From contig NZ_FRCQ01000008.1 in NCBI RefSeq assembly GCF_900142965.1, forward strand, positions 1-64,000: DNA of 64,000 bases, in the 5' to 3' direction. This DNA is from Rhizobacter sp. OV335. GTDB taxonomy: Bacteria > Pseudomonadota > Gammaproteobacteria > Burkholderiales > Burkholderiaceae_C. Positions 1 to 64,000 of the stretch are shown in pieces. Made by a program: the position numbers and the translations under genes. A model generated the notes under the pieces. It had not been told where the DNA came from and searched no databases. It saw only the letters and a program-made list of their open reading frames with translations. Each line of letters starts with the position of its first letter. Within the stretch, counting starts at the first letter, position 1.

Positions 1-422
1 TGCCGGGTCTCGCCCCGGCGGGCGAGTCACTTTCATTTGGGGCTCAAATGAAAGTAACCAAAGCAAAGAGCCTGAATGCAACACCATACGGTTCGTTCTG
101 TCCCGCTGCGGACAACACGGCCACGTCGCTGCACATCGTCCCTTGATTGGGATTGTTGCTCTCCCTCTCCACTCGACTCGCTCGCTTTGCGTCGCATCGT
201 CTCGCACCGGCCGCCACCACGCTTCATCCAGGCGATGCGCAGCGAGCTGGGTGGAGAAGAACGGCCAACAATCCCAATCAAGGTGGAACTTCAGCCCAAG
301 CGGCCGTGTTGTCCGCAGCGGGCCAGAACGAACCGCATGGTGTTGTATTGAAGCCCTTTGCTTTGGTTACTTTCATTTGGGCTCAAATGAAAGTGACTCG
401 CCCGCCGGGGCGAGACCCGGCA
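1..422. repeat. Large imperfect inverted repeat, intergenic element
   Basis: Bases 1-170 are nearly the exact reverse complement of about 255-422, and weaker pairing continues towards a centre near 211. Both outer ends carry the same block of about 60 bases, including a small perfect hairpin (ACTTTCATTTG and its complement at 30-54 and again at 370-394). The inner parts share the block around TTGATTGGGATTGTTG. No credible gene is encoded; the short frames here are only consequences of the repeat. AAGTAACCAAAG-type intergenic repeats are common in Burkholderiales and Xanthomonadales genomes. The left end coincides with the window edge, so the element may extend further. Confidence 0.85.
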
Positions 423-454
423 GCAGCCTCACGCAGTGAACCGAAGCCGAACCC

Positions 455-1102
455 TCAAGCAGTGAGCGAAAGCCCATTCGCCCGAATGTCGAACTGCAGC
501 TTCTGATAGACCCTGCGGATCCCGCAAGCAACCGTATGCACACTCGCATGCCACTGCTGCGCGATCTCGTCGATCAGGTAGCCCTGCGCCAGCCACTGCA
601 GGATCTGCCGCTCCATGCCCGTCAGCACCAGCGGGTTCAGCGCTTCGGTCATCGTGTCGGCCAGCAGGTAGCGCGGCGGCGCCTCGAAATGCGACAGCAC
701 CTGGCGCGCAATGTTCGGTGTCATCGGCGATTCGCCGCGCGCCACCTCCTGCAAGCCGCTGATCAGCGCCTCGGGCGAATTGGCGTGCACCCAGTAGCCG
801 TCGGCACCAGCCCTTAGCGCCTGCAGCAGCACCGTGTCGTCATGTGACATCAGCGTCACCAGCACCTGCGGGCGCGTCGCCCGGCCGCCCTGCCGCAAGT
901 CGCCCAGCAAGCCGTCGACCGGGCCGTCCTGCACCCGCAGGTCGGTCACCAGGATGTCGGGGTCGGTGCGGGCGATCAGCGGACGCGCCTCGTCGACCGT
1001 GTGAACCGTGCCAACCACCCGGAAACCCGGGGTGGCGGCAATCAGCGCAGCCAGGTGAGGGCTGGCCTCGTGATCGCGCTGGAGAAGAACGAGGGACTGC
1101 AT
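455..1102 (-). CDS. LuxR/NarL-type response regulator with an atypical receiver
   Basis: The predicted 215-residue DNA-binding protein has a receiver domain (about 2-118) and a C-terminal LuxR-type helix-turn-helix (about 160-205, LTGMERQILQWLAQG then HTVACGIRRVYQKL). The expected phosphoacceptor is Asp54 (VTDLRV). The acidic pocket is reduced to Arg-Asp (QRD, 8-10), and the usual switch lysine is replaced by His106 (YWVHANSP), so phosphorylation may be weak or absent. No kinase is adjacent. I start at 1102 because the receiver fold begins there; in-frame ATGs at 1132 and 1165 are possible, and none has a clear ribosome site. It lies 101 bases after the flavoprotein gene on the same strand and could be co-transcribed. 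Target genes are unknown. Confidence 0.75.
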   Translation of the reverse strand: MQSLVLLQRDHEASPHLAALIAATPGFRVVGTVHTVDEARPLIARTDPDILVTDLRVQDGPVDGLLGDLRQGGRATRPQVLVTLMSHDDTVLLQALRAGADGYWVHANSPEALISGLQEVARGESPMTPNIARQVLSHFEAPPRYLLADTMTEALNPLVLTGMERQILQWLAQGYLIDEIAQQWHASVHTVACGIRRVYQKLQFDIRANGLSLTA

Positions 1103-1203
1103 GGAAAATGGTCGGGCACGAAGATCGTCCATTCTTCGATGCGCCACTTTTCGGTGCATCCCCATGACCCCGGGGCACTACCCCCCTCAACCCAGGGGGT
1201 CAC

Positions 1204-2832
1204 TCAGGGTGTCATCGCAAAACTGTGCGCCTGCGCCATCGGCCAGTACAGCCTGAACACGTTGTGCGCCGGCTCGCTGCCGTCGAGCAGCGACCCCGGC
1301 TTCAGGAACGGCAGCAGGTTCGCGAGCAGCTTCACTTCATGGTCTGCCGAGCGCCGCACGATGTGCGACGCGGTGATCCCGCCCGGGTGCGTCAGCCCCG
1401 CCGCCTGCACCAGCTCCTTCAGCGCGCGCAGCGTGTTCTGGTGGTAGTGGAAGACGCGTTCGGACTTGGTCGGCACCACCAGCGCGCGCTGGCGCTGCGG
1501 ATCCTGCGTGCTGACCCCCGTCGGGCAGTTGCCGGTGTGGCAGGCCTGCGCCTGGATGCAGCCGAGCGCGAACATGAAGCCGCGCGCCGCGTTGCACCAG
1601 TCGGCCCCCAAGGCCATCATCCGCGCGATGTCGAATGCGCTGACCACCTTGCCGGCACAGCCGAGCTTCACCTGGTCGCGCAGGTTCAGCCCGACCAGCG
1701 TGTTGTGCACCAGCAGCAGCCCCTCCTGCAACGGCGCGCCGACGTGGTCGGTGAACTCCAGCGGCGCCGCACCGGTGCCGCCCTCGGCCCCGTCGACGAC
1801 GATGAAGTCCGGCGTGATGCCGGTGATGAGCATCGCCTTCGCGAGCGCGAACCACTCCCACGGGTGGCCGATGCACAGCTTGAAGCCGGTCGGCTTGCCG
1901 CCCGACAAGGTGCGCAGGCGCTCGATGAAATGCATCATCTCGACCGGCGTGTCGAAGGCGCTGTGGCGCGCCGGCGAGATGCAGTCGACCCAGGTCGCGA
2001 CGCCGCGCGCCTCGGCGATCTCGGGCGTCACCTTCGGGCCGGGCAGCACGCCACCATGGCCGGGCTTCGCGCCCTGGCTCAGCTTCAGCTCGATCATCCG
2101 CACCTGCGGCTGGGTCGCGTTGTCGGCGAAGCGCTGCTCGTTGAAGCTGCCGTCGTCGTTGCGGCAACCGAAGTAGCCGGAGCCGATCTCCCAGATCAGG
2201 TCGCCGCCGTTCTCGCGGTGGTGGCGGCTGATGCTGCCCTCGCCGGTGTCGTGCGCGAAACCGCCTCGCTTCGCGCCGGCGTTCAGCGCCAGGATGGCAT
2301 TCGCCGACAGCGCGCCGAAGCTCATCGCCGAGATGTTGAAGACGCTGGCCGAATAGGGCTGCGCACGGGTCGCGCCGATCATCACGCGGAAGTCGTGCGT
2401 CGGCAGCTCGGTCGGCACCAGCGAATGGTTGATCCATTCGTAGCCCAGCGCGCCGACGTCCATCTGCGTGCCGAAGGGGCGCTTGTCGGAGTCGTTCTTC
2501 GCCCGCTGGTAGACCAGCGAGCGCTGCTGGCGCGAGAACGGCGCGGCCTCGTTGTCGCCCTCGATGAAGTACTGCCGCATCTCGGGCCGGATGAATTCCA
2601 GCAGGAAACGCAGGTGCCCGATCACCGGGTAGTTGCGCAGCACCGAATGCCGGGTCTGCATCACGTCGCGCGCGCCCACCGCGAGCAGCAGCGTGAAGAG
2701 CAGCACGTACACCAGCCCGACATGGAAGGCCACCAGCGTGAAGGCGCTGAGCAGCAGCCCGACCGCGCACGCCAGCCAGACGCTGTAGCGGATCGGGAAA
2801 TAGCGGTTCAGCCGGAGCAGCCAGTCTTGCAT
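1204..2832 (-). CDS. FMN-binding glutamate synthase family protein, membrane anchored
   Basis: This 542-residue protein has two hydrophobic segments at about residues 15-60, followed by the FMN/Fe-S central domain of glutamate synthase (GltB-like). Visible signatures include the glycine-rich stretch HDTGEGSISRHH, KPGHGGVLPG, DGAEGGTGAAP, and a cysteine cluster near CIQAQACHTGNCPTG. It lacks the amidotransferase and GXGXG domains of true GOGAT, as usual for this stand-alone family, so the substrate cannot be stated. The start at 2832 is chosen for a strong GAGGAGG ribosome site; the frame is open upstream. It is divergent from the META-domain gene (68-base gap). Confidence 0.85.
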   Translation of the reverse strand: MQDWLLRLNRYFPIRYSVWLACAVGLLLSAFTLVAFHVGLVYVLLFTLLLAVGARDVMQTRHSVLRNYPVIGHLRFLLEFIRPEMRQYFIEGDNEAAPFSRQQRSLVYQRAKNDSDKRPFGTQMDVGALGYEWINHSLVPTELPTHDFRVMIGATRAQPYSASVFNISAMSFGALSANAILALNAGAKRGGFAHDTGEGSISRHHRENGGDLIWEIGSGYFGCRNDDGSFNEQRFADNATQPQVRMIELKLSQGAKPGHGGVLPGPKVTPEIAEARGVATWVDCISPARHSAFDTPVEMMHFIERLRTLSGGKPTGFKLCIGHPWEWFALAKAMLITGITPDFIVVDGAEGGTGAAPLEFTDHVGAPLQEGLLLVHNTLVGLNLRDQVKLGCAGKVVSAFDIARMMALGADWCNAARGFMFALGCIQAQACHTGNCPTGVSTQDPQRQRALVVPTKSERVFHYHQNTLRALKELVQAAGLTHPGGITASHIVRRSADHEVKLLANLLPFLKPGSLLDGSEPAHNVFRLYWPMAQAHSFAMTP

Positions 2833-2900
2833 CGGGAAGCCTCCTCGTGGTCGCGCGATGGTAGTCGCTCGCCTTGGGGCGGTGACTGTATGCTTGCCCG

Positions 2901-3401
2901 ATGACCCCATCCCTGTTTCGCCGCGCGCTGTGCGGCACCGTGCTGTGCAGCGTCGTCGCCATCGCAGCGGCCGCCGACGCGCTACCCGACCTGAACGCCA
3001 CGCTCGCGGGCACCCGCTGGACGCTGCAGACGCTGGGCGGCGAGACGCAGGCCCAGGTGGCGGGCGGCACGCCGGTGCAACTGACGCTCGACGCCGCGTC
3101 GCAGCACCTGAGCGGCCACACCGGCTGCAACCGCCTGATGGGCCGCTTCGTGCAACGCGGCACGCTGCTGACGCTGTCGCCGCTGGGCACGACGCGCGCG
3201 GCCTGCGCCGAACCGGCGATGAAGCAGGAACAGGCGGTGCTGAAGATGCTGCGCGAGATCGACGGCTACCGCGTCGAGAACCGCACGCTCAGCCTGTTGC
3301 AGGGCGAGGTGGTGCGGGCGACGTGGAGTGCGCCGGCACCGAAAGAGGCCTCCAGGGAGGCCCCGAAGAAGACGGGCAAGCCGAAGCCGGCAGCACCCTG
3401 A
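2901..3401 (+). CDS. META domain-containing exported protein (HslJ-like)
   Basis: This 166-residue protein has an N-terminal signal peptide (about 1-26, ending AIAAAADA) and one META domain (about 30-145). It shows the family motif SGHTGCNRLMGRF near residue 72 and the conserved TTRAAC segment. META/HslJ proteins are periplasmic or lipid-anchored and in E. coli are linked to heat shock and novobiocin resistance; the molecular role is not known. The C-terminal tail (APKEASREAPKKTGKPKP) is lysine- and proline-rich and probably disordered. The start lies in the divergent gap with the flavoprotein gene; its ribosome site is weak. Confidence 0.82.
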   Translation: MTPSLFRRALCGTVLCSVVAIAAAADALPDLNATLAGTRWTLQTLGGETQAQVAGGTPVQLTLDAASQHLSGHTGCNRLMGRFVQRGTLLTLSPLGTTRAACAEPAMKQEQAVLKMLREIDGYRVENRTLSLLQGEVVRATWSAPAPKEASREAPKKTGKPKPAAP

Positions 3402-3440
3402 AGCGCCACCGGCCTGCTCACTGGCACATGCGTCGCGGGC

Positions 3441-3857
3441 TTACTTCTTCGGCTTGCCCGATTCTTCGCTGCGCTCGATCTCGCCGTTCTTCATCGCGCG
3501 CTTCGTTTCGGCCTTGACGTCGGCCCGGTCGGCCGGCGGGGGCGACCCGGCAGCCGGCGGCGGCATCTTGTTCAGGTCGCCTTCCGAGGTCTTCATCTCG
3601 CCCATGGCCTTCGCGGCCTTGGTGTCCGCCTTGACCTGCTCGCGGGTCGTTTCCGACGTGACGGGCTTGCGCTTGTTGTTGTGCTGCTCGCCGATCGGCA
3701 CCTTCTTGCCGGTGGCGGCGGCATCCCTCGTTTCGGCCTTGACCTGCTCACGTGTCTTCGGCGCGGACGGGTCCTCGGTGGTGGTCTGGGCCAGCACGGT
3801 CTGCGAACCGAAAGCGCCGGCCAGCAGCGCGGAGAGCAAAAGCATCTTGTGGGTCAT
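3441..3857 (-). CDS. Exported lysine-rich repeat protein, DUF4148-like motifs
   Basis: This 138-residue protein has a signal peptide (1-23, ending SQTVLAQ). The mature part is hydrophilic and carries three degenerate copies of a short motif: TREQVKAETRDA, TREQVKADTKAA and ADVKAETKRA. The motif resembles the (T/S)REQVRAEL core of DUF4148 proteins, one of which lies in this window at 50111-50545. The mature protein is probably disordered or helical and located in the periplasm. An AAAGGGA ribosome site lies six bases before the ATG. Function is unknown. Confidence 0.72.
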   Translation of the reverse strand: MTHKMLLLSALLAGAFGSQTVLAQTTTEDPSAPKTREQVKAETRDAAATGKKVPIGEQHNNKRKPVTSETTREQVKADTKAAKAMGEMKTSEGDLNKMPPPAAGSPPPADRADVKAETKRAMKNGEIERSEESGKPKK

Positions 3858-3977
3858 GGTGATCCCTTTCCGGTGGATGGAGTGATCCCATCAGACCCGG
3901 TTGTGCCTCCGCGGCCCATCAGCCAGGGCCGGGAGCTGCGGTAGGAAATGCCCGACCCTGGTGTGGGCCCCGTCGCG

Positions 3978-5210
3978 TCAGCCGAGCAGCTTCGCGACCG
4001 GATGCCCGCGCAGCCGGTGCGCCTGCGGCATGTCGCTGCCGAGCAGCGGGCGCAGGTACTGGCGGAACGCGTCGGTGACGGCATTTCCGCTGTCGGCGAT
4101 GAACACGTCCTCCATCACCCGCGTCTTGCCGGCCACCGCCTCCAGCGGCAGCAGCTCGTAGCGCACCGCGTAGTCGCCGCAGCGCTGGATCGCCACCGAG
4201 CCGTCGCGGTCGCCGCGCAGCGCGAACTGCAGCGCGGTCTCGCCAACCTCGCGCGCCTCGCGCTGGTCGACATCCGACACGCAGCCGAGGAACGAGCGCT
4301 GCAGGTAGCCGAAGGTGTCGCCGCGCACGCGCTTGATCTTCAGCTGGTCCTTGATCAGGTCGCACAGCAGGTCGGCCAGCGCGCCGGTGCCCGACAGCTG
4401 CAGGTTGCCGTGGGCGTCGCGCTCGACCCCGCCCCCGGCCTGTTGCACCAACTGCGCCGCGATCGGCTCGCCCGACGCGTCGTGGATACCCTCGGAGACG
4501 GCGATCACGCAGCGCCCGAGGCGCTGGTGCGTGGCGCGCACGTCGGCCAGGAAGCGCTCGCGCTCGAACACCCGCTCGGGCAGGTAGACGAGGTGCGGGC
4601 CGTCGTCCGGGTAGCGGGCGCCGAGCGCCGCGGCGGCCGTCAGGAAACCGGCATGCCGGCCCATCACGACGCCGAGGTAGACGCCCGGCAGCGCGGCGTT
4701 GTCGAGGTTCGCCCCGGCGAAGGCCTGCGCGACGAAGCGCGCCGCCGACGCATAGCCCGGCGTGTGGTCGTTGCCCACCAGGTCGTTGTCGATGGTCTTC
4801 GGCACGTGGATGCAGCGCAGCGCGTGGCCGGCCTGGCGGGCTTCGTCGCTGACGATGCGCACGGTGTCCGACGAATCGTTGCCGCCGATGTACAGGAAAT
4901 GGCTGATGCCGTGCGCCTGCAGCACCTTCAGGATCGCGCGGCAGTAGGCCAGGTCGGGCTTGTCGCGGGTGCTGCCGAGGGCCGACGCGGGCGTCGCGGC
5001 CACCGCCTCGAGCTGCTGCGGGGTCTCGCGCGCGAGGTCGACGAAATCCTCGTCGACGATGCCGCGCACGCCGTGGCGGGCGCCGTAGACCGCCGTCACC
5101 TCGGGGAAGCGCTGCGCCGCGAGCACCGCGCCGACCAGCGACTGGTTGATCACGGCGGTCGGGCCACCGCCCTGGGCGATCAGGATCCTGGCTTCGGGCA
5201 TCGTCGGCAT
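3978..5210 (-). CDS. pfp: Diphosphate-dependent 6-phosphofructokinase
   Basis: This 410-residue cytoplasmic glycolytic enzyme probably converts fructose 6-phosphate to the 1,6-bisphosphate with pyrophosphate as phosphoryl donor, a reversible step. Signatures seen are the GGGPTAVIN phosphate loop (14-22), GGNDSSDTV (109-117), PKTIDND (137-143) and MGRHAGFL (183-190). The lysine in PKTIDND and the acidic residue after GG are the features that distinguish pyrophosphate-using enzymes from ATP-PFK, which has PGTIDND. Length fits the family. The reading frame has candidate starts MPTMPEAR and MPEAR. No sugar-metabolism operon surrounds it. Confidence 0.88.
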   Translation of the reverse strand: MPTMPEARILIAQGGGPTAVINQSLVGAVLAAQRFPEVTAVYGARHGVRGIVDEDFVDLARETPQQLEAVAATPASALGSTRDKPDLAYCRAILKVLQAHGISHFLYIGGNDSSDTVRIVSDEARQAGHALRCIHVPKTIDNDLVGNDHTPGYASAARFVAQAFAGANLDNAALPGVYLGVVMGRHAGFLTAAAALGARYPDDGPHLVYLPERVFERERFLADVRATHQRLGRCVIAVSEGIHDASGEPIAAQLVQQAGGGVERDAHGNLQLSGTGALADLLCDLIKDQLKIKRVRGDTFGYLQRSFLGCVSDVDQREAREVGETALQFALRGDRDGSVAIQRCGDYAVRYELLPLEAVAGKTRVMEDVFIADSGNAVTDAFRQYLRPLLGSDMPQAHRLRGHPVAKLLG

Positions 5211-5253
5211 GGCGGCTCCGGTGTCGTGGCGGGAGGCGCCAAGGGTAGCCGTT

Positions 5254-5589
5254 CTATTTCGTCGAGAACAGCTTGGCGGCGCGACCCTTCAGTTCGAGCA
5301 ATTCGCTCGGCGTCACCGAGTAGGCGCCGGACATGATGTCCACCTCGATGCGGAACTCGACGTCCCGCTTGCCGTTGGTCAGCAAGCCGGAGGTGAATTC
5401 GTAGGTTTCGTCCTCGACTGGCATGCCCTCGGCCTTCACGTCGTACTCCTCGTACTGCACGTTGCGGATCTCGCCGCTGGCCAGGTCGAGCATGCCGGTG
5501 GAGCGGATGACGGACTCGGTGAGTTCGTCGAAGATGACAATCGGCAGTTTCAGGTCCACAGCAGGCTCCAGGGAGAATCGGTGCGCCAT
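5254..5589 (-). CDS. Hypothetical protein, 111 residues
   Basis: This is a small soluble protein with no signal peptide or membrane segment and no family I recognise. It is rich in acidic residues in the middle (QYEEYDVKAEGMPVEDETYE) and ends with a basic helix (ELLELKGRAAKLFSTK). The frame opens further upstream (to 5646); I prefer the ATG at 5589 (MAHRFSLEPAV) because the upstream residues look unstructured, but 5613 is also possible. It lies 43 bases upstream of the phosphofructokinase on the same strand and may share its transcript. Confidence 0.6.
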   Translation of the reverse strand: MAHRFSLEPAVDLKLPIVIFDELTESVIRSTGMLDLASGEIRNVQYEEYDVKAEGMPVEDETYEFTSGLLTNGKRDVEFRIEVDIMSGAYSVTPSELLELKGRAAKLFSTK

Positions 5590-5675
5590 CGTCTTCGATG
5601 CGCGGGCCGACATTCTAGGGACCTGCCCGAGGTCCCCATCCATCAACCCGTTACACGCCCACCCGGAACCCCATC

Positions 5676-5831
5676 TTGAACATCCACCTGAGCCTCACCC
5701 CCCTGATTTCGCTGCTCGCCGGCATCCTGGTGCTGGTCATGCCCAAGCTGCTGAACTTCATCGTCGCGATCTACCTGATCGCGATCGGGCTGATCGGCCT
5801 GTTCGGCATGTCGTCGCTGCGGCTGCACTGA
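5676..5831 (+). CDS. DUF3096-type membrane microprotein, TTG start
   Basis: This 51-residue protein is almost entirely hydrophobic, with two predicted membrane segments (about 8-22 and 26-44) joined by a short MPKLL turn. The order LTPLISLLAGILVLVMPKLL followed by NFIVAIYLIAIGLIGL matches the DUF3096 family of tiny inner-membrane proteins. The start codon is TTG at 5676; no in-frame ATG precedes it, so automated callers may miss the gene. It lies between two minus-strand genes. Function is unknown for the family. Confidence 0.75.
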   Translation: MNIHLSLTPLISLLAGILVLVMPKLLNFIVAIYLIAIGLIGLFGMSSLRLH

Positions 5832-5845
5832 GCCGCCCGCGGGCC

Positions 5846-6208
5846 TCAGCCGTCGAGCTCCTCGTCGGCGGTGATCTTCAGGCTGACCCGCCGCACGCCC
5901 TGTACCTCGGTGCGGGCCGTCAGCCGCAGCGGCTCGCCGACCGGCACCGTCTTGCGCAGCCGCACGTCCAGCGAATCGCTGCCGGCGTGCGTCGCGACCC
6001 GGCGCGTCCATTCCTGGGCGCCGTTGACCAGCACGCGCAGCCCGTGGTGCGCCTGGTCGTCGCCGGCCGGGTTGGCGACCTCGAAGCTGCAGAAGATCTC
6101 GAAGCGGCGGTCTCGCGTCGCGTGCGGCGGGACGTCCAGCTGGGCGGCGTCGCTGTCGCCCGCGTCCTCGATCCAGTGTTCGGCAACATCTGACACGGAA
6201 GGCTTCAT
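5846..6208 (-). CDS. Hypothetical protein, 120 residues
   Basis: This soluble protein has no recognised domain. The central part (RRFEIFCSFEVANPAGDDQA, then HHGLRVLVNGAQEWTRRV) and alternating hydrophobic C-terminal strands (LDVRLRKTVPVGEPLRLTAR) suggest a small beta-rich fold. The frame extends to 6250, but the ATG at 6208 (MKPSVSDVAEHW) has a GAGACA ribosome-site-like sequence before it and is preferred. It is divergent from the small exported protein at 6301. Confidence 0.6.
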   Translation of the reverse strand: MKPSVSDVAEHWIEDAGDSDAAQLDVPPHATRDRRFEIFCSFEVANPAGDDQAHHGLRVLVNGAQEWTRRVATHAGSDSLDVRLRKTVPVGEPLRLTARTEVQGVRRVSLKITADEELDG

Positions 6209-6300
6209 CGGCTGTCTCGCATGCGCAAAGGTGGGGATGCTAACGAGCAAGCAAAGTCGAGCCGAATGTCAGAGAATTCGCCGATCCACCGGAGAGCGCC

Positions 6301-6507
6301 ATGGGCACCCGTTTCGCACGCACCGCTTTCGCGCTGATCAGCATCGTCGCCATCGCCGGCGCGGTGTTCCGGGTCGCCACCGCCCCCGACCGCATCCGCG
6401 AACGCCACCAGACCGCGCGTGCGGTCTGCCTGCAAAAGGGCGGCGAGTGGGTCACCGTCGACAACAACGAGATCTGCCGCACGGCCGAGCTGGCCAAGCA
6501 GATGTGA
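6301..6507 (+). CDS. Small secreted or membrane-anchored protein, 68 residues
   Basis: The N-terminus (TRFARTAFALISIVAIAGAV) is a signal peptide or membrane anchor. The mature part contains two cysteines (AVCLQKGGEW and EICRTAEL) spaced about 18 residues apart, which could form a disulfide. A GGAGA ribosome site precedes the ATG. No family is recognised. It is convergent with fmdB, six bases away. Confidence 0.62.
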   Translation: MGTRFARTAFALISIVAIAGAVFRVATAPDRIRERHQTARAVCLQKGGEWVTVDNNEICRTAELAKQM

Positions 6508-6513
6508 TCGGCC

Positions 6514-6840
6514 TCAGTGGCTGATCATCCAGGGCCGCTTCCCCGCGAATGACCGCGGCGCCGTCGCCGCCTCCCCGCTGCGCTTCGGCCCCGCGCAGCA
6601 CCCGCACCCCGCCGGATGCCGGTAGCGCGCCGATTCCTTCGGCTCATGCTGCGCCCGCTCGTTGGTCGCTAGCGCCAGCCGCCGCTCGGCCGGCATGTCG
6701 GCCAGCCGGGGTGCCGCCAGCCAGGCGCGCGCCGACGGCCTCTCGCAGCGCGGGCAATCGGCCGGCACATCGCGCTCGGCCATGCGCCGCAACGCATCGA
6801 ACGGCCCGCACTGCGGGCACTGGTAGTCGTAGGTCGGCAT
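6514..6840 (-). CDS. fmdB: FmdB family zinc-ribbon protein
   Basis: This 108-residue protein begins with the FmdB signature MPTYDYQCPQCG, and a second CPRC pair completes a zinc ribbon (about 8-34). The remainder contains another cysteine group (AGCGCCAG) near residue 80. FmdB proteins are associated with formamidase genes and have been proposed to regulate them, but their biochemical role is not settled. The gene is the last of the urt-fmd operon, 15 bases after fmdA. Confidence 0.9.
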   Translation of the reverse strand: MPTYDYQCPQCGPFDALRRMAERDVPADCPRCERPSARAWLAAPRLADMPAERRLALATNERAQHEPKESARYRHPAGCGCCAGPKRSGEAATAPRSFAGKRPWMISH

Positions 6841-6855
6841 GGTCTGCGCCCCGGC

Positions 6856-8085
6856 TCAGAGGTCCGGCGACAGCGGCATCTCCGGCCCGCCCTGGATGTA
6901 CTTCACCGGCCCGCTGGCGTTCGGCCGGATGTCGAAATCGAAGATCTGCGTCGGCAGCCACAGCGTCGCGCAGGAGTTCGGGATGTCGACCACGCCGCTG
7001 ATGTGCCCCTGCACCGGCGCGGTGCCGAGGATCGAGTAGGCCTGCGCCTTCGAGTAGCCGAACTTCGTCAGGTACTCGATCGCGTTCAGGCAGGCCTGGC
7101 GGTACGCGACGTTCACATCGAGGTAGTGCTGCTTGCCCTGCTCGTCGACCGAGATGCCCTCGAAGATCAGGTAGTCGTTGTAGTGCGGCGTGATCGGGCT
7201 CGGCCGGAAGATCGGGTTCTTGATGCCGTACATCGCCATCCCGCCCTTGATCACCTCGACCTTCATGTGCACCCAGCCGGCCATCTCGATCGCGCCGCAG
7301 AAGGTGATCTCGCCGTCGCCCTGGCTGAAGTGCAGGTCGCCGACCGACAGGCCCGCGCCCTTCACGTAGACCGGGAAGTAGATCTTCGAGCCGCGCGACA
7401 GGTCCTTGATGTCGCAGTTGCCGCCGTGCTCGCGCGGCGGCACGGTCCGCGCGCCCTCGGCCGCTGCCTTGGCCTTCGCGTCGCCGCCCAGCTTGCCCAG
7501 GTGGGCGGTGGCCGCGAACGGCGGGTTCGCCAGCGGCGGCACGCGGTCGGGCTCGGTCGCGATCAGGCCGAGCTCGCGCTCGTTCCACTTCTCGAGCAGC
7601 GACGGGTCCGGCAGGCAGCCGATCAGCCCGGGGTGGATCAGCCCGGCGTAGTTGACGCCCGGCACGTGGCGCGACCTCGTGAACATGCCCTGGATGTCCC
7701 AGATCGACTTCTGCGCGAACGGGAAGTGGTCGGTCAGGAAGCCGCCGCCATTCTTCTTCGAGAAGAAGCCGTTGAAGCCCCACAGGCTGTCGGCCTTGGC
7801 GCCGATGTCCAGCAGGTCGACCACCAGCAGGTCGCCCGGCTCGGCGCCGTGCACGCCGACCGGGCCCGACAGGAAGTGCACGATCGACAGGTCGATGTCG
7901 CGCACGTCGTCGGCGCTGTCGTTGTTCTGGATGAAGCCGCCGGTCCAGTCGTAGGTCTCCAGCACGAAGTCCTCGCCCGGCTTGACCCAGCAGGCCATCG
8001 GGATGTCCGGGTGCCAGCGGTTGTGGATCTGCTCGTTCTCGTACGGCGATTGCTTCAGGTCGACCTTGATCAGGGTGTCGGGCAT
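6856..8085 (-). CDS. fmdA: Formamidase (acetamidase/formamidase family)
   Basis: This 409-residue cytoplasmic enzyme hydrolyses formamide to formate and ammonia. The protein is full length and shows family blocks such as NRWHPDIPMACWVKPGEDFV near the N-terminus, VNYAGLIHPGLIGCLPD in the middle, GDLHFSQGDGEITFCGAIEM, and a C-terminal VDIPNSCATLWLP. It resembles FmdA of Methylophilus. Its position directly after five urt-type ABC transporter genes (23 bases after urtE) and before fmdB supports a route in which short amides are imported and then hydrolysed as a nitrogen source. Confidence 0.93.
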   Translation of the reverse strand: MPDTLIKVDLKQSPYENEQIHNRWHPDIPMACWVKPGEDFVLETYDWTGGFIQNNDSADDVRDIDLSIVHFLSGPVGVHGAEPGDLLVVDLLDIGAKADSLWGFNGFFSKKNGGGFLTDHFPFAQKSIWDIQGMFTRSRHVPGVNYAGLIHPGLIGCLPDPSLLEKWNERELGLIATEPDRVPPLANPPFAATAHLGKLGGDAKAKAAAEGARTVPPREHGGNCDIKDLSRGSKIYFPVYVKGAGLSVGDLHFSQGDGEITFCGAIEMAGWVHMKVEVIKGGMAMYGIKNPIFRPSPITPHYNDYLIFEGISVDEQGKQHYLDVNVAYRQACLNAIEYLTKFGYSKAQAYSILGTAPVQGHISGVVDIPNSCATLWLPTQIFDFDIRPNASGPVKYIQGGPEMPLSPDL

Positions 8086-8108
8086 GGTGGGGCTCCTGTG
8101 ACGAACAT

Positions 8109-8798
8109 TCAGACGGAAAGGAATTGCTTGATGCGCTGCACGTCGGTGCTCGCGCGCGGGCTCTCGTGCACCAGCCGCCCGCCTTCGATGACGAACAGCC
8201 GGTCGGCCACGTCCAGCGCGAAGCTCAGCACCTGCTCCGAGACGACGATCGTGATCTCGCGCCGCTTGCGGATCTCGTTCAGCGCGCGGGCGATGTCCTT
8301 GATGATCGACGGCTGGATGCCTTCGGTGGGCTCGTCGAGCAGCAGCACCTTCGGGTTGGTGACCAGCGCACGCGCGATCGCCAGCTGCTGCTGCTGGCCG
8401 CCCGACAGGTTGCCGCCCTTGCGCGAGCGCATCTCGAACAGCACCGGGAACAGCGCGTAGATCTCGTCGGGGATGCGCCGGCTCGCGGCGTTCTCCAGGC
8501 CGGTCTGGATGTTCTCCTCGACCGTCAGCGTCGGGAAGATCATGCGGCCCTGCGGCACGTAGGCCAGGCCCTTGCGCACACGCTGGAAGCTCTCGTCCTT
8601 CGTGACCTCACGGCCGTCGACCTCGATGCTGCCGGATTTGACCGGCAGCACGCCCATCAGGCTCTTGAACAGCGTGGTCTTGCCCATGCCGTTGCGGCCC
8701 ATGATCGCGACGGTCTCGTTCTTGTTCGCGTCGAAGTCGATGCCGTGCAGCGCCTCGCTCTGGCCGTAGGCGACGTGCAGGTTCCTGACGGTGAGCAT
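8109..8798 (-). CDS. urtE: Urea/short-chain amide ABC transporter ATP-binding protein UrtE
   Basis: This 229-residue cytoplasmic ATPase is of the LivF/UrtE type. It shows Walker A GRNGMGKTT, signature NLSGGQQQQLAIARAL, Walker B VLLLDEPTEG and the H-loop region replaced by VSEQ, as is common for LivF/UrtE. The frame continues upstream, but the ATG at 8798 (MLTVRNLHVAYGQSEALHG) begins the domain and follows GAGGA. It lies 10 bases after the urtD stop and is translated within the same operon. Confidence 0.92.
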   Translation of the reverse strand: MLTVRNLHVAYGQSEALHGIDFDANKNETVAIMGRNGMGKTTLFKSLMGVLPVKSGSIEVDGREVTKDESFQRVRKGLAYVPQGRMIFPTLTVEENIQTGLENAASRRIPDEIYALFPVLFEMRSRKGGNLSGGQQQQLAIARALVTNPKVLLLDEPTEGIQPSIIKDIARALNEIRKRREITIVVSEQVLSFALDVADRLFVIEGGRLVHESPRASTDVQRIKQFLSV

Positions 8799-8808
8799 CG
8801 TGGTGTCC

Positions 8809-9552
8809 TCAGTGGCCAAGGTAGACATCGATCACCTTCGGGTCGGCCTGCACCTGCTCCATCGAGCCTTCGGCAAGGATCTTTCCCTGGTGCATCACTG
8901 TCACCTTGTGGGCGATCTGCTTGACGAATTCCATGTCGTGCTCGATCACGATCATCGAGCGGCCCTTGCAGATGCGCTTCAGCAGCTCGGCCGTCAGCTC
9001 GCGCTCGCGCACGCTCATGCCGGCGATCGGCTCGTCGAGCATCAGCAGCTCCGGGTCCTGCATCAGCAGCATGCCGATCTCGAGCCACTGCTTCTGCCCG
9101 TGCGACAGCAGGCCGGCCTCCAGCGCGAGCTGCTCGGCCAGGCCGATCTCGGCGGCCACCGACTGCACCGCGTCGCGCACCTCGGCATCGCGCTGGAACG
9201 CCAGCGCCCCAAACACGCCACGCCCGCGCGGGAACGAGACCTCCAGGTTCTGGAACACGCTGAGGTTCTCGTAGATCGACGGCGTCTGGAACTTGCGGCC
9301 GATGCCGGCGCGCACGATCTGGTACTCCGGCAGCCGGCTCATCTCGGTGTTCTTGAACTTGATGCTGCCGCCGCTCGCGCGCGTCTTGCCGCAGATCAGG
9401 TCGAGCAGCGTGGTCTTGCCGGCGCCGTTCGGCCCGATGATCACGCGCAGCTCGTTCTTGTCGACGTACAGCGTCAGCGCGTCGATCGCCTTGAAGCCGT
9501 CGAACGAAACGGTCAGGTCTTCCACGGCCAGCACGAAGTCGGTGTTGCTCAT
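8809..9552 (-). CDS. urtD: Urea/short-chain amide ABC transporter ATP-binding protein UrtD
   Basis: This 247-residue ATPase is of the LivG/UrtD type, with Walker A GPNGAGKTT, signature LLSHGQKQWLEIGMLL, Walker B LLMLDEPIAG and H-loop VIEHDMEFV. The ATG overlaps the urtC stop codon (ATGA), so the two are translationally coupled. The SHGQKQWLEIG form of the signature is typical of UrtD and helps to separate this system from branched-chain amino-acid importers. It pairs with UrtE to energise the UrtBC permease. Confidence 0.93.
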   Translation of the reverse strand: MSNTDFVLAVEDLTVSFDGFKAIDALTLYVDKNELRVIIGPNGAGKTTLLDLICGKTRASGGSIKFKNTEMSRLPEYQIVRAGIGRKFQTPSIYENLSVFQNLEVSFPRGRGVFGALAFQRDAEVRDAVQSVAAEIGLAEQLALEAGLLSHGQKQWLEIGMLLMQDPELLMLDEPIAGMSVRERELTAELLKRICKGRSMIVIEHDMEFVKQIAHKVTVMHQGKILAEGSMEQVQADPKVIDVYLGH

Positions 9553-10676
9553 GACGCCCTCCAGGCCGTTTCGGTTCGCGGCGCACCCTTGCGCAGGCTC
9601 ATGCGCCGGATCCACCACGGCTTCAGCTTGTCGGCATACAACCCGGCCAGCCCGTCGGGGAACGCGAGCACCACGCCGAGGAACATCGCCGCCATCAGGA
9701 ACAGCCACAGGTCGGGCAGGCTCTCGGAGAAGTAGGTCTTGCCGAAGTTGACGAGCAGCGCGCCGTACACCGCACCCACCAGCGACATGCGCCCGCCGAC
9801 CGCCGCGAAGATCACCATCTCGATGCTCGGAACGATCCCCACCAGCGACGGCGACATGAAGCCCACCTGCAGCGTGAACAGCGCCCCGCCGATGGCCGAC
9901 AGCAGCGCCGCGAGGCAGAACGCGAACACGCGGAACATCGCGACGTCGTAGCCCGAGAAGCGCACGCGGTCTTCCTTGTCGCGCATCGCGAGCAGCAGCG
10001 TGCCGAGCTTGCTCTGCTGGATCCAGCGGCACACGACGATGGCCCCGATCAGCAGCGCCACCGTCAGGAAGTACAGGATGTACTTCGCGCTGTTGGTGCG
10101 GGTGTCCCAGCCGAGCAGCGTCTTCAGGTCGGTCATGCCGTTGATGCCGCCGGTGTAGCCCTGCTGGCCGATGATCAGCACCGTGAGGATCAGCGCCACT
10201 GCCTGCGTGATGATCGCGAAGTACACGCCGCCGACGCGCCGCTTGAACATCGCGAAGCCGATCACGAAGGCCAACAGCGTCGGCACCACCAGGATCGCGA
10301 GCAGCGCGAACGGGAAGTGGCGGAACGGCTCCCACCACAGCGGCAGCGCGGTGATCTGGTTCCAGTCCATGAAGTCGGGGATGCCCGGCGTCGACTGGAT
10401 CTTGGTGGTGATGGGGTCGCTCGCCTCGAGCTTCAGGAACATCGCCATGCCGTAGCCGCCGAGGCCGAAGAACACGCCCTGCCCCAGGCTCAGCACGCCG
10501 CCGTAGCCCCACAGCATCACCAGCCCGAGGGCCACGAACGCGTAGCTCAGGTACTTGCCGACCAGGTTGAGCCGGAACAGGTCGAAGGCCAGCGGGAACA
10601 CCACCGCCAGCACCACGGCCAGCAGCAGCACGCTGCCCATGCCGCTGCGGTCCAGCCACTGCCTGATGCGATTCAT
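9549..10676 (-). CDS. urtC: Urea/short-chain amide ABC transporter permease UrtC
   Basis: This 375-residue inner-membrane permease has about eight to ten hydrophobic segments and the LivM/UrtC-type block YGGVLSLGQGVFFGLGGYGM near residue 60. A loop after that block (ITTKIQSTPGIPDFMDWNQI) is typical of UrtC, which is longer than LivM. The start at 10676 follows an AGAGGC ribosome site. The 3' end overlaps urtD by four bases. Together with UrtB it forms the membrane channel for the substrate delivered by UrtA. Confidence 0.93.
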   Translation of the reverse strand: MNRIRQWLDRSGMGSVLLLAVVLAVVFPLAFDLFRLNLVGKYLSYAFVALGLVMLWGYGGVLSLGQGVFFGLGGYGMAMFLKLEASDPITTKIQSTPGIPDFMDWNQITALPLWWEPFRHFPFALLAILVVPTLLAFVIGFAMFKRRVGGVYFAIITQAVALILTVLIIGQQGYTGGINGMTDLKTLLGWDTRTNSAKYILYFLTVALLIGAIVVCRWIQQSKLGTLLLAMRDKEDRVRFSGYDVAMFRVFAFCLAALLSAIGGALFTLQVGFMSPSLVGIVPSIEMVIFAAVGGRMSLVGAVYGALLVNFGKTYFSESLPDLWLFLMAAMFLGVVLAFPDGLAGLYADKLKPWWIRRMSLRKGAPRTETAWRAS

Positions 10677-10708
10677 CGGATTGCCTCTGGGGGAAGGGAG
10701 AACAGCAG

Positions 10709-11623
10709 TCAACGCCGCACCTTGGCCGCGAACAGCCCCTGCGGCCGCAGCATCAGGATCAGCACGATCATCGACAGCGTCAGCACCTTGGCCATCGAGC
10801 CGGTGATGAAGAACTCGGCGATCGACTGCGTCTGCGCGATGCCGAACGCCGACACCACGGTGCCCAGCAGGCTGGCCGCGCCGCCGAAGGTGACGACCAG
10901 GAAGGCGTCGACGATGTAGAGCGAGCCGCTGGTCGGGCCGGTGGAGCCGATGGTGGTGAAGGCCGCGCCCGCGACGCCGGCGATGCCGCAGCCGATCGCG
11001 AAGGTGAGGCGGTCGGTCTGGCGGGTGTTGATGCCGGTCGCGTTGGCCATCACGCGGTTGGCCACCGTGGCGCGCACCCGCAGGCCCCAGCGCGAGCGGT
11101 ACAGCGCGAGCAGCACGCCGCCGGTGACGACCGCCGTCAGCGCCATCACGAACAGGCCGTTGATCGGGATGTCGAGGCCGGGCGATGGGGCCCACGAGCC
11201 CATCAGCCAGTCGGGCAGCGTGGGGCTCACCTCCTTCGCGCCGAAGGTCGAGCGGAAGATCTGCTGCATGCCCAGCGACAAGCCCCAGGTGGCGAGCAGC
11301 GTGTCGAGCGGGCGGCGGTACAGGTGGCGGATGAACAGCCACTCGACCGCCCAGCCGGCGGCGAACGCGAAGCCGAATGCCGCGACGATCGCGACCGGGA
11401 AGTACGCGCCGATCAGCTTCGGCGCGTAGCTCTCGGCCAGGTGCGAGAACAGGTAGATCGTGTAGGCGCCGATCGTCATGAACTCGCCGTGCGCCATGTT
11501 GATGACGCCCATCTGGCCGAAGATGATCGCGAGGCCCAGGCCCATCAGCAGCAGCACCGAGAACAGGCTCAGGCCGGCGAAGCCTTGCATCAGCGAGATG
11601 TTCAGGATTTCGGAGAAGGTCAT
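10709..11623 (-). CDS. urtB: Urea/short-chain amide ABC transporter permease UrtB
   Basis: This 304-residue permease is of the LivH/UrtB family, with the hallmark GLAIIFGQMGVINMAHGEFM at residues 28-48 and about eight membrane segments. The open frame extends upstream through a repeated intergenic sequence (translating as a VEPVEG-like peptide), which is an artefact; the true start is the ATG at 11623 (MTFSEILNISL). The proteins before and after it in the operon are UrtA and UrtC. It shares the operon promoter but is separated from urtA by a palindromic repeat that may lower its expression. Confidence 0.92.
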   Translation of the reverse strand: MTFSEILNISLMQGFAGLSLFSVLLLMGLGLAIIFGQMGVINMAHGEFMTIGAYTIYLFSHLAESYAPKLIGAYFPVAIVAAFGFAFAAGWAVEWLFIRHLYRRPLDTLLATWGLSLGMQQIFRSTFGAKEVSPTLPDWLMGSWAPSPGLDIPINGLFVMALTAVVTGGVLLALYRSRWGLRVRATVANRVMANATGINTRQTDRLTFAIGCGIAGVAGAAFTTIGSTGPTSGSLYIVDAFLVVTFGGAASLLGTVVSAFGIAQTQSIAEFFITGSMAKVLTLSMIVLILMLRPQGLFAAKVRR

Positions 11624-11652
11624 GGCGTGTCCCGGGTGGCGCTCGTGAGTGG

Positions 11653-11741
11653 GCCCTTCGACAGGCTCAGGGGATCCTTCGACAGGCTCAGGACGAACGG
11701 AATCTCCCCTCACACCGTTCGGGCTGAGCCTGTCGAAGACC
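11653..11741. repeat. Dispersed REP-like palindromic repeat between urtA and urtB
   Basis: Two direct copies of CTTCGACAGGCTCAGG (starting near 11655 and 11677) are followed by an inverted copy ending GAGCCTGTCGAAG (11725-11737). The second copy extends to GACGAACGG and its partner begins CCGTTCGGG, so transcripts can fold into a stem of more than 15 pairs. TTCGACA-GCTCAGG repeats are scattered in many betaproteobacterial genomes. Placed after the binding-protein gene, the structure could stabilise the urtA message or attenuate transcription into the permeases. Confidence 0.85.
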
Positions 11742-11750
11742 TTTGTCTGA

Positions 11751-13016
11751 CTATTGATAGCCCTTCGGGAACGGGTTCGGCTCAATGAGTTCCGGCGACT
11801 CCGCGACCACCTTGAACTGCCCGTCCGCCTGCGCCATGCCGATGCGCGTCTTGCTCCACAGGTGGTGGTTCTCGTGCACCTTCACGTAGCCCTCGGGCGC
11901 GGTCTTCAGCTCGATGCCGGCCGACGCCGCGGCGATCTTGTCGACGTCGAAGCTGCCGGCCTTCTCGACCGCGGCCTTCCACAGCCACGGGCCCAGGTAG
12001 CCGGCCTGCGTCACGTCGCCGATCACCGAGCTCGGGCCGTACTTGGCGCGGAACGCCGACACGAAGGCCTTGTTGTTCGCGTTGTCCAGCGACTGGAAGT
12101 ACTTCATCGACGCATAGAAGCCGGCCATGTTCTCGCCGCCGATGCCCAGCACCTCGTCCTCGGTCACCGAGATCGTCAGCAGGAACTGCTTGTCGGCGGT
12201 GACGCCGGCGGCCTTCAGCTGCTTGTAGAACGCGACGTTCGAGCCGCCGACCACCGCGACGAAGATGCAGTCGGGCTTGGCGACCTTGATCTTGTTGATC
12301 AGCGAGTTGAAATTGGTGTGGCCCAGCGGGTAGTACTCCTCGCCGACCACCTTGCTGCCGCTCAGGTGCCCCTCGATGTGCTTGCGGCCGATCTTCATCG
12401 AGGTGCGCGGCCAGATGTAGTCGGAGCCGACCAGGAAGTAGGTCTTGGCCTTCTTCTCCTTGGCCGCCCAGTCGAGGCCCCACAGGATCTGCTGCGTCGC
12501 CTCCTGACCGGTGTAGATCACGTTCTTGCTCTGCTCCAGGCCTTCGTAGAAGGTCGGGTAATAGAGCATGCCGTTCTCCTTCTCGAAGATCGGCAGCACC
12601 GCCTTGCGCGAGGCCGAGGTCCAGCAGCCGAACACGCAGGCCACGCGGTCGTTGACCAGCAGCTTCTTCGACTTCTCGGCGAAGGTCGGCCAGTCGGACG
12701 CACCGTCTTCCTTGATCACCTTGATCTTGCGGCCCAGCACGCCGCCCATCGCGTTGATCTGGTCGATCGCGAGCTGCTCGGCCTGGATCGAGCCGGTCTC
12801 CGAGATCGCCATCGTGCCGGTGCCCGAATGCAGCTGCCCGACCGTCACCTCGGTGTCGGTGACCGCCAGCTTCGTCGTGTTGACCTTGGCGGTGGGCGCG
12901 GCCTGCGCAAGCGCCAGGCCCGAGAGACCGGCCAGCGGCAGCGCGGCGGCGCCTTGCAGCAGCCGGCGGCGCTGCATCGAATCGGGCTGGAGATCGTCAT
13001 TGCGGTCGTGGGACAT
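11751..13016 (-). CDS. urtA: Urea/short-chain amide ABC transporter substrate-binding protein UrtA
   Basis: This 421-residue periplasmic binding protein is of the LivK/UrtA/AmiC family. The N-terminus has a twin-arginine-like signal (MQRRRLLQGAAALPLAG, about 14-30) and a probable cleavage site after ALAQA. Typical UrtA blocks follow: VGQLHSGTGTMAISE, CVFGCWTSASRKAVLP and YPTFYEGLEQSKNVIYTGQE. The start at 13016 is preferred over 13064 because GGAG precedes it and the Tat signal then has normal length. It is the first gene of the operon, facing the transporter-fused kinase across a 226-base gap. Confidence 0.93.
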   Translation of the reverse strand: MSHDRNDDLQPDSMQRRRLLQGAAALPLAGLSGLALAQAAPTAKVNTTKLAVTDTEVTVGQLHSGTGTMAISETGSIQAEQLAIDQINAMGGVLGRKIKVIKEDGASDWPTFAEKSKKLLVNDRVACVFGCWTSASRKAVLPIFEKENGMLYYPTFYEGLEQSKNVIYTGQEATQQILWGLDWAAKEKKAKTYFLVGSDYIWPRTSMKIGRKHIEGHLSGSKVVGEEYYPLGHTNFNSLINKIKVAKPDCIFVAVVGGSNVAFYKQLKAAGVTADKQFLLTISVTEDEVLGIGGENMAGFYASMKYFQSLDNANNKAFVSAFRAKYGPSSVIGDVTQAGYLGPWLWKAAVEKAGSFDVDKIAAASAGIELKTAPEGYVKVHENHHLWSKTRIGMAQADGQFKVVAESPELIEPNPFPKGYQ

Positions 13017-13242
13017 GGAAAGGCTCCGGACAGTTGAGGGCATCGTCATGACGCACGGCACCAAGCCTGTGCGGTGCCGCGTTGTTCACGCTGGTGCCGA
13101 CTGTCCCGGATGGCGCGCGCAACCCGAATACGTCAATCAACGTAGCTGCCTGCGCACGCCGCACGGCGACACTCGCGCGGCAAGCAGCGGGAGCGCTTCT
13201 TGCGTGCAGGAGCCGACACTGCCGTCGTTGTCGGAGAAACCG
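13017..13242. promoter_or_regulatory. Divergent control region urtA / NCS1-kinase with GGCACC dyad
   Basis: The 226-base gap separates the divergent starts of urtA and the kinase gene and must hold both promoters. A perfect 7-base inverted repeat, CGGCACC (13056-13062) and GGTGCCG (13073-13079), lies 40 bases upstream of urtA, and another GGTGCC follows at 13093-13098. GCAC/GTGC half-sites recall NtrC boxes, but the 10-base spacer is longer than the consensus. I found no convincing sigma-54 or sigma-70 element. The dyad is a candidate operator for the adjacent response regulator or NtrC; this is inference. Confidence 0.45.
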
Positions 13243-16200
13243 GTGTCCGTGGCCACGCAAAAGATCTTTCGCATCCGCCGGGACTACAACACCTGGGTCG
13301 GCAACGAGACGCTCGAGGACTACGCGCTGCGCTACACGCCGCGCAGCTTCCGCAAGTGGAGCGAGTTCCGCGTCGCGAACACCGCGTTCGGCGCCACCTC
13401 GTTCCTCGCGCTCGAGGCCATCGGCGGTTCGATCGCGATCGGCTACGGCTTCTCGAACGCGCTGTGGGCGATCCTCGTCGTCGGGCTGATCACCTTCCTG
13501 ACCGGGCTGCCGATCAGCTACTACGCCGCGAAGTACGGCGTCGACATGGACCTGCTGACGCGCGGCGCCGGCTTCGGCTACCTCGGCTCGACGCTGACCT
13601 CGCTGGTCTACGCGAGCTTCACCTTCATCTTCCTCGCGCTCGAGGCGGCGATCCTCGCGCTCGCGCTGCAGATGTACTTCGACTGGCCGCTGTCGCTGTG
13701 CTACCTGCTGTCGTCGCTCGGCATCGTGCCGCTGGTGATGCACGGCATCACGCTGATCTCGCGGCTGCAGCTGTGGACGCAGCCGCTGTGGTTGATCCTG
13801 CTGGTCTGCCCCTACGCCTTCGTGCTCGCGAAGAACCCGCAGGTGTTCGTCGATTTCACCGGGCTGGTCGGCCGCGCCTCGGGCAGCAACGGCTTCAGCT
13901 GGCTGATGTTCGGCACCGCCGCCACGGTCGCGTTCTCGCTGGTGGTGCAGATCGGCGAGCAGGTCGACTACCTGCGCTTCCTGCCCGAGAAGACCAAGGC
14001 CAACCGGCGCCGCTGGTGGGCCGCGGTGCTGGTGGCCGGGCCCGGCTGGATCGTGCCGGGCATGGTGAAGATGCTGGGCGGCGCCTTCCTCGCCTTCCTC
14101 GCGCTGCAGCACCAGATCCCGACCGAGAAGGCGGTCGAGCCGACGCAGATGTACCTGGCCGGCTTCGGCTACGTGTTCGACAACCCGGCCTGGGTCCTCG
14201 GCGCGACCACGCTGTTCGTGCTGGTGTCGCAGCTGAAGATCAACCTGACCAATGCCTACGCCGGCTCGCTCGCGTGGTCGAACTTCTTCGCGCGGCTGAC
14301 GCACAGCCACCCGGGCCGCGTGGTGTGGCTGGTGTTCAACGTGCTGATCGCGGTGCTGCTGATGACGCTGGGCGTGTTCGAGGCGCTGGAGCGCGTGCTC
14401 GGGCTGTACAGCAACGTCGCGATCGCCTGGGTGGGCGCGCTCGTCGCCGACCTGGTGATCAACAAGCCGCTCGGCTGGAGCCCGCGCCACATCGAGTTCA
14501 AGCGCGCCCACCTGTACGACATCAACCCGGTCGGGCTGGGCGCGATGCTGAGCGCGGCAGTGCTCGCGATCGTCGCGTACGCCGGCGCGCTCGGGGCCGC
14601 GGCGCAGGCCTTCGCGCCGTTCATCGCGCTGGCCACCGCGATGCTGGTGTCGCCGCTGCTCGCCTGGGCGACGCGCGGCCGCTGGTACCTGGCGCGGCAG
14701 GACACCACCCGCTGGGCGCCCGGCCAGAGCGTGACCTGCGCGGTGTGCGACACCGCGTTCGAGTCGGAGGACATGGCGCACTGCCCGGCCTACGGCGCGC
14801 CGATCTGCTCGCTGTGCTGCACGCTGGAGTCGCGTTGCCACGACCGCTGCAAGACCGATTCGCGCGCGGCCGAGCAGGTCAGCGCGGTGCTGGCCGCGGT
14901 GCTGCCGCGGCGGCTCGCGTCGCGGGTGAACTTCCGCGTCGCGCACTACCTGGTGGTGGCGGCGTCGTTGATCGGCCTGCTGGCGGTGATCCTCGGCGTG
15001 GTCTACGACCAGGAGGGCGTGCTGCGCGCGACCGCGCAGGCAGCGTTGAAGGCGCCGCTGCTGAAGGTGTTCGCGCTGCTGTCGCTGGCCGCGGCGGTCG
15101 GCGCCTGGTGGGTGGTGCTGGGCAGCGAGAGCCGGCACATGGCGCAGGACGAATCGAACCGACAGAACCAGCTGCTGACGAAGGAGATCGACGCGCACCG
15201 CCGCACCGACGCCGCGCTGCAGGCCGCGAAGGACCTGGCCGAGGCCGCCAACCAGGCGAAGACGCGCTACGTGGCCGGCATGACGCACGAGCTGCGCACA
15301 CCGCTGAACAGCATCCTCGGCTATGCGCAGATCCTGCTGAAGGACGAGCAGGTGCAAGGCGTGCGGCGCGCGTCGGTCGACACCATCCACCGCAGCGGCG
15401 AGCACCTGCACGGGCTGGTCGACGGGCTGCTCGACCTGGCGCGCATCGAGGCCGGCCGGCTGCGGCTGGACCGGGCGCCGCTCCCGATGCACGAGTTCCT
15501 CGACGACCTGGTGCGCATGGTGGCGCCGCAGGCGGAAGCGAAGGGGCTGGTCTTCACGCTGCAGACCAGCGGCCGCGTGCCCGACCATGTGAACGCCGAC
15601 GCGAAGCGGCTGCGCCAGATCCTGATCAACCTGCTGAGCAACGCGGTGCGCTTCACCGACCGCGGCAGCGTGACGCTGAAGCTGGACTACCGGCTGGAGC
15701 TGGCGCGCTTCGAGGTGGTCGACACCGGCATCGGCATCGCGGCGCAGGACCAGGAGCGCATCTTCCTGCCGTTCGAGCGCGGCAGCGCCGGGCGGCGCAC
15801 CGGCGAGCCGGGCACCGGCCTCGGGCTGACCATCACTCATCTGCTGACCCAGCTGATGGGCGGCGAGCTGTCGCTGAAGAGCGCGCCCGGCCAGGGCAGC
15901 ACCTTCACCGCGCGGCTGTACCTGCGCGAGATCAGCGCGCCGATGCTGCCGCGGCGCACGCACCGGCCGGTCACCGGCTACCTCGGACCGCGGCGCAGCC
16001 TGCTGGTGGTGGACGACCAGCCGACGCAGCGCCAGATGCTGGCCGGGCTGCTGATGCCGCTGGGCTTTCGCATCCGCGAGGCGGCAAGCGGGCGCGAGTG
16101 CCTGGAGAGCGTGCTCGACGATTGCCCGGATGCCGTGCTGCTCGACGTCTCGATGGACGACATGGACGGCTGGCAGACCGCGCGCCAGATCCGCGCGGCC

Positions 16201-16635
16201 GGGCTGCTGCACGTGCCGATCCTGATGGTGTCGGCGAACGCGTTCGAGAACCAGGCCGACAAGCTGGCCGCGGCCGGCTGCCAGGGTTTCGTCGACAAGC
16301 CGGTGATCGAATCGGAGCTGCTCGACATGCTGCAGCGGCACCTGCAGATCGAGTGGCTGGCCGAGCTGGCGCTGCCGAACTGGGCCACGGCCGGTGCACC
16401 CGGGCCGGTCGGCGCGACGGCGCTGCCGGCGGAGTTGATCGGCGACCTGATCCGGCTGGTGCGGCTCGGGCACCTGCAGGGCGTGCAGGCGGCGCTCGAT
16501 GCGGCGACCGCGGAGCACCCGGCCGCGCAGGCCGAACTGCGCGCGATGCGGCTGCTGGCGGAGCGCTTCGAGCTCGATGCGCTGCTGGACCGGCTGACGC
16601 AGGCCCTGCGCGACGTGTCGACGGAGGCGCTGTGA
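13243..16635 (+). CDS. Hybrid histidine kinase with NCS1 transporter-like sensor and receiver
   Basis: This 1130-residue inner-membrane signalling protein has, in order: an NCS1 (cytosine/purine/allantoin permease) domain with about 12 membrane segments (10-490); a cysteine-rich zinc-binding-like stretch (about 497-530, CAVC, CSLCC, CHDRC); two more membrane segments (565-625); a short coiled coil; HisKA with H682 (MTHELRTPLNS); HATPase with NLLSNAVRF, DTGIGI and GTGLGLTI; and a receiver with D968 and K1019. The GTG start at 13243 follows GGAG at six bases; no better start exists. The last codons overlap the response regulator gene (GTGA). It is divergent from urt-fmd, which suggests sensing of a nitrogen compound. 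Whether it still transports is unknown. Confidence 0.9.
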   Translation: MSVATQKIFRIRRDYNTWVGNETLEDYALRYTPRSFRKWSEFRVANTAFGATSFLALEAIGGSIAIGYGFSNALWAILVVGLITFLTGLPISYYAAKYGVDMDLLTRGAGFGYLGSTLTSLVYASFTFIFLALEAAILALALQMYFDWPLSLCYLLSSLGIVPLVMHGITLISRLQLWTQPLWLILLVCPYAFVLAKNPQVFVDFTGLVGRASGSNGFSWLMFGTAATVAFSLVVQIGEQVDYLRFLPEKTKANRRRWWAAVLVAGPGWIVPGMVKMLGGAFLAFLALQHQIPTEKAVEPTQMYLAGFGYVFDNPAWVLGATTLFVLVSQLKINLTNAYAGSLAWSNFFARLTHSHPGRVVWLVFNVLIAVLLMTLGVFEALERVLGLYSNVAIAWVGALVADLVINKPLGWSPRHIEFKRAHLYDINPVGLGAMLSAAVLAIVAYAGALGAAAQAFAPFIALATAMLVSPLLAWATRGRWYLARQDTTRWAPGQSVTCAVCDTAFESEDMAHCPAYGAPICSLCCTLESRCHDRCKTDSRAAEQVSAVLAAVLPRRLASRVNFRVAHYLVVAASLIGLLAVILGVVYDQEGVLRATAQAALKAPLLKVFALLSLAAAVGAWWVVLGSESRHMAQDESNRQNQLLTKEIDAHRRTDAALQAAKDLAEAANQAKTRYVAGMTHELRTPLNSILGYAQILLKDEQVQGVRRASVDTIHRSGEHLHGLVDGLLDLARIEAGRLRLDRAPLPMHEFLDDLVRMVAPQAEAKGLVFTLQTSGRVPDHVNADAKRLRQILINLLSNAVRFTDRGSVTLKLDYRLELARFEVVDTGIGIAAQDQERIFLPFERGSAGRRTGEPGTGLGLTITHLLTQLMGGELSLKSAPGQGSTFTARLYLREISAPMLPRRTHRPVTGYLGPRRSLLVVDDQPTQRQMLAGLLMPLGFRIREAASGRECLESVLDDCPDAVLLDVSMDDMDGWQTARQIRAAGLLHVPILMVSANAFENQADKLAAAGCQGFVDKPVIESELLDMLQRHLQIEWLAELALPNWATAGAPGPVGATALPAELIGDLIRLVRLGHLQGVQAALDAATAEHPAAQAELRAMRLLAERFELDALLDRLTQALRDVSTEAL

Positions 16636-17492
16636 GCGCGTCGCCGGTGGTGCTGGTGGTCGACGACGCGCCGCAGTCGCTGGGCGCGCTGTGCGCATCG
16701 CTCGAGGCCGAGGGCTACACGGTGCTGGTCGCGCGCGACGGCGAGTCGGCGCTGGCGCGGCTGGACCTCGCGACGCCCGACGCGATCCTGCTGGACGCGC
16801 TGATGCCGGGGCTGTCGGGCTTCGAGACCTGCCGGCGCATCAAGCAGGACCCGGCGCTGTCGCACATCCCGGTGATCTTCATGACCGGCCTGTCGGAGAC
16901 GCCGCACATCGTCGAGGGCTTCGAGAGCGGTGGTGTCGACTACGTCGTGAAGCCGGTGCGCGCGCAGGAGGTGCTGGTGCGGCTGGCCACGCACGTGCGC
17001 AATGCGCGCGCGGTGCGGCTGGCGCGCGCGGCGGTGGACGTCGGCGGGCACGGCGTGCTGGTGCTCGACGCGCAGGGGCGCGTCGCGTGGCGCTCGCCGC
17101 AGGCGGCGGCGTGGCTGCGCGAGTTCCACCCGGAAGGCCTGCCGCCGGCGTGGGCGAGCGACGGCCCGCTGGAACACCACAGCGCCGCGGCCGACGGCCG
17201 GGTGCTGACGGTGCGACACGCCGGCGCGGTCGGGCTGGGCGAACGCATGCTGCTGCTGCGGGTGCAGGCCGCGAGCGATGCGGCGCCGACGCGCCTCAGC
17301 ACCGCGTCGCTGACGCCGCGCGAGACCGAGGTGCTGTCGTGGATCGCGAAGGGCAAGACCAACCGCGACGTCGGCGAGATCCTCGGCATGAGCCCGCGCA
17401 CCGTGAACAAGCACCTGGAGCATGTGTTCGAGAAACTCGGCGTGGAGACGCGCGCCGCGGCGGCGGCGCTGGCGAGCCGGGAGCTCGGCTGA
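16632..17492 (+). CDS. LuxR-family response regulator, partner of the NCS1 kinase
   Basis: This 286-residue DNA-binding regulator has a canonical receiver (about 5-125, VVDDAP, phosphoacceptor in ILLDALMPG, MTG, and VVKPV with the switch lysine), a middle region of about 70 residues with PAS-like character (GVLVLDAQGRVAWRS), and a C-terminal LuxR helix-turn-helix (LTPRETEVLSWIAKGKTNRD, then SPRTVNKHLEHVFEKL). The GTG start overlaps the kinase stop codon and is preceded by GGAGG, so both are made from one transcript. It is the likely output of the transporter-linked kinase and may bind the urtA upstream dyad. Confidence 0.9.
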   Translation: MSASPVVLVVDDAPQSLGALCASLEAEGYTVLVARDGESALARLDLATPDAILLDALMPGLSGFETCRRIKQDPALSHIPVIFMTGLSETPHIVEGFESGGVDYVVKPVRAQEVLVRLATHVRNARAVRLARAAVDVGGHGVLVLDAQGRVAWRSPQAAAWLREFHPEGLPPAWASDGPLEHHSAAADGRVLTVRHAGAVGLGERMLLLRVQAASDAAPTRLSTASLTPRETEVLSWIAKGKTNRDVGEILGMSPRTVNKHLEHVFEKLGVETRAAAAALASRELG

Positions 17493-17562
17493 GACGGGCC
17501 GTTCTCGCGCGCTTCACGCGGACTTCGCGTTCGCGTCGCGACCGACCGGCACATTCGCCGGC

Positions 17563-19275
17563 ATGCACGACATCTCGCCCCTCCCCGCCCCCTCGGTGCC
17601 GGCCGCGTCAGGCTGGTGGACCTCGCGCCTTCAGGCCCTCGACTTCGCGTGGCGTGCCGAGGGCCTGCGCTGGATGCGCCGCGGTCGCGACCTGGTCGAC
17701 CGATGGAACGGCACCCGCTTCGCGACCACCCGATCGACATCGCAGGACCCGGTGCGTGCCGAGTGCATCACGCCGTTGTGGACGCAACACGCGCCGCACG
17801 AATGGCCGCTGACCGCCGGCAAGGTCCACAACCTGCGCACGGCCGCCTCTCGGCTCGACGGGCTCGTCGTGGCACCCGGTGAGGTCTTCAGCTTCTGGCA
17901 TGCGATCGGCGCCCCGACCCGTCGCCGCGGCTTCGTCCCCGGCCGGGAGTTGCGCGAGGGGTGCCTGATCGCGAGCATCGGCGGCGGCCTGTGCCAGCTG
18001 TCGAATGCGCTGTATGCCGTGGCGGTGGATGCCGGGGCGCGGATCGTCGAGCGCCATCCGCATTCGCGTGCCGTGCCGGGCTCGCAGGCCGAGGCAGGGC
18101 GCGACGCGACGGTGTTCTGGAACTACCTCGACCTGCGCTTCGCGCTGCCGCAGCGTGTCGTCGTCGAGGCGCGGCTCGACGGCGAGCGCTTGATCGTCCG
18201 GCTGCGCGGTGCATCGCCGCCGGCGCGCTCGGCACGGCCCGTTCCGATCGAGCTCGGCCGCCGGCCGCCGGCGCACGACTGCCTGGACTGCGCGCAAGCG
18301 GACTGCCTGCGCCGCGTGGGGTCGCGCCCCGTCGGCGAACGGGTCGCCGTGATGCCGGTGGCCGGCTGGCCGGAGTTCGACACCTGGATCGCCGCTCGCG
18401 GCATCCGCCTTCGCGCGACAGGGCCGAACTGGCCGACCGGCCTGACCGAGCGCTGGCATCGGCTCGCGGCGCGCGCCTGCCGCCATCGGCCGGCCCGGCG
18501 CCAGCGTCACCTGATCGCCGCCGACGATGCGCGTGCCTCGGCTTGGCTCGCGCGGGTGCCGATCGAGGCCGACGAACTGATCGTTCCGGTCGATGCGCTG
18601 GCCGAGCTGCAGCGCCGCGGCGCGCTCGGCGGGCGCCGCGTGACGGTGATGATGACCCGGTCGCCGCTGCGCATGCTGCATCAGCAGCTGGACGGCCAGG
18701 CCGGCGAACCGACCGCGGCCGGCCTGCGCGAGTACCGTGCGCCAGACTGGCGCGTCGATGCCGAGTGGAAGGCGCTGCGTGGCGCGGTTCGCGTGCTGAC
18801 GCCGCACCATGCGGTCGCCCGCTGGTTGCGGACTCGCGGCCTCCATCAGGTGGGCCTTCTCGACTGGGACCGACCCGCGGCAGCGCCTTCGGCGTGCGGC
18901 GGAACGCTGCTGTTTCCGGCGTCGTCGCTGGCGCGCAAGGGCGCACCGGAACTGCGCGAGGCCTGCCGGGCGCTCGGGTTGCCGCTGGCGGTGCTCGGCC
19001 GCGCCAGCGAGTCGCCCGGCTTCTGGCGTGGCATCGAACAGGTGCCGCTCGATGCGGAGGACCCGTGGCGCGGCGTCGGTGCCGTGGTGCTGCCGGCGCA
19101 TGTCGAGCATGCGCCGCGCTGGCTGCTTCAGGGCCTCGCGCGCGGCCTGCCGGTCATCGCAACGCCGGCGTGCGGGTTGGATCCCCGCACACCGGGCCTG
19201 CGCCTGGTGCCGGCCGGCGACACGCTCGCGCTGACGCTGGCCCTCTACGAGACGGCCGCCTCAGACCACCGGTGA
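17563..19275 (+). CDS. VanW family protein fused to a glycosyltransferase-like C-terminal domain
   Basis: This 570-residue protein has a VanW domain at about 85-215 (APGEVFSFWHAIGAPTRRRG, then EGCLIASIGGGLCQLSNALY and HPHSRAVPG). A segment with a cysteine group (DCLDCAQADCLRR) follows, and the last 280 residues resemble a GT-B type glycosyltransferase in layout (LLFPASSLARKGAPELREA, then a C-terminal LARGLPVIATPACG). VanW proteins are linked to glycopeptide resistance clusters but have no established enzymatic role. No signal peptide is obvious. It starts 70 bases after the response regulator with a weak ribosome site, so the start is moderately certain. Its 3' end overlaps the convergent pectate lyase gene by 15 bases. 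Confidence 0.75.
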   Translation: MHDISPLPAPSVPAASGWWTSRLQALDFAWRAEGLRWMRRGRDLVDRWNGTRFATTRSTSQDPVRAECITPLWTQHAPHEWPLTAGKVHNLRTAASRLDGLVVAPGEVFSFWHAIGAPTRRRGFVPGRELREGCLIASIGGGLCQLSNALYAVAVDAGARIVERHPHSRAVPGSQAEAGRDATVFWNYLDLRFALPQRVVVEARLDGERLIVRLRGASPPARSARPVPIELGRRPPAHDCLDCAQADCLRRVGSRPVGERVAVMPVAGWPEFDTWIAARGIRLRATGPNWPTGLTERWHRLAARACRHRPARRQRHLIAADDARASAWLARVPIEADELIVPVDALAELQRRGALGGRRVTVMMTRSPLRMLHQQLDGQAGEPTAAGLREYRAPDWRVDAEWKALRGAVRVLTPHHAVARWLRTRGLHQVGLLDWDRPAAAPSACGGTLLFPASSLARKGAPELREACRALGLPLAVLGRASESPGFWRGIEQVPLDAEDPWRGVGAVVLPAHVEHAPRWLLQGLARGLPVIATPACGLDPRTPGLRLVPAGDTLALTLALYETAASDHR

Positions 19276-21045
19276 CACGAACGCGATCAGCCGCCCGAGG
19301 CGCCGGATCACGTCCGCCGTCACGATGAACTGCGGCTTGTCTCGCTTCACGTAGGGCGCGATTTCCGGCGGGTTGTCGGCCGGGTACGGCGAGGTGTCGT
19401 AGATGTCGCCCACGTGCTTGCTGCGGTAGGCCGTGCCGGTGTACGGCGTCGCCGGCCCGTCGCCGCGGTACGGGTTCACCACCTCGGGCACCGGCGCCGT
19501 CCAGTAGTTCTTCGTGCCGAGGTCGGCGACCAGCGTGTCGACTTCGGTCTGCAGCACAACCGGCGTGGTCATCTTCGCGCCGCTGAACAGGTCGGGGAAG
19601 TCGACCTCGCGGATGCCGAAGAACTTCGGCAGCGCCGTCGGCTGCGTCGCCTTCAGCGGCGAGCGCGCCACCAGCTCGGCCACCGCGGCATCGCTCATCC
19701 CGCTCAGATCGTCATACCGCTTCTGCAGCCCGGCGAGGTCGATCGAGCGGCCCGCCGAGTAGTGGCTCAGCGTGTTCGTCAGGTCCTTGTCGGCGAAGTA
19801 GGCGCCGTTGTGGATGTTCGAGCCGTAGCGGTGCACGTACAGCGACTCGTTGCTGTCGAGCTCGATGAAGGTGGCGTGCGTGCGGCCGTTGAGCAACGCG
19901 TTGCGCTGGATGGCGTCGGCCGGCAGCGGCACCGTCTTCAGCCACGCGATGGCTTCGGGGATGCGCGCGAGGAACTTGCGGTCGCCGGTCAGCGTGAAGT
20001 AGTGGAACAGCTGCTGGATGTTGGTCTGCGTGGTGTGCGTGGCCAGCGAGCGCGGCTCGTAGGTGCGCGCCCCCGCGGCGGCGCCGGCCGGGCGGCCGTT
20101 CGTCTCGCGCGACAGGTGCTGCAGGCTCCAGCCGGCCTGCGGCCCGGGCTGTTGCATCGCGCGCATGCACTCCATCGCGCGGGTGATGTTGTCCAGCAGG
20201 TCGGTGCGGCCCAGCGCCAGCACGCACATCGTCAGGAACTTGATGTTCTCGCCCATCACGTCGTCGTTGAAGGTGACGTGCAGCGTGTAGTCGCCGTCCT
20301 CCATGCCGGCATGCGCGCCGGCCGGGACCTGCTCGGGGTTCGGCTGCGGCATGCTCGCCTTCGAGCCGGCGTAGTGCGGGAAGCGCTGCGGCCAGCCGCC
20401 GTTGGCGATGCCGAGCTCGGCGCCGAATTGGGCCTGCCGTATGAAATCGATTGCACGATTCAACGGCGCTTCGAAGCGCGCGTCCTTCTTCTCGAGCCAC
20501 ATGCGCAGCATCAGCTGCGACGCGACCGCGGTGCCGGCATCGTCGAAGGTGGCGTTGCCGTAATAGTTCTGGAATTCCTCGAGGCGCCAGCCGTTCTTGC
20601 CGATGGTCTCGTACCAGTGCTTCAGCGATTCTTCGCCGGCGAAGTCGTGGATGTAGTTCCAGCCGCCCGAGGCGTGCTGGGCCGCGACGACCGCGAGCGC
20701 GGTGCGCTCGGCGGCCTGGTAGAAGCGCTCGTCGCCGGTCGCGTGGTAGGCGTCGAGGAAGACGTTGCCGACCGACGGCGTGCCGGGTGGCTGGATCCAG
20801 CACATCGTGCGCTTGGCCTCCATCTCGCCGAAGGTCTGCGTCAGGTCCGGCGAGTACGACCACACGTAGCCGCCGCGGTAGGAGACCTCTTCGTCCATGT
20901 AGGCCACCGCGCGCTTCATCGCGTCGATCGCGGTGCCTTGCGCGGTGGGCGGGGCCGGCGGCGCCGGGTTGTCGTCATCGCCGCCACCGCAGGCGGCCAG
21001 GGCGATGGGGCTCAGTGCGGCCCCGAGAAAGCTGCGTCGTTGCAT
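19261..21045 (-). CDS. PL10-like pectate lyase lipoprotein
   Basis: This 594-residue protein carries a Tat-type lipoprotein signal: RRSFLG at residues 3-8 and lipobox LAAC with Cys19, followed by GGGDDDNPAPPAPP. The catalytic-type region shows the family pattern of polysaccharide lyase family 10: NYYGNATFDDAGTAV, IANGGWPQRFPHY, and DYTLHVTFNDDVMGENIKFL. The alpha/alpha-toroid-like helices and GGW motifs fit. It is expected at the cell surface or periplasm acting on polygalacturonate or a related acidic polysaccharide; substrate is inferred only. The start at 21045 has an AGGAGGC ribosome site. A 27-base dyad lies just upstream. Confidence 0.78.
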   Translation of the reverse strand: MQRRSFLGAALSPIALAACGGGDDDNPAPPAPPTAQGTAIDAMKRAVAYMDEEVSYRGGYVWSYSPDLTQTFGEMEAKRTMCWIQPPGTPSVGNVFLDAYHATGDERFYQAAERTALAVVAAQHASGGWNYIHDFAGEESLKHWYETIGKNGWRLEEFQNYYGNATFDDAGTAVASQLMLRMWLEKKDARFEAPLNRAIDFIRQAQFGAELGIANGGWPQRFPHYAGSKASMPQPNPEQVPAGAHAGMEDGDYTLHVTFNDDVMGENIKFLTMCVLALGRTDLLDNITRAMECMRAMQQPGPQAGWSLQHLSRETNGRPAGAAAGARTYEPRSLATHTTQTNIQQLFHYFTLTGDRKFLARIPEAIAWLKTVPLPADAIQRNALLNGRTHATFIELDSNESLYVHRYGSNIHNGAYFADKDLTNTLSHYSAGRSIDLAGLQKRYDDLSGMSDAAVAELVARSPLKATQPTALPKFFGIREVDFPDLFSGAKMTTPVVLQTEVDTLVADLGTKNYWTAPVPEVVNPYRGDGPATPYTGTAYRSKHVGDIYDTSPYPADNPPEIAPYVKRDKPQFIVTADVIRRLGRLIAFVSPVV

Positions 21046-21070
21046 GTTGTCTGCCTCCTGATGTTGTGAA

Positions 21071-21097
21071 ATGACAAACGATTTCATCGTGTGTCAT
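21071..21097. promoter_or_regulatory. 27-base operator-like dyad upstream of the pectate lyase gene
   Basis: ATGACAAACGAT (21071-21082) is mirrored by ATCGTGTGTCAT (21086-21097) around a TTC centre; 11 of 12 positions pair. It sits 26 bases upstream of the pectate lyase start codon. Symmetry and length fit a dimeric repressor or activator of the GntR, LacI or IclR type, but no such regulator gene is adjacent. The regulator is unknown. Confidence 0.6.
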
Positions 21098-21258
21098 CAG
21101 TCATCGTACAACTCAGAAATCAACGACTTGCTGGGGCAATCCCTGTCAGATTGCACGCAAATTGACACAACCCGGCCGACTCGTCCTCAAGAGATACGAC
21201 GACGTGGTCCAGTCCATCGCACCCGGGGCGAAACGCCCTGGCGTCCTATACTTGCCGC

Positions 21259-21314
21259 CAGCGCTGATTTGTTCCGGCTTGCGGGCGCTTTAAAAAACCA
21301 GCTAAAGAAAGGAC
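21259..21314 (+). promoter_or_regulatory. SAM-II riboswitch upstream of metX
   Basis: The conserved blocks of the SAM-II (metA motif) aptamer appear in order: AGCGCTGATTT (21260-21270), TTGCGGGCGCTT (21279-21290) giving the P1 stem AGCGC/GCGCT, an A-rich linker, and AGCTAAAGAAAGG (21300-21312), the 3' pseudoknot strand. A TATACT -10 element at 21247-21252 would start the transcript at the aptamer; its -35 is weak. SAM-II binds S-adenosylmethionine and represses methionine genes. Here an intrinsic terminator follows immediately, so control is probably at transcription. Confidence 0.85.
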
Positions 21315-21320
21315 GCACCC

Positions 21321-21358
21321 ACCGGTGTCTCGATTCTTGGCGACGCCGGTTTTCTTTT
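21321..21358 (+). terminator. Intrinsic terminator downstream of the SAM-II aptamer
   Basis: The stem ACCGGTGTC (21321-21329) pairs with GACGCCGGT (21342-21350), nine pairs including one G-U. The T-rich tract TTTCTTTT follows directly. It lies between aptamer and metX start codon and is the natural expression platform: with SAM bound the terminator should form. Confidence 0.8.
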
Positions 21359-21374
21359 CGGGGTGTGTGTCCAC

Positions 21375-22523
21375 ATGAGTTCCGTGGGTGATGTCAAACC
21401 GCAGGTGATGCAGTTCACCGAAGCGCTGCCGCTGCGCAGCGGCGCGAAACTGAGCGACTACACGCTCGTCTACGAGACCTACGGCACGCTGAACGCCGAG
21501 CGCAGCAACGCGGTGCTGGTGTGCCATGCGCTGAACGCGTCGCACCATGTGGCCGGCACGCTGGCGGGCGAGCCGCGCAGCGAAGGCTGGTGGGACAACC
21601 TGGTCGGGCCCGGCAAGCCGCTCGACACCGACCGCTTCTTCGTGATCGGCATCAACAACCTCGGCTCGTGCTTCGGCTCGACCGGGCCGATGCATGTCGA
21701 CCCGGCGACCGGGCGCGTCTACGGCGCCGATTTCCCGGTCGTCACGGTGGAAGACTGGGTCGACGCGCAGGCCCGCCTGCTCGATCGCCTGGGCATCGCC
21801 CAGCTCGCCGCGGTGCTCGGCGGCAGCCTGGGCGGCATGCAGGCGCTGAGCTGGTCGCTGCGCCACCCGGATCGGCTGCGCCACTGCATCGCGGTGGCGA
21901 CCGCGCCCAACCTGTCGGCGCAGAACATCGCGTTCAACGAAGTGGCGCGGCGCGCCATCGTCACCGACCCCGAGTTCCACGGCGGCCACTACTACGGCTA
22001 CCACGTGGTGCCCAAGCGCGGGCTGCGGGTGGCGCGGATGATCGGCCACATCACCTACCTGAGCGACGACGCGATGGAGGCCAAGTTCGGCCGCGGCCTG
22101 AAGAGCGGCACGCCCGGCTACAGCACGCAGGACATCGAGTTCGAGATCGAGAGCTACCTGCGCCACCAGGGCGACAAGTTCAGCGAGTACTTCGACGCCA
22201 ACACCTACCTGCTGATCACGCGCGCGCTCGACTACTTCGACCCGGCGCGCGAGCATGGCGGCGACCTGAGCGCGGCCTTTGCCGGCGCGCGCTGCAAGTT
22301 CCAGCTGGTCAGCTTCACGACCGACTGGCGCTTCGCGCCGGAGCGCTCGCGCGAGATCGTGCGGGCACTGCTCGACAACCGCTTCGACGTGAGCTACGCC
22401 GAGATCGACGCGCCGCACGGGCACGACGCCTTCCTGCTCGACGACGCGCGTTACCACGGGGTGCTGCGCGCGCGCTTCGACAACATCGCGAAAGAGTTCG
22501 CGGCCGTGGGAGCCCCGGCATGA
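21375..22523 (+). CDS. metX: Homoserine O-acyltransferase (MetX)
   Basis: This 382-residue cytoplasmic enzyme of methionine synthesis activates homoserine with an acyl group. It is an alpha/beta hydrolase fold with nucleophile Ser151 in [10 protein letters not shown], the family blocks [14 protein letters not shown] and [13 protein letters not shown], and a C-terminal His in [13 protein letters not shown]. MetX enzymes paired with MetW in proteobacteria may use succinyl-CoA rather than acetyl-CoA; the sequence read alone does not decide. The ATG at 21375 is preferred over the in-frame GTG at 21363. The gene is controlled by the upstream SAM-II element and overlaps metW by four bases. Confidence 0.93.
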
Positions 22524-23104
22524 GTGATCGCAAGGACATCGAACTGATCGCCGAGATGGTGCCGAAGGGCTCGCGCGTTCTCGACCTGGGCTGCGGCAAC
22601 GGCGAGCTGCTCGCCCACCTGCGCGACCACCGCCAGTGCAGCGGCTACGGCATCGAGATCTCGGACGCCAACGTGCTGTCGTGCACGCAGCGCGGCGTCA
22701 ACGTGATCCAGTTGAACCTCGAGGAAGGCCTCTCGATGTTCGAGGACCGCAGCTTCGACGTCGTGCTGCAGCTCGACACGCTGCAGCACCTGCGCAACAC
22801 CGAGCGCATGCTGCTCGAGACGGCGCGGGTCGGCCGCGTGGGCATCGTCAGCTTCCCGAACTTCGCGCACTGGGCGAACCGGCTGCGCATCGCGAGCGGG
22901 CGCATGCCGGTCACGAAGGCGCTGCCCTACGAGTGGTACGACACGCCGAACATCCGCGTCGGCACGTATGCGGATTTCGAGGTGCTGGCGCGCAAGAGCG
23001 GCCTGCAGATCCTCGATTCGTTCGGCATCCAGAATGGTGCGGTGCGCCGGCGCCGGCCGAACCTGACCGCGAGCGTCGCGGTGTTCAAGTTCGAGAAGGT
23101 CTGA
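22520..23104 (+). CDS. metW: Methionine biosynthesis protein MetW (methyltransferase fold)
   Basis: This 194-residue protein has a class I methyltransferase fold with SAM-binding motif [12 protein letters not shown] (about 20-31), and the MetW-typical segments [11 protein letters not shown] and [11 protein letters not shown]. The ATG overlaps the metX stop (ATGA), and the two are a conserved pair in betaproteobacteria. MetW is needed for efficient homoserine acylation in several species, possibly by activating MetX. A short GAAGGT/ACCTTC hairpin spans the stop codon. Confidence 0.93.
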
Positions 23105-23107
23105 CCT

Positions 23108-23302
23108 TCAATCGTTCTTCAGGCGCTTCAGCAGCGCGACGCCGGTCAGCAGTTCGAGCTGCGCTTCGAGCCGGATCACGCGGCCGGTCAGGTCTTCGAT
23201 CTTCTGCTGCTGAGATTTCATCGCCTCGGACTGGCGGTTGACCTTGTCCTCGAGCTTGATGACGGAGGTGAACGCACTCCAGACCTTGTCCGTGATTCCC
23301 AT
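23108..23302 (-). CDS. Small coiled-coil protein, 64 residues
   Basis: Nearly the whole protein is amphipathic helix. Heptad-like spacing is visible in QQQKIEDLTGRVIRLEAQLE, so a short coiled coil is likely. It has no membrane segment. The ATG overlaps the last base of the stop of the preceding gene (TGATG), which suggests coupled translation with the ribbon-helix-helix-like protein. Function is unknown; it could be a partner or a dimerisation factor. Confidence 0.65.
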   Translation of the reverse strand: MGITDKVWSAFTSVIKLEDKVNRQSEAMKSQQQKIEDLTGRVIRLEAQLELLTGVALLKRLKND

Positions 23303-23601
23303 CAGGCGGCTTTGCGCGCCGGGGTGCGGGCAGCCTTGGCTTCCATTGCGGCGATGCGCTTGTTGCTGGCGGCGATGAAGTCGAGCGCATCGTCGATCGA
23401 TGCGGCCGCGCGGTCGGCAGCGTTTTTGGCCGCTTCGGCCAACGCCTGCAGATCGGCCTCGCCTTCGACGGATTCGTAGGCCGCGGCACCACGGCGCATC
23501 AGTTCAGAGATCGGCAGGCCGAGCCGCTCGGCCTTCGCGGCGATCGCCTTCTTTTCCTGGGAGGTGGCTTGCACCACGATGCGTTCAACGGCTCCGGACA
23601 C
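23302..23601 (-). CDS. Ribbon-helix-helix-like DNA-binding protein, 99 residues
   Basis: The N-terminal part (VERIVVQATSQEKKAIAAKA, then ERLGLPISELMRRGAAAYE) has the beta-strand plus two-helix pattern of MetJ/Arc-type ribbon-helix-helix proteins, followed by a long alanine-rich helix (about 45-80) and a basic tail. The GTG start at 23601 follows GGAG by six bases; upstream in-frame ATG at 23664 would add a signal-less, unlikely extension across the operator-like repeats. It forms a bicistronic unit with the coiled-coil gene. It could be a self-regulating repressor or antitoxin-like protein; no toxin is recognised next to it. Confidence 0.6.
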   Translation of the reverse strand: MSGAVERIVVQATSQEKKAIAAKAERLGLPISELMRRGAAAYESVEGEADLQALAEAAKNAADRAAASIDDALDFIAASNKRIAAMEAKAARTPARKAA

Positions 23602-23629
23602 GGTACGCTCCAGCGGGTTCAGGGGATGG

Positions 23630-23647
23630 ACATGATATGTACATGAT
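23630..23647. promoter_or_regulatory. Helically phased ACATGAT repeats before the ribbon-helix-helix gene
   Basis: Two copies of ACATGAT start at 23630 and 23641, exactly 11 bases (one helical turn) apart. The palindrome ATGTACAT (23637-23644) lies across them. The site is 29 bases upstream of the GTG start and overlaps a possible -10 (TATCAT on the minus strand). This is the usual layout of ribbon-helix-helix operators, so autoregulation is likely but inferred. Confidence 0.5.
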
Positions 23648-23701
23648 CCCGCCGCGGCTGGCAAGCGCGGAGCCGGATGCCCCCTGCGCTCGCCTTGTTC
23701 G

Positions 23702-24289
23702 CTACTCCTTGTCGCGCCCCAGCAGCGCCGCCTTCAGCAGGTGGTCGGCCGGTGCGTCGCCAACCCAGATCTTCAGCACCATCGCGAAGAACTCGGCGTC
23801 GCCCACCGGCTCGCCCTGCGGCTGGCCCATGATGTAGAAGGTGGTGCCCTTGCCCGGCATGAACTCCATCGCGAAGGTCTCGCCCGCGGCCATCTTCGAG
23901 CGGCCCGAGAAGATCTCGATCAGCCGGGTCGCCGACAACGTGTGCTTCTGCACCATCTCCTTCGGCGAGTTCTCCGACATTCCCTTGATGAAGAGCCGGC
24001 CCAGGTCGGTGCCCGGCAGGTCGCGCAGCGCGGTGAACTGCAGCCGCTTCGGGCCGCCCAGCGCCAGCAGTTCTTCCGGCGTGCCGACCTTCTTGCTGGT
24101 GTACAGCCCCAGGTCGTAGACCTTGAAGATGGCCTTGAAGCGCGTGCCCGCGCCGTTCAGCAGCAGCGGCGTGCCCTGCACCTGGAGCAGCGGCTCGAAC
24201 TTGGTCGTCGTCGACGCAGCCTCGGCGGCCCCGGCGATCAAGGCCAGCCCGAGCATCAAGGCGGCGAAGGGGGTGCGAATCGGGGTCAT
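23702..24289 (-). CDS. Chalcone isomerase-like exported protein
   Basis: This 195-residue protein has a signal peptide (PFAALMLGLALIAGAAEAAS) and the bacterial chalcone-isomerase-like domain (FKAIFKVYDLGLYTSKK, a hallmark early block, and later FYIMGQPQGEPVGDAEFFAMVLKIWVG in part). The bacterial family does not have known isomerase activity and may bind fatty acids or other lipids in the periplasm. The start at 24289 is preferred for its GAGGAG ribosome site. The gene stands alone between the regulator pair and the QueA-like gene. Confidence 0.8.
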   Translation of the reverse strand: MTPIRTPFAALMLGLALIAGAAEAASTTTKFEPLLQVQGTPLLLNGAGTRFKAIFKVYDLGLYTSKKVGTPEELLALGGPKRLQFTALRDLPGTDLGRLFIKGMSENSPKEMVQKHTLSATRLIEIFSGRSKMAAGETFAMEFMPGKGTTFYIMGQPQGEPVGDAEFFAMVLKIWVGDAPADHLLKAALLGRDKE

Positions 24290-24338
24290 GCGTCTCCTCG
24301 GGACCATCTGATTGTTGGATGGCGCCGATTATTCGGGC

Positions 24339-25460
24339 TTATGCCGGCCGCAACAAGCCGGCGAACCCGGGCTGGTCGATGGATCGCACGATCGTTCGTG
24401 AACCCTGGCGCGGTGATCTTTGGGGACTGCGCGCGTTTTCGATCAGCACCGAATCGCCGAACTCGTGCGTGCGGTAGCCGCGGGCGGCCAGCGCGGCGTC
24501 AGCACGGCGCAGCACCGACGCATCGACGAAGGCCTGCAACAGCGCATGGTGGCTGCTGCCCGGCTCGTGCGTGCCGCTGACGATCGCGTCGACCACCTGC
24601 AGCCGGCTGGACGGCCCGAGCCGCTGGGTCGCGAGGCCCTCGCCGGCGCGCAGCGGCCCGGCCTGCGCCGCATGCTCGAGCGCCCGCGTGACGGTGGTGC
24701 CGAGCGCGACGATGCGCCCGCCGCTGCGCCGGGTGTCGGCGATGGCCCGCAGCGTCGACGCCGGCAGGTGGTAGGGCTCGTCGAACGGCAGCCGCGCATC
24801 GAGGGCGGCATCGCCGGTCGACGACAGGCCGGCCGCATGCGTCAGCGTCGCGAAGCCGATCGCGCGCTCGCGCAGCGCATGCAGCATCTGCCAGTCGAGC
24901 ACGAAACCGGCCGACGGTGGCTCGAACGCGACCGGCAGTGCCGCCACGCGCGTCCACACATCCCACAGCGCGAGCGGCTGCGGCACGTGGGCGTACTGGA
25001 TCGGCCGGCCGTGGCGGGCGATGCCGGCCCAGATCGCGTCGGCATCGCCGTCGAAGCGCAGCTCGATCAGGCGCGGGTGGTCGAGCAGGCGCGCGACCGT
25101 GGCCTGCAGCGGGCCGAGCTGCAGCCGATCGCCCGCGCACAACGGCGGCGGCGCGGGGCGGTCTTCGGTGCGGGTGTGGAAATCGCCGGCACCGAAGACG
25201 ATCGCGGTGAATGCGTGCACCGCATCGACCCGCAGCGAGGCCCGTCCGGCCAGCCGCACCTCGATCGGCTCGCCGGTGCGCAAGTGCGTGCCGTGCAGGC
25301 TGGCCGGCAGCGTCGCCGCGTCGTTGGCCACCAGCAGGTCGCCAGGGCGCAGCCAGTGGGCGAGGTGCGAGCGCTCGGCATGGTGCAGCTCGCCATGCCG
25401 GTCGATCACCAGCAGGCGGGCGTCGCGCGGGCGCTGGGTCGGCAGCGCGGCGGCCTTCAT
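24339..25460 (-). CDS. QueA-like S-adenosylmethionine:tRNA ribosyltransferase-isomerase family protein
   Basis: This 373-residue protein has the QueA fold: LRPGDLLVANDAATLPASLH matches the QueA block containing FNDTRVIPARL, and ALGTTVTRALEHA matches its C-terminal GTT(S/V)xRxLE. The glycine-rich catalytic stretch LHVGxGTF of true QueA is replaced here by IGFATLTHAAGLSS, so this is a divergent paralogue whose role in queuosine synthesis is doubtful. It starts in an ATGA overlap with the preceding SDR gene, so the pair is co-translated. Confidence 0.75.
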   Translation of the reverse strand: MKAAALPTQRPRDARLLVIDRHGELHHAERSHLAHWLRPGDLLVANDAATLPASLHGTHLRTGEPIEVRLAGRASLRVDAVHAFTAIVFGAGDFHTRTEDRPAPPPLCAGDRLQLGPLQATVARLLDHPRLIELRFDGDADAIWAGIARHGRPIQYAHVPQPLALWDVWTRVAALPVAFEPPSAGFVLDWQMLHALRERAIGFATLTHAAGLSSTGDAALDARLPFDEPYHLPASTLRAIADTRRSGGRIVALGTTVTRALEHAAQAGPLRAGEGLATQRLGPSSRLQVVDAIVSGTHEPGSSHHALLQAFVDASVLRRADAALAARGYRTHEFGDSVLIENARSPQRSPRQGSRTIVRSIDQPGFAGLLRPA

Positions 25461-26170
25461 GCGGCCTCCGCGTGGGCGACGGTGTTGGCGATCAGCGCGA
25501 CGATGGTGCGCGCCGCATCGGCCGGGCGCTTCAGCGTCGCCGGATCGGCATCGGGCACGGCCAGCGCATGCAGCGGCGTGTCCATGTCGCCCGGGTCGAC
25601 CGAGAACACGCGCACGCCGTGCTCGCGCAGCTCGGCATCCCAGATGCGGCTCAGGTGGTGCAGCGCCGCCTTGCTGGCCCCGTAGGCGCCCCAGCCGGGG
25701 TAGGGCGTGACGGCGGCATCGCTGCTGATGTTGAGCACCAGTGCCTGCGCCCCGCCGCGCGCCGACGCGGCCAGCGCGCCGAGCAGCGCCTTGCCGAGGC
25801 GGAACGGCCCGAGCACATTCGTCGCGAGCGCGGCCTCCAGGTCCTCGCACTCGGTGTCCGCCAGCAGCGCGAGCGGCACCGGGCCCAGGCTCGACGCGTT
25901 GTTGACCAGCACGTCCAGCCCGCCGAGCGCGCTGTTGACCTGCAGCGCGATCAGGTGGATGTCGTCGCGGCGCGCGATGTCGCCGGCGATGCCGTGCGTG
26001 CCGGGCAGGTCCTGCGCGACCCGCCGCACGCGCGCCGCATCGCGGGCGATGAACGCGACGCGCGCGCCGCGGGCCGACAGCGCCTGCACCAGCGCGAGGC
26101 CGAGGCCCGAGGTGCCGCCGGTGATGGCCACGCGCAGTCCGGCCAGTGGATCGTCTCGAAGGGTGTTCAT
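25457..26170 (-). CDS. SDR family oxidoreductase
   Basis: This 237-residue short-chain dehydrogenase/reductase shows the nucleotide-binding motif TGGTSGLGLAL, the NNASS motif, a conserved N in TNVLGPF, the catalytic Ser in LNISSDAA and Tyr/Lys in YGASKAAL. Arg residues after the second strand (FIARDAARVRR) favour NADP(H). Substrate is unknown. The start at 26170 is preferred to 26218. Its 3' end overlaps the QueA-like gene (ATGA), and it is divergent from an XRE-cupin regulator. Confidence 0.87.
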   Translation of the reverse strand: MNTLRDDPLAGLRVAITGGTSGLGLALVQALSARGARVAFIARDAARVRRVAQDLPGTHGIAGDIARRDDIHLIALQVNSALGGLDVLVNNASSLGPVPLALLADTECEDLEAALATNVLGPFRLGKALLGALAASARGGAQALVLNISSDAAVTPYPGWGAYGASKAALHHLSRIWDAELREHGVRVFSVDPGDMDTPLHALAVPDADPATLKRPADAARTIVALIANTVAHAEAA

Positions 26171-26301
26171 GAGGAGACTCCGTAAAGTGATGGCCTCACG
26201 ATAGGCAGCCTCACGCACACCGCCCAGCGCGCGGACCGATCCGTTGGCGAAGCGTCCGTTCCGTCGTCAAGGCCGCGCCATGTGGTCACAATGCGGCCCT
26301 C

Positions 26302-26895
26302 ATGAGCGAGCCTGAAGCCCCGTCCAGCGCCACCGCCAGCCACCTGGCCCGCAACCTCGTCAGCCTGCGCCACGCGCGCGGGTTGACGCAGGACGGCCTC
26401 GCGAAATCGGCCGCGCTGCCGCGCTCGACGATCGCAACGCTGGAATCCGGCGACGGCAACCCGTCGCTGTCGGTGCTGGTGAAGGTGGCCGGCGCGCTCG
26501 GCGTGCCGATCGACGAGCTGCTGGCGTCGCCGCGTGCGATGGTGCGCCACTGGGCAGCTGACGAGGTCGCGCTGCGCAGCCGCCCGGCCGGCAAGGGCCG
26601 CGGCGTCATGCTGCGCGTGCTGGTGCCCGAATCGGTGCCGGACGAGATGATGGAGGTGATGGACTTCGAGCCCGGCGCGGTGATGGGCGGCACGCCGCAC
26701 CTGCCGGGCACGCGCGAGTTCTTCACCTGCCTGGACGGCCGCGTGAACCTGATGGTGGCCGGCGAGCGCTACACGCTGGCCGAGGGCGAGGTGCTGGCCT
26801 TCCCGGGCAACCTGCCGCACTCGTACCAGAACGCCGATGCGTTGCAGCCGGCGCGCGGCATTTCTCTGGTCGTGCTCGCGAAGGCCGGCGTGTGA
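26302..26895 (+). CDS. XRE-family regulator with C-terminal cupin domain
   Basis: This 197-residue repressor-type protein has an N-terminal helix-turn-helix (about 15-70, LVSLRHARGLTQDGLAKSAA, then LPRSTIATLESG) and a C-terminal cupin (about 115-190, FFTCLDGRVNLMVAGERYTL and FPGNLPHSYQNA). Proteins of this build often sense a small metabolite in the cupin and regulate the gene next to them. Here the neighbour is the divergent SDR/QueA-like pair (131-base gap), the most likely target. Confidence 0.87.
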   Translation: MSEPEAPSSATASHLARNLVSLRHARGLTQDGLAKSAALPRSTIATLESGDGNPSLSVLVKVAGALGVPIDELLASPRAMVRHWAADEVALRSRPAGKGRGVMLRVLVPESVPDEMMEVMDFEPGAVMGGTPHLPGTREFFTCLDGRVNLMVAGERYTLAEGEVLAFPGNLPHSYQNADALQPARGISLVVLAKAGV

Positions 26896-26902
26896 ATGAC
26901 GG

Positions 26903-26942
26903 CCCCTCGGTCGACGGGTACGTCGACCGATCCCCCGAGGGG
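26903..26942. repeat. Nested hairpin after the XRE-cupin gene
   Basis: CCCCTCGG (26903-26910) pairs with CCGAGGGG (26935-26942), and inside it GGTCGAC pairs with GTCGACC (26909-26915, 26922-26928). It begins eight bases after the stop codon and may act as a terminator, but there is no T-tract. A GGGCCGGC/GGCCCGGC-like stem follows at about 26949-26973. Confidence 0.5.
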
Positions 26943-27055
26943 ATGCGGGCCGGCTTGGGGCGGCCCGGCGCTCGGCCCGCTGCCCCTGCCAAGCACAGGG
27001 AATCGATGCGCCCCTATGCTGGCGCCCGCACTTCCGCACCCGAGGAGAAATTCGA

Positions 27056-28018
27056 ATGACATTCACGCCCTGGATTCGCAACGGCATCGCCGCGCTGGTC
27101 GGCTCGCTGGTCCTCGCCACCGCCGCGCAGGCCGGCGCGCCGCAGCTCAAGACGCAGGCGCCCGGCTTCTACCGGATGATGCTCGGCGACATCGAGGTGA
27201 CCGCGCTGTTCGACGGCACGCTCGACCTGCAGCCCAAGCAGCTGCTGACCAACACGACACAGAAGGACGTCGGCAAGCTGCTCGACAAGGGTTTCCAGAA
27301 GGACACCGTGCAGACCTCGGTCAACGGCTACCTGATCAACACCGGCAGCAAGCTGGTGCTGGTCGACACTGGCGCCGCCGGCCTGTTCGGCCCGACGGCC
27401 GGCAACCTGCTGGCCAACCTGAAGGCCTCCGGCTACCAGCCCGAGCAGGTCGATGAGGTCTACATCACCCACATGCACCCCGACCACGTCGGCGGGCTGC
27501 TGGCCGATGGCAAGCCGGCGTTCCCGAACGCCATCGTGCGGGCCGACCAGCATGACGCCGACTTCTGGCTGAGCCAGGCCACGATGGAGAAAGCCCCGAA
27601 GGAGGTGCAAGGCTTTTTCCAGGGCGCGATGGCCTCGCTGAACCCGTATGTCGCCGCCGGCAAGTTCAAGCCCTTCGACGGCGAGGCCGAGCTGGTGCCG
27701 GGCGTGCGCTCGTTCGCCGCGCGCGGCCACACGCCGGGCCACTCGATCTACGCGGTCGAGTCCAAAGGCCAGAAGCTGGTGCTGTGGGGCGACCTGATGC
27801 ACGTCGCCGCGGTGCAGTTCGCGCAGCCGCAGGTCACGATCTCGTTCGACAGCGATTCGAAGTCGGCCGCGATCCAGCGCAAGAAGGCCTATGCCGATGC
27901 AGCCAAGGGCGGCTTCCTGGTGGCGGGCGCCCACCTGCCGTTCCCGGGCATCGGGCACATCCGCGCCGAAGGGCGCGGCTACATCTGGGTGCCGGTGGAT
28001 TACCAGCAGATCCGTTGA
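27056..28018 (+). CDS. Exported metallo-beta-lactamase-fold hydrolase
   Basis: This 320-residue protein has a signal peptide (NGIAALVGSLVLATAAQAG) and a complete metallo-hydrolase domain: the zinc motif THMHPDHVGGL at about 138-148, a later His in AARGHTPGHSIY, Asp in LWGDLMHV, and C-terminal His in GAHLPFPG. It probably acts in the periplasm; the family includes lactonases, and the substrate is not deducible. A strong GAGGAG ribosome site precedes the ATG, and a TATGCT -10-like box lies at 27014-27019. Confidence 0.87.
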   Translation: MTFTPWIRNGIAALVGSLVLATAAQAGAPQLKTQAPGFYRMMLGDIEVTALFDGTLDLQPKQLLTNTTQKDVGKLLDKGFQKDTVQTSVNGYLINTGSKLVLVDTGAAGLFGPTAGNLLANLKASGYQPEQVDEVYITHMHPDHVGGLLADGKPAFPNAIVRADQHDADFWLSQATMEKAPKEVQGFFQGAMASLNPYVAAGKFKPFDGEAELVPGVRSFAARGHTPGHSIYAVESKGQKLVLWGDLMHVAAVQFAQPQVTISFDSDSKSAAIQRKKAYADAAKGGFLVAGAHLPFPGIGHIRAEGRGYIWVPVDYQQIR

Positions 28019-28041
28019 AGGTCCGCTGAAGGGTCCTTGAC

Positions 28042-28812
28042 TCAGTCGGGTGCGACCAGCACCCGGACCCCGAGCGCCTGGACTTCGGGCCAGGCGCGGT
28101 CGCTGACCAGCGTGTGCACCTCGGCCCACTGCCCGACGGCGAACGGCGACACGTTGTTCTGCTTCGAATGATCGGCCAGCACCATCGTGCGGGCCGCGGC
28201 GCCGATCATCGCGCGCTTGGTGGCCGCGTCGGCCTCGTCGGTGACGGTGATGCCCATGCGCAGGTCGACCGAGCACGCGCCCGGCACCGCCCAGTCGGCC
28301 CGGCACTGCTGCAGCATCTCGCGCGCCGCCGGCCCCCACAGCGCACGCGCCTGCGTGTGCCAGGTGCCGCCAGTCAGCACCAGCTGCACGCCGGGGTCGC
28401 GGTCGAACAGCGCCGCGACGTCGAGCGAGTTCGTGATCACCGTGACCGGCCGCGCCGTCAGCGCGCGCGCCAGGCTCAGCGAGGTCGAGCCGGCATCGAT
28501 GATCACCGTCTGCCCCGGCTCGATCAGCGCCGCGCCGGCGCGGCCGATCGCCTGCTTCGCATCCGCCATCACGTCCGCGCGCCCCGCGAAATCGAGCCGC
28601 GCCGTATCGAGCGACACCGCGCCGCCATGCGTCTTGTGCAGCGCGCCCTGGGCCTGCAGGTCGAGCAGGTCGCGGCGGATCGTGTGCTCGGAGACGCCCA
28701 TCATCCGAGCAAGATCGAGCACCTCGACACGCCCCTTCTCCTGCAGCAGCTTCAGCGTGCGCGCCCGGCGTTCTTCGCCGAACCAGGGAGGGGCAGGTGT
28801 CTTGCGGACCAT
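28042..28812 (-). CDS. DeoR/GlpR-family transcriptional regulator
   Basis: This 256-residue regulator has the N-terminal DeoR helix-turn-helix (about 17-70, VLDLARMMGVSEHTIRRDLL and ALHKTHGGAV) and the C-terminal sugar-phosphate sensor domain (DAGSTSLSLARAL, VLTGGTW, and MVLADHSK). Such proteins usually repress sugar or nucleoside genes and respond to a phosphorylated intermediate. It is divergent from the MFS transporter at 28911, its probable target. A CTTGA-N10-TCAAG dyad at 28867-28886 lies in the gap. Confidence 0.88.
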   Translation of the reverse strand: MVRKTPAPPWFGEERRARTLKLLQEKGRVEVLDLARMMGVSEHTIRRDLLDLQAQGALHKTHGGAVSLDTARLDFAGRADVMADAKQAIGRAGAALIEPGQTVIIDAGSTSLSLARALTARPVTVITNSLDVAALFDRDPGVQLVLTGGTWHTQARALWGPAAREMLQQCRADWAVPGACSVDLRMGITVTDEADAATKRAMIGAAARTMVLADHSKQNNVSPFAVGQWAEVHTLVSDRAWPEVQALGVRVLVAPD

Positions 28813-28910
28813 CGTGGCGCGAATTCTAGCTTGCCCGGCTCGGTTGACTGCTCTAATATGCTCGAACTTGATCGATTTCGCTCAAGCACGTTCATGCTTT
28901 CGGAGCCGCC

Positions 28911-30089
28911 ATGTCTTCCTCCCCCACCGCCTCGCGTGCAGAGCACCTCGCGATGGCCGCCGTGTTCTTCGCCAACGGCGCCGGCTTCGCGAGCTGGGTT
29001 TCGCGCATCCCCGCGGTGCGCGATGCGCTGAGCCTGAGCGAAGGCCAGCTCGGCATGGCGCTGCTGGCAATGGGCGCCGGCGCGCTGGTCTCGTTCCAGC
29101 TGGCCGGGCGCGGCATCGGCCAGCTCGGCGCGCGCGGGCTGACGCTCGCGACCGGCTTCGTCTACTGCTTCCTGCTGCCGCACCCGGTGCTGGTCGGCTC
29201 GCTGCTGCCGCTGGCGTTCACGCTGTTCCTGCTCGGCGCGGCCAACGGCGCGATGGACGTCGCGATGAACGCACTGGCGGTCGAGGTCGAGTCGCGCCGC
29301 GGCAAGCCGATCATGTCGGGCCTGCACGGGCTGTGGAGCGCCGGCGGCCTGTGTGGCGCGGCGCTCGGCGGCACGATGGCGCACCACGGCATCGCGCCGG
29401 GCCTGCACATCGGCGCGGTCGCGGCGGTGCTCGCGGTGGTGCTGCTGGTCGCGATGCGCTGGCTGCAGGCCACCCCGCCGAAGCCGGCCGAGCCGGCGCC
29501 GCATTTCGCGCTGCCCGAGCCGGGCATGGGCGGCCTCGGCGCGATCGTGTTCTGCGCGTTCCTGATCGAAGGCGGCATGGCCGACTGGAGCGCGGTCTAC
29601 GTGAAGGACGGCCTGGGACTGAGCGCCGCGCTCGGCGCCTTCGGCTACGCCGCGTTCGCCTGCGCGATGATGGTCCTGCGCCTGGCCGGCGACCGGCTGA
29701 TGGCGGTGTGGCGCGCCGCCACGCTGCTGCGGGCCGGCAATGCGGTGGCAGCGCTGCTGTTCGCCGCCGCGCTGCTGACGCAGAACGCGGGGCTGACGCT
29801 CGCGGCCTTCGTCGCCGTCGGGCTCGGCGTCGCCACCGTCGCACCGCTGGTCTTCGGCACCGCCGCACGGCGGGCCCGGCGCGGCCCGGGCCAGGGCATC
29901 GCGGCGATGGCGACGCTCGGCTACGGCGGCTTCCTGCTCGGGCCGCCGCTGATCGGCTGGCTCGCCCAACTGACGAGCCTGCGCTTCGCGCTGCTGGTGC
30001 TGGCCGGGCTGGCCGCTACGATCGCGCTGCTCGCCCACCACCTCGACGAACCCCGGCCGGCGCCGGCGACGAACCCGGCACGGGCGTGA
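28911..30089 (+). CDS. MFS transporter
   Basis: This 392-residue inner-membrane protein has about 12 membrane segments. The start, FFANGAGFASWVSRIPAVRD, and GLHGLWSAGGLCGAALGG in the middle resemble the YbjJ-like branch of the major facilitator superfamily. Its divergent DeoR neighbour suggests a sugar or sugar-derived substrate, but direction and substrate are not known. The last 74 bases overlap the convergent TetR gene, an unusually long overlap. Confidence 0.85.
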   Translation: MSSSPTASRAEHLAMAAVFFANGAGFASWVSRIPAVRDALSLSEGQLGMALLAMGAGALVSFQLAGRGIGQLGARGLTLATGFVYCFLLPHPVLVGSLLPLAFTLFLLGAANGAMDVAMNALAVEVESRRGKPIMSGLHGLWSAGGLCGAALGGTMAHHGIAPGLHIGAVAAVLAVVLLVAMRWLQATPPKPAEPAPHFALPEPGMGGLGAIVFCAFLIEGGMADWSAVYVKDGLGLSAALGAFGYAAFACAMMVLRLAGDRLMAVWRAATLLRAGNAVAALLFAAALLTQNAGLTLAAFVAVGLGVATVAPLVFGTAARRARRGPGQGIAAMATLGYGGFLLGPPLIGWLAQLTSLRFALLVLAGLAATIALLAHHLDEPRPAPATNPARA

Positions 30090-30720
30090 CCATCGGCACC
30101 GCGGGCGCCGGCGCCATGCCCACCAGGTAGCCCTCCAGCACCTGCCGGCCGACCCGCACCAGGTCGAACGACTCCGGCTCCAGCAGCCAGGTGCGGATCA
30201 GCCCGTCGATCAGCGCATGCAGGCCGATCGCCACCGTGCGCGCCGGCGTGCGCAGCACGATCTGGTGGCGCTGCACCGCCCGCTTCAGCGCGCTCTCGAC
30301 GCGCGCCAGCATCTCGTTGTGCACCTGGCGATGCCGCTCCCACACCTTGTCGAGTTCGTCGACGTACTCGACCTTGTGGGAGGCGATGTCGAACACCCGG
30401 CGTACCTGCGGGTCGTGCACCGTCTTGCGCAGGGCATCGACAAAGCTTTCCAGAATGTGATCCACTGGCGCGTCCAACTGCGGGTCGTCGCTCGCGTGAA
30501 CCATCTGCTCCATCGGCAAGGTCACGCGCAGCATCATCGCGTTGAAGAGGTCGCCCTTGTCCTTGAAGTGCCAGTAGATGGCACCCCGGGTCAGGCCGGC
30601 CGCCAGCGCGATGTCGTTGAGCGACGTTCGCGACACGCCACGCTCCTGGAACACCAGCTCGGCGGTGTCCAGGATGTGGCTGCGGGTGGCCAGGGCCTCT
30701 TCTTTCGTTCGTCGCGCCAT
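30016..30720 (-). CDS. TetR-family repressor (AcrR/TtgR type) of the RND efflux operon
   Basis: This 234-residue protein has an N-terminal TetR helix-turn-helix (about 10-57, ILDTAELVFQERGVSRTSLN and ALAAGLTRGAIYWHFKDKGD) and a C-terminal ligand-binding domain of the AcrR/TtgR kind. The C-terminal tail of about 25 residues is proline- and glycine-rich. It is divergent from the MFP-RND-OMF operon, with a TtgR-like palindrome in the gap, so it should repress that operon and be released by drugs or aromatic compounds. The start at 30720 (MARRTKEEALATR) is typical of the family. Confidence 0.9.
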   Translation of the reverse strand: MARRTKEEALATRSHILDTAELVFQERGVSRTSLNDIALAAGLTRGAIYWHFKDKGDLFNAMMLRVTLPMEQMVHASDDPQLDAPVDHILESFVDALRKTVHDPQVRRVFDIASHKVEYVDELDKVWERHRQVHNEMLARVESALKRAVQRHQIVLRTPARTVAIGLHALIDGLIRTWLLEPESFDLVRVGRQVLEGYLVGMAPAPAVPMVTPVPGSSPAPAGVRRGGGRAARS

Positions 30721-30804
30721 CGCGTGGCGACTCCTCGGTGATCGGTGCCGGTAAGCACTCGGTAAGAGCGCTGCCACTACCGTGTAGGTAAGGTAAATGG
30801 GACG

Positions 30805-30830
30805 TTTACATTCAATCGTGTATGTATACT
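30805..30830. promoter_or_regulatory. AcrR/TtgR-like operator overlapping the efflux promoter
   Basis: TTTACATTCAA (30805-30815) and GTGTATGTATA (30818-30828) form an inverted repeat; 8 of 11 positions pair around a TC centre. TTTACAT...ATGTA-type dyads are the known targets of AcrR/TtgR-type repressors. A TATACT -10 box (30825-30830) overlaps the right arm, so binding would block transcription of the efflux operon. Confidence 0.65.
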
Positions 30831-30943
30831 AACCCGCATCGTCGACAAGTCCAGCCGGGTCTTCCACCCGGCCTTTGGGCTTGTCGGCTTTCCCCCAGCT
30901 CATCAGGCGCCCGCGGCGGGCGCAGCATCCGGAAGGGATTTGC

Positions 30944-32221
30944 ATGTCTGCGTTGAAGAACGTCGCGGCGGAAAGTGCTGCTGTTGGTTCCACGGCCCGA
31001 GGCGCGCAGCGCGCCCTCCAGGTGCTGCCGCTGGCGGTCGTCGTCGCGATGCTGGTGGCCTGCGGCGCCAAGGATGGCGCGGCCGGCGGTGCCGGTGCTG
31101 CCCCGGGTGGCGCCGGTGCCCCGCCACCGCCCGAGGTGGGGGTCGTGACGGTCGCGCCGCGCGAGGTCGGTCTGGTGACCGAGCTGCCGGGCCGGCTCGA
31201 GGCCTCGCGCGTCGCCCAGGTGCGGGCCCGCGCGGCCGGCATCCTGCAGAAGCGGCTGTTCCGCGAAGGCAGCGACGTGAAGGCCGGCCAGGCCTTGTTC
31301 CAGATCGATTCAGCGCCCTACGTCGCGAACCAGCAGAGCGCCCAGGCGGCGCTCGCGCGCGCCCAGGCCAACCTGACGCAGGCCACCGCGCAGGCCGAGC
31401 GCTACAAGCCGCTGATCGAGGCCAACGCGATCAGCAAGCAGGACTTCGTCAACGCGGTCGCGGCGCAGAAATCCGCCGAGGCCGATGTCGCGTCGGCCCG
31501 CGCCGCGCTGCAGACCTCGCAGATCAACCTCGGCTACGCGTCGGTCACGTCGCCGATCGCCGGCCGCATCGGCCGCGCGCTGGTCACCGAAGGCGCGCTG
31601 GTCGGCCAGGGCGAGGCGACCCAGCTGGCCGTGGTGCAGCAGATCAACCCGATGTACGTGAACTTCACGCAATCGACCACCGAGACGCTGAAGCTGCGCA
31701 AGGCCCTCGAGGCCGGCAAGCTGAAGCGCGCCGGCGCCGACGATGCCGCGATCGTGCGCATCGTGCTGGAAGACGGCACCGAGTACGCGAAGCCGGGCCG
31801 GCTGCTGTTCTCCGACCTGACGGTCGACGCCACCTCGGGCCAGATCACGCTGCGCGCCGAGGTGCCGAACGCCGACGGCCTGCTGCTGCCCGGCATGTAC
31901 GTGCGCGTGCGGCTCGAGCAGGCGCAGGTCGACGGCGCGATCGCGCTGCCGCAGCAGGCGGTCACCCGCACCAACCAGGGCGACACCGTGATGGTGGTCG
32001 GTGCCGACGGCAAGGTTTCGCCGCGCCCGATCAAGATCGGCTCGGCCGCGCAGGACGGCCAGTGGCTCGTCACCGACGGCCTGAAACCCGGCGAGCAGGT
32101 GATGGTCGACGGCTTCCAGAAGCTGCGCGGCCCTGGCCCGGTGAAGCCGGTGCCGTGGCAGCCGCGTGCGGCGTCGGCCGCGGCGGCATCCGCTCCCGCT
32201 TCCGCTGCCTCGGGCAACTGA
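30944..32221 (+). CDS. RND efflux periplasmic adaptor subunit (AcrA/MexA type)
   Basis: This 425-residue adaptor is a lipoprotein (lipobox LVAC, Cys40), preceded by an unusually long n-region. After a Gly/Ala/Pro-rich linker come the barrel-sandwich, alpha-hairpin (RAQANLTQATAQAERYKPLI) and beta-barrel domains, ending in an alanine/serine-rich tail. It links the RND pump and the outer-membrane channel. The ATG follows GGAAGGG. First gene of the three-gene efflux operon. Confidence 0.93.
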   Translation: MSALKNVAAESAAVGSTARGAQRALQVLPLAVVVAMLVACGAKDGAAGGAGAAPGGAGAPPPPEVGVVTVAPREVGLVTELPGRLEASRVAQVRARAAGILQKRLFREGSDVKAGQALFQIDSAPYVANQQSAQAALARAQANLTQATAQAERYKPLIEANAISKQDFVNAVAAQKSAEADVASARAALQTSQINLGYASVTSPIAGRIGRALVTEGALVGQGEATQLAVVQQINPMYVNFTQSTTETLKLRKALEAGKLKRAGADDAAIVRIVLEDGTEYAKPGRLLFSDLTVDATSGQITLRAEVPNADGLLLPGMYVRVRLEQAQVDGAIALPQQAVTRTNQGDTVMVVGADGKVSPRPIKIGSAAQDGQWLVTDGLKPGEQVMVDGFQKLRGPGPVKPVPWQPRAASAAAASAPASAASGN

Positions 32222-32261
32222 GCCCGACTACCCAAAAGACAGAACCAGCGAGCCTTCCTCC

Positions 32262-35200
32262 ATGGCCAAGTTCTTCATCGATCGCCCCATCTTCGCGTGG
32301 GTGATCGCGCTGTTCATCATCGTGCTCGGCGGCGTGGCGATCACGCAGCTGCCGATCTCGCAATATCCGCCGGTCGCACCGCCCTCCATCGTCGTGTCGG
32401 CCACCTACCCCGGCGCCTCGGCGCAGACGCTCGAAGACAGCGTGATCAGCGTCATCGAGCAGGAAATGAACGGCTCGCCCGGCCTGCTCTACATGGAGTC
32501 GGTCAGCCAGGCCAACGGCACCGGCTCGATCACGATCAGCTTCGAGCCCGGCACCAACCCGGACCTGGCGCAGGTCGACGTGCAGAACCGGCTGAGCCGC
32601 GCTGCGCCGCGCCTGCCCTCGGCCGTCACGCAGCAGGGCGTGCGGGTCGACAAGGCGCGCTCGAACTTCCTGCTGTTCACGATCCTCTCGTCCGACAACC
32701 CGGCCTACGACCCGATCGCACTCGGCGACTACGCGTCGCGCACCGTGCTGCCCGAGATCCAGCGCATCCCCGGCGTCGGCCAGGCCCAGCTGTTCGGCAC
32801 CGAGCGCGCGATGCGCGTCTGGATCGACCCGGCCAAGCTGGTCGGCTTCAACCTGTCGGCCACCGACGTCGCCACCGCGATCCGCACGCAGAACGCGCAG
32901 GTCTCGTCCGGCACCATCGGCGACCTGCCGAACCTGCCGGGGCAATCGATCTTCGCGACCGTGGTCGTCAACGGCCAGCTGAGCAATGTCGAGCAGTTCG
33001 GCAACATCGTGCTGCGCGCGAACGCCGACGGCTCCACCGTGCGCCTGAAGGATGTCGCCCGCATCGAACTGGGCGCGCAGACCTACGCCACCTCGGCGCG
33101 CCTGAACGGCAAGCCGTCGACCGGCATCGGCGTGCAGCTCTCGCCGAGCGGCAACGCGCTCGCCACCGCGACCGCCATCCGCAAGCGCATGGACGAGCTC
33201 GCGCGCTACTTCCCGCAGGGCGTCAAGTACAGCGTGCCGTACGACAGCTCGCGCTTCGTCAAGATCTCGATCTCGCAGGTGGTGGAGACGCTGCTCGAGG
33301 CGGTCGCGCTGGTGTTCGTCGTGATGTACCTGTTCCTGCAGAACTGGCGCTACACGGTGATCCCGACACTGGTCGTGCCGATCGCGCTGCTCGGCACCTT
33401 CGGCGCGCTGCTCGGGCTCGGCTTCTCGATCAACGTGCTGACGATGTTCGGCATGGTGCTGGTGATCGGCATCGTGGTCGACGATGCAATCGTCGTGGTC
33501 GAGAACGTCGAACGCATCATGAGCGAGGAGGGGCTGTCGCCACGCGAGGCCACCCGCAAGGCGATGGACCAGATCTCCGGCGCGATCGTCGGCGTGACGG
33601 TGGTGCTGATCTCGGTGTTCGTGCCGCTCGCGTTCTTCGCCGGCTCGATCGGCAACATCTACCGCCAGTTCTCGGCGGTGATGGTGGCGTCGATCGCGCT
33701 GTCGGCCTTCATGGCGCTGTCGCTGACGCCGGCGCTGTGCGCCACGCTGCTGAAGCCGGTCGAGGCCGGCCACCACCACGAGAAGACCGGCTTCTTCGGC
33801 TGGTTCAACCGCGGCTTCGCGCGCACCGCGAAGGGCTACGAGGGCTGGGTCGCGAAGATCCTGAAACGCGCCGGCCGCTTCCTGATCATCTATGCGGCGA
33901 TCATCGCCGCGGTGGGCTGGACCTTCTCGCGCCTGCCGGCGTCGTTCCTGCCGGCCGAGGACCAGGGCTACATCATCGTCAACGTGCAGTTGCCGCCGGG
34001 CGCCACCGTGAACCGCACGGTCGAGGTGATGCAGCAGGTCGAGGGCTACATCCTGAAGCAGCCGGAAGTGCAGAGCATGGTCGGCGTGCTGGGCTTCAGC
34101 TTCTCGGGCCAGGGCCAGAATGCCGGCCTCGCGTTCGTGACGCTGAAAGACTGGGACGAGCGCAAGGGCGCCGAGCACAAGGCGCAAGCGGTGGCCGGCC
34201 GCGCGTTCGGCGCGCTGATGGGCGTGCGCGATGCGTTCATCTTCCCGCTCAGCCCGCCGCCGATCCCCGAGCTGGGCACTTCGTCGGGCTTCGCGTTCCG
34301 GCTGCAGGACCGCGGCGGCAACGGCCACGCGGCGTTGCTCGCGGCGCGCAACCAGCTGCTGGGTCTCACGGGCCAGAGCAAGATCGTCGCGGGCGTGCGC
34401 CCCGACGGCCTCGAAGACGCGTCGCAGCTGCAGATCGACATCGACCGCGACAAGGCGAACGCGCTGGGCGTCGGCTTCGATTCGATCAACGCGACCATCT
34501 CGACCGCGCTCGGCTCGGCCTACGTCAACGACTTCCCGAACGCCGGCCGCCTGCAGCGCGTGGTGGTGCAGGCCGATGCGCCGGCGCGGATGCAGCCGGA
34601 AGACCTGCTGCGCCTGAACGCGCTGAACACGAAGGGCCAGCCGGTGCCGCTGGCGGCCTTCGCGACGACGCGCTGGATCAGCGGCCCGGTGCAGACCATC
34701 CGCTACAACGGCTACCCGACGATGCGGCTGGCGGGCGATGCCGCGCCCGGCCGCAGCACCGGCGAGGCGATGGCCGAGATGGAGCGGCTCGCGGGCCAGC
34801 TGCCGCCGGGCTTCGCGTTCGAATGGACCGGCCAGTCGCGCGAGGAGAAGCTGTCGGGCTCGACCGCGTTCATCCTGCTCGGCTTCTCGCTGCTGGCGGT
34901 GTTCCTGTGCCTCGCGGCGCTGTACGAGAGCTGGTCGATCCCGCTGTCGGTGATCCTGGTGGTGCCGCTCGGCGTGCTGGGCGTCGTGCTGGCGGCCACC
35001 TTCCGCGGCCTCGAGAACGACATCTACTTCAAGGTCGGCCTGATCACGGTGATCGGGCTGAGCGCGAAGAACGCGGTGCTGATCATCGAGTTCGCGAAAG
35101 ACCTGCACGCGCAGGGCAAGGGCGTCGTCGAATCGGTGCTGGAGGCGGCGCACCTGCGCTTCCGCCCGATCCTGATGACCTCGATGGCCTTCATCCTCGG

Positions 35201-35450
35201 CGTGCTGCCGTTGGTGGTGGCCTCGGGCGCGGGCTCGGCGAGCCAGCGCGCGATCGGCACCGGCGTGATGGGCGGCATGTTCACCGCGACGCTGCTGGCG
35301 GTGTTCTTCGTGCCGGTGTTCTTCGTCGTCGTGCGCCGCATCTTCAAGGGCAGCGAGCGGCAGCGCCGCATGTACGCCCACGAATTGAATGGCAGCCCGG
35401 CCCCTGCAGCGCCGGCGGCCGCCCCGGCGAAGGATGGTTCCCATGAGTGA
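32262..35450 (+). CDS. RND multidrug efflux permease, HAE1 family (AcrB/MexB type)
   Basis: This 1062-residue inner-membrane proton/drug antiporter has the HAE1 start MAKFFIDRPIFAWVIALFII, 12 membrane segments and two large periplasmic loops. The proton-relay residues are present: Asp407-Asp408 (GIVVDDAIVVVENVER, same numbers as AcrB) and Lys936 (GLSAKNAVLIIEFAKD). Length is slightly above AcrB owing to an Ala/Pro-rich tail. It lies 40 bases after the adaptor gene, with a weak ribosome site. It is expected to export hydrophobic drugs, dyes or aromatics. Confidence 0.95.
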   Translation: MAKFFIDRPIFAWVIALFIIVLGGVAITQLPISQYPPVAPPSIVVSATYPGASAQTLEDSVISVIEQEMNGSPGLLYMESVSQANGTGSITISFEPGTNPDLAQVDVQNRLSRAAPRLPSAVTQQGVRVDKARSNFLLFTILSSDNPAYDPIALGDYASRTVLPEIQRIPGVGQAQLFGTERAMRVWIDPAKLVGFNLSATDVATAIRTQNAQVSSGTIGDLPNLPGQSIFATVVVNGQLSNVEQFGNIVLRANADGSTVRLKDVARIELGAQTYATSARLNGKPSTGIGVQLSPSGNALATATAIRKRMDELARYFPQGVKYSVPYDSSRFVKISISQVVETLLEAVALVFVVMYLFLQNWRYTVIPTLVVPIALLGTFGALLGLGFSINVLTMFGMVLVIGIVVDDAIVVVENVERIMSEEGLSPREATRKAMDQISGAIVGVTVVLISVFVPLAFFAGSIGNIYRQFSAVMVASIALSAFMALSLTPALCATLLKPVEAGHHHEKTGFFGWFNRGFARTAKGYEGWVAKILKRAGRFLIIYAAIIAAVGWTFSRLPASFLPAEDQGYIIVNVQLPPGATVNRTVEVMQQVEGYILKQPEVQSMVGVLGFSFSGQGQNAGLAFVTLKDWDERKGAEHKAQAVAGRAFGALMGVRDAFIFPLSPPPIPELGTSSGFAFRLQDRGGNGHAALLAARNQLLGLTGQSKIVAGVRPDGLEDASQLQIDIDRDKANALGVGFDSINATISTALGSAYVNDFPNAGRLQRVVVQADAPARMQPEDLLRLNALNTKGQPVPLAAFATTRWISGPVQTIRYNGYPTMRLAGDAAPGRSTGEAMAEMERLAGQLPPGFAFEWTGQSREEKLSGSTAFILLGFSLLAVFLCLAALYESWSIPLSVILVVPLGVLGVVLAATFRGLENDIYFKVGLITVIGLSAKNAVLIIEFAKDLHAQGKGVVESVLEAAHLRFRPILMTSMAFILGVLPLVVASGAGSASQRAIGTGVMGGMFTATLLAVFFVPVFFVVVRRIFKGSERQRRMYAHELNGSPAPAAPAAAPAKDGSHE

Positions 35451-36867
35451 TTTCCGAAGCACCCGGCTGCTGCGCGGCCCGGCCCCTGCCCTGGCCCTGC
35501 TCGCGAGCGCACTGCTCGCGGCCGGCTGCACGATGATCCCGACCTATGAGCGCCCGCCGGCGCCGGTGCCCGGCTCGTTCGCCGGCGAGGCGACCACCGC
35601 GCGCCCCGGTCCGAAGGCGAGCGACATCGAATGGCAGAGCTACTTCGCCGACGAGCGCCTGAAGCGGCTGATCGACCTCTCGCTGAAGAACAACCGCGAC
35701 CTGCGCGTCGCGGTGCTCAACATCGAGCAGGTGCGCGCGGCCTACCAGATCAAGCGCGCCGACGAATGGCCGACGATCAATGCGGCCGCGAGCGGCCTGC
35801 GCCAGACCGCCGGGCCCGACACGATCACCAGCACCTACAGCGTGGGCCTCGCGGTCTCGTCGTACGAACTCGACCTGTTCGGCCGGGTGCGCAGCCTGAG
35901 CCAGGCGGCACTCGCGCAGTACCTGGCGACCGAAGAGACGCGCAAGGCGGTGCAGATCAGCCTGATCGCGTCGGTCGCGAATGCGTACTTCAACCTGCTG
36001 GCCGACGACGAACTGCTCGACGTGACGAAGCAGACGCTGAAGACGCGCGAGGATTCGCAGAAGCTCACGCGGCTGAAGTTCGACAACGGCGCGAGTTCCG
36101 AACTCGACCTGCGGCAGGCCGAATCGCTGCTGGAGGCGGCCCGCGTGTCGCTCGCGCAGCTGACGCGCCAGCGCATGCTGGACGAGAACGCGCTGGTGCT
36201 GCTGCTCGGGCAGGCGGTGCCGGAAGACCTGCCGGCCGGCGTGTCGCTGGTGGCCGACCAGGTGCTGCCGGAGGTGCCGGCCGGGCTGCCGTCGGACCTG
36301 CTGAACCGCCGGCCCGACGTGCGCGCGGCCGAGCAGCAGTTGATCGCGGCCAACGCCAACATCGGCGCGGCGCGTGCGGCGTTCTTCCCGCGCATCACGC
36401 TGACCGGGCTGGTCGGCTCGGTGAGCAGCGACCTGTCGGGCCTGTTCAAGAGCGGCTCGTTCGGCTGGAGCTTCCAGCCGCAGGCCACGCTGCCGATCTT
36501 CGACGCCGGCCGCAACAAGGCCAACCTGGACAGCGTGAAGGTCGGTCGCGAGATCGCGCTGGCGCAGTACGAGAAGGCGATCCAGACCGCGTTCCGCGAG
36601 GTCTCGGATTCGCTGGCCGGTCGCGCGACGCTCGGCGAGCAGGCGCGTGCGCAACGCGCGCAGGCCGATGCCGAGCAGGCACGCTACCGGCTGGCCGACC
36701 TGCGCTACCGCAACGGCGCGGCCAGCTACCTCGACGTGCTGGATGCGCAGCGCTCGCTGTTCACCGCGCAGCAGGCGGTGGTGCAGGTGCAGGCGCAGCA
36801 GGCGCAGAACCTGGTGACGCTGTACAAGGCGCTGGGGGGTGGGTGGAAGGACGCGGCGGCGAATTGA
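35443..36867 (+). CDS. RND efflux outer-membrane channel lipoprotein (OprM/NodT type)
   Basis: This 474-residue protein of the OprM/TolC-like family has lipobox LAAGC (Cys29) and the family blocks VRAAYQIKRADEWPTINAAA, SYELDLFGRVRSLS and NRRPDVRAAEQQLIAANANI. It has two OEP repeats forming the alpha-helical channel. Its ATG lies inside the end of the permease gene (8-base overlap), so translation is coupled. Last gene of the operon; a strong hairpin follows two bases after the stop. Confidence 0.94.
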   Translation: MSDFRSTRLLRGPAPALALLASALLAAGCTMIPTYERPPAPVPGSFAGEATTARPGPKASDIEWQSYFADERLKRLIDLSLKNNRDLRVAVLNIEQVRAAYQIKRADEWPTINAAASGLRQTAGPDTITSTYSVGLAVSSYELDLFGRVRSLSQAALAQYLATEETRKAVQISLIASVANAYFNLLADDELLDVTKQTLKTREDSQKLTRLKFDNGASSELDLRQAESLLEAARVSLAQLTRQRMLDENALVLLLGQAVPEDLPAGVSLVADQVLPEVPAGLPSDLLNRRPDVRAAEQQLIAANANIGAARAAFFPRITLTGLVGSVSSDLSGLFKSGSFGWSFQPQATLPIFDAGRNKANLDSVKVGREIALAQYEKAIQTAFREVSDSLAGRATLGEQARAQRAQADAEQARYRLADLRYRNGAASYLDVLDAQRSLFTAQQAVVQVQAQQAQNLVTLYKALGGGWKDAAAN

Positions 36868-36868
36868 G

Positions 36869-36915
36869 CAAAGGCGCGGGCGGGGAGGCTGTGGCTCGCC
36901 GCCCGCGCCTTTGTT
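36869..36915 (+). terminator. Terminator of the RND efflux operon
   Basis: CAAAGGCGCGGGCGG (36869-36883) pairs perfectly over 15 bases with CCGCCCGCGCCTTTG (36899-36913), around a 15-base loop, with TTTGTT at the 3' side. The A-rich 5' foot suggests it can work in both directions and also for the convergent gene at 36997. Confidence 0.8.
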
Positions 36916-36996
36916 CACCGCCCTGCCTTTGGGAAGGTGACAAGCGAACAAGTGAAGGTTGATCCATGGAGCTCTCAGCGCCATCGAGCAATGCCC

Positions 36997-37938
36997 TCAC
37001 TGCCGTGCAGCCAGGGCATCCCGGTCGTGATCGCCATCCTTGATCGCCGTCGCCTGCGACCACACCACCTGCCAGCGACCGTCGATGCGTTCGTACGTAT
37101 CGATGTGCCAGCACCGGAACGGCGCGTCTGCATCGAACGCCAGCGTGGCCTGGTAGCGCAGCACCGCGCTGTCGGCGTGCAGGCGGACATCGATCGCACC
37201 CGGCTCCCAGCGCAGGTAGCGAAGGTCGCCACGCTCGATCTTGCCGAGGTACTCGTCGCGGGTGAACGCGCGGCCGGCCGGCGTGACGAGCTGGAACTGC
37301 GGTGCATGCAGGCGCCGGGCGAGTGGCATGTCGCCGTCGACCAGCGCGCGCAGCCGCGAACGCTCGATCTCGCGGAGGTCTTCAGCGCGGCGCTCGTCGG
37401 CCAAGCAGACACCCTCGCTTCCGACCGGCGGATAGGCATGCAGACCATCGAAATCCGCCTTGCCGATCGGCACGCCCCGGCTGCGCAGGATCGCGTACGC
37501 GGTCGTCAGGTGGAAGAAGAAGTTCGGCAACGCGTAATGCTGCAGGAACTCGGTGGCCGGCAGGCGCACCAGCGCATCGCCGGCCCGGCTCTCGAGCGTG
37601 CGTTGCTCTGCATCCTCGAAAGCCGCAGGCGGCAGCTCGCGCAGCATCGCTGACACGCGGTCGATCACGGTACGCAGCCCGTCGAAGCCAGGCTCGGGCG
37701 CACCCGCCGACGGCACCGGCAACCCGGCAAGCGGATGGCAGGTCCGCAACGCGAAGTTCGCCGCGATGACGACCTGCGTCGCGAACGGGTTCATGTCGTC
37801 GGCGAGCCGCGCACCGAGCAGGGCTTCGGCGTCCGCCGCCGGCAGGCGGCTCTGCGTCAGATCGAGCCAGCCGCGCAGCCGCTCCAGGTAGCGCAGGAAG
37901 ACAGGCACCGAGGCCTGCCACAGCATGGGTGGGTTCAT
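36997..37938 (-). CDS. DUF1993-DUF4440 (SnoaL-like) fusion protein
   Basis: This 313-residue cytoplasmic protein has an N-terminal DUF1993 domain (1-178: VPVFLRYLERLRGWLDLTQS, ADDMNPFATQVVIAANFALR and ALPNFFFHLTTAYAILRSRG), typical of a DinB-like four-helix family. The C-terminal 115 residues form a DUF4440/SnoaL-like alpha+beta barrel (RALVDGDMPLARRLHAPQFQ, then IDGRWQVVWSQATAI). Each domain usually occurs alone. The start may be at 37938 or 37926. It is divergent from the iron-binding protein at 37960 with almost no gap. Confidence 0.78.
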   Translation of the reverse strand: MNPPMLWQASVPVFLRYLERLRGWLDLTQSRLPAADAEALLGARLADDMNPFATQVVIAANFALRTCHPLAGLPVPSAGAPEPGFDGLRTVIDRVSAMLRELPPAAFEDAEQRTLESRAGDALVRLPATEFLQHYALPNFFFHLTTAYAILRSRGVPIGKADFDGLHAYPPVGSEGVCLADERRAEDLREIERSRLRALVDGDMPLARRLHAPQFQLVTPAGRAFTRDEYLGKIERGDLRYLRWEPGAIDVRLHADSAVLRYQATLAFDADAPFRCWHIDTYERIDGRWQVVWSQATAIKDGDHDRDALAARQ

Positions 37939-37959
37939 CGCGCAAGCCTAGCAGCCGCA

Positions 37960-40011
37960 ATGCACCCGCAGCCCTTGCATCGCGCCGCCCTCCCCGGCAT
38001 GCTGCCGGCCATGACCCCCGCCTCCCACCGCGCCCAGCTCGTGGGCATGCTCGCCGAAGCCGCCGAGATCGAGCATTGCCTGATGTGCACCTACCTCTAT
38101 GCGGCGTTCTCGCTGAAGCAGAACGCCGACGAGGGACTCGAACCCGACGAACTCGCCGCCGTGCAGCGCTGGCGGCGCGAGATCATCGCGATCGCCACCG
38201 ACGAGATGCTGCACCTGGTGCTGGCCAACAACATCGCGGTGGCGATCGGCGCCCGGCCGCACTACCGGCGCTTCAACTTCCCGATCGCGCCGGGGCTGTT
38301 CCCGGCCGACATCGCGGTCGAACTCGCGCCCTTCGACGAGGCCACGCTCGACCACTTCGTCTACCTCGAGCGGCCGGCCGATGTCGCCGAGCGCGACGGC
38401 CGCCACTACGAGAAGACCAGCTACCACCGCCGGGCCGTCGCCGGCCGGCTGTCGATGTTGCCGGACGACTACACCACCGTCGGCGAGCTGTACGAATCGA
38501 TCGCCGAGAGCTGCGAGCTGCTGGTGCAGCACAGCGGCGAGGCGAAGCTGTTCATCGGGCCCCGCGCGGCACAGCTGGCCCTGCAGGATTTCCGGCTGCC
38601 CGGGCTGATGACCGTCGGCACGCTGGCCGAGGCGCGCCAGGCCGTCGAGTTCATCGTGCAGCAGGGCGAGGGCTCGCGCGAGAACAAGAGCGGCTCGCAC
38701 TACGCGCGCTTCTGCGCGATCCGCAGCGAATGGCAGGGCCTGAAGGCGCGCCGCCCGGCGTTCGAGCCGGCCCGGCCCGCGGCGCGCAACCCGGTGATGC
38801 GCAACCCGGTGGTCGCCGGGCTGCGGGTGCACGTCACCGCCGAGCCGGCCGCCGCGCTGCTGGACGTCGCCAACGTCTGCTACGAGCTGATGCTGCGCCT
38901 GCTGTCGGCGCTCGCCGACGTGACGCCGCGCTCCGAGACCGCCACCGCACGCCGCCGCGAGATGGCCGACCAGACCCTCGCGCTGATGCACATGCTGGGC
39001 GACATGGGCAGCGCGCTGTCGGCGATGCCGGCGAGCGACAAGCACCCGGGCGTCAACGCCGGGATGACCTTCACCGCGTCGCGCACCGTGCTGACCTACC
39101 TGTCGGTCGAGACCGCGACGCTGGTGCTCGCCGAGCGCTGCGGCTGCGTCGCCGACCGGCTGGAGACCCTGGCCGCCCAACCCGGCGCGCTGCCGTCGCT
39201 CGCGCGGCACGCGCAGGCGATGCGGCGCTTCTCGAACTACTGGTCGGCCGACCATGACCGGCATTGGCCGGTGATCACCGGCCAGGCCGCAGCGCCGGTC
39301 GCACCGGTACCGGTCGCGGCAGCACCGGTCGCGCCGGCCGCTGCCCGCCCCACCCCGAAGCCGCCCGACGAAGCCCGCGGCCGCGACGTGCTGCTGCGCT
39401 TCGACACGCAGCGCTGCATCCATTCGCGCCACTGCGTGCTCGGCGAGCCGGCGGTGTTCCTCGCCAACACGCCGGGCGACTGGCTGTACCCCGACCAGGC
39501 GACGCCCGAGCGCATCGCGATCGTCGCGCACAGCTGCCCGTCGGGCGCGATCACCTACCAGCGCCTCGATGGCGGCCCCGACGAGGCGCCGCCGCTGGTC
39601 AACGTCGCCCGCCTGCGCGAGAACGGGCCGTTGGCCTTCCATGCCGACCTGCAACTGTCGGCCGTGCAGCCCAATGGCGGTTCGCGCCTGCGCGCCACGC
39701 TGTGCCGCTGCGGGCAATCGGCCAACAAGCCCTACTGCGACGGTTCGCACAACGCGGCCGGCTTCAAGGCGTCCGGCGAGCCCGCGACGCGCGAATCGCA
39801 ACCGCTCGCGCTGCGCGGCGGTGCGCTGCGCGTCGACCCGCTGCGCAACGGGCCGCTCGAAGTCAGCGGCAACCTGGAGCTGTGCGCCGGCACCGGCCGC
39901 ACCGTCGACCGGCTGACCAGCACGCGGCTGTGCCGCTGCGGCCAGTCGCAGAACAAGCCGTTCTGCGACAACTCGCACGCGGTGGTCGGCTTCGTGGCCG
40001 ACGGCGTCTGA
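37960..40011 (+). CDS. Ferritin-like / divergent ferredoxin / double CDGSH iron-sulfur fusion protein
   Basis: This protein of up to 683 residues has a ferritin-like domain at the N-terminus (about 18-250, EAAEIEHCLMCTYLYAAF, ATDEMLHLVLANNIAVA; the glutamates and histidines match the iron-binding pattern of VioB-like domains). A helical middle follows, then a Fer4_19-type divergent ferredoxin (about 480-545, CIHSRHCVLGEPAVF and VAHSCPSGAI). Two CDGSH motifs finish it: CRCGQSANKPYCDGSH near 581 and CRCGQSQNKPFCDNSH near 657. The start may be 37960, 37999 or 38011; later starts leave room for a promoter. It probably handles iron or electrons; the actual role is unknown. Confidence 0.82.
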   Translation: MHPQPLHRAALPGMLPAMTPASHRAQLVGMLAEAAEIEHCLMCTYLYAAFSLKQNADEGLEPDELAAVQRWRREIIAIATDEMLHLVLANNIAVAIGARPHYRRFNFPIAPGLFPADIAVELAPFDEATLDHFVYLERPADVAERDGRHYEKTSYHRRAVAGRLSMLPDDYTTVGELYESIAESCELLVQHSGEAKLFIGPRAAQLALQDFRLPGLMTVGTLAEARQAVEFIVQQGEGSRENKSGSHYARFCAIRSEWQGLKARRPAFEPARPAARNPVMRNPVVAGLRVHVTAEPAAALLDVANVCYELMLRLLSALADVTPRSETATARRREMADQTLALMHMLGDMGSALSAMPASDKHPGVNAGMTFTASRTVLTYLSVETATLVLAERCGCVADRLETLAAQPGALPSLARHAQAMRRFSNYWSADHDRHWPVITGQAAAPVAPVPVAAAPVAPAAARPTPKPPDEARGRDVLLRFDTQRCIHSRHCVLGEPAVFLANTPGDWLYPDQATPERIAIVAHSCPSGAITYQRLDGGPDEAPPLVNVARLRENGPLAFHADLQLSAVQPNGGSRLRATLCRCGQSANKPYCDGSHNAAGFKASGEPATRESQPLALRGGALRVDPLRNGPLEVSGNLELCAGTGRTVDRLTSTRLCRCGQSQNKPFCDNSHAVVGFVADGV

Positions 40012-40031
40012 CGACCGCGGACGACCGCACA

Positions 40032-41060
40032 GTGGCGTTCCAGAACAACTACGCGGGCTTCGAACCGAAGAGCCTGGCCGACGTGCTGCGCTGGCGCTGG
40101 GCTGCCCACCGCAACGGCGTGCCGCGGCCACCGCGCGGGCCGATCCCGTGCCTGGCGCCGGACCTCGCGTTCCTGCAGGGCAATGCGCGCGCCGGTGCGG
40201 CGATGCAGCCCGCCGTCACCTGGATCGGCCATGCGACGGTGCTGGCCCAGCTGGGCGGGCTCAACGTCCTCACCGACCCGGTGTTCTCCGAGCGCGCGTC
40301 GCCGGTGTCGTTCGCCGGCCCGAAGCGGCACCTGCCGCCCGGCGTCGCGCTGAACGACCTGCCGCACATCGACCTCGTGCTGGCCTCGCACAACCACTAC
40401 GACCACCTCGACGGCGCATCGGTCGACGCGCTGCAGCGCCAGCCGGGCGGCCCGCCGCTGTTCATCGTGCCGCTGGGCGTGAAGGCCTGGCTGGCCGAGC
40501 GCGGCATCGCGAACGCGGTCGAGCTCGACTGGTGGACCTCGCACACCGTGCCGTCGCCGTCCGGCCCGGTCGAGGTGATGCTGGTGCCGGCCCAGCACTG
40601 GTCGGGCCGCGGCCTCGCCGACCGCATGAAGACGCTGTGGGGCGGCTTCGCGGTGTTCGCGCCCGACTGCCACCTGTTCTACGCCGGCGACACCGCCTAC
40701 TCGCGCGACTTCATCGACATCCAGGCGCGCTTCGCCGGGCGGCAGTCGGCGGCGAACGGCGGCGGCTTCGACATCGCGCTGCTGCCGATCGGCGCCTACG
40801 AGCCGCGCTGGTTCATGGCGCCGCAGCATGTCGACGTCGAGGAAGCGATCCGCATCCACCGCGACCTGCGCGCCAAGCGCTCGCTCGGCGTGCACTGGGG
40901 CACCTTCCAGCTGTCGGACGAAGCGCTCGACGACCCGCCGCACGCGCTCGTGGAGCAGCGCCGGCTGCAGGCGCTGCCCGACGGTGAATTCTTCGTGCTC
41001 GCGATCGGCGAGACGCGACAATTCCCGGCTCGCCGGCCCACGCCGGGTGGATCCGGCTGA
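40032..41060 (+). CDS. NAPE-PLD-like metallo-beta-lactamase-fold hydrolase
   Basis: This 342-residue cytoplasmic metal-dependent hydrolase resembles the RomA/UlaG/NAPE-PLD group. Motifs seen: WIGHATVLAQLGGLNVLTDP, ASHNHYDHLDGASV (zinc ligands), VPAQHWSGRG, FYAGDTAYSRDF and GVHWGTFQLSDE. Substrate is not known; in this group it can be a phosphodiester or lactone. The GTG at 40032 is the only start before the conserved N-terminus (no in-frame ATG). It lies 20 bases after the CDGSH gene, so it is probably in the same transcript. Confidence 0.85.
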   Translation: MAFQNNYAGFEPKSLADVLRWRWAAHRNGVPRPPRGPIPCLAPDLAFLQGNARAGAAMQPAVTWIGHATVLAQLGGLNVLTDPVFSERASPVSFAGPKRHLPPGVALNDLPHIDLVLASHNHYDHLDGASVDALQRQPGGPPLFIVPLGVKAWLAERGIANAVELDWWTSHTVPSPSGPVEVMLVPAQHWSGRGLADRMKTLWGGFAVFAPDCHLFYAGDTAYSRDFIDIQARFAGRQSAANGGGFDIALLPIGAYEPRWFMAPQHVDVEEAIRIHRDLRAKRSLGVHWGTFQLSDEALDDPPHALVEQRRLQALPDGEFFVLAIGETRQFPARRPTPGGSG

Positions 41061-41078
41061 ACCTGCGGAGGACACGCC

Positions 41079-41609
41079 ATGTGGATGACCATCGCCCTCG
41101 TCGTCGTGCTGTTGATCGCTGCAGTGCTGCTGTTCGCGACGACGCGGCCCGGCACCTTCCGCGTCGAGCGATCGCTCGCGATCAAGGCCCCGCCGGACCG
41201 GATCTTCCCGCTGCTCGATGATTTCCACCGCTGGCCCGAGTGGTCGCCGTGGGAGAAGCTCGACCCCGCGATGCTGCGCACGCACAGCGGCGCGGCACGT
41301 GGTGTCGGCGCGGTCTACGAATGGCGCGGCAACGCAAAGGTGGGCCAGGGCCGCATGGAGATCATGCAGAGCACGCCGGCCTCGGCGCTCGCGATCAAGC
41401 TCGATTTCATCAAGCCGTTCGAAGGCCACAACGTCGCCGAGTTCACGCTGAAGCCGCAGGACGACGCGACGCTGGTGCACTGGGCGATGCACGGCCCGAC
41501 CCCATACGTGTCGAAGCTGATGGGGCTGTTCCTGAGCATGGACACGCTGATCGGGCGCGATTTCGAGGCCGGGCTCGCGAACCTGAAGGCGGCGGTGGAG
41601 AAGGCGTAA
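41079..41609 (+). CDS. SRPBCC family protein (START-like, polyketide-cyclase type)
   Basis: This 176-residue protein has an N-terminal membrane anchor (IALVVVLLIAAVLLFATT), then an SRPBCC helix-grip domain (about 30-170, SLAIKAPPDRIFPLLDDFHR, WPEWSPWEKLDP). The family binds hydrophobic ligands in a deep pocket; no catalytic residue can be assigned. A GGAGGA ribosome site precedes the ATG. It follows the hydrolase gene by 18 bases and is likely co-transcribed. Confidence 0.85.
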   Translation: MWMTIALVVVLLIAAVLLFATTRPGTFRVERSLAIKAPPDRIFPLLDDFHRWPEWSPWEKLDPAMLRTHSGAARGVGAVYEWRGNAKVGQGRMEIMQSTPASALAIKLDFIKPFEGHNVAEFTLKPQDDATLVHWAMHGPTPYVSKLMGLFLSMDTLIGRDFEAGLANLKAAVEKA

Positions 41610-41694
41610 CCATTGAATCAATTGGCGCCGGTGGATGACACGGCGTCGATACACGGGCCCCGCATCCTGACGCCTCCGATCCGCTGGAGAAGTC

Positions 41695-42555
41695 ATGAAA
41701 GCGCCCCTCCCCCACCCCGGTCGCCTGGCCGCCCATTCACAGGGCGACGGCCCGGTCGTGCTGTGCCTGCATTCGTCGACCGGCACGCATGCGCAATGGA
41801 ACGGCCTGGCCGACGCGCTGAGCGAGCGCTGGCAGGTCGTCGCGCCCGACCTGCACGGCCATGGCCGCAGCCCGGCCTGGCCGTCGGCGGCGCTGGACAC
41901 GCTGCACGTCGATGCGAACGCGGTCACCCAGCTCATGCAGCCGGCCTGGGGGCTGGTGCGCCGCGGCATCCACCTGGTCGGCCATTCGTACGGCGCGGCG
42001 GTCGCGATGCAGATCGCGCTGCGCCACCCGCAGTGGGTGCGCTCGCTGACGCTGTACGAGCCGGTCGCGGTCGGCATCATCCATCGCATGGCGCCGCAGG
42101 ACCCGTCGCTCGCCGAGGTGCGCGAGATCGCGTCGCGAGTCGCCCGGCTGCTCGAGCAGGGTGATGCACTGGCCGCGGCGTGCGCCTTCACGACCTACTG
42201 GGGCGGCGACGCGGCCTGGGACGGCCTGAGCCCGGCGCGCCGCGAGGCCATCGCGGCGCGCATGCCGGTGGTGCCCCATCACTTCGACGCGCTGTTCTCG
42301 GCCACCTGGGGCCCGCAGGTGCTGTCGCGCCTGGCGATGCCGCTGCTGCTGATCCACGGCGAGCGCACGCGCGCGCCGGCGCGGCGCATCGTCGAGCTGC
42401 TCGCGCAGGCCCTGCCGCGGGCGCAGCACTGCGAGCTGGCCGGTGCCGGCCACCTGGGGCCGATCACGCACGCGGCAACGGTCGTGCGCTGGATGGCGAC
42501 CCACCTCGATCCGGTGGCTGCGTCGCGACTGGAGTTGCAGCCCGAAGCAGCCTGA
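41695..42555 (+). CDS. Alpha/beta fold hydrolase
   Basis: This 286-residue protein has the alpha/beta hydrolase core: oxyanion-side LCLHSSTGTHAQW, VAPDLHGHGRSPAWP, nucleophile elbow VGHSYGAAVA and a terminal His in LAGAGHLGPITH. An Asp is expected before it, but the place usually holding the third triad residue reads LLIHGERTRAPARR, so the acid is uncertain (Glu). Substrate is unknown. GGAGA precedes the ATG. Together with the next gene it forms a tandem pair of unrelated esterase-type hydrolases. Confidence 0.83.
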   Translation: MKAPLPHPGRLAAHSQGDGPVVLCLHSSTGTHAQWNGLADALSERWQVVAPDLHGHGRSPAWPSAALDTLHVDANAVTQLMQPAWGLVRRGIHLVGHSYGAAVAMQIALRHPQWVRSLTLYEPVAVGIIHRMAPQDPSLAEVREIASRVARLLEQGDALAAACAFTTYWGGDAAWDGLSPARREAIAARMPVVPHHFDALFSATWGPQVLSRLAMPLLLIHGERTRAPARRIVELLAQALPRAQHCELAGAGHLGPITHAATVVRWMATHLDPVAASRLELQPEAA

Positions 42556-42578
42556 ACGGGCCATGCCACACTGGTGCG

Positions 42579-43412
42579 ATGGACACCTCGCTGCACACCA
42601 CCGACGGCCTGAAGCTGCACCTCTCGCACCACCCGGCCGGCACCGCCGCACACGGCGTCGTCGTGCTGGTGCATGGGCTGGGCGAGCACCTCGGCCGCTA
42701 CACCCACGTGATCGCGCACCTGAACGGCTGGGGCTGGCATGTGCTGGCGTATGACCAGCGCGGCCACGGCCGCAGCGAGGGCGGGCGTGGGCAGCTCGCC
42801 ACCGACCACGACCTGCTGGACGACCTGTCGCACGTGATCGATGCGGCCCGCACCGCGCACCGTGGCCCGCTGGTGCTGCTCGGCCACAGCATGGGCGGGC
42901 TGGTCGTCTCGCGCTTCGCCGCCGACACCAAGGCACCCTGGTGGCGCCCGGTCGACGGCCTGGTGATGTCGTCGCCCGCGCTCGACCCCGGCATGAACGG
43001 CGCGCAGAAGCTGCTGCTCGCGCTGCTCGGCCCGATCGCGCCGTCGCTCGCGGTCGGCAACGGGCTGAAGCCGGCCTGGATCTCGCGCAACCCGGCGGTC
43101 GTCGCGGCCTATGTCGCCGACCCGCTGGTGCACGACCGCGTGACGCCGCGGCTGGTGCGCTTCATCGTCGATGGCGGCGAGTGGGTGCGCGCCCGCGCGG
43201 CCGCCTGGGCCGTGCCGACGCTGCTGCTCTACGCCGGCAGCGACCGCTGCGTCGCGCCGGCCGGCAGCCGCGCATTCGCCGCGGCGGCGCCGCAGGCGGT
43301 GGTCACGGTGCAGGAATTCCCGCCGCTGTTCCATGAGATCTTCAACGAACCCGAGCAGGCCGAGGTGTTCGCCGCGCTGCAGACCGGGCTGCGCCGCCTC
43401 ACCGTGACTTGA
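42579..43412 (+). CDS. Alpha/beta hydrolase, monoacylglycerol lipase-like
   Basis: This 277-residue enzyme shows VLVHGLGEHLGRYTHV, YDQRGHGRSEGGRGQL and the nucleophile motif LLGHSMGGLV, characteristic of the lysophospholipase/monoacylglycerol lipase branch. The acid residue lies in YAGSDRCVAP and the His in LFHEIFNEPEQ, both typical of that branch. It has no signal peptide. It begins 24 bases after the previous hydrolase and is probably co-transcribed. Confidence 0.87.
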   Translation: MDTSLHTTDGLKLHLSHHPAGTAAHGVVVLVHGLGEHLGRYTHVIAHLNGWGWHVLAYDQRGHGRSEGGRGQLATDHDLLDDLSHVIDAARTAHRGPLVLLGHSMGGLVVSRFAADTKAPWWRPVDGLVMSSPALDPGMNGAQKLLLALLGPIAPSLAVGNGLKPAWISRNPAVVAAYVADPLVHDRVTPRLVRFIVDGGEWVRARAAAWAVPTLLLYAGSDRCVAPAGSRAFAAAAPQAVVTVQEFPPLFHEIFNEPEQAEVFAALQTGLRRLTVT

Positions 43413-43462
43413 ACACCATGCGTCCTGTGTGACGCATTCGCGCATCTCCGTTTCATCGTGTG

Positions 43463-43541
43463 CCCTTGTGGGTCGGATCTGCATCGCCTGGTGCGGTCGG
43501 TTTTACACTCTGCGATTCCCCACAAGGGACCTCGCACCAGG
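43463..43541 (+). promoter_or_regulatory. A-B-A'-B' paired leader sequestering the ribosome site of the M20 gene
   Basis: CCCTTGTGGG (43463-43472) pairs perfectly with CCCACAAGGG (43519-43528), and CCTGGTGCG (43487-43495) with CGCACCAGG (43533-43541). The order is that of an H-type pseudoknot. The second pairing covers the first bases of the AGGAG ribosome site (43539-43543) of the peptidase at 43551. It could be a riboswitch-like control element if the promoter lies upstream. A TACACT box at 43504-43509 offers a downstream promoter, in which case the repeats would act as DNA sites. Confidence 0.5.
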
Positions 43542-43550
43542 AGAACCGGC

Positions 43551-45026
43551 ATGAACGCTCGCGACCCCAACCTTCCGCTGCAACCCGACGAAGCCACCGC
43601 CATCGCCGAGTTTGCGAACCGCACCTGGGATGAAGAGATCGTTCCGGCGCTGACCGATTACATCGCGATCCCCGCGAAAAGCCCGATGTTCGATGCCGAC
43701 TGGCAGAAGAACGGCCACATCGAGCGGGTGATCCGCGACGCCGCGAGCTGGGTCGAGGGCCGCAAGGTGGCAGGGCTGAAGCTGGAAGTGGTGCGGCTCG
43801 AAGGCCGCACGCCGGTGATCTTCTTCGAGGTGCCGGCCACGAAGGCTGGCAGCACCGACACCATCTGCCTGTACGGCCACCTCGACAAGCAACCCGAATT
43901 CAACGGCTGGCGCAACGACCTGGGGCCCTGGACGCCGAAGTACGAGAACGGCCTGCTGTACGGCCGCGGCGGTGCCGACGACGGCTACGCGGTCTACGCA
44001 TCGCTGACCGCGATCATGGCGCTCGACCGGCAGGGCATTCCGCGCCCGCGCTGCGTCGGCATCATCGAGGCCTGCGAGGAAAGCGGCTCGTTCGACCTGC
44101 CGGCCTACCTCGACGTGCTGCGCGAGCGGCTGGGCAACGTGAGCCTGGTCGTCTGCCTCGACAGCGGCGCCGGCAACTACGACCAGCTGTGGCTCACGAC
44201 CAGCCTGCGCGGCATGGTCAGCGGCGTGCTGAAGGTCGAGATCCTGACCGAGGGCATCCACTCCGGCGATTCGAGCGGCCTGGTGCCGTCGAGCTTCCGC
44301 ATCCTGCGCCAGGTGCTGGACCGGCTCGAGGACAGCAAGACCGGCCGGTTGCTGCCGGAGAGCTTTCACTGCGAGGTGCCCGGCGACCGCCTCGCGCAGG
44401 CCCGCACCACGGCGCAGATCCTCGGCGACGAGGTCTGGAAACGCTTCCCGTGGGCCTGCGGCGCCGACGGCGGCCCGACGCTGCCGACCACCACCGACCC
44501 GACCGAGGCGCTGTTGAACCGCACCTGGCGCCCGACGCTGAGCGTCACCGGCGCCGACGGTTTCCCCGAGCTGAAGAACGCCGGCAACGTGCTGCGGCCG
44601 TACACCGCGTTCAAGCTGAGCCTGCGCCTGCCGCCGCTGATCGACGGCAACGAGGCGGCGGAGCGCCTGAAGACGCTGCTCGAGGACAACGCGCCGTACA
44701 ACGCCCGCGTGACCTTCGCGGCCGACGGCCGCGCCGGCGCGCATGGCGCGAGCGGCTGGAACGCGCCGAGCCTCGCGCCGTGGCTGGAAGATGCGCTCAA
44801 CGGCGCATCGCAGGCGCAGTTCGGCGCACCGTGCGGCTACGTCGGCCAGGGCGGCACGATCCCGCTGATGAGCCTGCTGCAGAAGGGCTTCCCGAAGGCC
44901 CAGATGATGGTCTGCGGCGTGCTCGGCCCGAAGAGCAACGCGCACGGGCCGAACGAGTTCCTGCATGTGCCGTATGGGAAGAAGCTGACGGCGGCGGTGG
45001 CGCAGGTGATGGCTGCTTGTCCTTGA
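43551..45026 (+). CDS. M20 family metallopeptidase (dipeptidase-like)
   Basis: This 491-residue cytoplasmic enzyme of the M20/ArgE/DapE/carnosinase group shows LYGHLDKQPEFNGW (zinc ligands), GRGGADDGYAVYAS and IEACEESGSFDLPAYL (catalytic and ligand glutamates), and the dimerisation domain near ILTEGIHSGDSSGLVPSSF. The final His ligand lies in SNAHGPNEFLHVPYGK. It probably hydrolyses dipeptides or N-acyl amino acids. The ATG follows AGGAGA. A paired leader upstream could regulate translation. Confidence 0.88.
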   Translation: MNARDPNLPLQPDEATAIAEFANRTWDEEIVPALTDYIAIPAKSPMFDADWQKNGHIERVIRDAASWVEGRKVAGLKLEVVRLEGRTPVIFFEVPATKAGSTDTICLYGHLDKQPEFNGWRNDLGPWTPKYENGLLYGRGGADDGYAVYASLTAIMALDRQGIPRPRCVGIIEACEESGSFDLPAYLDVLRERLGNVSLVVCLDSGAGNYDQLWLTTSLRGMVSGVLKVEILTEGIHSGDSSGLVPSSFRILRQVLDRLEDSKTGRLLPESFHCEVPGDRLAQARTTAQILGDEVWKRFPWACGADGGPTLPTTTDPTEALLNRTWRPTLSVTGADGFPELKNAGNVLRPYTAFKLSLRLPPLIDGNEAAERLKTLLEDNAPYNARVTFAADGRAGAHGASGWNAPSLAPWLEDALNGASQAQFGAPCGYVGQGGTIPLMSLLQKGFPKAQMMVCGVLGPKSNAHGPNEFLHVPYGKKLTAAVAQVMAACP

Positions 45027-45030
45027 CCCG

Positions 45031-46368
45031 GTGAGCGCCAACGCCCGCATGGCGGCCTGGTTGTTTGCCGCGTGCTGGGCGGTGTGCTGCGCCGGCGCCG
45101 CCGCGCAGCCTCAAGGCACCGACCTCGCAGCGCTCGACGCGCGCCTTGCACCGATCGCCCCGCGGGTCATCGCGTGGCGGCGCGACCTGCACGCCCACCC
45201 CGAGTTGTCGGGCCAGGAGCTGCGCACGGCCGCGCTGGTGGCCGAGCACCTGCGCCGGCTCGGCCTGGAGGTGAAGACCGGCGTCGGCGGCCTCGGCGTG
45301 GTCGGCCTGCTGCGCGGCGGGCTGCCGGGCTCCAAGGTGGTGGCGCTGCGCGCCGACATGGACGCGCTGCCGGTGACCGAGGCGACCAACCTGCCGTTCG
45401 CGTCGCAACAGACCGGCCGCTACCAGGGCGTGCAGACGCCGGTGATGCACGCCTGCGGGCACGACGGCCACACCGCGATGCTGATGGGCGTGGCCGAGCT
45501 GCTGGCCGGGCTGCGCGCGCAGGTCCCGGGCACGGTGAAGTTCATCTTCCAGCCGGCCGAAGAGGGCCTCGCCGATCTGCCGTCGACTGCCGCCGAAAGC
45601 TGGGGCGCGCGCGCGATGGTCGAGGAAGGCGTGCTCGAGCATCCGAAGGTCGATGCGGTGTTCGGCCTGCACCTCTCGCCGAACCTGGCCTCGGGCATGC
45701 TCGGCGTGCGCGGCGGTCCGATGCTGGCCGGCGCCGATTCGCTGCGCATCACGGTGCGGGGCCGCGGCACGCACGGCGGCGCGCCGTGGGCGGGGGTCGA
45801 TCCCATCGTCGTCGCGGCGCAGATCGTCACCGGGCTGCAGACCATCGTGAGCCGCCAGCTCAACATCAGCCACGAGCCGGCGGTGCTGAGCATCTCGTCG
45901 ATCCACGGCGGCAACCGCGAGAACGTGCTGCCCGACAGCGTCGAGATGCGCGGCACGCTGCGCAGCTTCGACGAGGACATGCGCGAAGACGCGAAGCGCC
46001 GCATCGTGACGACCGCCGAATCGATCGCCGCGGCCAGCGGGGCGCAGGCGAGCGTCAGTTTCGGGCCGGCCACCTATGCCGTCACCGACAACCCGCGCGA
46101 GCTGCTGGCGCGGATGATGCCGTCGCTGCAGCGCGCGAGCGGCGACAAGGTCGTCGAGCTGCCGAAGATCAGCGCGTCGGAAGATTTCTCGGAGTACCAG
46201 AAGCAGGTGCCGGGGCTGTTCTTCATCCTGGGCGCGACGCCGCCCGGCAAGACGCCGCAGAGCGCGCCGCCGAACCACGCGCCGGATTTCGATTTCGACG
46301 AAGGGGCGATGCGGCTGGGCGTGAAGGCGCTCGCGACGCTGGCGCTGGACTACCTGGTCAGCCCGTAG
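45031..46368 (+). CDS. Exported M20D amidohydrolase (hippurate/IAA-amino acid hydrolase-like)
   Basis: This protein of up to 445 residues starts with a signal peptide (MAAWLFAACWAVCCAGAAAQ), so the enzyme is periplasmic. The M20D core shows RRDLHAHPELSGQE, MHACGHDGHTAMLMG, FQPAEEGLADLP, FGLHLSPNL and ASEDFSEYQKQVPGLFF. It probably removes acyl groups from N-acyl amino acids. The start could be the GTG at 45031 or the ATG at 45049. It directly follows the cytoplasmic M20 enzyme, suggesting a shared peptide or acyl-amino-acid pathway. Its 3' end overlaps the convergent flavoprotein by 11 bases. Confidence 0.87.
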   Translation: MSANARMAAWLFAACWAVCCAGAAAQPQGTDLAALDARLAPIAPRVIAWRRDLHAHPELSGQELRTAALVAEHLRRLGLEVKTGVGGLGVVGLLRGGLPGSKVVALRADMDALPVTEATNLPFASQQTGRYQGVQTPVMHACGHDGHTAMLMGVAELLAGLRAQVPGTVKFIFQPAEEGLADLPSTAAESWGARAMVEEGVLEHPKVDAVFGLHLSPNLASGMLGVRGGPMLAGADSLRITVRGRGTHGGAPWAGVDPIVVAAQIVTGLQTIVSRQLNISHEPAVLSISSIHGGNRENVLPDSVEMRGTLRSFDEDMREDAKRRIVTTAESIAAASGAQASVSFGPATYAVTDNPRELLARMMPSLQRASGDKVVELPKISASEDFSEYQKQVPGLFFILGATPPGKTPQSAPPNHAPDFDFDEGAMRLGVKALATLALDYLVSP

Positions 46369-48007
46369 ACAGGAGCGACGCGCCGAGCGCCTCGGCGACC
46401 TCGATCCCGTCGACGCCGGCCGACATGATCCCGCCGGCATAGCCCGCGCCCTCGCCGGCCGGGTACAGGCCCTTCACGTTCAGGCTCTGGAAATCCTTGC
46501 CGCGCGTGATGCGCAGCGGCGACGAGGTGCGCGTCTCGACGCCCGTCAGCACCGCATCCGGCATCGAGAAGCCCTTGATCTGCCGCTCGAACGCCGGCAG
46601 CGCCTCGCGGATCGCCTCGATCGCGTAGTCGGGCAGGCTGGGGTGCAGGTCGCCGAGCAGCACGCCCGGCTTGTACGACGGCTGCACGTTGCCGAGCTCT
46701 CGCGAACGCTGGCCCTTCACGAAATCGCCGACCAGTTGGCCGGGCGCTTCATAGTTGCCACCACCGAGTTCGAAGGCCCGCGACTCGATGCGCCGCTGGA
46801 ACTCGATGCCATCCAGCGGCGAGACCGGCCCCGGGGCGTTCGGGTCCTGCGCGTAGTCCTGCGGCGTGATGCCGACCACGATGCCGGCGTTCGCGTTGCG
46901 CTCGTTGCGCGAGTACTGGCTCATGCCGTTGGTGACGACGCGGCCGAGCTCGGAGGTCGCGGCGACCACCGTGCCGCCGGGGCACATGCAGAAGCTGTAG
47001 ACCGAGCGACCGTTCGCCGCGTGGTGCACCAGCTTGTAGTCGGCGGCGCCGAGGATCGTGTTGCCGGCGTTCGGGCCGAAGCGCGCCCTGTCGATGATCG
47101 ACTGCGGGTGCTCGATGCGGAAGCCCACCGAGAACGGTTTGGCTTCCATGTGAACGCCGCGCTCGTGCAGCATCGCGAAGGTGTCGCGCGCGCTGTGGCC
47201 GAGCGCGAGCACGACGTGGTCGGCACGCAGTTGCTCGCCGGACGCGAGTGTCACGCCGCGAATGTGGTTGCCTTCGATCAGCACGTCGGTCACGCGCTGT
47301 TCGAAGCGGATCTCGCCGCCCAGCGCCTCGATGTCGGCCCGCATCTTCTCGATCATGCTGACGAGCCGGAAGGTGCCGATGTGCGGCTTGCTGACGAACA
47401 GGATCTCTTCCGGCGCGCCGGCCTTGACGAACTCGGCCAGCACCTTGCGCGTCAGGTGGCGCGGGTCGCTGATCTGGCTCCACAGCTTGCCGTCGGAGAA
47501 GGTGCCGGCGCCGCCCTCGCCGAACTGCACGTTCGACTCCGGGTTCAGGATCTTCTTGCGCCACAGGCCCCAGGTGTCCTGGGTGCGCTGGCGCACCTCC
47601 TTGCCGCGCTCCAGCACGATCGGCCGCAGGCCCATCTGCGCGAGGATCAGCGCGGCGAACAGCCCGCAGGGCCCGAAGCCGACGACCAGCGGGCGCGGCC
47701 GGCCCGACGATTGGAAATCGGCCGGCGCGTGGCCGACGAAGCGGTAGCGGGTGTCGGGCGACGGCTTGACGTGCGGGTCGGCCGAGAAGCGCTGCAGCAG
47801 CGCGGTTTCATCGGCCGGGTCCGCGAGCTCGCAGTCGATCGTGTAGATCAGCACGATGGCCGCCTTCTTGCGCGCGTCGTAGCTGCGCTTGAAGACGGTG
47901 AAGGCTTTCAGCGCGGCGTCGGCCAGGCCCAGGCGCTGCAGCACGGCCGGGCGCAGCGCGCCTTCGGCGTGGTCGAGCGGCAGGCGCAGTTCGGTGATTC
48001 GGAGCAT
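46358..48007 (-). CDS. FAD-dependent dehydrogenase, COG2509 type
   Basis: This 549-residue protein has a specific N-terminal domain (about 1-95, FTVFKRSYDARKKAAIVLIY) before the Rossmann motif VGFGPCGLFAALILAQMGLR (about 107-126) and the FAD-binding ERGKEVRQR. A conserved block NVQFGEGGAGTFSDGKL follows, and FAD contacts near the C-terminus read LYPAGEGAGYAGGIMSAGVD. The family is uncharacterised. The neighbouring MsbA-like gene is only five bases upstream of its start, so both probably share a transcript. Confidence 0.87.
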   Translation of the reverse strand: MLRITELRLPLDHAEGALRPAVLQRLGLADAALKAFTVFKRSYDARKKAAIVLIYTIDCELADPADETALLQRFSADPHVKPSPDTRYRFVGHAPADFQSSGRPRPLVVGFGPCGLFAALILAQMGLRPIVLERGKEVRQRTQDTWGLWRKKILNPESNVQFGEGGAGTFSDGKLWSQISDPRHLTRKVLAEFVKAGAPEEILFVSKPHIGTFRLVSMIEKMRADIEALGGEIRFEQRVTDVLIEGNHIRGVTLASGEQLRADHVVLALGHSARDTFAMLHERGVHMEAKPFSVGFRIEHPQSIIDRARFGPNAGNTILGAADYKLVHHAANGRSVYSFCMCPGGTVVAATSELGRVVTNGMSQYSRNERNANAGIVVGITPQDYAQDPNAPGPVSPLDGIEFQRRIESRAFELGGGNYEAPGQLVGDFVKGQRSRELGNVQPSYKPGVLLGDLHPSLPDYAIEAIREALPAFERQIKGFSMPDAVLTGVETRTSSPLRITRGKDFQSLNVKGLYPAGEGAGYAGGIMSAGVDGIEVAEALGASLLSTG

Positions 48008-48012
48008 GGGCG

Positions 48013-49947
<1,935 letters not shown>

Positions 49948-50110
49948 GGCGGCGCCAATGGCAAGGCGGCGCAGGCTTGTGGCGTGCGCCGCATCGGAGG
50001 TTGGGGGATGCGCCATTCTCGCGCGGAACTCACGCCACAACGACAGAAGCCGCCCGGAGGCAGCTTCTGCGGTGTCCCTCAACCGAAGCGCCCGGCCGGC
50101 GCGTCAGCGA

Positions 50111-50545
50111 TCAGTAGCCGGTCGACAGGGCGCCGTAGCTGGCGTCGCTCTTGTGCGTCTTGGCCGCTTCGATGGCTTCGGCGCGGACTTCGGCACGGGT
50201 GCGGCTGGCGGCACCGGCGACCACCGGGGTGGCGTAGCCGTAGCTTTCCGAGTTCGGGACCAGCGTGCCGTCGACACGGGCACGGGCCAGTTCGGCGCGC
50301 ACTTGCTCGCGGCTCTTGCCGCTGTCGGCGGTCGCGGCCACCGCGGCCTTCGGCAGCGTGATCGATGCGTTGTTGTAGCCGTAGCTTTCCGAGTTCGGCA
50401 GCAGCTCGCCGCTGGCACGGGCACGGGCCAGTTCGGCACGCACTTGCTCGCGGGTCAGGCCGGTGTCGGCAGCGAACGCGGTGACGGAGGCGCCAGCCAG
50501 GGCCAGGGCGACGGTGGCAAGGGCGGCGAAGTTCTTGGTGGTCAT
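50111..50545 (-). CDS. DUF4148 domain-containing exported protein
   Basis: This 144-residue protein has a signal peptide (ALATVALALAGASVTAFAAD) and two near-perfect copies of a 50-residue unit: LTREQVRAELARARASGELL PNSESYGYNN and later KSREQVRAELARARVDGTLV PNSESYGYAT, plus a third partial copy (RTRAEVRAEAIEAAK). DUF4148 proteins are abundant in Burkholderia and its relatives, with no known function. The start follows AAGGA. It is divergent from the LysR regulator. Confidence 0.85.
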   Translation of the reverse strand: MTTKNFAALATVALALAGASVTAFAADTGLTREQVRAELARARASGELLPNSESYGYNNASITLPKAAVAATADSGKSREQVRAELARARVDGTLVPNSESYGYATPVVAGAASRTRAEVRAEAIEAAKTHKSDASYGALSTGY

Positions 50546-50706
50546 GATGAATTCCTTCAGAAGGTTGACGTTTCCAGGCAGGGCGGCTTCAGGGGTTAGA
50601 GCCGTCTTGTCCAGCCTCGGTGAGTCACTTGTTGCGTTGGCCTCATCGATGGGGTGAACTGTAGACATTGCGCTTGAATCAATAAACAGCACGTGCTTCA
50701 ATGCCG

Positions 50707-50728
50707 CATTGTCAAAAAAGAAACAATG
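50707..50728. promoter_or_regulatory. CATTGT-N10-ACAATG dyad before the LysR gene
   Basis: The 6-base arms (50707-50712 and 50723-50728) flank a run of A. The site ends 11 bases before the LysR start codon, close to the ribosome site, and within the 194-base gap shared with the DUF4148 gene. LysR proteins often bind such T-N11-A dyads and repress themselves; this role is inferred. A second, looser TTGAA/TTCAA pair lies at about 50674-50703. Confidence 0.4.
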
Positions 50729-50739
50729 AGGGTGAAAGA

Positions 50740-51690
50740 ATGGATCGGCTGCATTCGATGCGGGTGTTTTCCCGGGTGATTGAAGAGGGCAGCTTCGCGT
50801 CGGCGGCACGCCGGCTGAACCTGTCTCCCGCGGTCGTGACGCGGCTCGTCGCCGACCTCGAAGAGCACCTGGGCGCCAGGCTGATCAACCGCACGACGCG
50901 CCGCCTCGCGCTCACCGACACCGGCGAGCTCTACCTCGAACGCGTGCAGCAGATCCTGACCGAGGTCGAAGAAGCCGAGGCGCTCGCGAGCGCCGCCACC
51001 TCCGAGCCGCGCGGCCATCTGCGCGTATTGGCGCCGCCGGCCTTCGCGGTGCACCAGATCGCCAAGCACCTGCCCAAGTTCCGCGCGCTGTTCCCGAAGG
51101 TCACGATCGAGCTGTCGTGCCCCGGCCCGGTGGAGGCGGTCGACGAGAACTTCGACGTGAGCATCCTGTCGGTCGGCGACCGCCCGCTCGATGGCGATTT
51201 CGTCGCGCGGCGCCTCGCTCGTTCCGAGGTCATCACCTGCGCGTCGCCCGACTACCTGAACCGCCGTGGCCGACCGGTGCACCCGTCGGAGCTGGCCGGG
51301 CACGAGGCGATGGTGCCGACCTTCCTGCGCGAGCTGACCTTCCACGAAGGCGTCTGGGGCGATGACGAGCCGTCCGGCGAGACCTACACGCTGACACCGG
51401 GGCGCCCCGCGCTCGGCACGACGCACATCGACACGATGTACGCCGCGGCGCTGGCCGGCATGGGAATCGCCGGGCTGCCGTCGTTCGTCGTCGAGGACGC
51501 GCTGATGGAGCACGCGCTCGAACGCGTGCTGCCGCGCTGGCACCTGCTGACCACGACGCTGTATGCCGCGATGCCCACGCGCAAGCACGTGCCGGCACGC
51601 ACGCGGGCGTTCATCGATTTCCTGCTCGAGACCTTCGGCGGCGGCGAGACCGACCCGTGGCTGGCGGCGGCGGGCTGCGAAACGCGCTGA
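50740..51690 (+). CDS. LysR-family transcriptional regulator
   Basis: This 316-residue regulator has the LysR helix-turn-helix (about 1-60, MRVFSRVIEEGSFASAARRL, SPAVVTRLVADLEEHLGARL) and the periplasmic-binding-protein-like effector domain. It belongs to the subgroup whose target is often a divergent oxidoreductase or membrane protein; here the divergent neighbour is the DUF4148 gene. The effector is unknown. It ends directly against the convergent amgK-like gene (adjacent bases). Confidence 0.9.
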   Translation: MDRLHSMRVFSRVIEEGSFASAARRLNLSPAVVTRLVADLEEHLGARLINRTTRRLALTDTGELYLERVQQILTEVEEAEALASAATSEPRGHLRVLAPPAFAVHQIAKHLPKFRALFPKVTIELSCPGPVEAVDENFDVSILSVGDRPLDGDFVARRLARSEVITCASPDYLNRRGRPVHPSELAGHEAMVPTFLRELTFHEGVWGDDEPSGETYTLTPGRPALGTTHIDTMYAAALAGMGIAGLPSFVVEDALMEHALERVLPRWHLLTTTLYAAMPTRKHVPARTRAFIDFLLETFGGGETDPWLAAAGCETR

Positions 51691-52761
51691 CTACCTGAAC
51701 ACGTCCTCGCGCGTCTCGCCGACCAGGCGCTCCAGCAGCCGCGCCAGCGCGCCCAGCCCGTTGTAGCGGCTGGCGGTGCGGTGCGCATAGCGCCACACCA
51801 GCGGCAGGTTCTGCAGGTAGCCGTCCTTGCCGTCGCGGTGGTACAGCCGCGCGAAGATGCCCAGCACCTTCAGGTGGCGCTGCAGGCCCATCCATTCGAA
51901 ATCGCGCCAGAACTCGCCGAAGTCGTCGTGCACCGGCAGGCCGGCCTTGCGCGCCCGCTCCCAGTAGCGCACCGCGAGGTCGATCTGCACGTCTTCCTGG
52001 AGCTCGACGTAGGCGTCGCGCAGCAGGCTGGCCAGGTCGTAGGTGATCGGGCCCCAGACGGCGTCCTGGAAATCGAGGATGCCCGGGTTGGTGGCCGCGC
52101 CCGCGGCGGGGCAGACCATCAGGTTGCGCGAGTGGTAGTCGCGGTGCACCAGCACCATCGGCTGGGCCAGGTTGTTCTGCACGATGCGCTCGACGCAAGC
52201 GGCCCACTGGGTCTGCTCGTCCGCCGACAGCACCTGGCCGGCATGCTTCACGTACCAGTCGGGGAACAGCTGCATCTCGCGCATCAGCAACGTGCGGTCG
52301 TAGGCCGGCAGCTGCGACGCCGCCTCGATGCCCTGCAGGCGCACCAGCGCCTGGCTCGCATCGGCATACAGCGCCGGCGCGCTGCGGTCGTCGAGCTGCG
52401 ACAGATAGGTCCGGTCGCCCAGGTCGGACAGCAGCATGAAGCCGTCGTCGGCATGCCAGTCGAGCACCTCCGGCGCGTTCAGGCCGGCGGCACGCAGCAG
52501 CGCGGCGACCTTCACGAACGGGCGGCAGTCCTCCTTCTCGGGCGGCGCATCCATCACGATGCGCGTGCCGGCCTCGGTGTCGACCCGCAGGTAGCGGCGG
52601 AAGCTGGCGTCGTTGCTGGCCGGGCGCGCGCCGCTCGCGTGGATGCCCCGGCCCGCCAATTGCCGCAGCCAGCTTTCGAAGGCGACGCGGCGGCTGTCGT
52701 CAGGCCAGGCCAGCGGGGGCACGGTCGACTCGGAGGTCGTCGGATCAGGGGTCAGGGGCAT
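51691..52761 (-). CDS. amgK: Aminoglycoside phosphotransferase-family kinase, AmgK-like
   Basis: This 356-residue cytoplasmic kinase shows the family blocks DASFRRYLRV (N-lobe), PAYDRTLLMREMQLFPDWYV, MVLVHRDYHSRNLMV with the catalytic aspartate, and LDFQDAVWGPITYDLASLLR. This matches AmgK, which phosphorylates N-acetylmuramic acid and N-acetylglucosamine in peptidoglycan recycling. In Pseudomonas it lies near lptD and beside murU; lptD is divergent here but murU is not next to it. The start at 52761 is divergent from lptD. Confidence 0.83.
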   Translation of the reverse strand: MPLTPDPTTSESTVPPLAWPDDSRRVAFESWLRQLAGRGIHASGARPASNDASFRRYLRVDTEAGTRIVMDAPPEKEDCRPFVKVAALLRAAGLNAPEVLDWHADDGFMLLSDLGDRTYLSQLDDRSAPALYADASQALVRLQGIEAASQLPAYDRTLLMREMQLFPDWYVKHAGQVLSADEQTQWAACVERIVQNNLAQPMVLVHRDYHSRNLMVCPAAGAATNPGILDFQDAVWGPITYDLASLLRDAYVELQEDVQIDLAVRYWERARKAGLPVHDDFGEFWRDFEWMGLQRHLKVLGIFARLYHRDGKDGYLQNLPLVWRYAHRTASRYNGLGALARLLERLVGETREDVFR

Positions 52762-52876
52762 GTGGGGATACTGCTCGTGGATAATCGATTCTACAAATCG
52801 CCCTGGGCGCGCCGCCTGGCATCGTGCCGGTGCCGCGGCACCGAGCCGTCCCTCCGCCCTTGATGCCCTCGCTCCC

Positions 52877-55282
52877 TTGCTGCCGCCGTTCCCTCTTCGA
52901 CTCTCCGTCTGCGCGATCCGCCTGAGCCTCGTGGCTTCGGCCGCGGGCTGGCTGTCGACCGGCTGGGCGCAGGCGGTCGTGCCGCCTGATGCTCCCGCAT
53001 CGGCGGCTTCTGCGGCATCCGCGGTCGCGCCGGCTGCGGCCGCGTCCGCCGCGTCGGCCTCTGCCAACGCGATGGTGCTCGAGGCCGACGAGGTCCGCGC
53101 CCGCCCCGACCAGGACGTCATCGCCGAAGGCAACGCCCGCTTCCAGCGCGGCCCGATGCAGATCAGCGCCGACCGCATGACCTACGAGCAGGTCAGCGAC
53201 CTGGCCCATGCCACCGGCAAGGTGCGCGTCAGCCGTGACGGCAACGTCTACACCGGCCCCGAGCTGCAGCTGAAGGTCGAGCGCTTCGAAGGCTTCTTCC
53301 TGCGGCCGACCTATTTCTTCTCGCGCACCCAGGCCGGCGGCAGCGCCGAGCGGCTCGACTTCTTCGGCGAGCAGCTGATCGTCGCCACCGGTGCCACGTA
53401 CACCAGCTGCCGCGTCGATGACGCCGAGGGCAGCACGCCGGCGTGGGTCCTGTCGACCGACCGCGTGAAGCTCGACTTCGCGAACAACGAAGGCATCGCG
53501 CAGGGCGCGGTACTGCGCTTCTACGGCGTGCCGATCCTTGCGGCGCCGGTGCTGAGCTTTCCGCTGAGCGACGACCGCAAGTCGGGCTGGCTGCCGCCGA
53601 GCATCGACATCGACAACAAGAGCGGCCTGCAGGTGGCCGTTCCGTACTACTGGAACATCGCGCCGAACCGCGACGCGACGCTGACGCCGGCCATCATCTC
53701 CAAGCGCGGCGCGGCGCTCGACACCGAGTTCCGCTACCTCGAGCCGGGCCACACAGGCCGCGTCGACCTGAACCTGCTGCCCAACGACCGCCAGGCCGGC
53801 ATCACCCGCAGCGCGTTCAACCTCGAGCAGGAAGGCGTGCTGCTCGGCAACACGCGCTACAGCACCAACGTCATGCGCGTGAGCGACGACGACTACTGGA
53901 AAGACCTGCCGCGCGGCATCAACAGCCTGACGCCTCGCCTGCTGCTCGGCGATGCCCGGGTGGCCAGCGATTTCGGGCTCTGGACGACCTATGCGCGCGT
54001 CCAGCGCTGGCAGGTGCTGCAGGATGTCGACAGCCCGCTGGCGACGCCCTACGACCGGCTGCCGCAGGTCGGGGTGCGCACCTGGCAGCCGCTGGTCGGC
54101 GGGCTCGAGTTCGGCATGGAGGCCGAGGCGAACCGCTTCGTCAACCCGGAAGGCCACCTGGTCGGCATCTCGCCCGGCGATACGGCGTCAAACCCACGGC
54201 CGCTCGGCTCGCGGTTGCATCTGCTGGGCTCGCTCGCCTGGCCGTTCGGCACGCCCGGCTGGACGCTGACGCCGAAGGTGCTGGTGAATGCCGCCAGCTA
54301 CCGGCTCGATGCGCCGATGGCCGATGGCCGCGACCGCTTCCACCGCGTGGTCCCGACCTTCAGCCTTGACAGCGCCTGGGTGCTCGAGCGCGACACGCAG
54401 CTGTTCGGCCGCCCGGCGCGCCAGACCATGGAGCCGCGCCTCTTCTATACGAAGACGCCGTACCGCGAGCAGAACGGCCTGCCGAACTTCGATTCGGCCG
54501 AGAAGGACTTCAACTTCGATTCGATCTACACCGAGAACAGCTTCTCGGGTGTCGACCGGGTGTCTGACGCGCACCAGCTGACCGCCGGCGTCACCACCCG
54601 CATGATCGACTCGGGCGACGGCTCCGAGCTGCTGCGCCTGGGGCTGGCGCAGCGCTACCTGTTCGAGGACCAGCGCATCACACCCACCGGGGATCCGATC
54701 TCGCAGAGCGTGTCCGACCTGCTGCTGACCGGGTCGTCGGGCCTGCTGAAGCACTGGCGCTTCGACACCGCGATGCAGTACAGCCCCGAGCAGCGCAAGA
54801 CCGTGCGTTCGATCGTCGGCGTGCGCTATTCACCCGGCCCGTACCGCACCATCAACACCAACTACCGCTTCAATCGCATCGACAGCGCTCCCCCAGGCAA
54901 GCCGAGCGTGAGCGAGCAGTTCGAGGTGGGCTGGCAGTGGCCGCTGTACGGTCGGCCCGGCCAGAGCAGCGATCGCGGTGGCCGCTGCATCGGAGCTTGG
55001 TACTCGGTGGGACGCATGAGCTACAACGTGACCGAACGGCGGCTCATCGATTCGGTGGTCGGCTTCGAGTACGACGCCGGCTGCTGGATCGGCCGCGTGA
55101 TCGCGAAGCGCTCGTCGACCAGCGACCAGGAAGCGACCACCCAGCTCGGCTTCGAGCTGGAGCTGATCGGCCTGTCGCGCCTCGGCACCAACCCGCTGAA
55201 GGTCTTGAAGGACAATATCCCCGGTTACCGCCTGCTGCGCGACGATTCTGCCGCGCCCGCTGCGAGCCCCACGACACCATGA
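52877..55282 (+). CDS. lptD: LPS-assembly protein LptD (outer-membrane beta-barrel)
   Basis: This protein of about 801 residues has a signal peptide (SLVASAAGWLSTGWAQA), an Ala/Ser-rich linker, the OstA jellyroll (about 65-180, LEADEVRARPDQDVIAEGNA) and a C-terminal barrel. Cysteines in YTSCRVDD, GGRCIGAWYS and DAGCWIGRV fit the conserved disulfides. LptD inserts lipopolysaccharide into the outer leaflet with LptE. The start is doubtful: no ATG lies just before the signal peptide, and TTG at 52877 is the best fit; the ATG at 52760 overlaps the amgK start. It overlaps surA by four bases. Confidence 0.88.
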   Translation: MLPPFPLRLSVCAIRLSLVASAAGWLSTGWAQAVVPPDAPASAASAASAVAPAAAASAASASANAMVLEADEVRARPDQDVIAEGNARFQRGPMQISADRMTYEQVSDLAHATGKVRVSRDGNVYTGPELQLKVERFEGFFLRPTYFFSRTQAGGSAERLDFFGEQLIVATGATYTSCRVDDAEGSTPAWVLSTDRVKLDFANNEGIAQGAVLRFYGVPILAAPVLSFPLSDDRKSGWLPPSIDIDNKSGLQVAVPYYWNIAPNRDATLTPAIISKRGAALDTEFRYLEPGHTGRVDLNLLPNDRQAGITRSAFNLEQEGVLLGNTRYSTNVMRVSDDDYWKDLPRGINSLTPRLLLGDARVASDFGLWTTYARVQRWQVLQDVDSPLATPYDRLPQVGVRTWQPLVGGLEFGMEAEANRFVNPEGHLVGISPGDTASNPRPLGSRLHLLGSLAWPFGTPGWTLTPKVLVNAASYRLDAPMADGRDRFHRVVPTFSLDSAWVLERDTQLFGRPARQTMEPRLFYTKTPYREQNGLPNFDSAEKDFNFDSIYTENSFSGVDRVSDAHQLTAGVTTRMIDSGDGSELLRLGLAQRYLFEDQRITPTGDPISQSVSDLLLTGSSGLLKHWRFDTAMQYSPEQRKTVRSIVGVRYSPGPYRTINTNYRFNRIDSAPPGKPSVSEQFEVGWQWPLYGRPGQSSDRGGRCIGAWYSVGRMSYNVTERRLIDSVVGFEYDAGCWIGRVIAKRSSTSDQEATTQLGFELELIGLSRLGTNPLKVLKDNIPGYRLLRDDSAAPAASPTTP

Positions 55283-56634
55283 TTGCATTCCAACGCCTTG
55301 CTTCCCGCGCGCTGATGTCGCTGCTGTCCGCGACCGTCGCGACGTCGGCCGTGCAGGCCCAGACCACAGCGCCCACCGCGCCCGCTGCTACCGCCTCGCG
55401 CTCGCGCACGCAGACCGCCGACTACATCGTCGCGATCGTCAACCAGGAGCTGGTCACCGCCGGCGAGGTGCAGCAACGCATCGACCGGCTGCGCGAAGAG
55501 GCGCAACGCAGCAAGTCCAAGTTGCCGCCCGACGATGAACTGCGCCACCAGGTGGTCGACGCACTGATCGACGAACGCGTGCAGATCACCAATGCCCGCG
55601 ACGTCGGCCAGCGCGTCGACGACGTCGAGCTCGAACGCGCGGTGGCCAACGTCGCCGCGCAGAACCAGCTGACGCCGGCCCAGCTGCGCGAGCGGCTGAA
55701 GAAAGAAGGCATCGACTACGTGCGCTTCCGCAACAACGTGCGCGACCAGCTGCAGGTCGAGCGGGTGCGCGAGCGCGAGGTGCAGGCACGCATCACGATC
55801 ACCGACGCCGAGGTCGACGCGGTGCTCGACAAGCAGCGCGCCGCGGCCGGCAGCGCGACCGAATACAACATCGCGCAGATCCTGGTCACGGTGCCCGAGA
55901 ACGCGAGCGAGACCCTGATCGCCGAGCGCCGCACCAAGGCCGAGGCGGCACTGAACCGCGTGCGCAGCAGCAGCCCGTTCGAGGTGGTCGCCCGCGAGGT
56001 GTCCGAAGATGGCAACAAGGCGCGCGGCGGCGAGATCGGCATGCGCCCGGCCGACCGGTTGCCCGACATCTTCGTCGAGGCCGTGCGTGGCCTGAAGCCG
56101 GGCGAGGTGGCGCCGACGCTGTTGCGCTCCGGTGCCGGCTTCCACGTGATGAAGCTGATCGACAAGCGCGAGGGCGGCGCCTTCTCGGTGACGCAGACGC
56201 GCGCCCGCCACATCCTGCTGCGCCCGTCACCGCAGCTCTCGCAAGAAGCGGCAGTGCGGCGGCTGCAGGAGATGAAGCGGCAGATCCAGAGCGGTTCGCG
56301 CAACTTCGACCAGCTGGCACGCGACAACTCCGAGGACGGCAGCGCGGCGCAAGGCGGCGACCTCGGCTGGGTGTCGCCGGGCGGCTTCGTGCCGGAGTTC
56401 GAGGAGGCGATGAACGCCTTGCCGATCAACGGGCTGTCGGAGCCGGTGGTCTCGCGCTTCGGCGTGCACCTGATCCAGGTGATCGAGCGGCGCAAGATGT
56501 CGCTCGACCTGCGCCAGCAGCGCGAGCAGGCCCGCAACATCCTGCGCGAGCAGAAGTTCGAAGAGGCCTACACCGCCTGGGCGCGCGACCTGCGCGCGCG
56601 GGCTTACATCGAGATGCGCGAGGCGCCGCAGTGA
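55279..56634 (+). CDS. surA: Periplasmic peptidyl-prolyl isomerase SurA
   Basis: This 451-residue chaperone has a signal peptide (ending TSAVQAQ), the SurA N-terminal domain (about 45-170, [20 protein letters not shown]) and two parvulin domains (about 190-295 with [20 protein letters not shown], and 310-410 with [32 protein letters not shown]). It folds outer-membrane proteins such as LptD, the gene directly upstream (ATGA overlap). This is the conserved lptD-surA-rsmA order, though pdxA, often present, is missing here. Confidence 0.95.
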
Positions 56635-56653
56635 GCCTGGCCGCGCCGGCCCG

Positions 56654-57418
56654 ATGAAGCACATCCCCCGCAAGCGCTTCGGGCAGCATTTCCTGTCCGA
56701 TGGCGCGGTGATCGGCGCCATCGTCGATGCGATCGACCCGCGGCCCGGCCAGGCGCTGGTCGAGATCGGGCCGGGGCTCGGCGCGATGACCAACCCGCTG
56801 GTCGCGCGCAGTGAACATCTCACGGTGATCGAGCTCGACCGCGACCTGGCAGCGCGGCTGCGCAAGCGCAGCGAGCTGACGGTGGTCGAGTCCGACGTGC
56901 TGAAGGTCGATTTCCCCGCGCTGGCCGCGCAGGCCGGCCAGAAGCTGCGGGTCGTCGGCAACCTGCCCTACAACATCTCGACGCCCATCCTGTTCCACCT
57001 GCTCGACGCCGTCGACCAGGTGCAGGACCAGCACTTCATGCTGCAGAAGGAGGTGGTCGACCGCATGGCCGCGTCTCCCGGCAACAAGGACTACGGCCGG
57101 CTGACCGTGATGCTGCAGTGGCGCTACGACATCGAATCGGTGCTCGACGTGCCGCCCGAAGCCTTCGATCCGCCGCCGCGGGTCGATTCGGCGGTGGTGC
57201 GCATGCAGCCGCTGCCCGCTGCCGCCGGCGTGCCGCAGGCCTTGCTGGGCGAACTGGTGACGGTGGCGTTCTCGCAGCGGCGCAAGCTGCTGCGCCACAC
57301 GCTGGGCCGCTGGCTCGACGAGCGCGGCTTCGCGGGGACCTTCGATGTGCAGCGCCGCGCCGAGGAAGTCCCGGTCGCGGACTACCTGGCGCTGGTGCGG
57401 GCGGTGCAGCAGCCCTAG
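56654..57418 (+). CDS. rsmA: 16S rRNA (adenine1518-N6/adenine1519-N6) dimethyltransferase
   Basis: This 254-residue enzyme (KsgA) dimethylates two adenosines in the small-subunit RNA. Motifs: [14 protein letters not shown] at the start, SAM-binding [11 protein letters not shown], and the catalytic NLPYNIS at about residue 105. It lies 19 bases after surA, the usual place. It ends one base before the convergent barrel-protein gene, with no terminator visible between them. Confidence 0.95.
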
Positions 57419-57419
57419 T

Positions 57420-58013
57420 TCAGAACCGATAGCGCAGCGACAGCGTGGTCATGTCGGCACCGCGCGTGTCGTCGAAGATGTACTTCAGTTGCGACTCGTA
57501 GGACTCGACCTCCAGCAACGCCGACAACCGGGGCTGCAGGTACCACTCGACGCCGATTCCCAGCGTCGGCTCGGTGCCTTTTTCGTCCCGATCGTGGGTG
57601 TCGAATCCGAGGAACGCTTCGCTGCGGGCCGTGCGCCGGTAATAGGCGCCGACACGCCCGAGCAGCGCCACGTGGTCGCCGAGGTGGATCGCGCCGACCA
57701 GCGCGATGGCCGGACCGGTTCGCCAGTCGGAGCCGAGCGACACGGCGCCGGCCTCCAGCCGCAGCGAGCGGCGAAACTGGTAGCCCAGCATCAGCTTGCC
57801 ACCGTGTCCGGTCAGGGTCTCATGACCGCCCTGCCCGTTCGACACGCGGTATCGGCTGAGGCCGACGCCGCCCGACACGTACCACCCGGAGGCCGACACG
57901 TCGACGGGAAGCGATTCACCCGCCGTGTTGCGCTCCTGCGCGCCCGCCGCGGCGACCGCGCCCAGCGTCAAAACCGCCGCCAGCCACGCTCGCGCGCCAA
58001 GTCCGAATGCCAT
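57420..58013 (-). CDS. Outer-membrane beta-barrel protein (OmpA/porin-like, about 8 strands)
   Basis: This 197-residue protein has a signal peptide (AWLAAVLTLGAVAAAGAQE) and alternating hydrophobic strands (GWYVSGGVGLSRYRV, GKLMLGYQFRRSLRLEAGAV, LSALLEVESYESQLKYIF) with a terminal SLRYRF, the phenylalanine signal for BAM assembly. It resembles the outer-membrane-protein beta-barrel families; activity is unknown. A GGAGG ribosome site lies 8 bases before the ATG at 58013. Confidence 0.8.
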   Translation of the reverse strand: MAFGLGARAWLAAVLTLGAVAAAGAQERNTAGESLPVDVSASGWYVSGGVGLSRYRVSNGQGGHETLTGHGGKLMLGYQFRRSLRLEAGAVSLGSDWRTGPAIALVGAIHLGDHVALLGRVGAYYRRTARSEAFLGFDTHDRDEKGTEPTLGIGVEWYLQPRLSALLEVESYESQLKYIFDDTRGADMTTLSLRYRF

Positions 58014-58067
58014 GGTTCTTCCTCCCTGTCGTTGTGTGCGGCGCATTGTGCCTGCGCATCGCACCCA

Positions 58068-58092
58068 AGAAAAAGCCCGCCGAAGCGGGCTT
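58068..58092 (-). terminator. Intrinsic terminator after the RNase-barstar transcript
   Basis: Read on the minus strand, AAGCCCGC (58092-58085) pairs with GCGGGCTT (58080-58073) around TTCG, followed by a run of T (58074-58070). The perfect 8-base stem, tetraloop and T-tract make a strong terminator. It ends transcription coming from the barstar side. Confidence 0.85.
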
Positions 58093-58109
58093 GACAGAGG
58101 CTCGATCGA

Positions 58110-58301
58110 TCAGGCTGCGTTCAGCCACATCGAGGTGTCGAACGCGCTGCTCATCATCGGCATGTTCATTCCGAAGTTCGCGTTGGCTGCGCTCTTGGCC
58201 GCCGGCTTGGCGGGCTTGTTCTCTGCAATCTGGGCCGTTTCCGTCGCCCGCTCCCATGACCCTTGTTCCTGGGAGCGGGCTACTGAAAAGAATAGAAGCA
58301 C
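58110..58301 (-). CDS. Possible small protein downstream of barstar (uncertain)
   Basis: The frame would give 63 residues from a GTG without a ribosome site. The later part is Ala/Lys-rich (NKPAKPAAKSAANANFG) and ends MNMPMMSSAFDTSMWLNAA. It resembles no family I know. It sits between the barstar stop codon and a good terminator, and its first part overlaps an 11-base hairpin, so it may be a small third gene, a remnant, or only untranslated RNA. Confidence 0.3.
   Translation of the reverse strand: MLLFFSVARSQEQGSWERATETAQIAENKPAKPAAKSAANANFGMNMPMMSSAFDTSMWLNAA
58246..58280. repeat. 11-base-pair hairpin just after the barstar stop
   Basis: GCCCGCTCCCA (58246-58256) and TGGGAGCGGGC (58270-58280) pair perfectly across a 13-base loop. 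There is no T-tract, so this is not a normal terminator. It could protect the 3' end of the barstar message or be a processing site. Confidence 0.6.
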
Positions 58302-58675
58302 CTGAACGGTATTTTTCGTTCCGCCCAGAAATCAGCCGCATCGCGGAAGACGTCGAGCAGTTGCTCGCGGGCCTCGCGGTCGAAGCGCGGGTTGTCGGGC
58401 AGCTGCTCGAGTACCACGACGAAGCCGGGTTGCGTGCCCGACTTGTGCACCAGGTCGGTCATGCAGTCGTACAGCGCATCCAGGTTCTTGCCGAAATGCG
58501 ACGGGAACAGGAAGGACTCGGCAATGCTGTCCAGCACGTCCTGCTTGGACTGGGCGTTGGTCAGGTTCGCATAGAGGAAGTGCTGGCCCACGCCTTGCGC
58601 GGCTTCCTGCAAATCCTCGACGCGGTAGGCGCGTATCGACTGGACGATGTTTGGACGGACGGTCTGCAAGAGCAT
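58280..58675 (-). CDS. Barstar-family ribonuclease inhibitor
   Basis: This 131-residue cytoplasmic protein has the barstar fold with the family block SKQDVLDSIAESFLFPSHFG, KNLDALYDCMTDLV. It follows the RNase gene by 43 bases, as expected for an immunity partner that blocks the enzyme before export. The ATG at 58675 has an AAGGAGG ribosome site nine bases upstream, so strong translation of the inhibitor is likely. The family is related to barstar of Bacillus, but with a longer C-terminal part. Confidence 0.85.
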   Translation of the reverse strand: MLLQTVRPNIVQSIRAYRVEDLQEAAQGVGQHFLYANLTNAQSKQDVLDSIAESFLFPSHFGKNLDALYDCMTDLVHKSGTQPGFVVVLEQLPDNPRFDREAREQLLDVFRDAADFWAERKIPFRCFYSFQ

Positions 58676-58718
58676 GGTCTCGTTCCTCCTTGGTTCAAAA
58701 GAATCCATCAACTGACCC

Positions 58719-59165
58719 TCACTTCACGATGCGGCGAAAACTCGCGTAGTGGTCGTCGGTGTAGTAACACGCCTGCGGTGTCGTGACCTGGTAGCCACCG
58801 CAGACGATGCGCTTGGCAGCGCGGTTCCTTGCCCCCGGGGTCGTCACGGTGTACTCGCGGTAGTAGCCGCGGCGCTGTGCCGGTAGCTGGCGTTCGCGGT
58901 TGCCGAACACACTGCCATCCTTGGGATACGGAAACGGGCCTCCGGTTCTGATCAGCCGTTCTGTCGCCTGGGCCTCGGCCGGCAGCGTCGCGAGGGCCAC
59001 CGTGACCATCTCGTCGGCTGTGCGCGGTGCTTCTTTTGCAGGCACCGACACCACGCTGGCCGCCATGACAGCCACCATGATTGCCGTGCGGCCCCAGTGC
59101 TGGCACCGGCGGCCTCGGCCATCGAACTGACTTGCAAAACCGGCCAGCAAACCGGAGAGAGACAC
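58719..59165 (-). CDS. Secreted guanyl-specific ribonuclease, barnase/RNase Sa family
   Basis: This 148-residue protein has a signal-anchor at about 25-44 (GRTAIMVAVMAASVVSVPAK). The mature enzyme has RNase Sa-like blocks: GGPFPYPKDGSVFGNRE, YYREYTVTTPGARNRAAKRI and TDDHYASF. The catalytic residues by alignment to RNase Sa are Glu104, Arg119 and His139. Relative to RNase Sa there is a four-residue insert with two cysteines (Cys122 and Cys133), which could form a disulfide. It starts with GTG after AGGGA. With the barstar gene downstream it forms a secreted toxin-immunity pair. Confidence 0.85.
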   Translation of the reverse strand: MSLSGLLAGFASQFDGRGRRCQHWGRTAIMVAVMAASVVSVPAKEAPRTADEMVTVALATLPAEAQATERLIRTGGPFPYPKDGSVFGNRERQLPAQRRGYYREYTVTTPGARNRAAKRIVCGGYQVTTPQACYYTDDHYASFRRIVK

Positions 59166-59452
59166 GGGTTATCCCTGAATTCGGAAACCAGGATGGTACC
59201 GAATCAACTCGCAAAGCTCAAGCTGCTGCCTCAATTTGGGGCAGAGCGCACTGAAAATCAGTGAATGCTCGCATTCGTCTGGGGCCATATGGGTCGGCAC
59301 ATCCAGACGATGCATGGCGCCAAAACCAGCATGATCGGGTCGATGACAGGGGTGTCACATGCCCGTGCGCGACCCCTGGACATTTCTGGCGCACGCACCA
59401 AGCTGTGCTTGGTGCGCGGCCATCGGCTGTTTTTGTCGGATCGCCGCTGCGA
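59166..59452. other. Non-coding gap with several small hairpins, possible mobile-element remnant
   Basis: I find no gene here. There are three short inverted repeats: ACTGAAAATCAGT (59250-59262), CGTCTGG...CCAGACG (about 59276-59309) and GCACCAAG/CTTGGTGC (59395-59402, 59408-59415). Base composition is somewhat lower in G+C than the flanks. The sequence recalls the non-coding ends of IS elements, but no transposase frame is seen, so this is only a suspicion. The last hairpin lies 38 bases past the maeB stop and may help end that transcript. Confidence 0.4.
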
Positions 59453-61747
<2,295 letters not shown>

Positions 61748-61902
61748 GGCGTGATCTCGTGGGTCCTCGAAGGGGAAAGCATTGTAGGAGGGGGCGCGGC
61801 TTGCAGTGTTGCGCAGCGCGGCGCCGGCCCCCATGCGCGAAACTGCGTACCCGCGCGGCCCGGCCGTTCGCAATACTGAGGGGTCTTCCCTGCGCCCGAG
61901 TG

Positions 61903-63945
61903 ATGCTTCCCCCGCTGCCCCCGCCCCCTTCCGTCCCCGAGTCCCTGCCGCCGCGACGCTGGCGGCGCGCGCTGCCGTGGGCGACGCTGGTAGCGCTGCT
62001 GCTGATCGCGCAGTCGCTGCTGGTGTGGCTGACGCTCGGCTACGAGAGCAGCCGGGCGCAGGAGCAGGTCGACGCCACCGCCACCGCGGCGGCCGGCGAC
62101 ATCAAGCAGGCGCTCGGCCGCGACCTGCAGAGCCTGCAGGCGCTGCTGTGGAACAACCCGTCGATCCCGCTCTGGCAACAGGATGCGGCCACGCTGCTGC
62201 GCACGCACCGCGAGCTGCTGCGCATCGAGCGGCGCGACGCGCAGCTGGAGATCACCGAATCGGTCGACTCGCCGCTGCACGGCTCGGCCTTCACGCAGAT
62301 CCGCCGTGACGACATCGATCTCGAGACCGAGCTCGCGTGCACCACCGCACGCCGCCAGGGCAGCCCGTCGTACTCGCGCAGCTACTTCGTGCCGCTGCCC
62401 GGCGGGCTGGGCCTGGAGGTGATGGACGTCTGCATCCCGATCGCCGGCAGCGGGCAGAACCTCGGCTTCATGGCCGGCACCTTCGCGCTCGGCCGGCTGC
62501 TGGACGAAACGGTGGGCAGCGAGGTGAAGCGGGTGCACGAGCTGTCGTTCATCGAGGGCGACGGCACGCGGCTCGCGCGCGTGGGCCTGCCGCGCGGCGC
62601 GGGGGCCTTCATCGCCGAGCGGCTGGTCGACCTGCCGGGCCTGAGCTTGCAGCTGCGGGTGGACAGCAGCGCCGGCCGGCCGCAGCTGATCCCGAACCTC
62701 AGCACCGCGCTGGTGCTCGGGCTGTCGCTCGCGCTCGGCGGCGTGGTGGCGCTGCTGGCGCGCGACGTGCGCAAGCGTGCCGGTGCCGAGTCGGCGCTCG
62801 CCGAGGCGCTGAGCTTCCGCAAGGCGATGGAGGATTCGCTAGTCACCGGGCTGCGCGCGCGCGACCCGCACGGCCGCATCACCTACGTGAACCCGGCGTT
62901 CTGCGAGATGGTGGGCTTCAGCGCGGCCGAACTGGTCGGGCAGACCACGCCACCCTATTGGCCGCCGGAGCTGACCTCGGAGTACACCAAGCGCCAGCAG
63001 GTGCGCCTGGCCGGCACGGTGCCGCCGCGCGAGGGCTACGAGACGGTGTTCATGCGGCGCACCGGCGAGCGTTTCGCGGTGATGATCTTCGAGGCGCCGC
63101 TGGTCGACGGCGCCGGCCGCCACACCGGCTGGATGAGCGCGGCGCTCGACGTCAGCGCGCAGCGCAAGATCGAGGAGGTCTCGCGCCAGCAGCAGGAGCG
63201 GCTGCAGGCGACGGCAAGGCTGGCCACCGTCGGCGAGATGGCCTCGCTGCTGAGCCACGAGCTGAACCAGCCGCTGGCGGCGATCGCGAGTTATGCCGCC
63301 GGTTCGCTGAACCTGATCAACGATGCCGACGGCGACTGCGCCGACACGCTGCCGCTGCTGCGCCAGGCCTCGCAGCGCATCGCCGAGCAGGCCGAGCGCG
63401 CCGGCCGCGTGATCAAGAGCGTGCACGACTTCGTGCGCCGGCGCGAACAGGCGCGCGAGCCGGTGCGCGCCGACCTGCTGATCGACGCGGTGCTGCCGCT
63501 GGTGCGGCTGCAGGCGCGCAAGAGCGGCACGCGCATCGAGCTCGACCTGCCGAAGCCGATGCCGCGCGTGGTCTGCGACCGCACGATGCTCGAGCAGGTG
63601 CTGCTAAACCTGACGCGCAACGCGATCCAGGCGATGGAGTCCCACACGCCCGCCGCCGAGCGCGAGCTGACCATCCGCGTGCGCCCGGTCGACGCCCGCT
63701 GGGTCGCGTTCGGCATCGTCGACCGCGGCACCGGCGTGGCCGACGAGGTTGCACCGCGGCTGTTCACGCCCTTCTTCACGACCCGGCCCGAGGGCATGGG
63801 GCTCGGGCTGAGCCTGTGCCGCACGGTGATCGAGCAGCACGGCGGCCTGCTGGTGTTCGAGAACCGCCTCGATGCGGCGCAACGCGTGATCGGCGCAGAA
63901 TTCAGGTTCACGCTGCCCGCCGACAGCAAGAACGCGAGCCCATGA
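61903..63945 (+). CDS. PAS sensor histidine kinase, DctB/FixL-like
   Basis: This 680-residue membrane kinase has two membrane segments (about 30-50 and 266-285) enclosing a periplasmic sensor region (about 52-262), a PAS domain (about 305-420, GRITYVNPAFCEMVGFSAAE), HisKA with His452 (SLLSHELNQPLAAIASYAAG) and HATPase with N-box NLTRNAIQAM and GMGLGLSLCRTVIEQHGG. The SHELNQPL motif is typical of FixL/DctB-type kinases, often controlling dicarboxylate transport. It is divergent from maeB, suggesting a C4-dicarboxylate role (inference). Its stop overlaps the next gene (ATGA). Confidence 0.9.
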   Translation: MLPPLPPPPSVPESLPPRRWRRALPWATLVALLLIAQSLLVWLTLGYESSRAQEQVDATATAAAGDIKQALGRDLQSLQALLWNNPSIPLWQQDAATLLRTHRELLRIERRDAQLEITESVDSPLHGSAFTQIRRDDIDLETELACTTARRQGSPSYSRSYFVPLPGGLGLEVMDVCIPIAGSGQNLGFMAGTFALGRLLDETVGSEVKRVHELSFIEGDGTRLARVGLPRGAGAFIAERLVDLPGLSLQLRVDSSAGRPQLIPNLSTALVLGLSLALGGVVALLARDVRKRAGAESALAEALSFRKAMEDSLVTGLRARDPHGRITYVNPAFCEMVGFSAAELVGQTTPPYWPPELTSEYTKRQQVRLAGTVPPREGYETVFMRRTGERFAVMIFEAPLVDGAGRHTGWMSAALDVSAQRKIEEVSRQQQERLQATARLATVGEMASLLSHELNQPLAAIASYAAGSLNLINDADGDCADTLPLLRQASQRIAEQAERAGRVIKSVHDFVRRREQAREPVRADLLIDAVLPLVRLQARKSGTRIELDLPKPMPRVVCDRTMLEQVLLNLTRNAIQAMESHTPAAERELTIRVRPVDARWVAFGIVDRGTGVADEVAPRLFTPFFTTRPEGMGLGLSLCRTVIEQHGGLLVFENRLDAAQRVIGAEFRFTLPADSKNASP

Positions 63946-64000
63946 CCAGCAGTACCCCCCACAGCCACCCCAGCCCCTCCCACGGCGGCAGCGCGACCAC
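63942..64000 (+). CDS. 5' end of a gene, probably the partner response regulator (partial)
   Basis: Only the first 19 codons are inside the window, beginning MTSSTPHSHPSPSHGGSAT. The ATG overlaps the sensor kinase stop codon (ATGA). From position and coupling a FixJ/DctR-type response regulator is expected, but the visible residues are only a low-complexity leader, so this is a guess from context. Confidence 0.4.
   Translation, partial: MTSSTPHSHPSPSHGGSAT

Follow-up and report, generated by a model that had tools for sequence, protein, structure and literature searches.

The window analysed here comprises 64,000 nucleotides (positions 1-64,000, forward strand) of contig NZ_FRCQ01000008.1 from Rhizobacter sp. 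OV335 (GCF_900142965.1), and the locus under study occupies positions 6514-17492. It encodes the urtABCDE-fmdAB genes on the minus strand and, divergently on the plus strand, a hybrid histidine kinase together with a LuxR-type regulator. The features are as follows:

6514..6840, minus strand: fmdB, FmdB-family zinc-ribbon protein (NCBIfam NF053663 and TIGR02605, above cut-off)
6856..8085, minus strand: fmdA, formamidase (NCBIfam NF045496 equivalog, 761 bits, cut-off 500)
8109..8828, minus strand: urtE, ABC ATPase (TIGR03410, 341.8 bits, cut-off 285.8)
8809..9534, minus strand: urtD, ABC ATPase (TIGR03411, 374.5 bits, cut-off 304.1; start approximate, model boundary within a longer ORF)
9549..10592, minus strand: urtC, permease (TIGR03408, 443 bits, cut-off 296.2; start approximate)
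10709..11590, minus strand: urtB, permease (TIGR03409, 396 bits, cut-off 250.3; start approximate)
11754..13016, minus strand: urtA, substrate-binding protein (TIGR03407, 522.4 bits, cut-off 492.75; start codon read off the sequence)
13129..13144, no strand: probable operator of the LuxR-type regulator, TACGTCAATCAACGTA, inverted repeat TACGT-N6-ACGTA (sole exact copy in the 6.9-Mb genome)
13189..13204, plus strand: possible sigma-54-type -24/-12 element of the kinase-regulator operon (score 8/12, not above chance in the window)
13243..16635, plus strand: NCS1-like sensor hybrid histidine kinase, 1130 aa, GTG start (Pfam, hhalign, AlphaFold2, PDB fold matches)
13315..14673, plus strand: NCS1-like 12-helix domain, residues about 25-477 (hhalign probability 99.2; fold matches CodB and Mhp1)
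14728..14853, plus strand: eight-cysteine, possibly zinc-binding linker domain, residues about 496-537 (cysteine conservation)
14932..15102, plus strand: two-helix membrane hairpin ahead of the kinase core (AlphaFold2 helices 564-594 and 596-661; extent approximate)
15256..15456, plus strand: HisKA, residues 672-738, phospho-acceptor H682 (PF00512)
15598..15924, plus strand: HATPase_c, residues 786-894 (PF02518, E 2.7e-26)
16003..16332, plus strand: receiver domain, residues 921-1030, D968 (PF00072, E 2.8e-22)
16632..17492, plus strand: LuxR/NarL-type response regulator, receiver and GerE HTH (PF00072 and PF00196; start inside the kinase stop, GTGA)

Each of UrtA to UrtE exceeds the curated NCBIfam cut-off, which identifies a Urt urea ABC transporter, with urea or amides as the predicted substrate. 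The first-pass annotation had described a urtABCDE-fmdAB operon facing a 1130-residue kinase that is coupled by a GTGA overlap to a LuxR-type regulator. All the operon genes were recovered above the cut-offs, in the expected places and on the minus strand, Pfam detects the HisKA, HATPase and receiver domains in the divergent protein, and the regulator begins at 16632 within the GTGA. The catalytic residues of the kinase are kept in all aligned sequences that reach the respective positions (H682, 161/161; N800 in the ATPase N box, 159/159; D968, 156/156), and with the HisKA histidine, the N box and the receiver aspartate all present, the protein is classified as a hybrid histidine kinase. The AlphaFold2 model of the sensor (pLDDT 84.8, pTM 0.82) agrees with twelve membrane helices, a cysteine-rich linker and two further helices, as counted by eye from the helix list, in line with the linker and the extra membrane helices that had been noticed behind the permease.

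The kinship of the sensor domain required other proof than Pfam because PF02133 matches neither the kinase protein at E<=10 nor anything in the whole genome at E<=0.001; searches of the PDB sequences with the single protein and with a profile also found no relative. In an hhalign comparison with 25 PF02133 proteins, residues 25-473 align with a probability of 99.2 and an E-value of 3e-19, compared to a probability of 0.1 for the reversed control. When the AlphaFold2 model was compared with 350,542 PDB chains, the top five matches were CodB and Mhp1 chains (TM-score by target 0.79 for 7qoa and 0.72 for 4d1a). An SLC5-type transporter domain was not found in this comparison: the first match from a non-NCS1 family, the sodium-coupled sialic acid symporter 5nv9, which we take to be of the SLC5 type, ranked sixth, below the five NCS1 chains (TM-score by target 0.64). 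Of two stand-alone relatives submitted to Pfam, L240 (E 4e-40 to the sensor) matches PF02133 with 35.9 bits against a cut-off of 23.5, and L241 gives no PF02133 match. Homology across the entire domain together with the predicted LeuT-type NCS1 fold shows that the sensor is a divergent NCS1 domain despite its failure against the Pfam model. The earlier description as an NCS1-type 12-segment permease is borne out by hhalign, the fold and the stand-alone relative, although Pfam does not provide the label. To speak of a whole NCS1 transporter, however, is an overstatement because the 12-helix domain is very divergent and has neither the canonical sodium ligands nor the tryptophan of TM3.

A comparison of the substrate site with CodB, suggested in the first-pass annotation, reveals both replaced and conserved positions. 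By alignment rather than coordinates, the CodB sodium ligands Thr278/Thr279 in TM8 correspond to Lys332/Ile333, and the lysine is present in 165/165 aligned sensors. L081, which ends at residue 529, had been removed from one alignment ahead of the counts. Trp108 of TM3 corresponds to F130 in 148 of the 165 sensors and to leucine in the other 17, so that the canonical pair of TM8 Ser/Thr ligands and the TM3 tryptophan are not present in this alignment; Gln105 aligns with Thr127, and the TM6 aromatic residue with aliphatic residues. The polar residues E134, Q236, E239, Q240, N334 and N337 are nearly invariant. The substitution of Lys332 for a sodium ligand would make the sensor domain sodium-independent. 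The same substitution fits the possibility that the NCS1-like domain is still a working carrier that signals transport or occupancy by its solute to the kinase, in the manner of CbrA and histidine. CbrA transports histidine independently of the sodium gradient and has a lysine, K196, in its Na2 site (PMC13022988), a likeness to Lys332 that is alignment-based; moreover, the complete 12-helix fold is retained here. Nevertheless, the CodB sodium ligands and Trp108 are replaced, and transport by the sensor is not needed because a dedicated ABC importer adjoins the kinase, so that we regard retained transport as a serious but less probable option.

At E<=1e-10, 50 of the 300 genomes sampled from the order contain the sensor domain (one of them, G164, only as a fragment), and its range extends to at least one further class of the phylum. 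The neighbourhood, on whose conservation the link to amide and urea genes had been staked beforehand, is kept: urt, fmdA or urease genes lie near 148 of 164 kinase homologues across more than one class of the phylum, including 32 of 33 loci from outside the order, with gene orders that vary between divergent, upstream and downstream. Several of the 16 loci without such neighbours span about 20 kb. This tally leaves out the window itself, the G164 fragment and G492, G513 and G523 of the phylum sample. It scores a neighbour as present anywhere in the retrieved DNA (up to about 10 kb on either side) at identity thresholds chosen for this analysis, and in 19 loci the label comes solely from a UrtA-like hit with 30-55% identity. 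Close relatives are included in all counts, and L033 and L120 are identical in sequence. Within the 300 genomes, fmdA is present in 33 of the 50 with the sensor vs 7 of the 250 without it, and in 31 of the 33 it lies within 25 kb of the sensor.

NCS1 proteins carry allantoin, hydantoin, cytosine and uracil-type compounds, and such a classical substrate, or another ureide that yields urea, might be the signal, with urt-fmd as a downstream target. A stand-alone relative, L244, indeed adjoins hydantoinase-type genes. However, the annotated recurrent neighbours (20 cluster representatives) include urease genes, amidase, FmdB and unrelated genes, with no purine or pyrimidine catabolic gene among them, and the aromatic pair that holds the ring in CodB is not kept as such; we therefore consider a classical NCS1 substrate unlikely. 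The nearest stand-alone relative adjoins a carbon-nitrogen hydrolase and a UrtA-like protein. A second clade of sensor kinases adjoins urease, so the system extends beyond formamide; the previously proposed role in amide and urea uptake and formamide hydrolysis agrees with the neighbourhood and the operator but is too narrow in scope.

The linker contains eight cysteines (C499, C502, C514, C522, C525, C526, C532 and C536), each of which is a cysteine in 163-165 of 165 aligned sequences, and a search of 100 genomes of the order matched the domain in kinases of this family, with nothing better than E 0.0018 elsewhere. It may bind zinc. The near-invariance, this distribution and the association of the second clade with urease, a nickel enzyme, could all be taken to mean that metal (nickel, zinc) or redox sensing is the task of this domain and that the NCS1-like domain is a mere anchor. 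Against this, the putative NCS1 pocket residues are conserved at least as strictly, the predicted strand-hairpin-helix structure would suit structural zinc, and we know of no nickel link for formamidase FmdA, which together make metal or redox sensing a rather remote prospect.

The palindrome TACGT-N6-ACGTA at 13129-13144 is found in 67 of 71 urtA-kinase intergenic regions (from the 71 of 132 loci, window included, in which a divergent urtA of at least 60% identity lies less than 1500 bp from the kinase), whereas any dyad in five shuffles reached at most 3/71. Among the 164 loci, 97 of 101 exact sites fall into the 700 bp ahead of urtA, fmdA or amiE. These zones cover 6.5% of the bases, and where fmdA is a separate unit, in L229, L230 and L232, the site precedes it. 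Altered spacers give no site in these zones (N5, 0 sites; N7, 0/1; N8, 0 sites). The control pattern ACGTA-N6-TACGT is also concentrated there (11/13), and half-site arrays of this type are seen beside the main site in the intergenic rows. Rarity alone is no proof because the exact pattern occurs somewhere in 79 of the 250 sensor-free genomes of the order, and the reversed pattern three times in the Rhizobacter genome. Outside the divergent urtA set, just 8 of 61 loci have the exact site, and no common dyad was found upstream of 60 kinases (best 7/60; shuffles up to 3).

The site also covaries, with exceptions, with residue 259 in the recognition helix of the regulator, as judged from 148 sequences (window and 147 loci; regulator taken as the best BLAST match in the locus, anywhere relative to the kinase) and a canonical site form defined post hoc, after data inspection. 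In fmdA/urt loci, the canonical site accompanies Asn259 in 63 of 75 cases (12/75 are without it) and Asp, Thr or Ser259 in 1 of 19; across the full set of 107 Asn259 loci it is present in 68. Among the exceptions, Asn259 is paired with TACGC in L209 and L218 and with a single TACGC half in L223 and L239; Ser259 has the canonical site in L042, and Thr259 a near-canonical one in L238. The location upstream of urtA, fmdA and amiE combined with the covariation supports direct control: the palindrome is probably the operator of the LuxR-type regulator, and this partner very probably controls the adjoining urea/amide genes via a conserved DNA site, which gives the regulatory link to urt-fmd claimed in the first-pass annotation strong support at the sequence level. 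It is most improbable that the palindrome serves a different regulator, such as one of general nitrogen control, with the kinase-regulator pair just a neighbour, since even though a position upstream of urtA does not by itself name the binder and the exact site occurs somewhere in two of seven fmdA genomes without the sensor, the other five hold no exact copy, the site is single in the Rhizobacter genome and it covaries with residue 259.

The kinase-regulator operon itself might be under sigma-54 control. Sigma-54-type scores of 9 or more occur in 50 of 71 homologous regions vs about 6 of 71 in shuffles, which supports such control across the family; in the window the element is only a possibility because its score of 8 is no better than that in the urtA direction. 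The Rhizobacter genome has a second kinase of this type, beside urease, with no adjoining match to the regulator and no operator at that locus with fewer than two half-site mismatches.

Taken together, the kinase and the LuxR-type regulator are probably a two-component system devoted to nitrogen nutrition from urea and short amides. In the proposed mechanism, the ligand of the NCS1-like domain would be urea or a short-chain amide, most likely an extracellular one; its binding would act through the eight-cysteine linker and the membrane hairpin to change the activity of the kinase core; phosphate would pass to the regulator, which would bind the palindrome and activate, rather than repress, urtABCDE-fmdAB. 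The protein is a likely, apparently undescribed urea/amide sensor. More tentatively, and with slightly less than an even chance in our estimate, it might stand for a novel and widespread group of receptor kinases whose sensor arose when an NCS1 transporter was turned into a sodium-independent urea/short-amide receptor by a lysine in place of a sodium ligand, a polar pocket in place of the nucleobase-stacking tryptophan and TM6 aromatic residue, and an eight-cysteine coupling domain. If so, bacteria would possess a dedicated urea/amide receptor kinase, and CbrA would have arrived on its own at a comparable lysine-for-sodium solution. The sensor adds a further transporter family to SLC5 and Amt as a source of kinase sensors, so that the conversion of transporters to receptors can be studied across parallel systems. 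Receptor, regulator, operator, recognition residue and target genes are all predictions testable with harmless soil bacteria, and biosensors for urea or formamide are possible uses.

To our knowledge, the bacterial detection of urea and small amides ahead of uptake is little studied, and our literature search found no described urea/amide receptor of this kind. The pairing of a formamidase with a transporter for short amides and urea resembles the fmd system of Methylophilus methylotrophus, which reportedly combines formamidase with a binding-protein-dependent transporter for these compounds. CodB and Mhp1 differ from the sensor in that the latter is fused to a kinase, has no PF02133 match and shows replacements at the sodium-site, Trp108 and Gln105 positions. 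The ammonia sensor GrtK/GrtR was rejected as a counterpart, with its PilS-like sensor and Fis-type regulator (PMC12918730). AmsS/AmsR of Acinetobacter baumannii is similar by description, with 14 predicted membrane helices, a hybrid kinase and a LuxR-type partner; a word search of the main text found no NCS1, cytosine, urea, formamid- or symporter (PMC10112286). In Ks-Amt5, a transporter likewise serves a histidine kinase as receptor for a nitrogen compound, but the fold is Amt, the ligand ammonium and the host an anammox bacterium (PMC5764959, PMC8534201). CbrA/CbrB shares the fusion of a LeuT-fold transporter to a kinase (PMC13022988), although CbrA has an SLC5 fold with STAC and PAS, and RpuS/R of Sinorhizobium, which controls a pyruvate symporter, shares the control of a transporter gene by a transporter-fused kinase, RpuS being of the SLC5/STAC type (PMC9100948). 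Close parallels exist with CrbS/R, an SLC5/STAC hybrid histidine kinase with a LuxR-type regulator of acetate utilisation: a transporter domain fused to a hybrid kinase, a LuxR-type partner, an inverted-repeat operator in the target promoters, and control over how a small nutrient is taken up and used (PMC5715377). The present sensor is NCS1-like, not SLC5, the operator and target genes differ, and an eight-cysteine domain with a two-helix hairpin is found in residues 1-671, which have no Pfam match and no relevant PDB sequence match, with no STAC recognised by these two libraries, both of which possibly hold no STAC model. By analogy, the system appears to work like CrbS/R, on a different transporter.

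The first-pass annotation had described, from the sequence alone, a urt-fmd operon divergent from a hybrid histidine kinase and its LuxR-type partner. Its gene order, coordinates and kinase architecture are correct, as indicated by NCBIfam scores (all Urt subunits and FmdA score above the curated cut-offs), matches to the kinase domains and the GTGA overlap. The features of the window are:

1204-2910, minus strand: glutamate synthase-domain protein (Pfam match only)
3978-5210, minus strand: phosphofructokinase-family protein (Pfam match only)
6514-13016, minus strand: fmdB, fmdA, urtE, urtD, urtC, urtB and urtA, in coordinate order
13129-13144: candidate operator, an exact inverted repeat with both halves, TACGT and ACGTA
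13189-13204, facing the kinase: possible sigma-54-like element
13243-16635, plus strand: hybrid histidine kinase of 1130 residues with HisKA, HATPase and receiver domains, divergent from urtA
14728-14853, plus strand: eight-cysteine domain of the kinase, C-x2-C-x11-C-x7-C-x2-CC-x5-C-x3-C
16632-17492, plus strand: LuxR/NarL-type regulator, its start overlapping the kinase stop in GTGA
19261-21087, minus strand: pectic acid lyase-like protein (Pfam match only)

Directly downstream of the regulator, we also observe a gene for a VanW-like protein (plus-strand open reading frame at 17422-19275, the true start being probably later than that of the frame), for which no match was found in the 51 kinase loci from Burkholderiales.

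The sensor domain is found at E<=1e-10 in 50 of the 300 sampled genomes of the order, and its presence is associated with that of FmdA (33/50 genomes with the sensor vs 7/250 without it) and urease (48/50 vs 73/250); in 31 of the 33 genomes with both, the kinase and fmdA genes are at most 25 kb apart. A wider sample of 349 genomes from the phylum yielded 46 with matches at E<=1e-5, some of which are weak matches to stand-alone proteins. The analyzed set consists of 164 kinase loci, 51 from the order, 80 from named genomes (the best 80 of at least 567 relatives) and 33 from outside the order; it includes the identical pair L033 and L120, both counted, and leaves out the kinase matches in three genomes of the phylum sample (G492, G513 and G523). 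Retention of the urt/fmd neighbors in relatives, the expectation of the first-pass annotation, is borne out: urt, fmdA or urease genes are present in the fetched stretches of 148 of the 164 loci, namely 43/51 from the order, 73/80 from named genomes (again the best 80 of at least 567) and 32/33 from outside the order. Among the 16 loci that lack these neighbors (L056, L060, L062, L063, L065, L076, L077, L081, L148, L154, L155, L167, L168, L171, L183 and L215), some stretches are short and others span about 20 kb; that of L215 breaks off within a urtA match (62% identity).

The gene arrangement varies. The kinase is divergent from urtA at less than 1500 bp in 71/132 loci (the named ones being the best 80 of at least 567), precedes urt-fmd in L032, follows urt-fmd in the same direction in L043, L044 and L074, and is the last gene of operons that also contain fmdA, amidase and urease genes in L068, L069, L075, L078 and L079. 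Some kinases are divergent from ureA, which is at most 0.2 kb away in 11/80 named loci (best 80 of at least 567). A quick tree was built from 171 rows, six of which are relatives that do not belong to the kinase set; on it, the fmd/urt label changes 11 times vs 52.9 in shuffles, although kinship makes such clustering likely anyway.

Inverted repeats were counted in the intergenic DNA of the 71 divergent urtA-kinase loci, including the window and the identical pair. The pattern TACGT-N6-ACGTA (consensus A-TACGTCAATTGACGTA) is present in 67/71 regions, compared with at most 3/71 for any dyad in five shuffles, and the remaining four (L108, L136, L141 and L143) all hold near matches. In the 6.9-Mb genome, the window site is the sole exact copy (vs 3 copies of the reversed control pattern) and also the only match to an 18-base version when up to 3 mismatches are allowed (control, 0). 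The 164 loci contain 101 exact copies, of which 97 are located at most 700 bp upstream of urtA (81), fmdA (13) or amiE (3), zones that comprise 6.5% of the bases in these loci (with the best 80 of at least 567 named relatives). No copy of the reversed pattern (0/2) or of the spacer variants (N5, 0; N7, 0/1; N8, 0) falls within the zones. The everted ACGTA-N6-TACGT has 11/13 copies there which, as far as the rows show, are half-site arrays flanking the main site. Where fmdA forms a separate unit, a site precedes it (L229, L230 and L232, and, as a second site, L227 and L228); no site within two mismatches was found at urtA of L232. Of 14 regions from a different class of the phylum, 13 have a drifted form of the site, TACG-N8-CGTA, mostly TACGC-N6-GCGTA. 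Outside the divergent urtA set, 8/61 loci have the exact site. The exact pattern occurs at least once in 116/300 genomes of the order, including 28/33 with the sensor and fmdA, 9/17 with the sensor alone and 2/7 with fmdA alone; because single copies are common elsewhere (79/250 genomes without the sensor), it is the placement of the site that is telling, not its presence.

Residue 259 of the regulator, at the position that we take to be equivalent to the base-contacting Lys188 in the recognition helix of NarL, covaries with the site. We used a canonical form, TACGT[CT]-N4-[GA]ACGTA, which was defined after seeing the data. Among loci with the regulator plus fmdA or amide-type urt genes, the canonical site is present in 63 of the 75 with Asn259 and in 1 of the 19 with Asp, Thr or Ser. 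Across all 148 regulators, 68/107 with Asn259 have the canonical site. Exact sites are absent from all 20 loci with Lys or His, 16 of which adjoin urease. The change occurs separately in L046, L048 and L049 (with TACGTA...), in L143 and in two groups from the phylum sample. The exceptions are L209 and L218 (Asn259 with TACGC), L223 and L239 (Asn259 with one TACGC half), L238 (Thr259, near-canonical site) and L042 (Ser259, canonical site). This covariation, uncorrected for kinship, is the pattern expected if the regulator binds the operator.

Scored against what we take to be the -24/-12 consensus of sigma-54, an element facing the kinase reaches at least 9 of 12 in 50/71 regions (about 6/71 in shuffles), and one facing urtA does so in 4/71. 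The window element scores 8, as does the best urtA-facing element there; that nitrogen controls the kinase operon is therefore suggested at the level of the family.

The same genome encodes a second kinase of this family (contig C19, locus L054, about 9492-12935), which adjoins urease and is followed by type IV pilin genes; neither a regulator match nearby nor TACGT-N6-ACGTA in this locus was found. In the tree, the urease-side kinases are partly separated from the formamidase-side ones. The divergent members in L076 and L077, whose open frames are about 1410 residues long, have none of the urt, fmdA or urease genes within about 20 kb and may respond to a different ligand. The kinase of L183, from a record named Phormidium (a cyanobacterium), lacks these neighbors and reflects either horizontal transfer or contamination.

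The interpretation of the first-pass annotation is largely supported, and the link to urt/fmd, based on neighborhood, operator and residue 259, is much stronger than could be known from the window. The NCS1 label applies to a divergent domain that Pfam does not recognize. PF02133 has no match to the kinase at E<=10 and none in the whole genome, and BLASTP of the sensor against PF02133 proteins is weak (best E 0.001). By three tests, the sensor domain is a distant NCS1 relative. First, a profile of residues 1-490 built from 51 members of the family was compared by hhalign with 25 PF02133 proteins of the order, giving a probability of 99.2 (E 3e-19, aligned residues 25-473; reversed alignment, 0.1). 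Second, an AlphaFold2 model of residues 1-662 from 51 sequences (pLDDT 84.8, pTM 0.82) has as its top Foldseek matches in PDB CodB and Mhp1 (TM-scores of 0.79 and 0.72, respectively, by target length), with other LeuT-fold families ranking lower. Third, the nearest stand-alone relative from the phylum search (L240:4950-6443, 31% identity), encoded before a carbon-nitrogen hydrolase and a UrtA-like binding protein, clears the PF02133 cut-off (35.9 vs 23.5 bits); a second one, L241, has no PF02133 match in Pfam.

The sensor was aligned with E. coli CodB, for which residue roles are described in PMC9379551. Sodium-site Thr278/Thr279 correspond to Lys332/Ile333, Gln105 to Thr127, and Trp108 to Phe130 (Phe in 148/165 sequences, Leu in 17/165), and the TM6 aromatic is replaced by an aliphatic residue, with the register uncertain by one residue. 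K332, Q236, E239, Q240, N334 and N337 are invariant in 165/165 sequences and E134 is present in 164/165. The site therefore appears to be a weakened ring-stacking site (mostly Phe on one side, aliphatic on the other) surrounded by fixed polar residues, a setting that would fit urea, an amide or another small non-aromatic solute. CbrA belongs to a different family of transporter-kinases; lysine K196 fills its Na2 site and its histidine transport is sodium-independent (PMC13022988); the parallel with K332, as placed by the alignment, is suggestive. Five stand-alone relatives (L240, L241, L242, L243 and L244, the last amid hydantoinase-type and biotin carboxylase genes) have arginine for K332 and retain the glutamate E134, and resemble a branch of NCS1 that lacks the usual sodium ligands.

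The twelve-helix domain is followed by eight cysteines (C499, C502, C514, C522, C525, C526, C532 and C536), each conserved in 163-165 of 165 sequences, which in the AlphaFold2 model sit in a small strand-and-helix fold preceding a two-helix hairpin that leads into the kinase. Zinc is the putative ligand. This domain is unmatched in Pfam, good matches in 100 genomes searched come only from the NCS1-like kinase family, and a separate domain entry may be deserved.

The genes found across the locus types, for urea ABC transporter homologs, formamidase, aliphatic amidase and urease, have urea or short amides in common, and this association, to which the neighbors of stand-alone L240 add, points to such a compound as the putative ligand; solute transport by the sensor and control of target expression are likewise putative. 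Among the matches listed in the open-licence literature (titles and abstract openings), we found neither an NCS1-kinase nor a studied two-component control of urt/fmd; a genome paper mentions a hybrid kinase and a LuxR gene adjoining urtABCDE, without study (PMC13296017). AmsS of Acinetobacter, for which 14 helices are predicted and whose partner is of the LuxR type, is a possible relative (PMC10112286). Transporter-fused kinases are already known, including the SLC5/STAC proteins CbrA (PMC13022988), CrbS (PMC5715377) and RpuS (PMC9100948), and Ks-Amt5 (PMC5764959, PMC8534201); what would be new here is a transporter-derived receptor kinase built on NCS1, with a defined candidate operator. The nearest system in its working is CrbS/R, which also combines a hybrid kinase, a LuxR-type partner and an inverted-repeat operator (PMC5715377).
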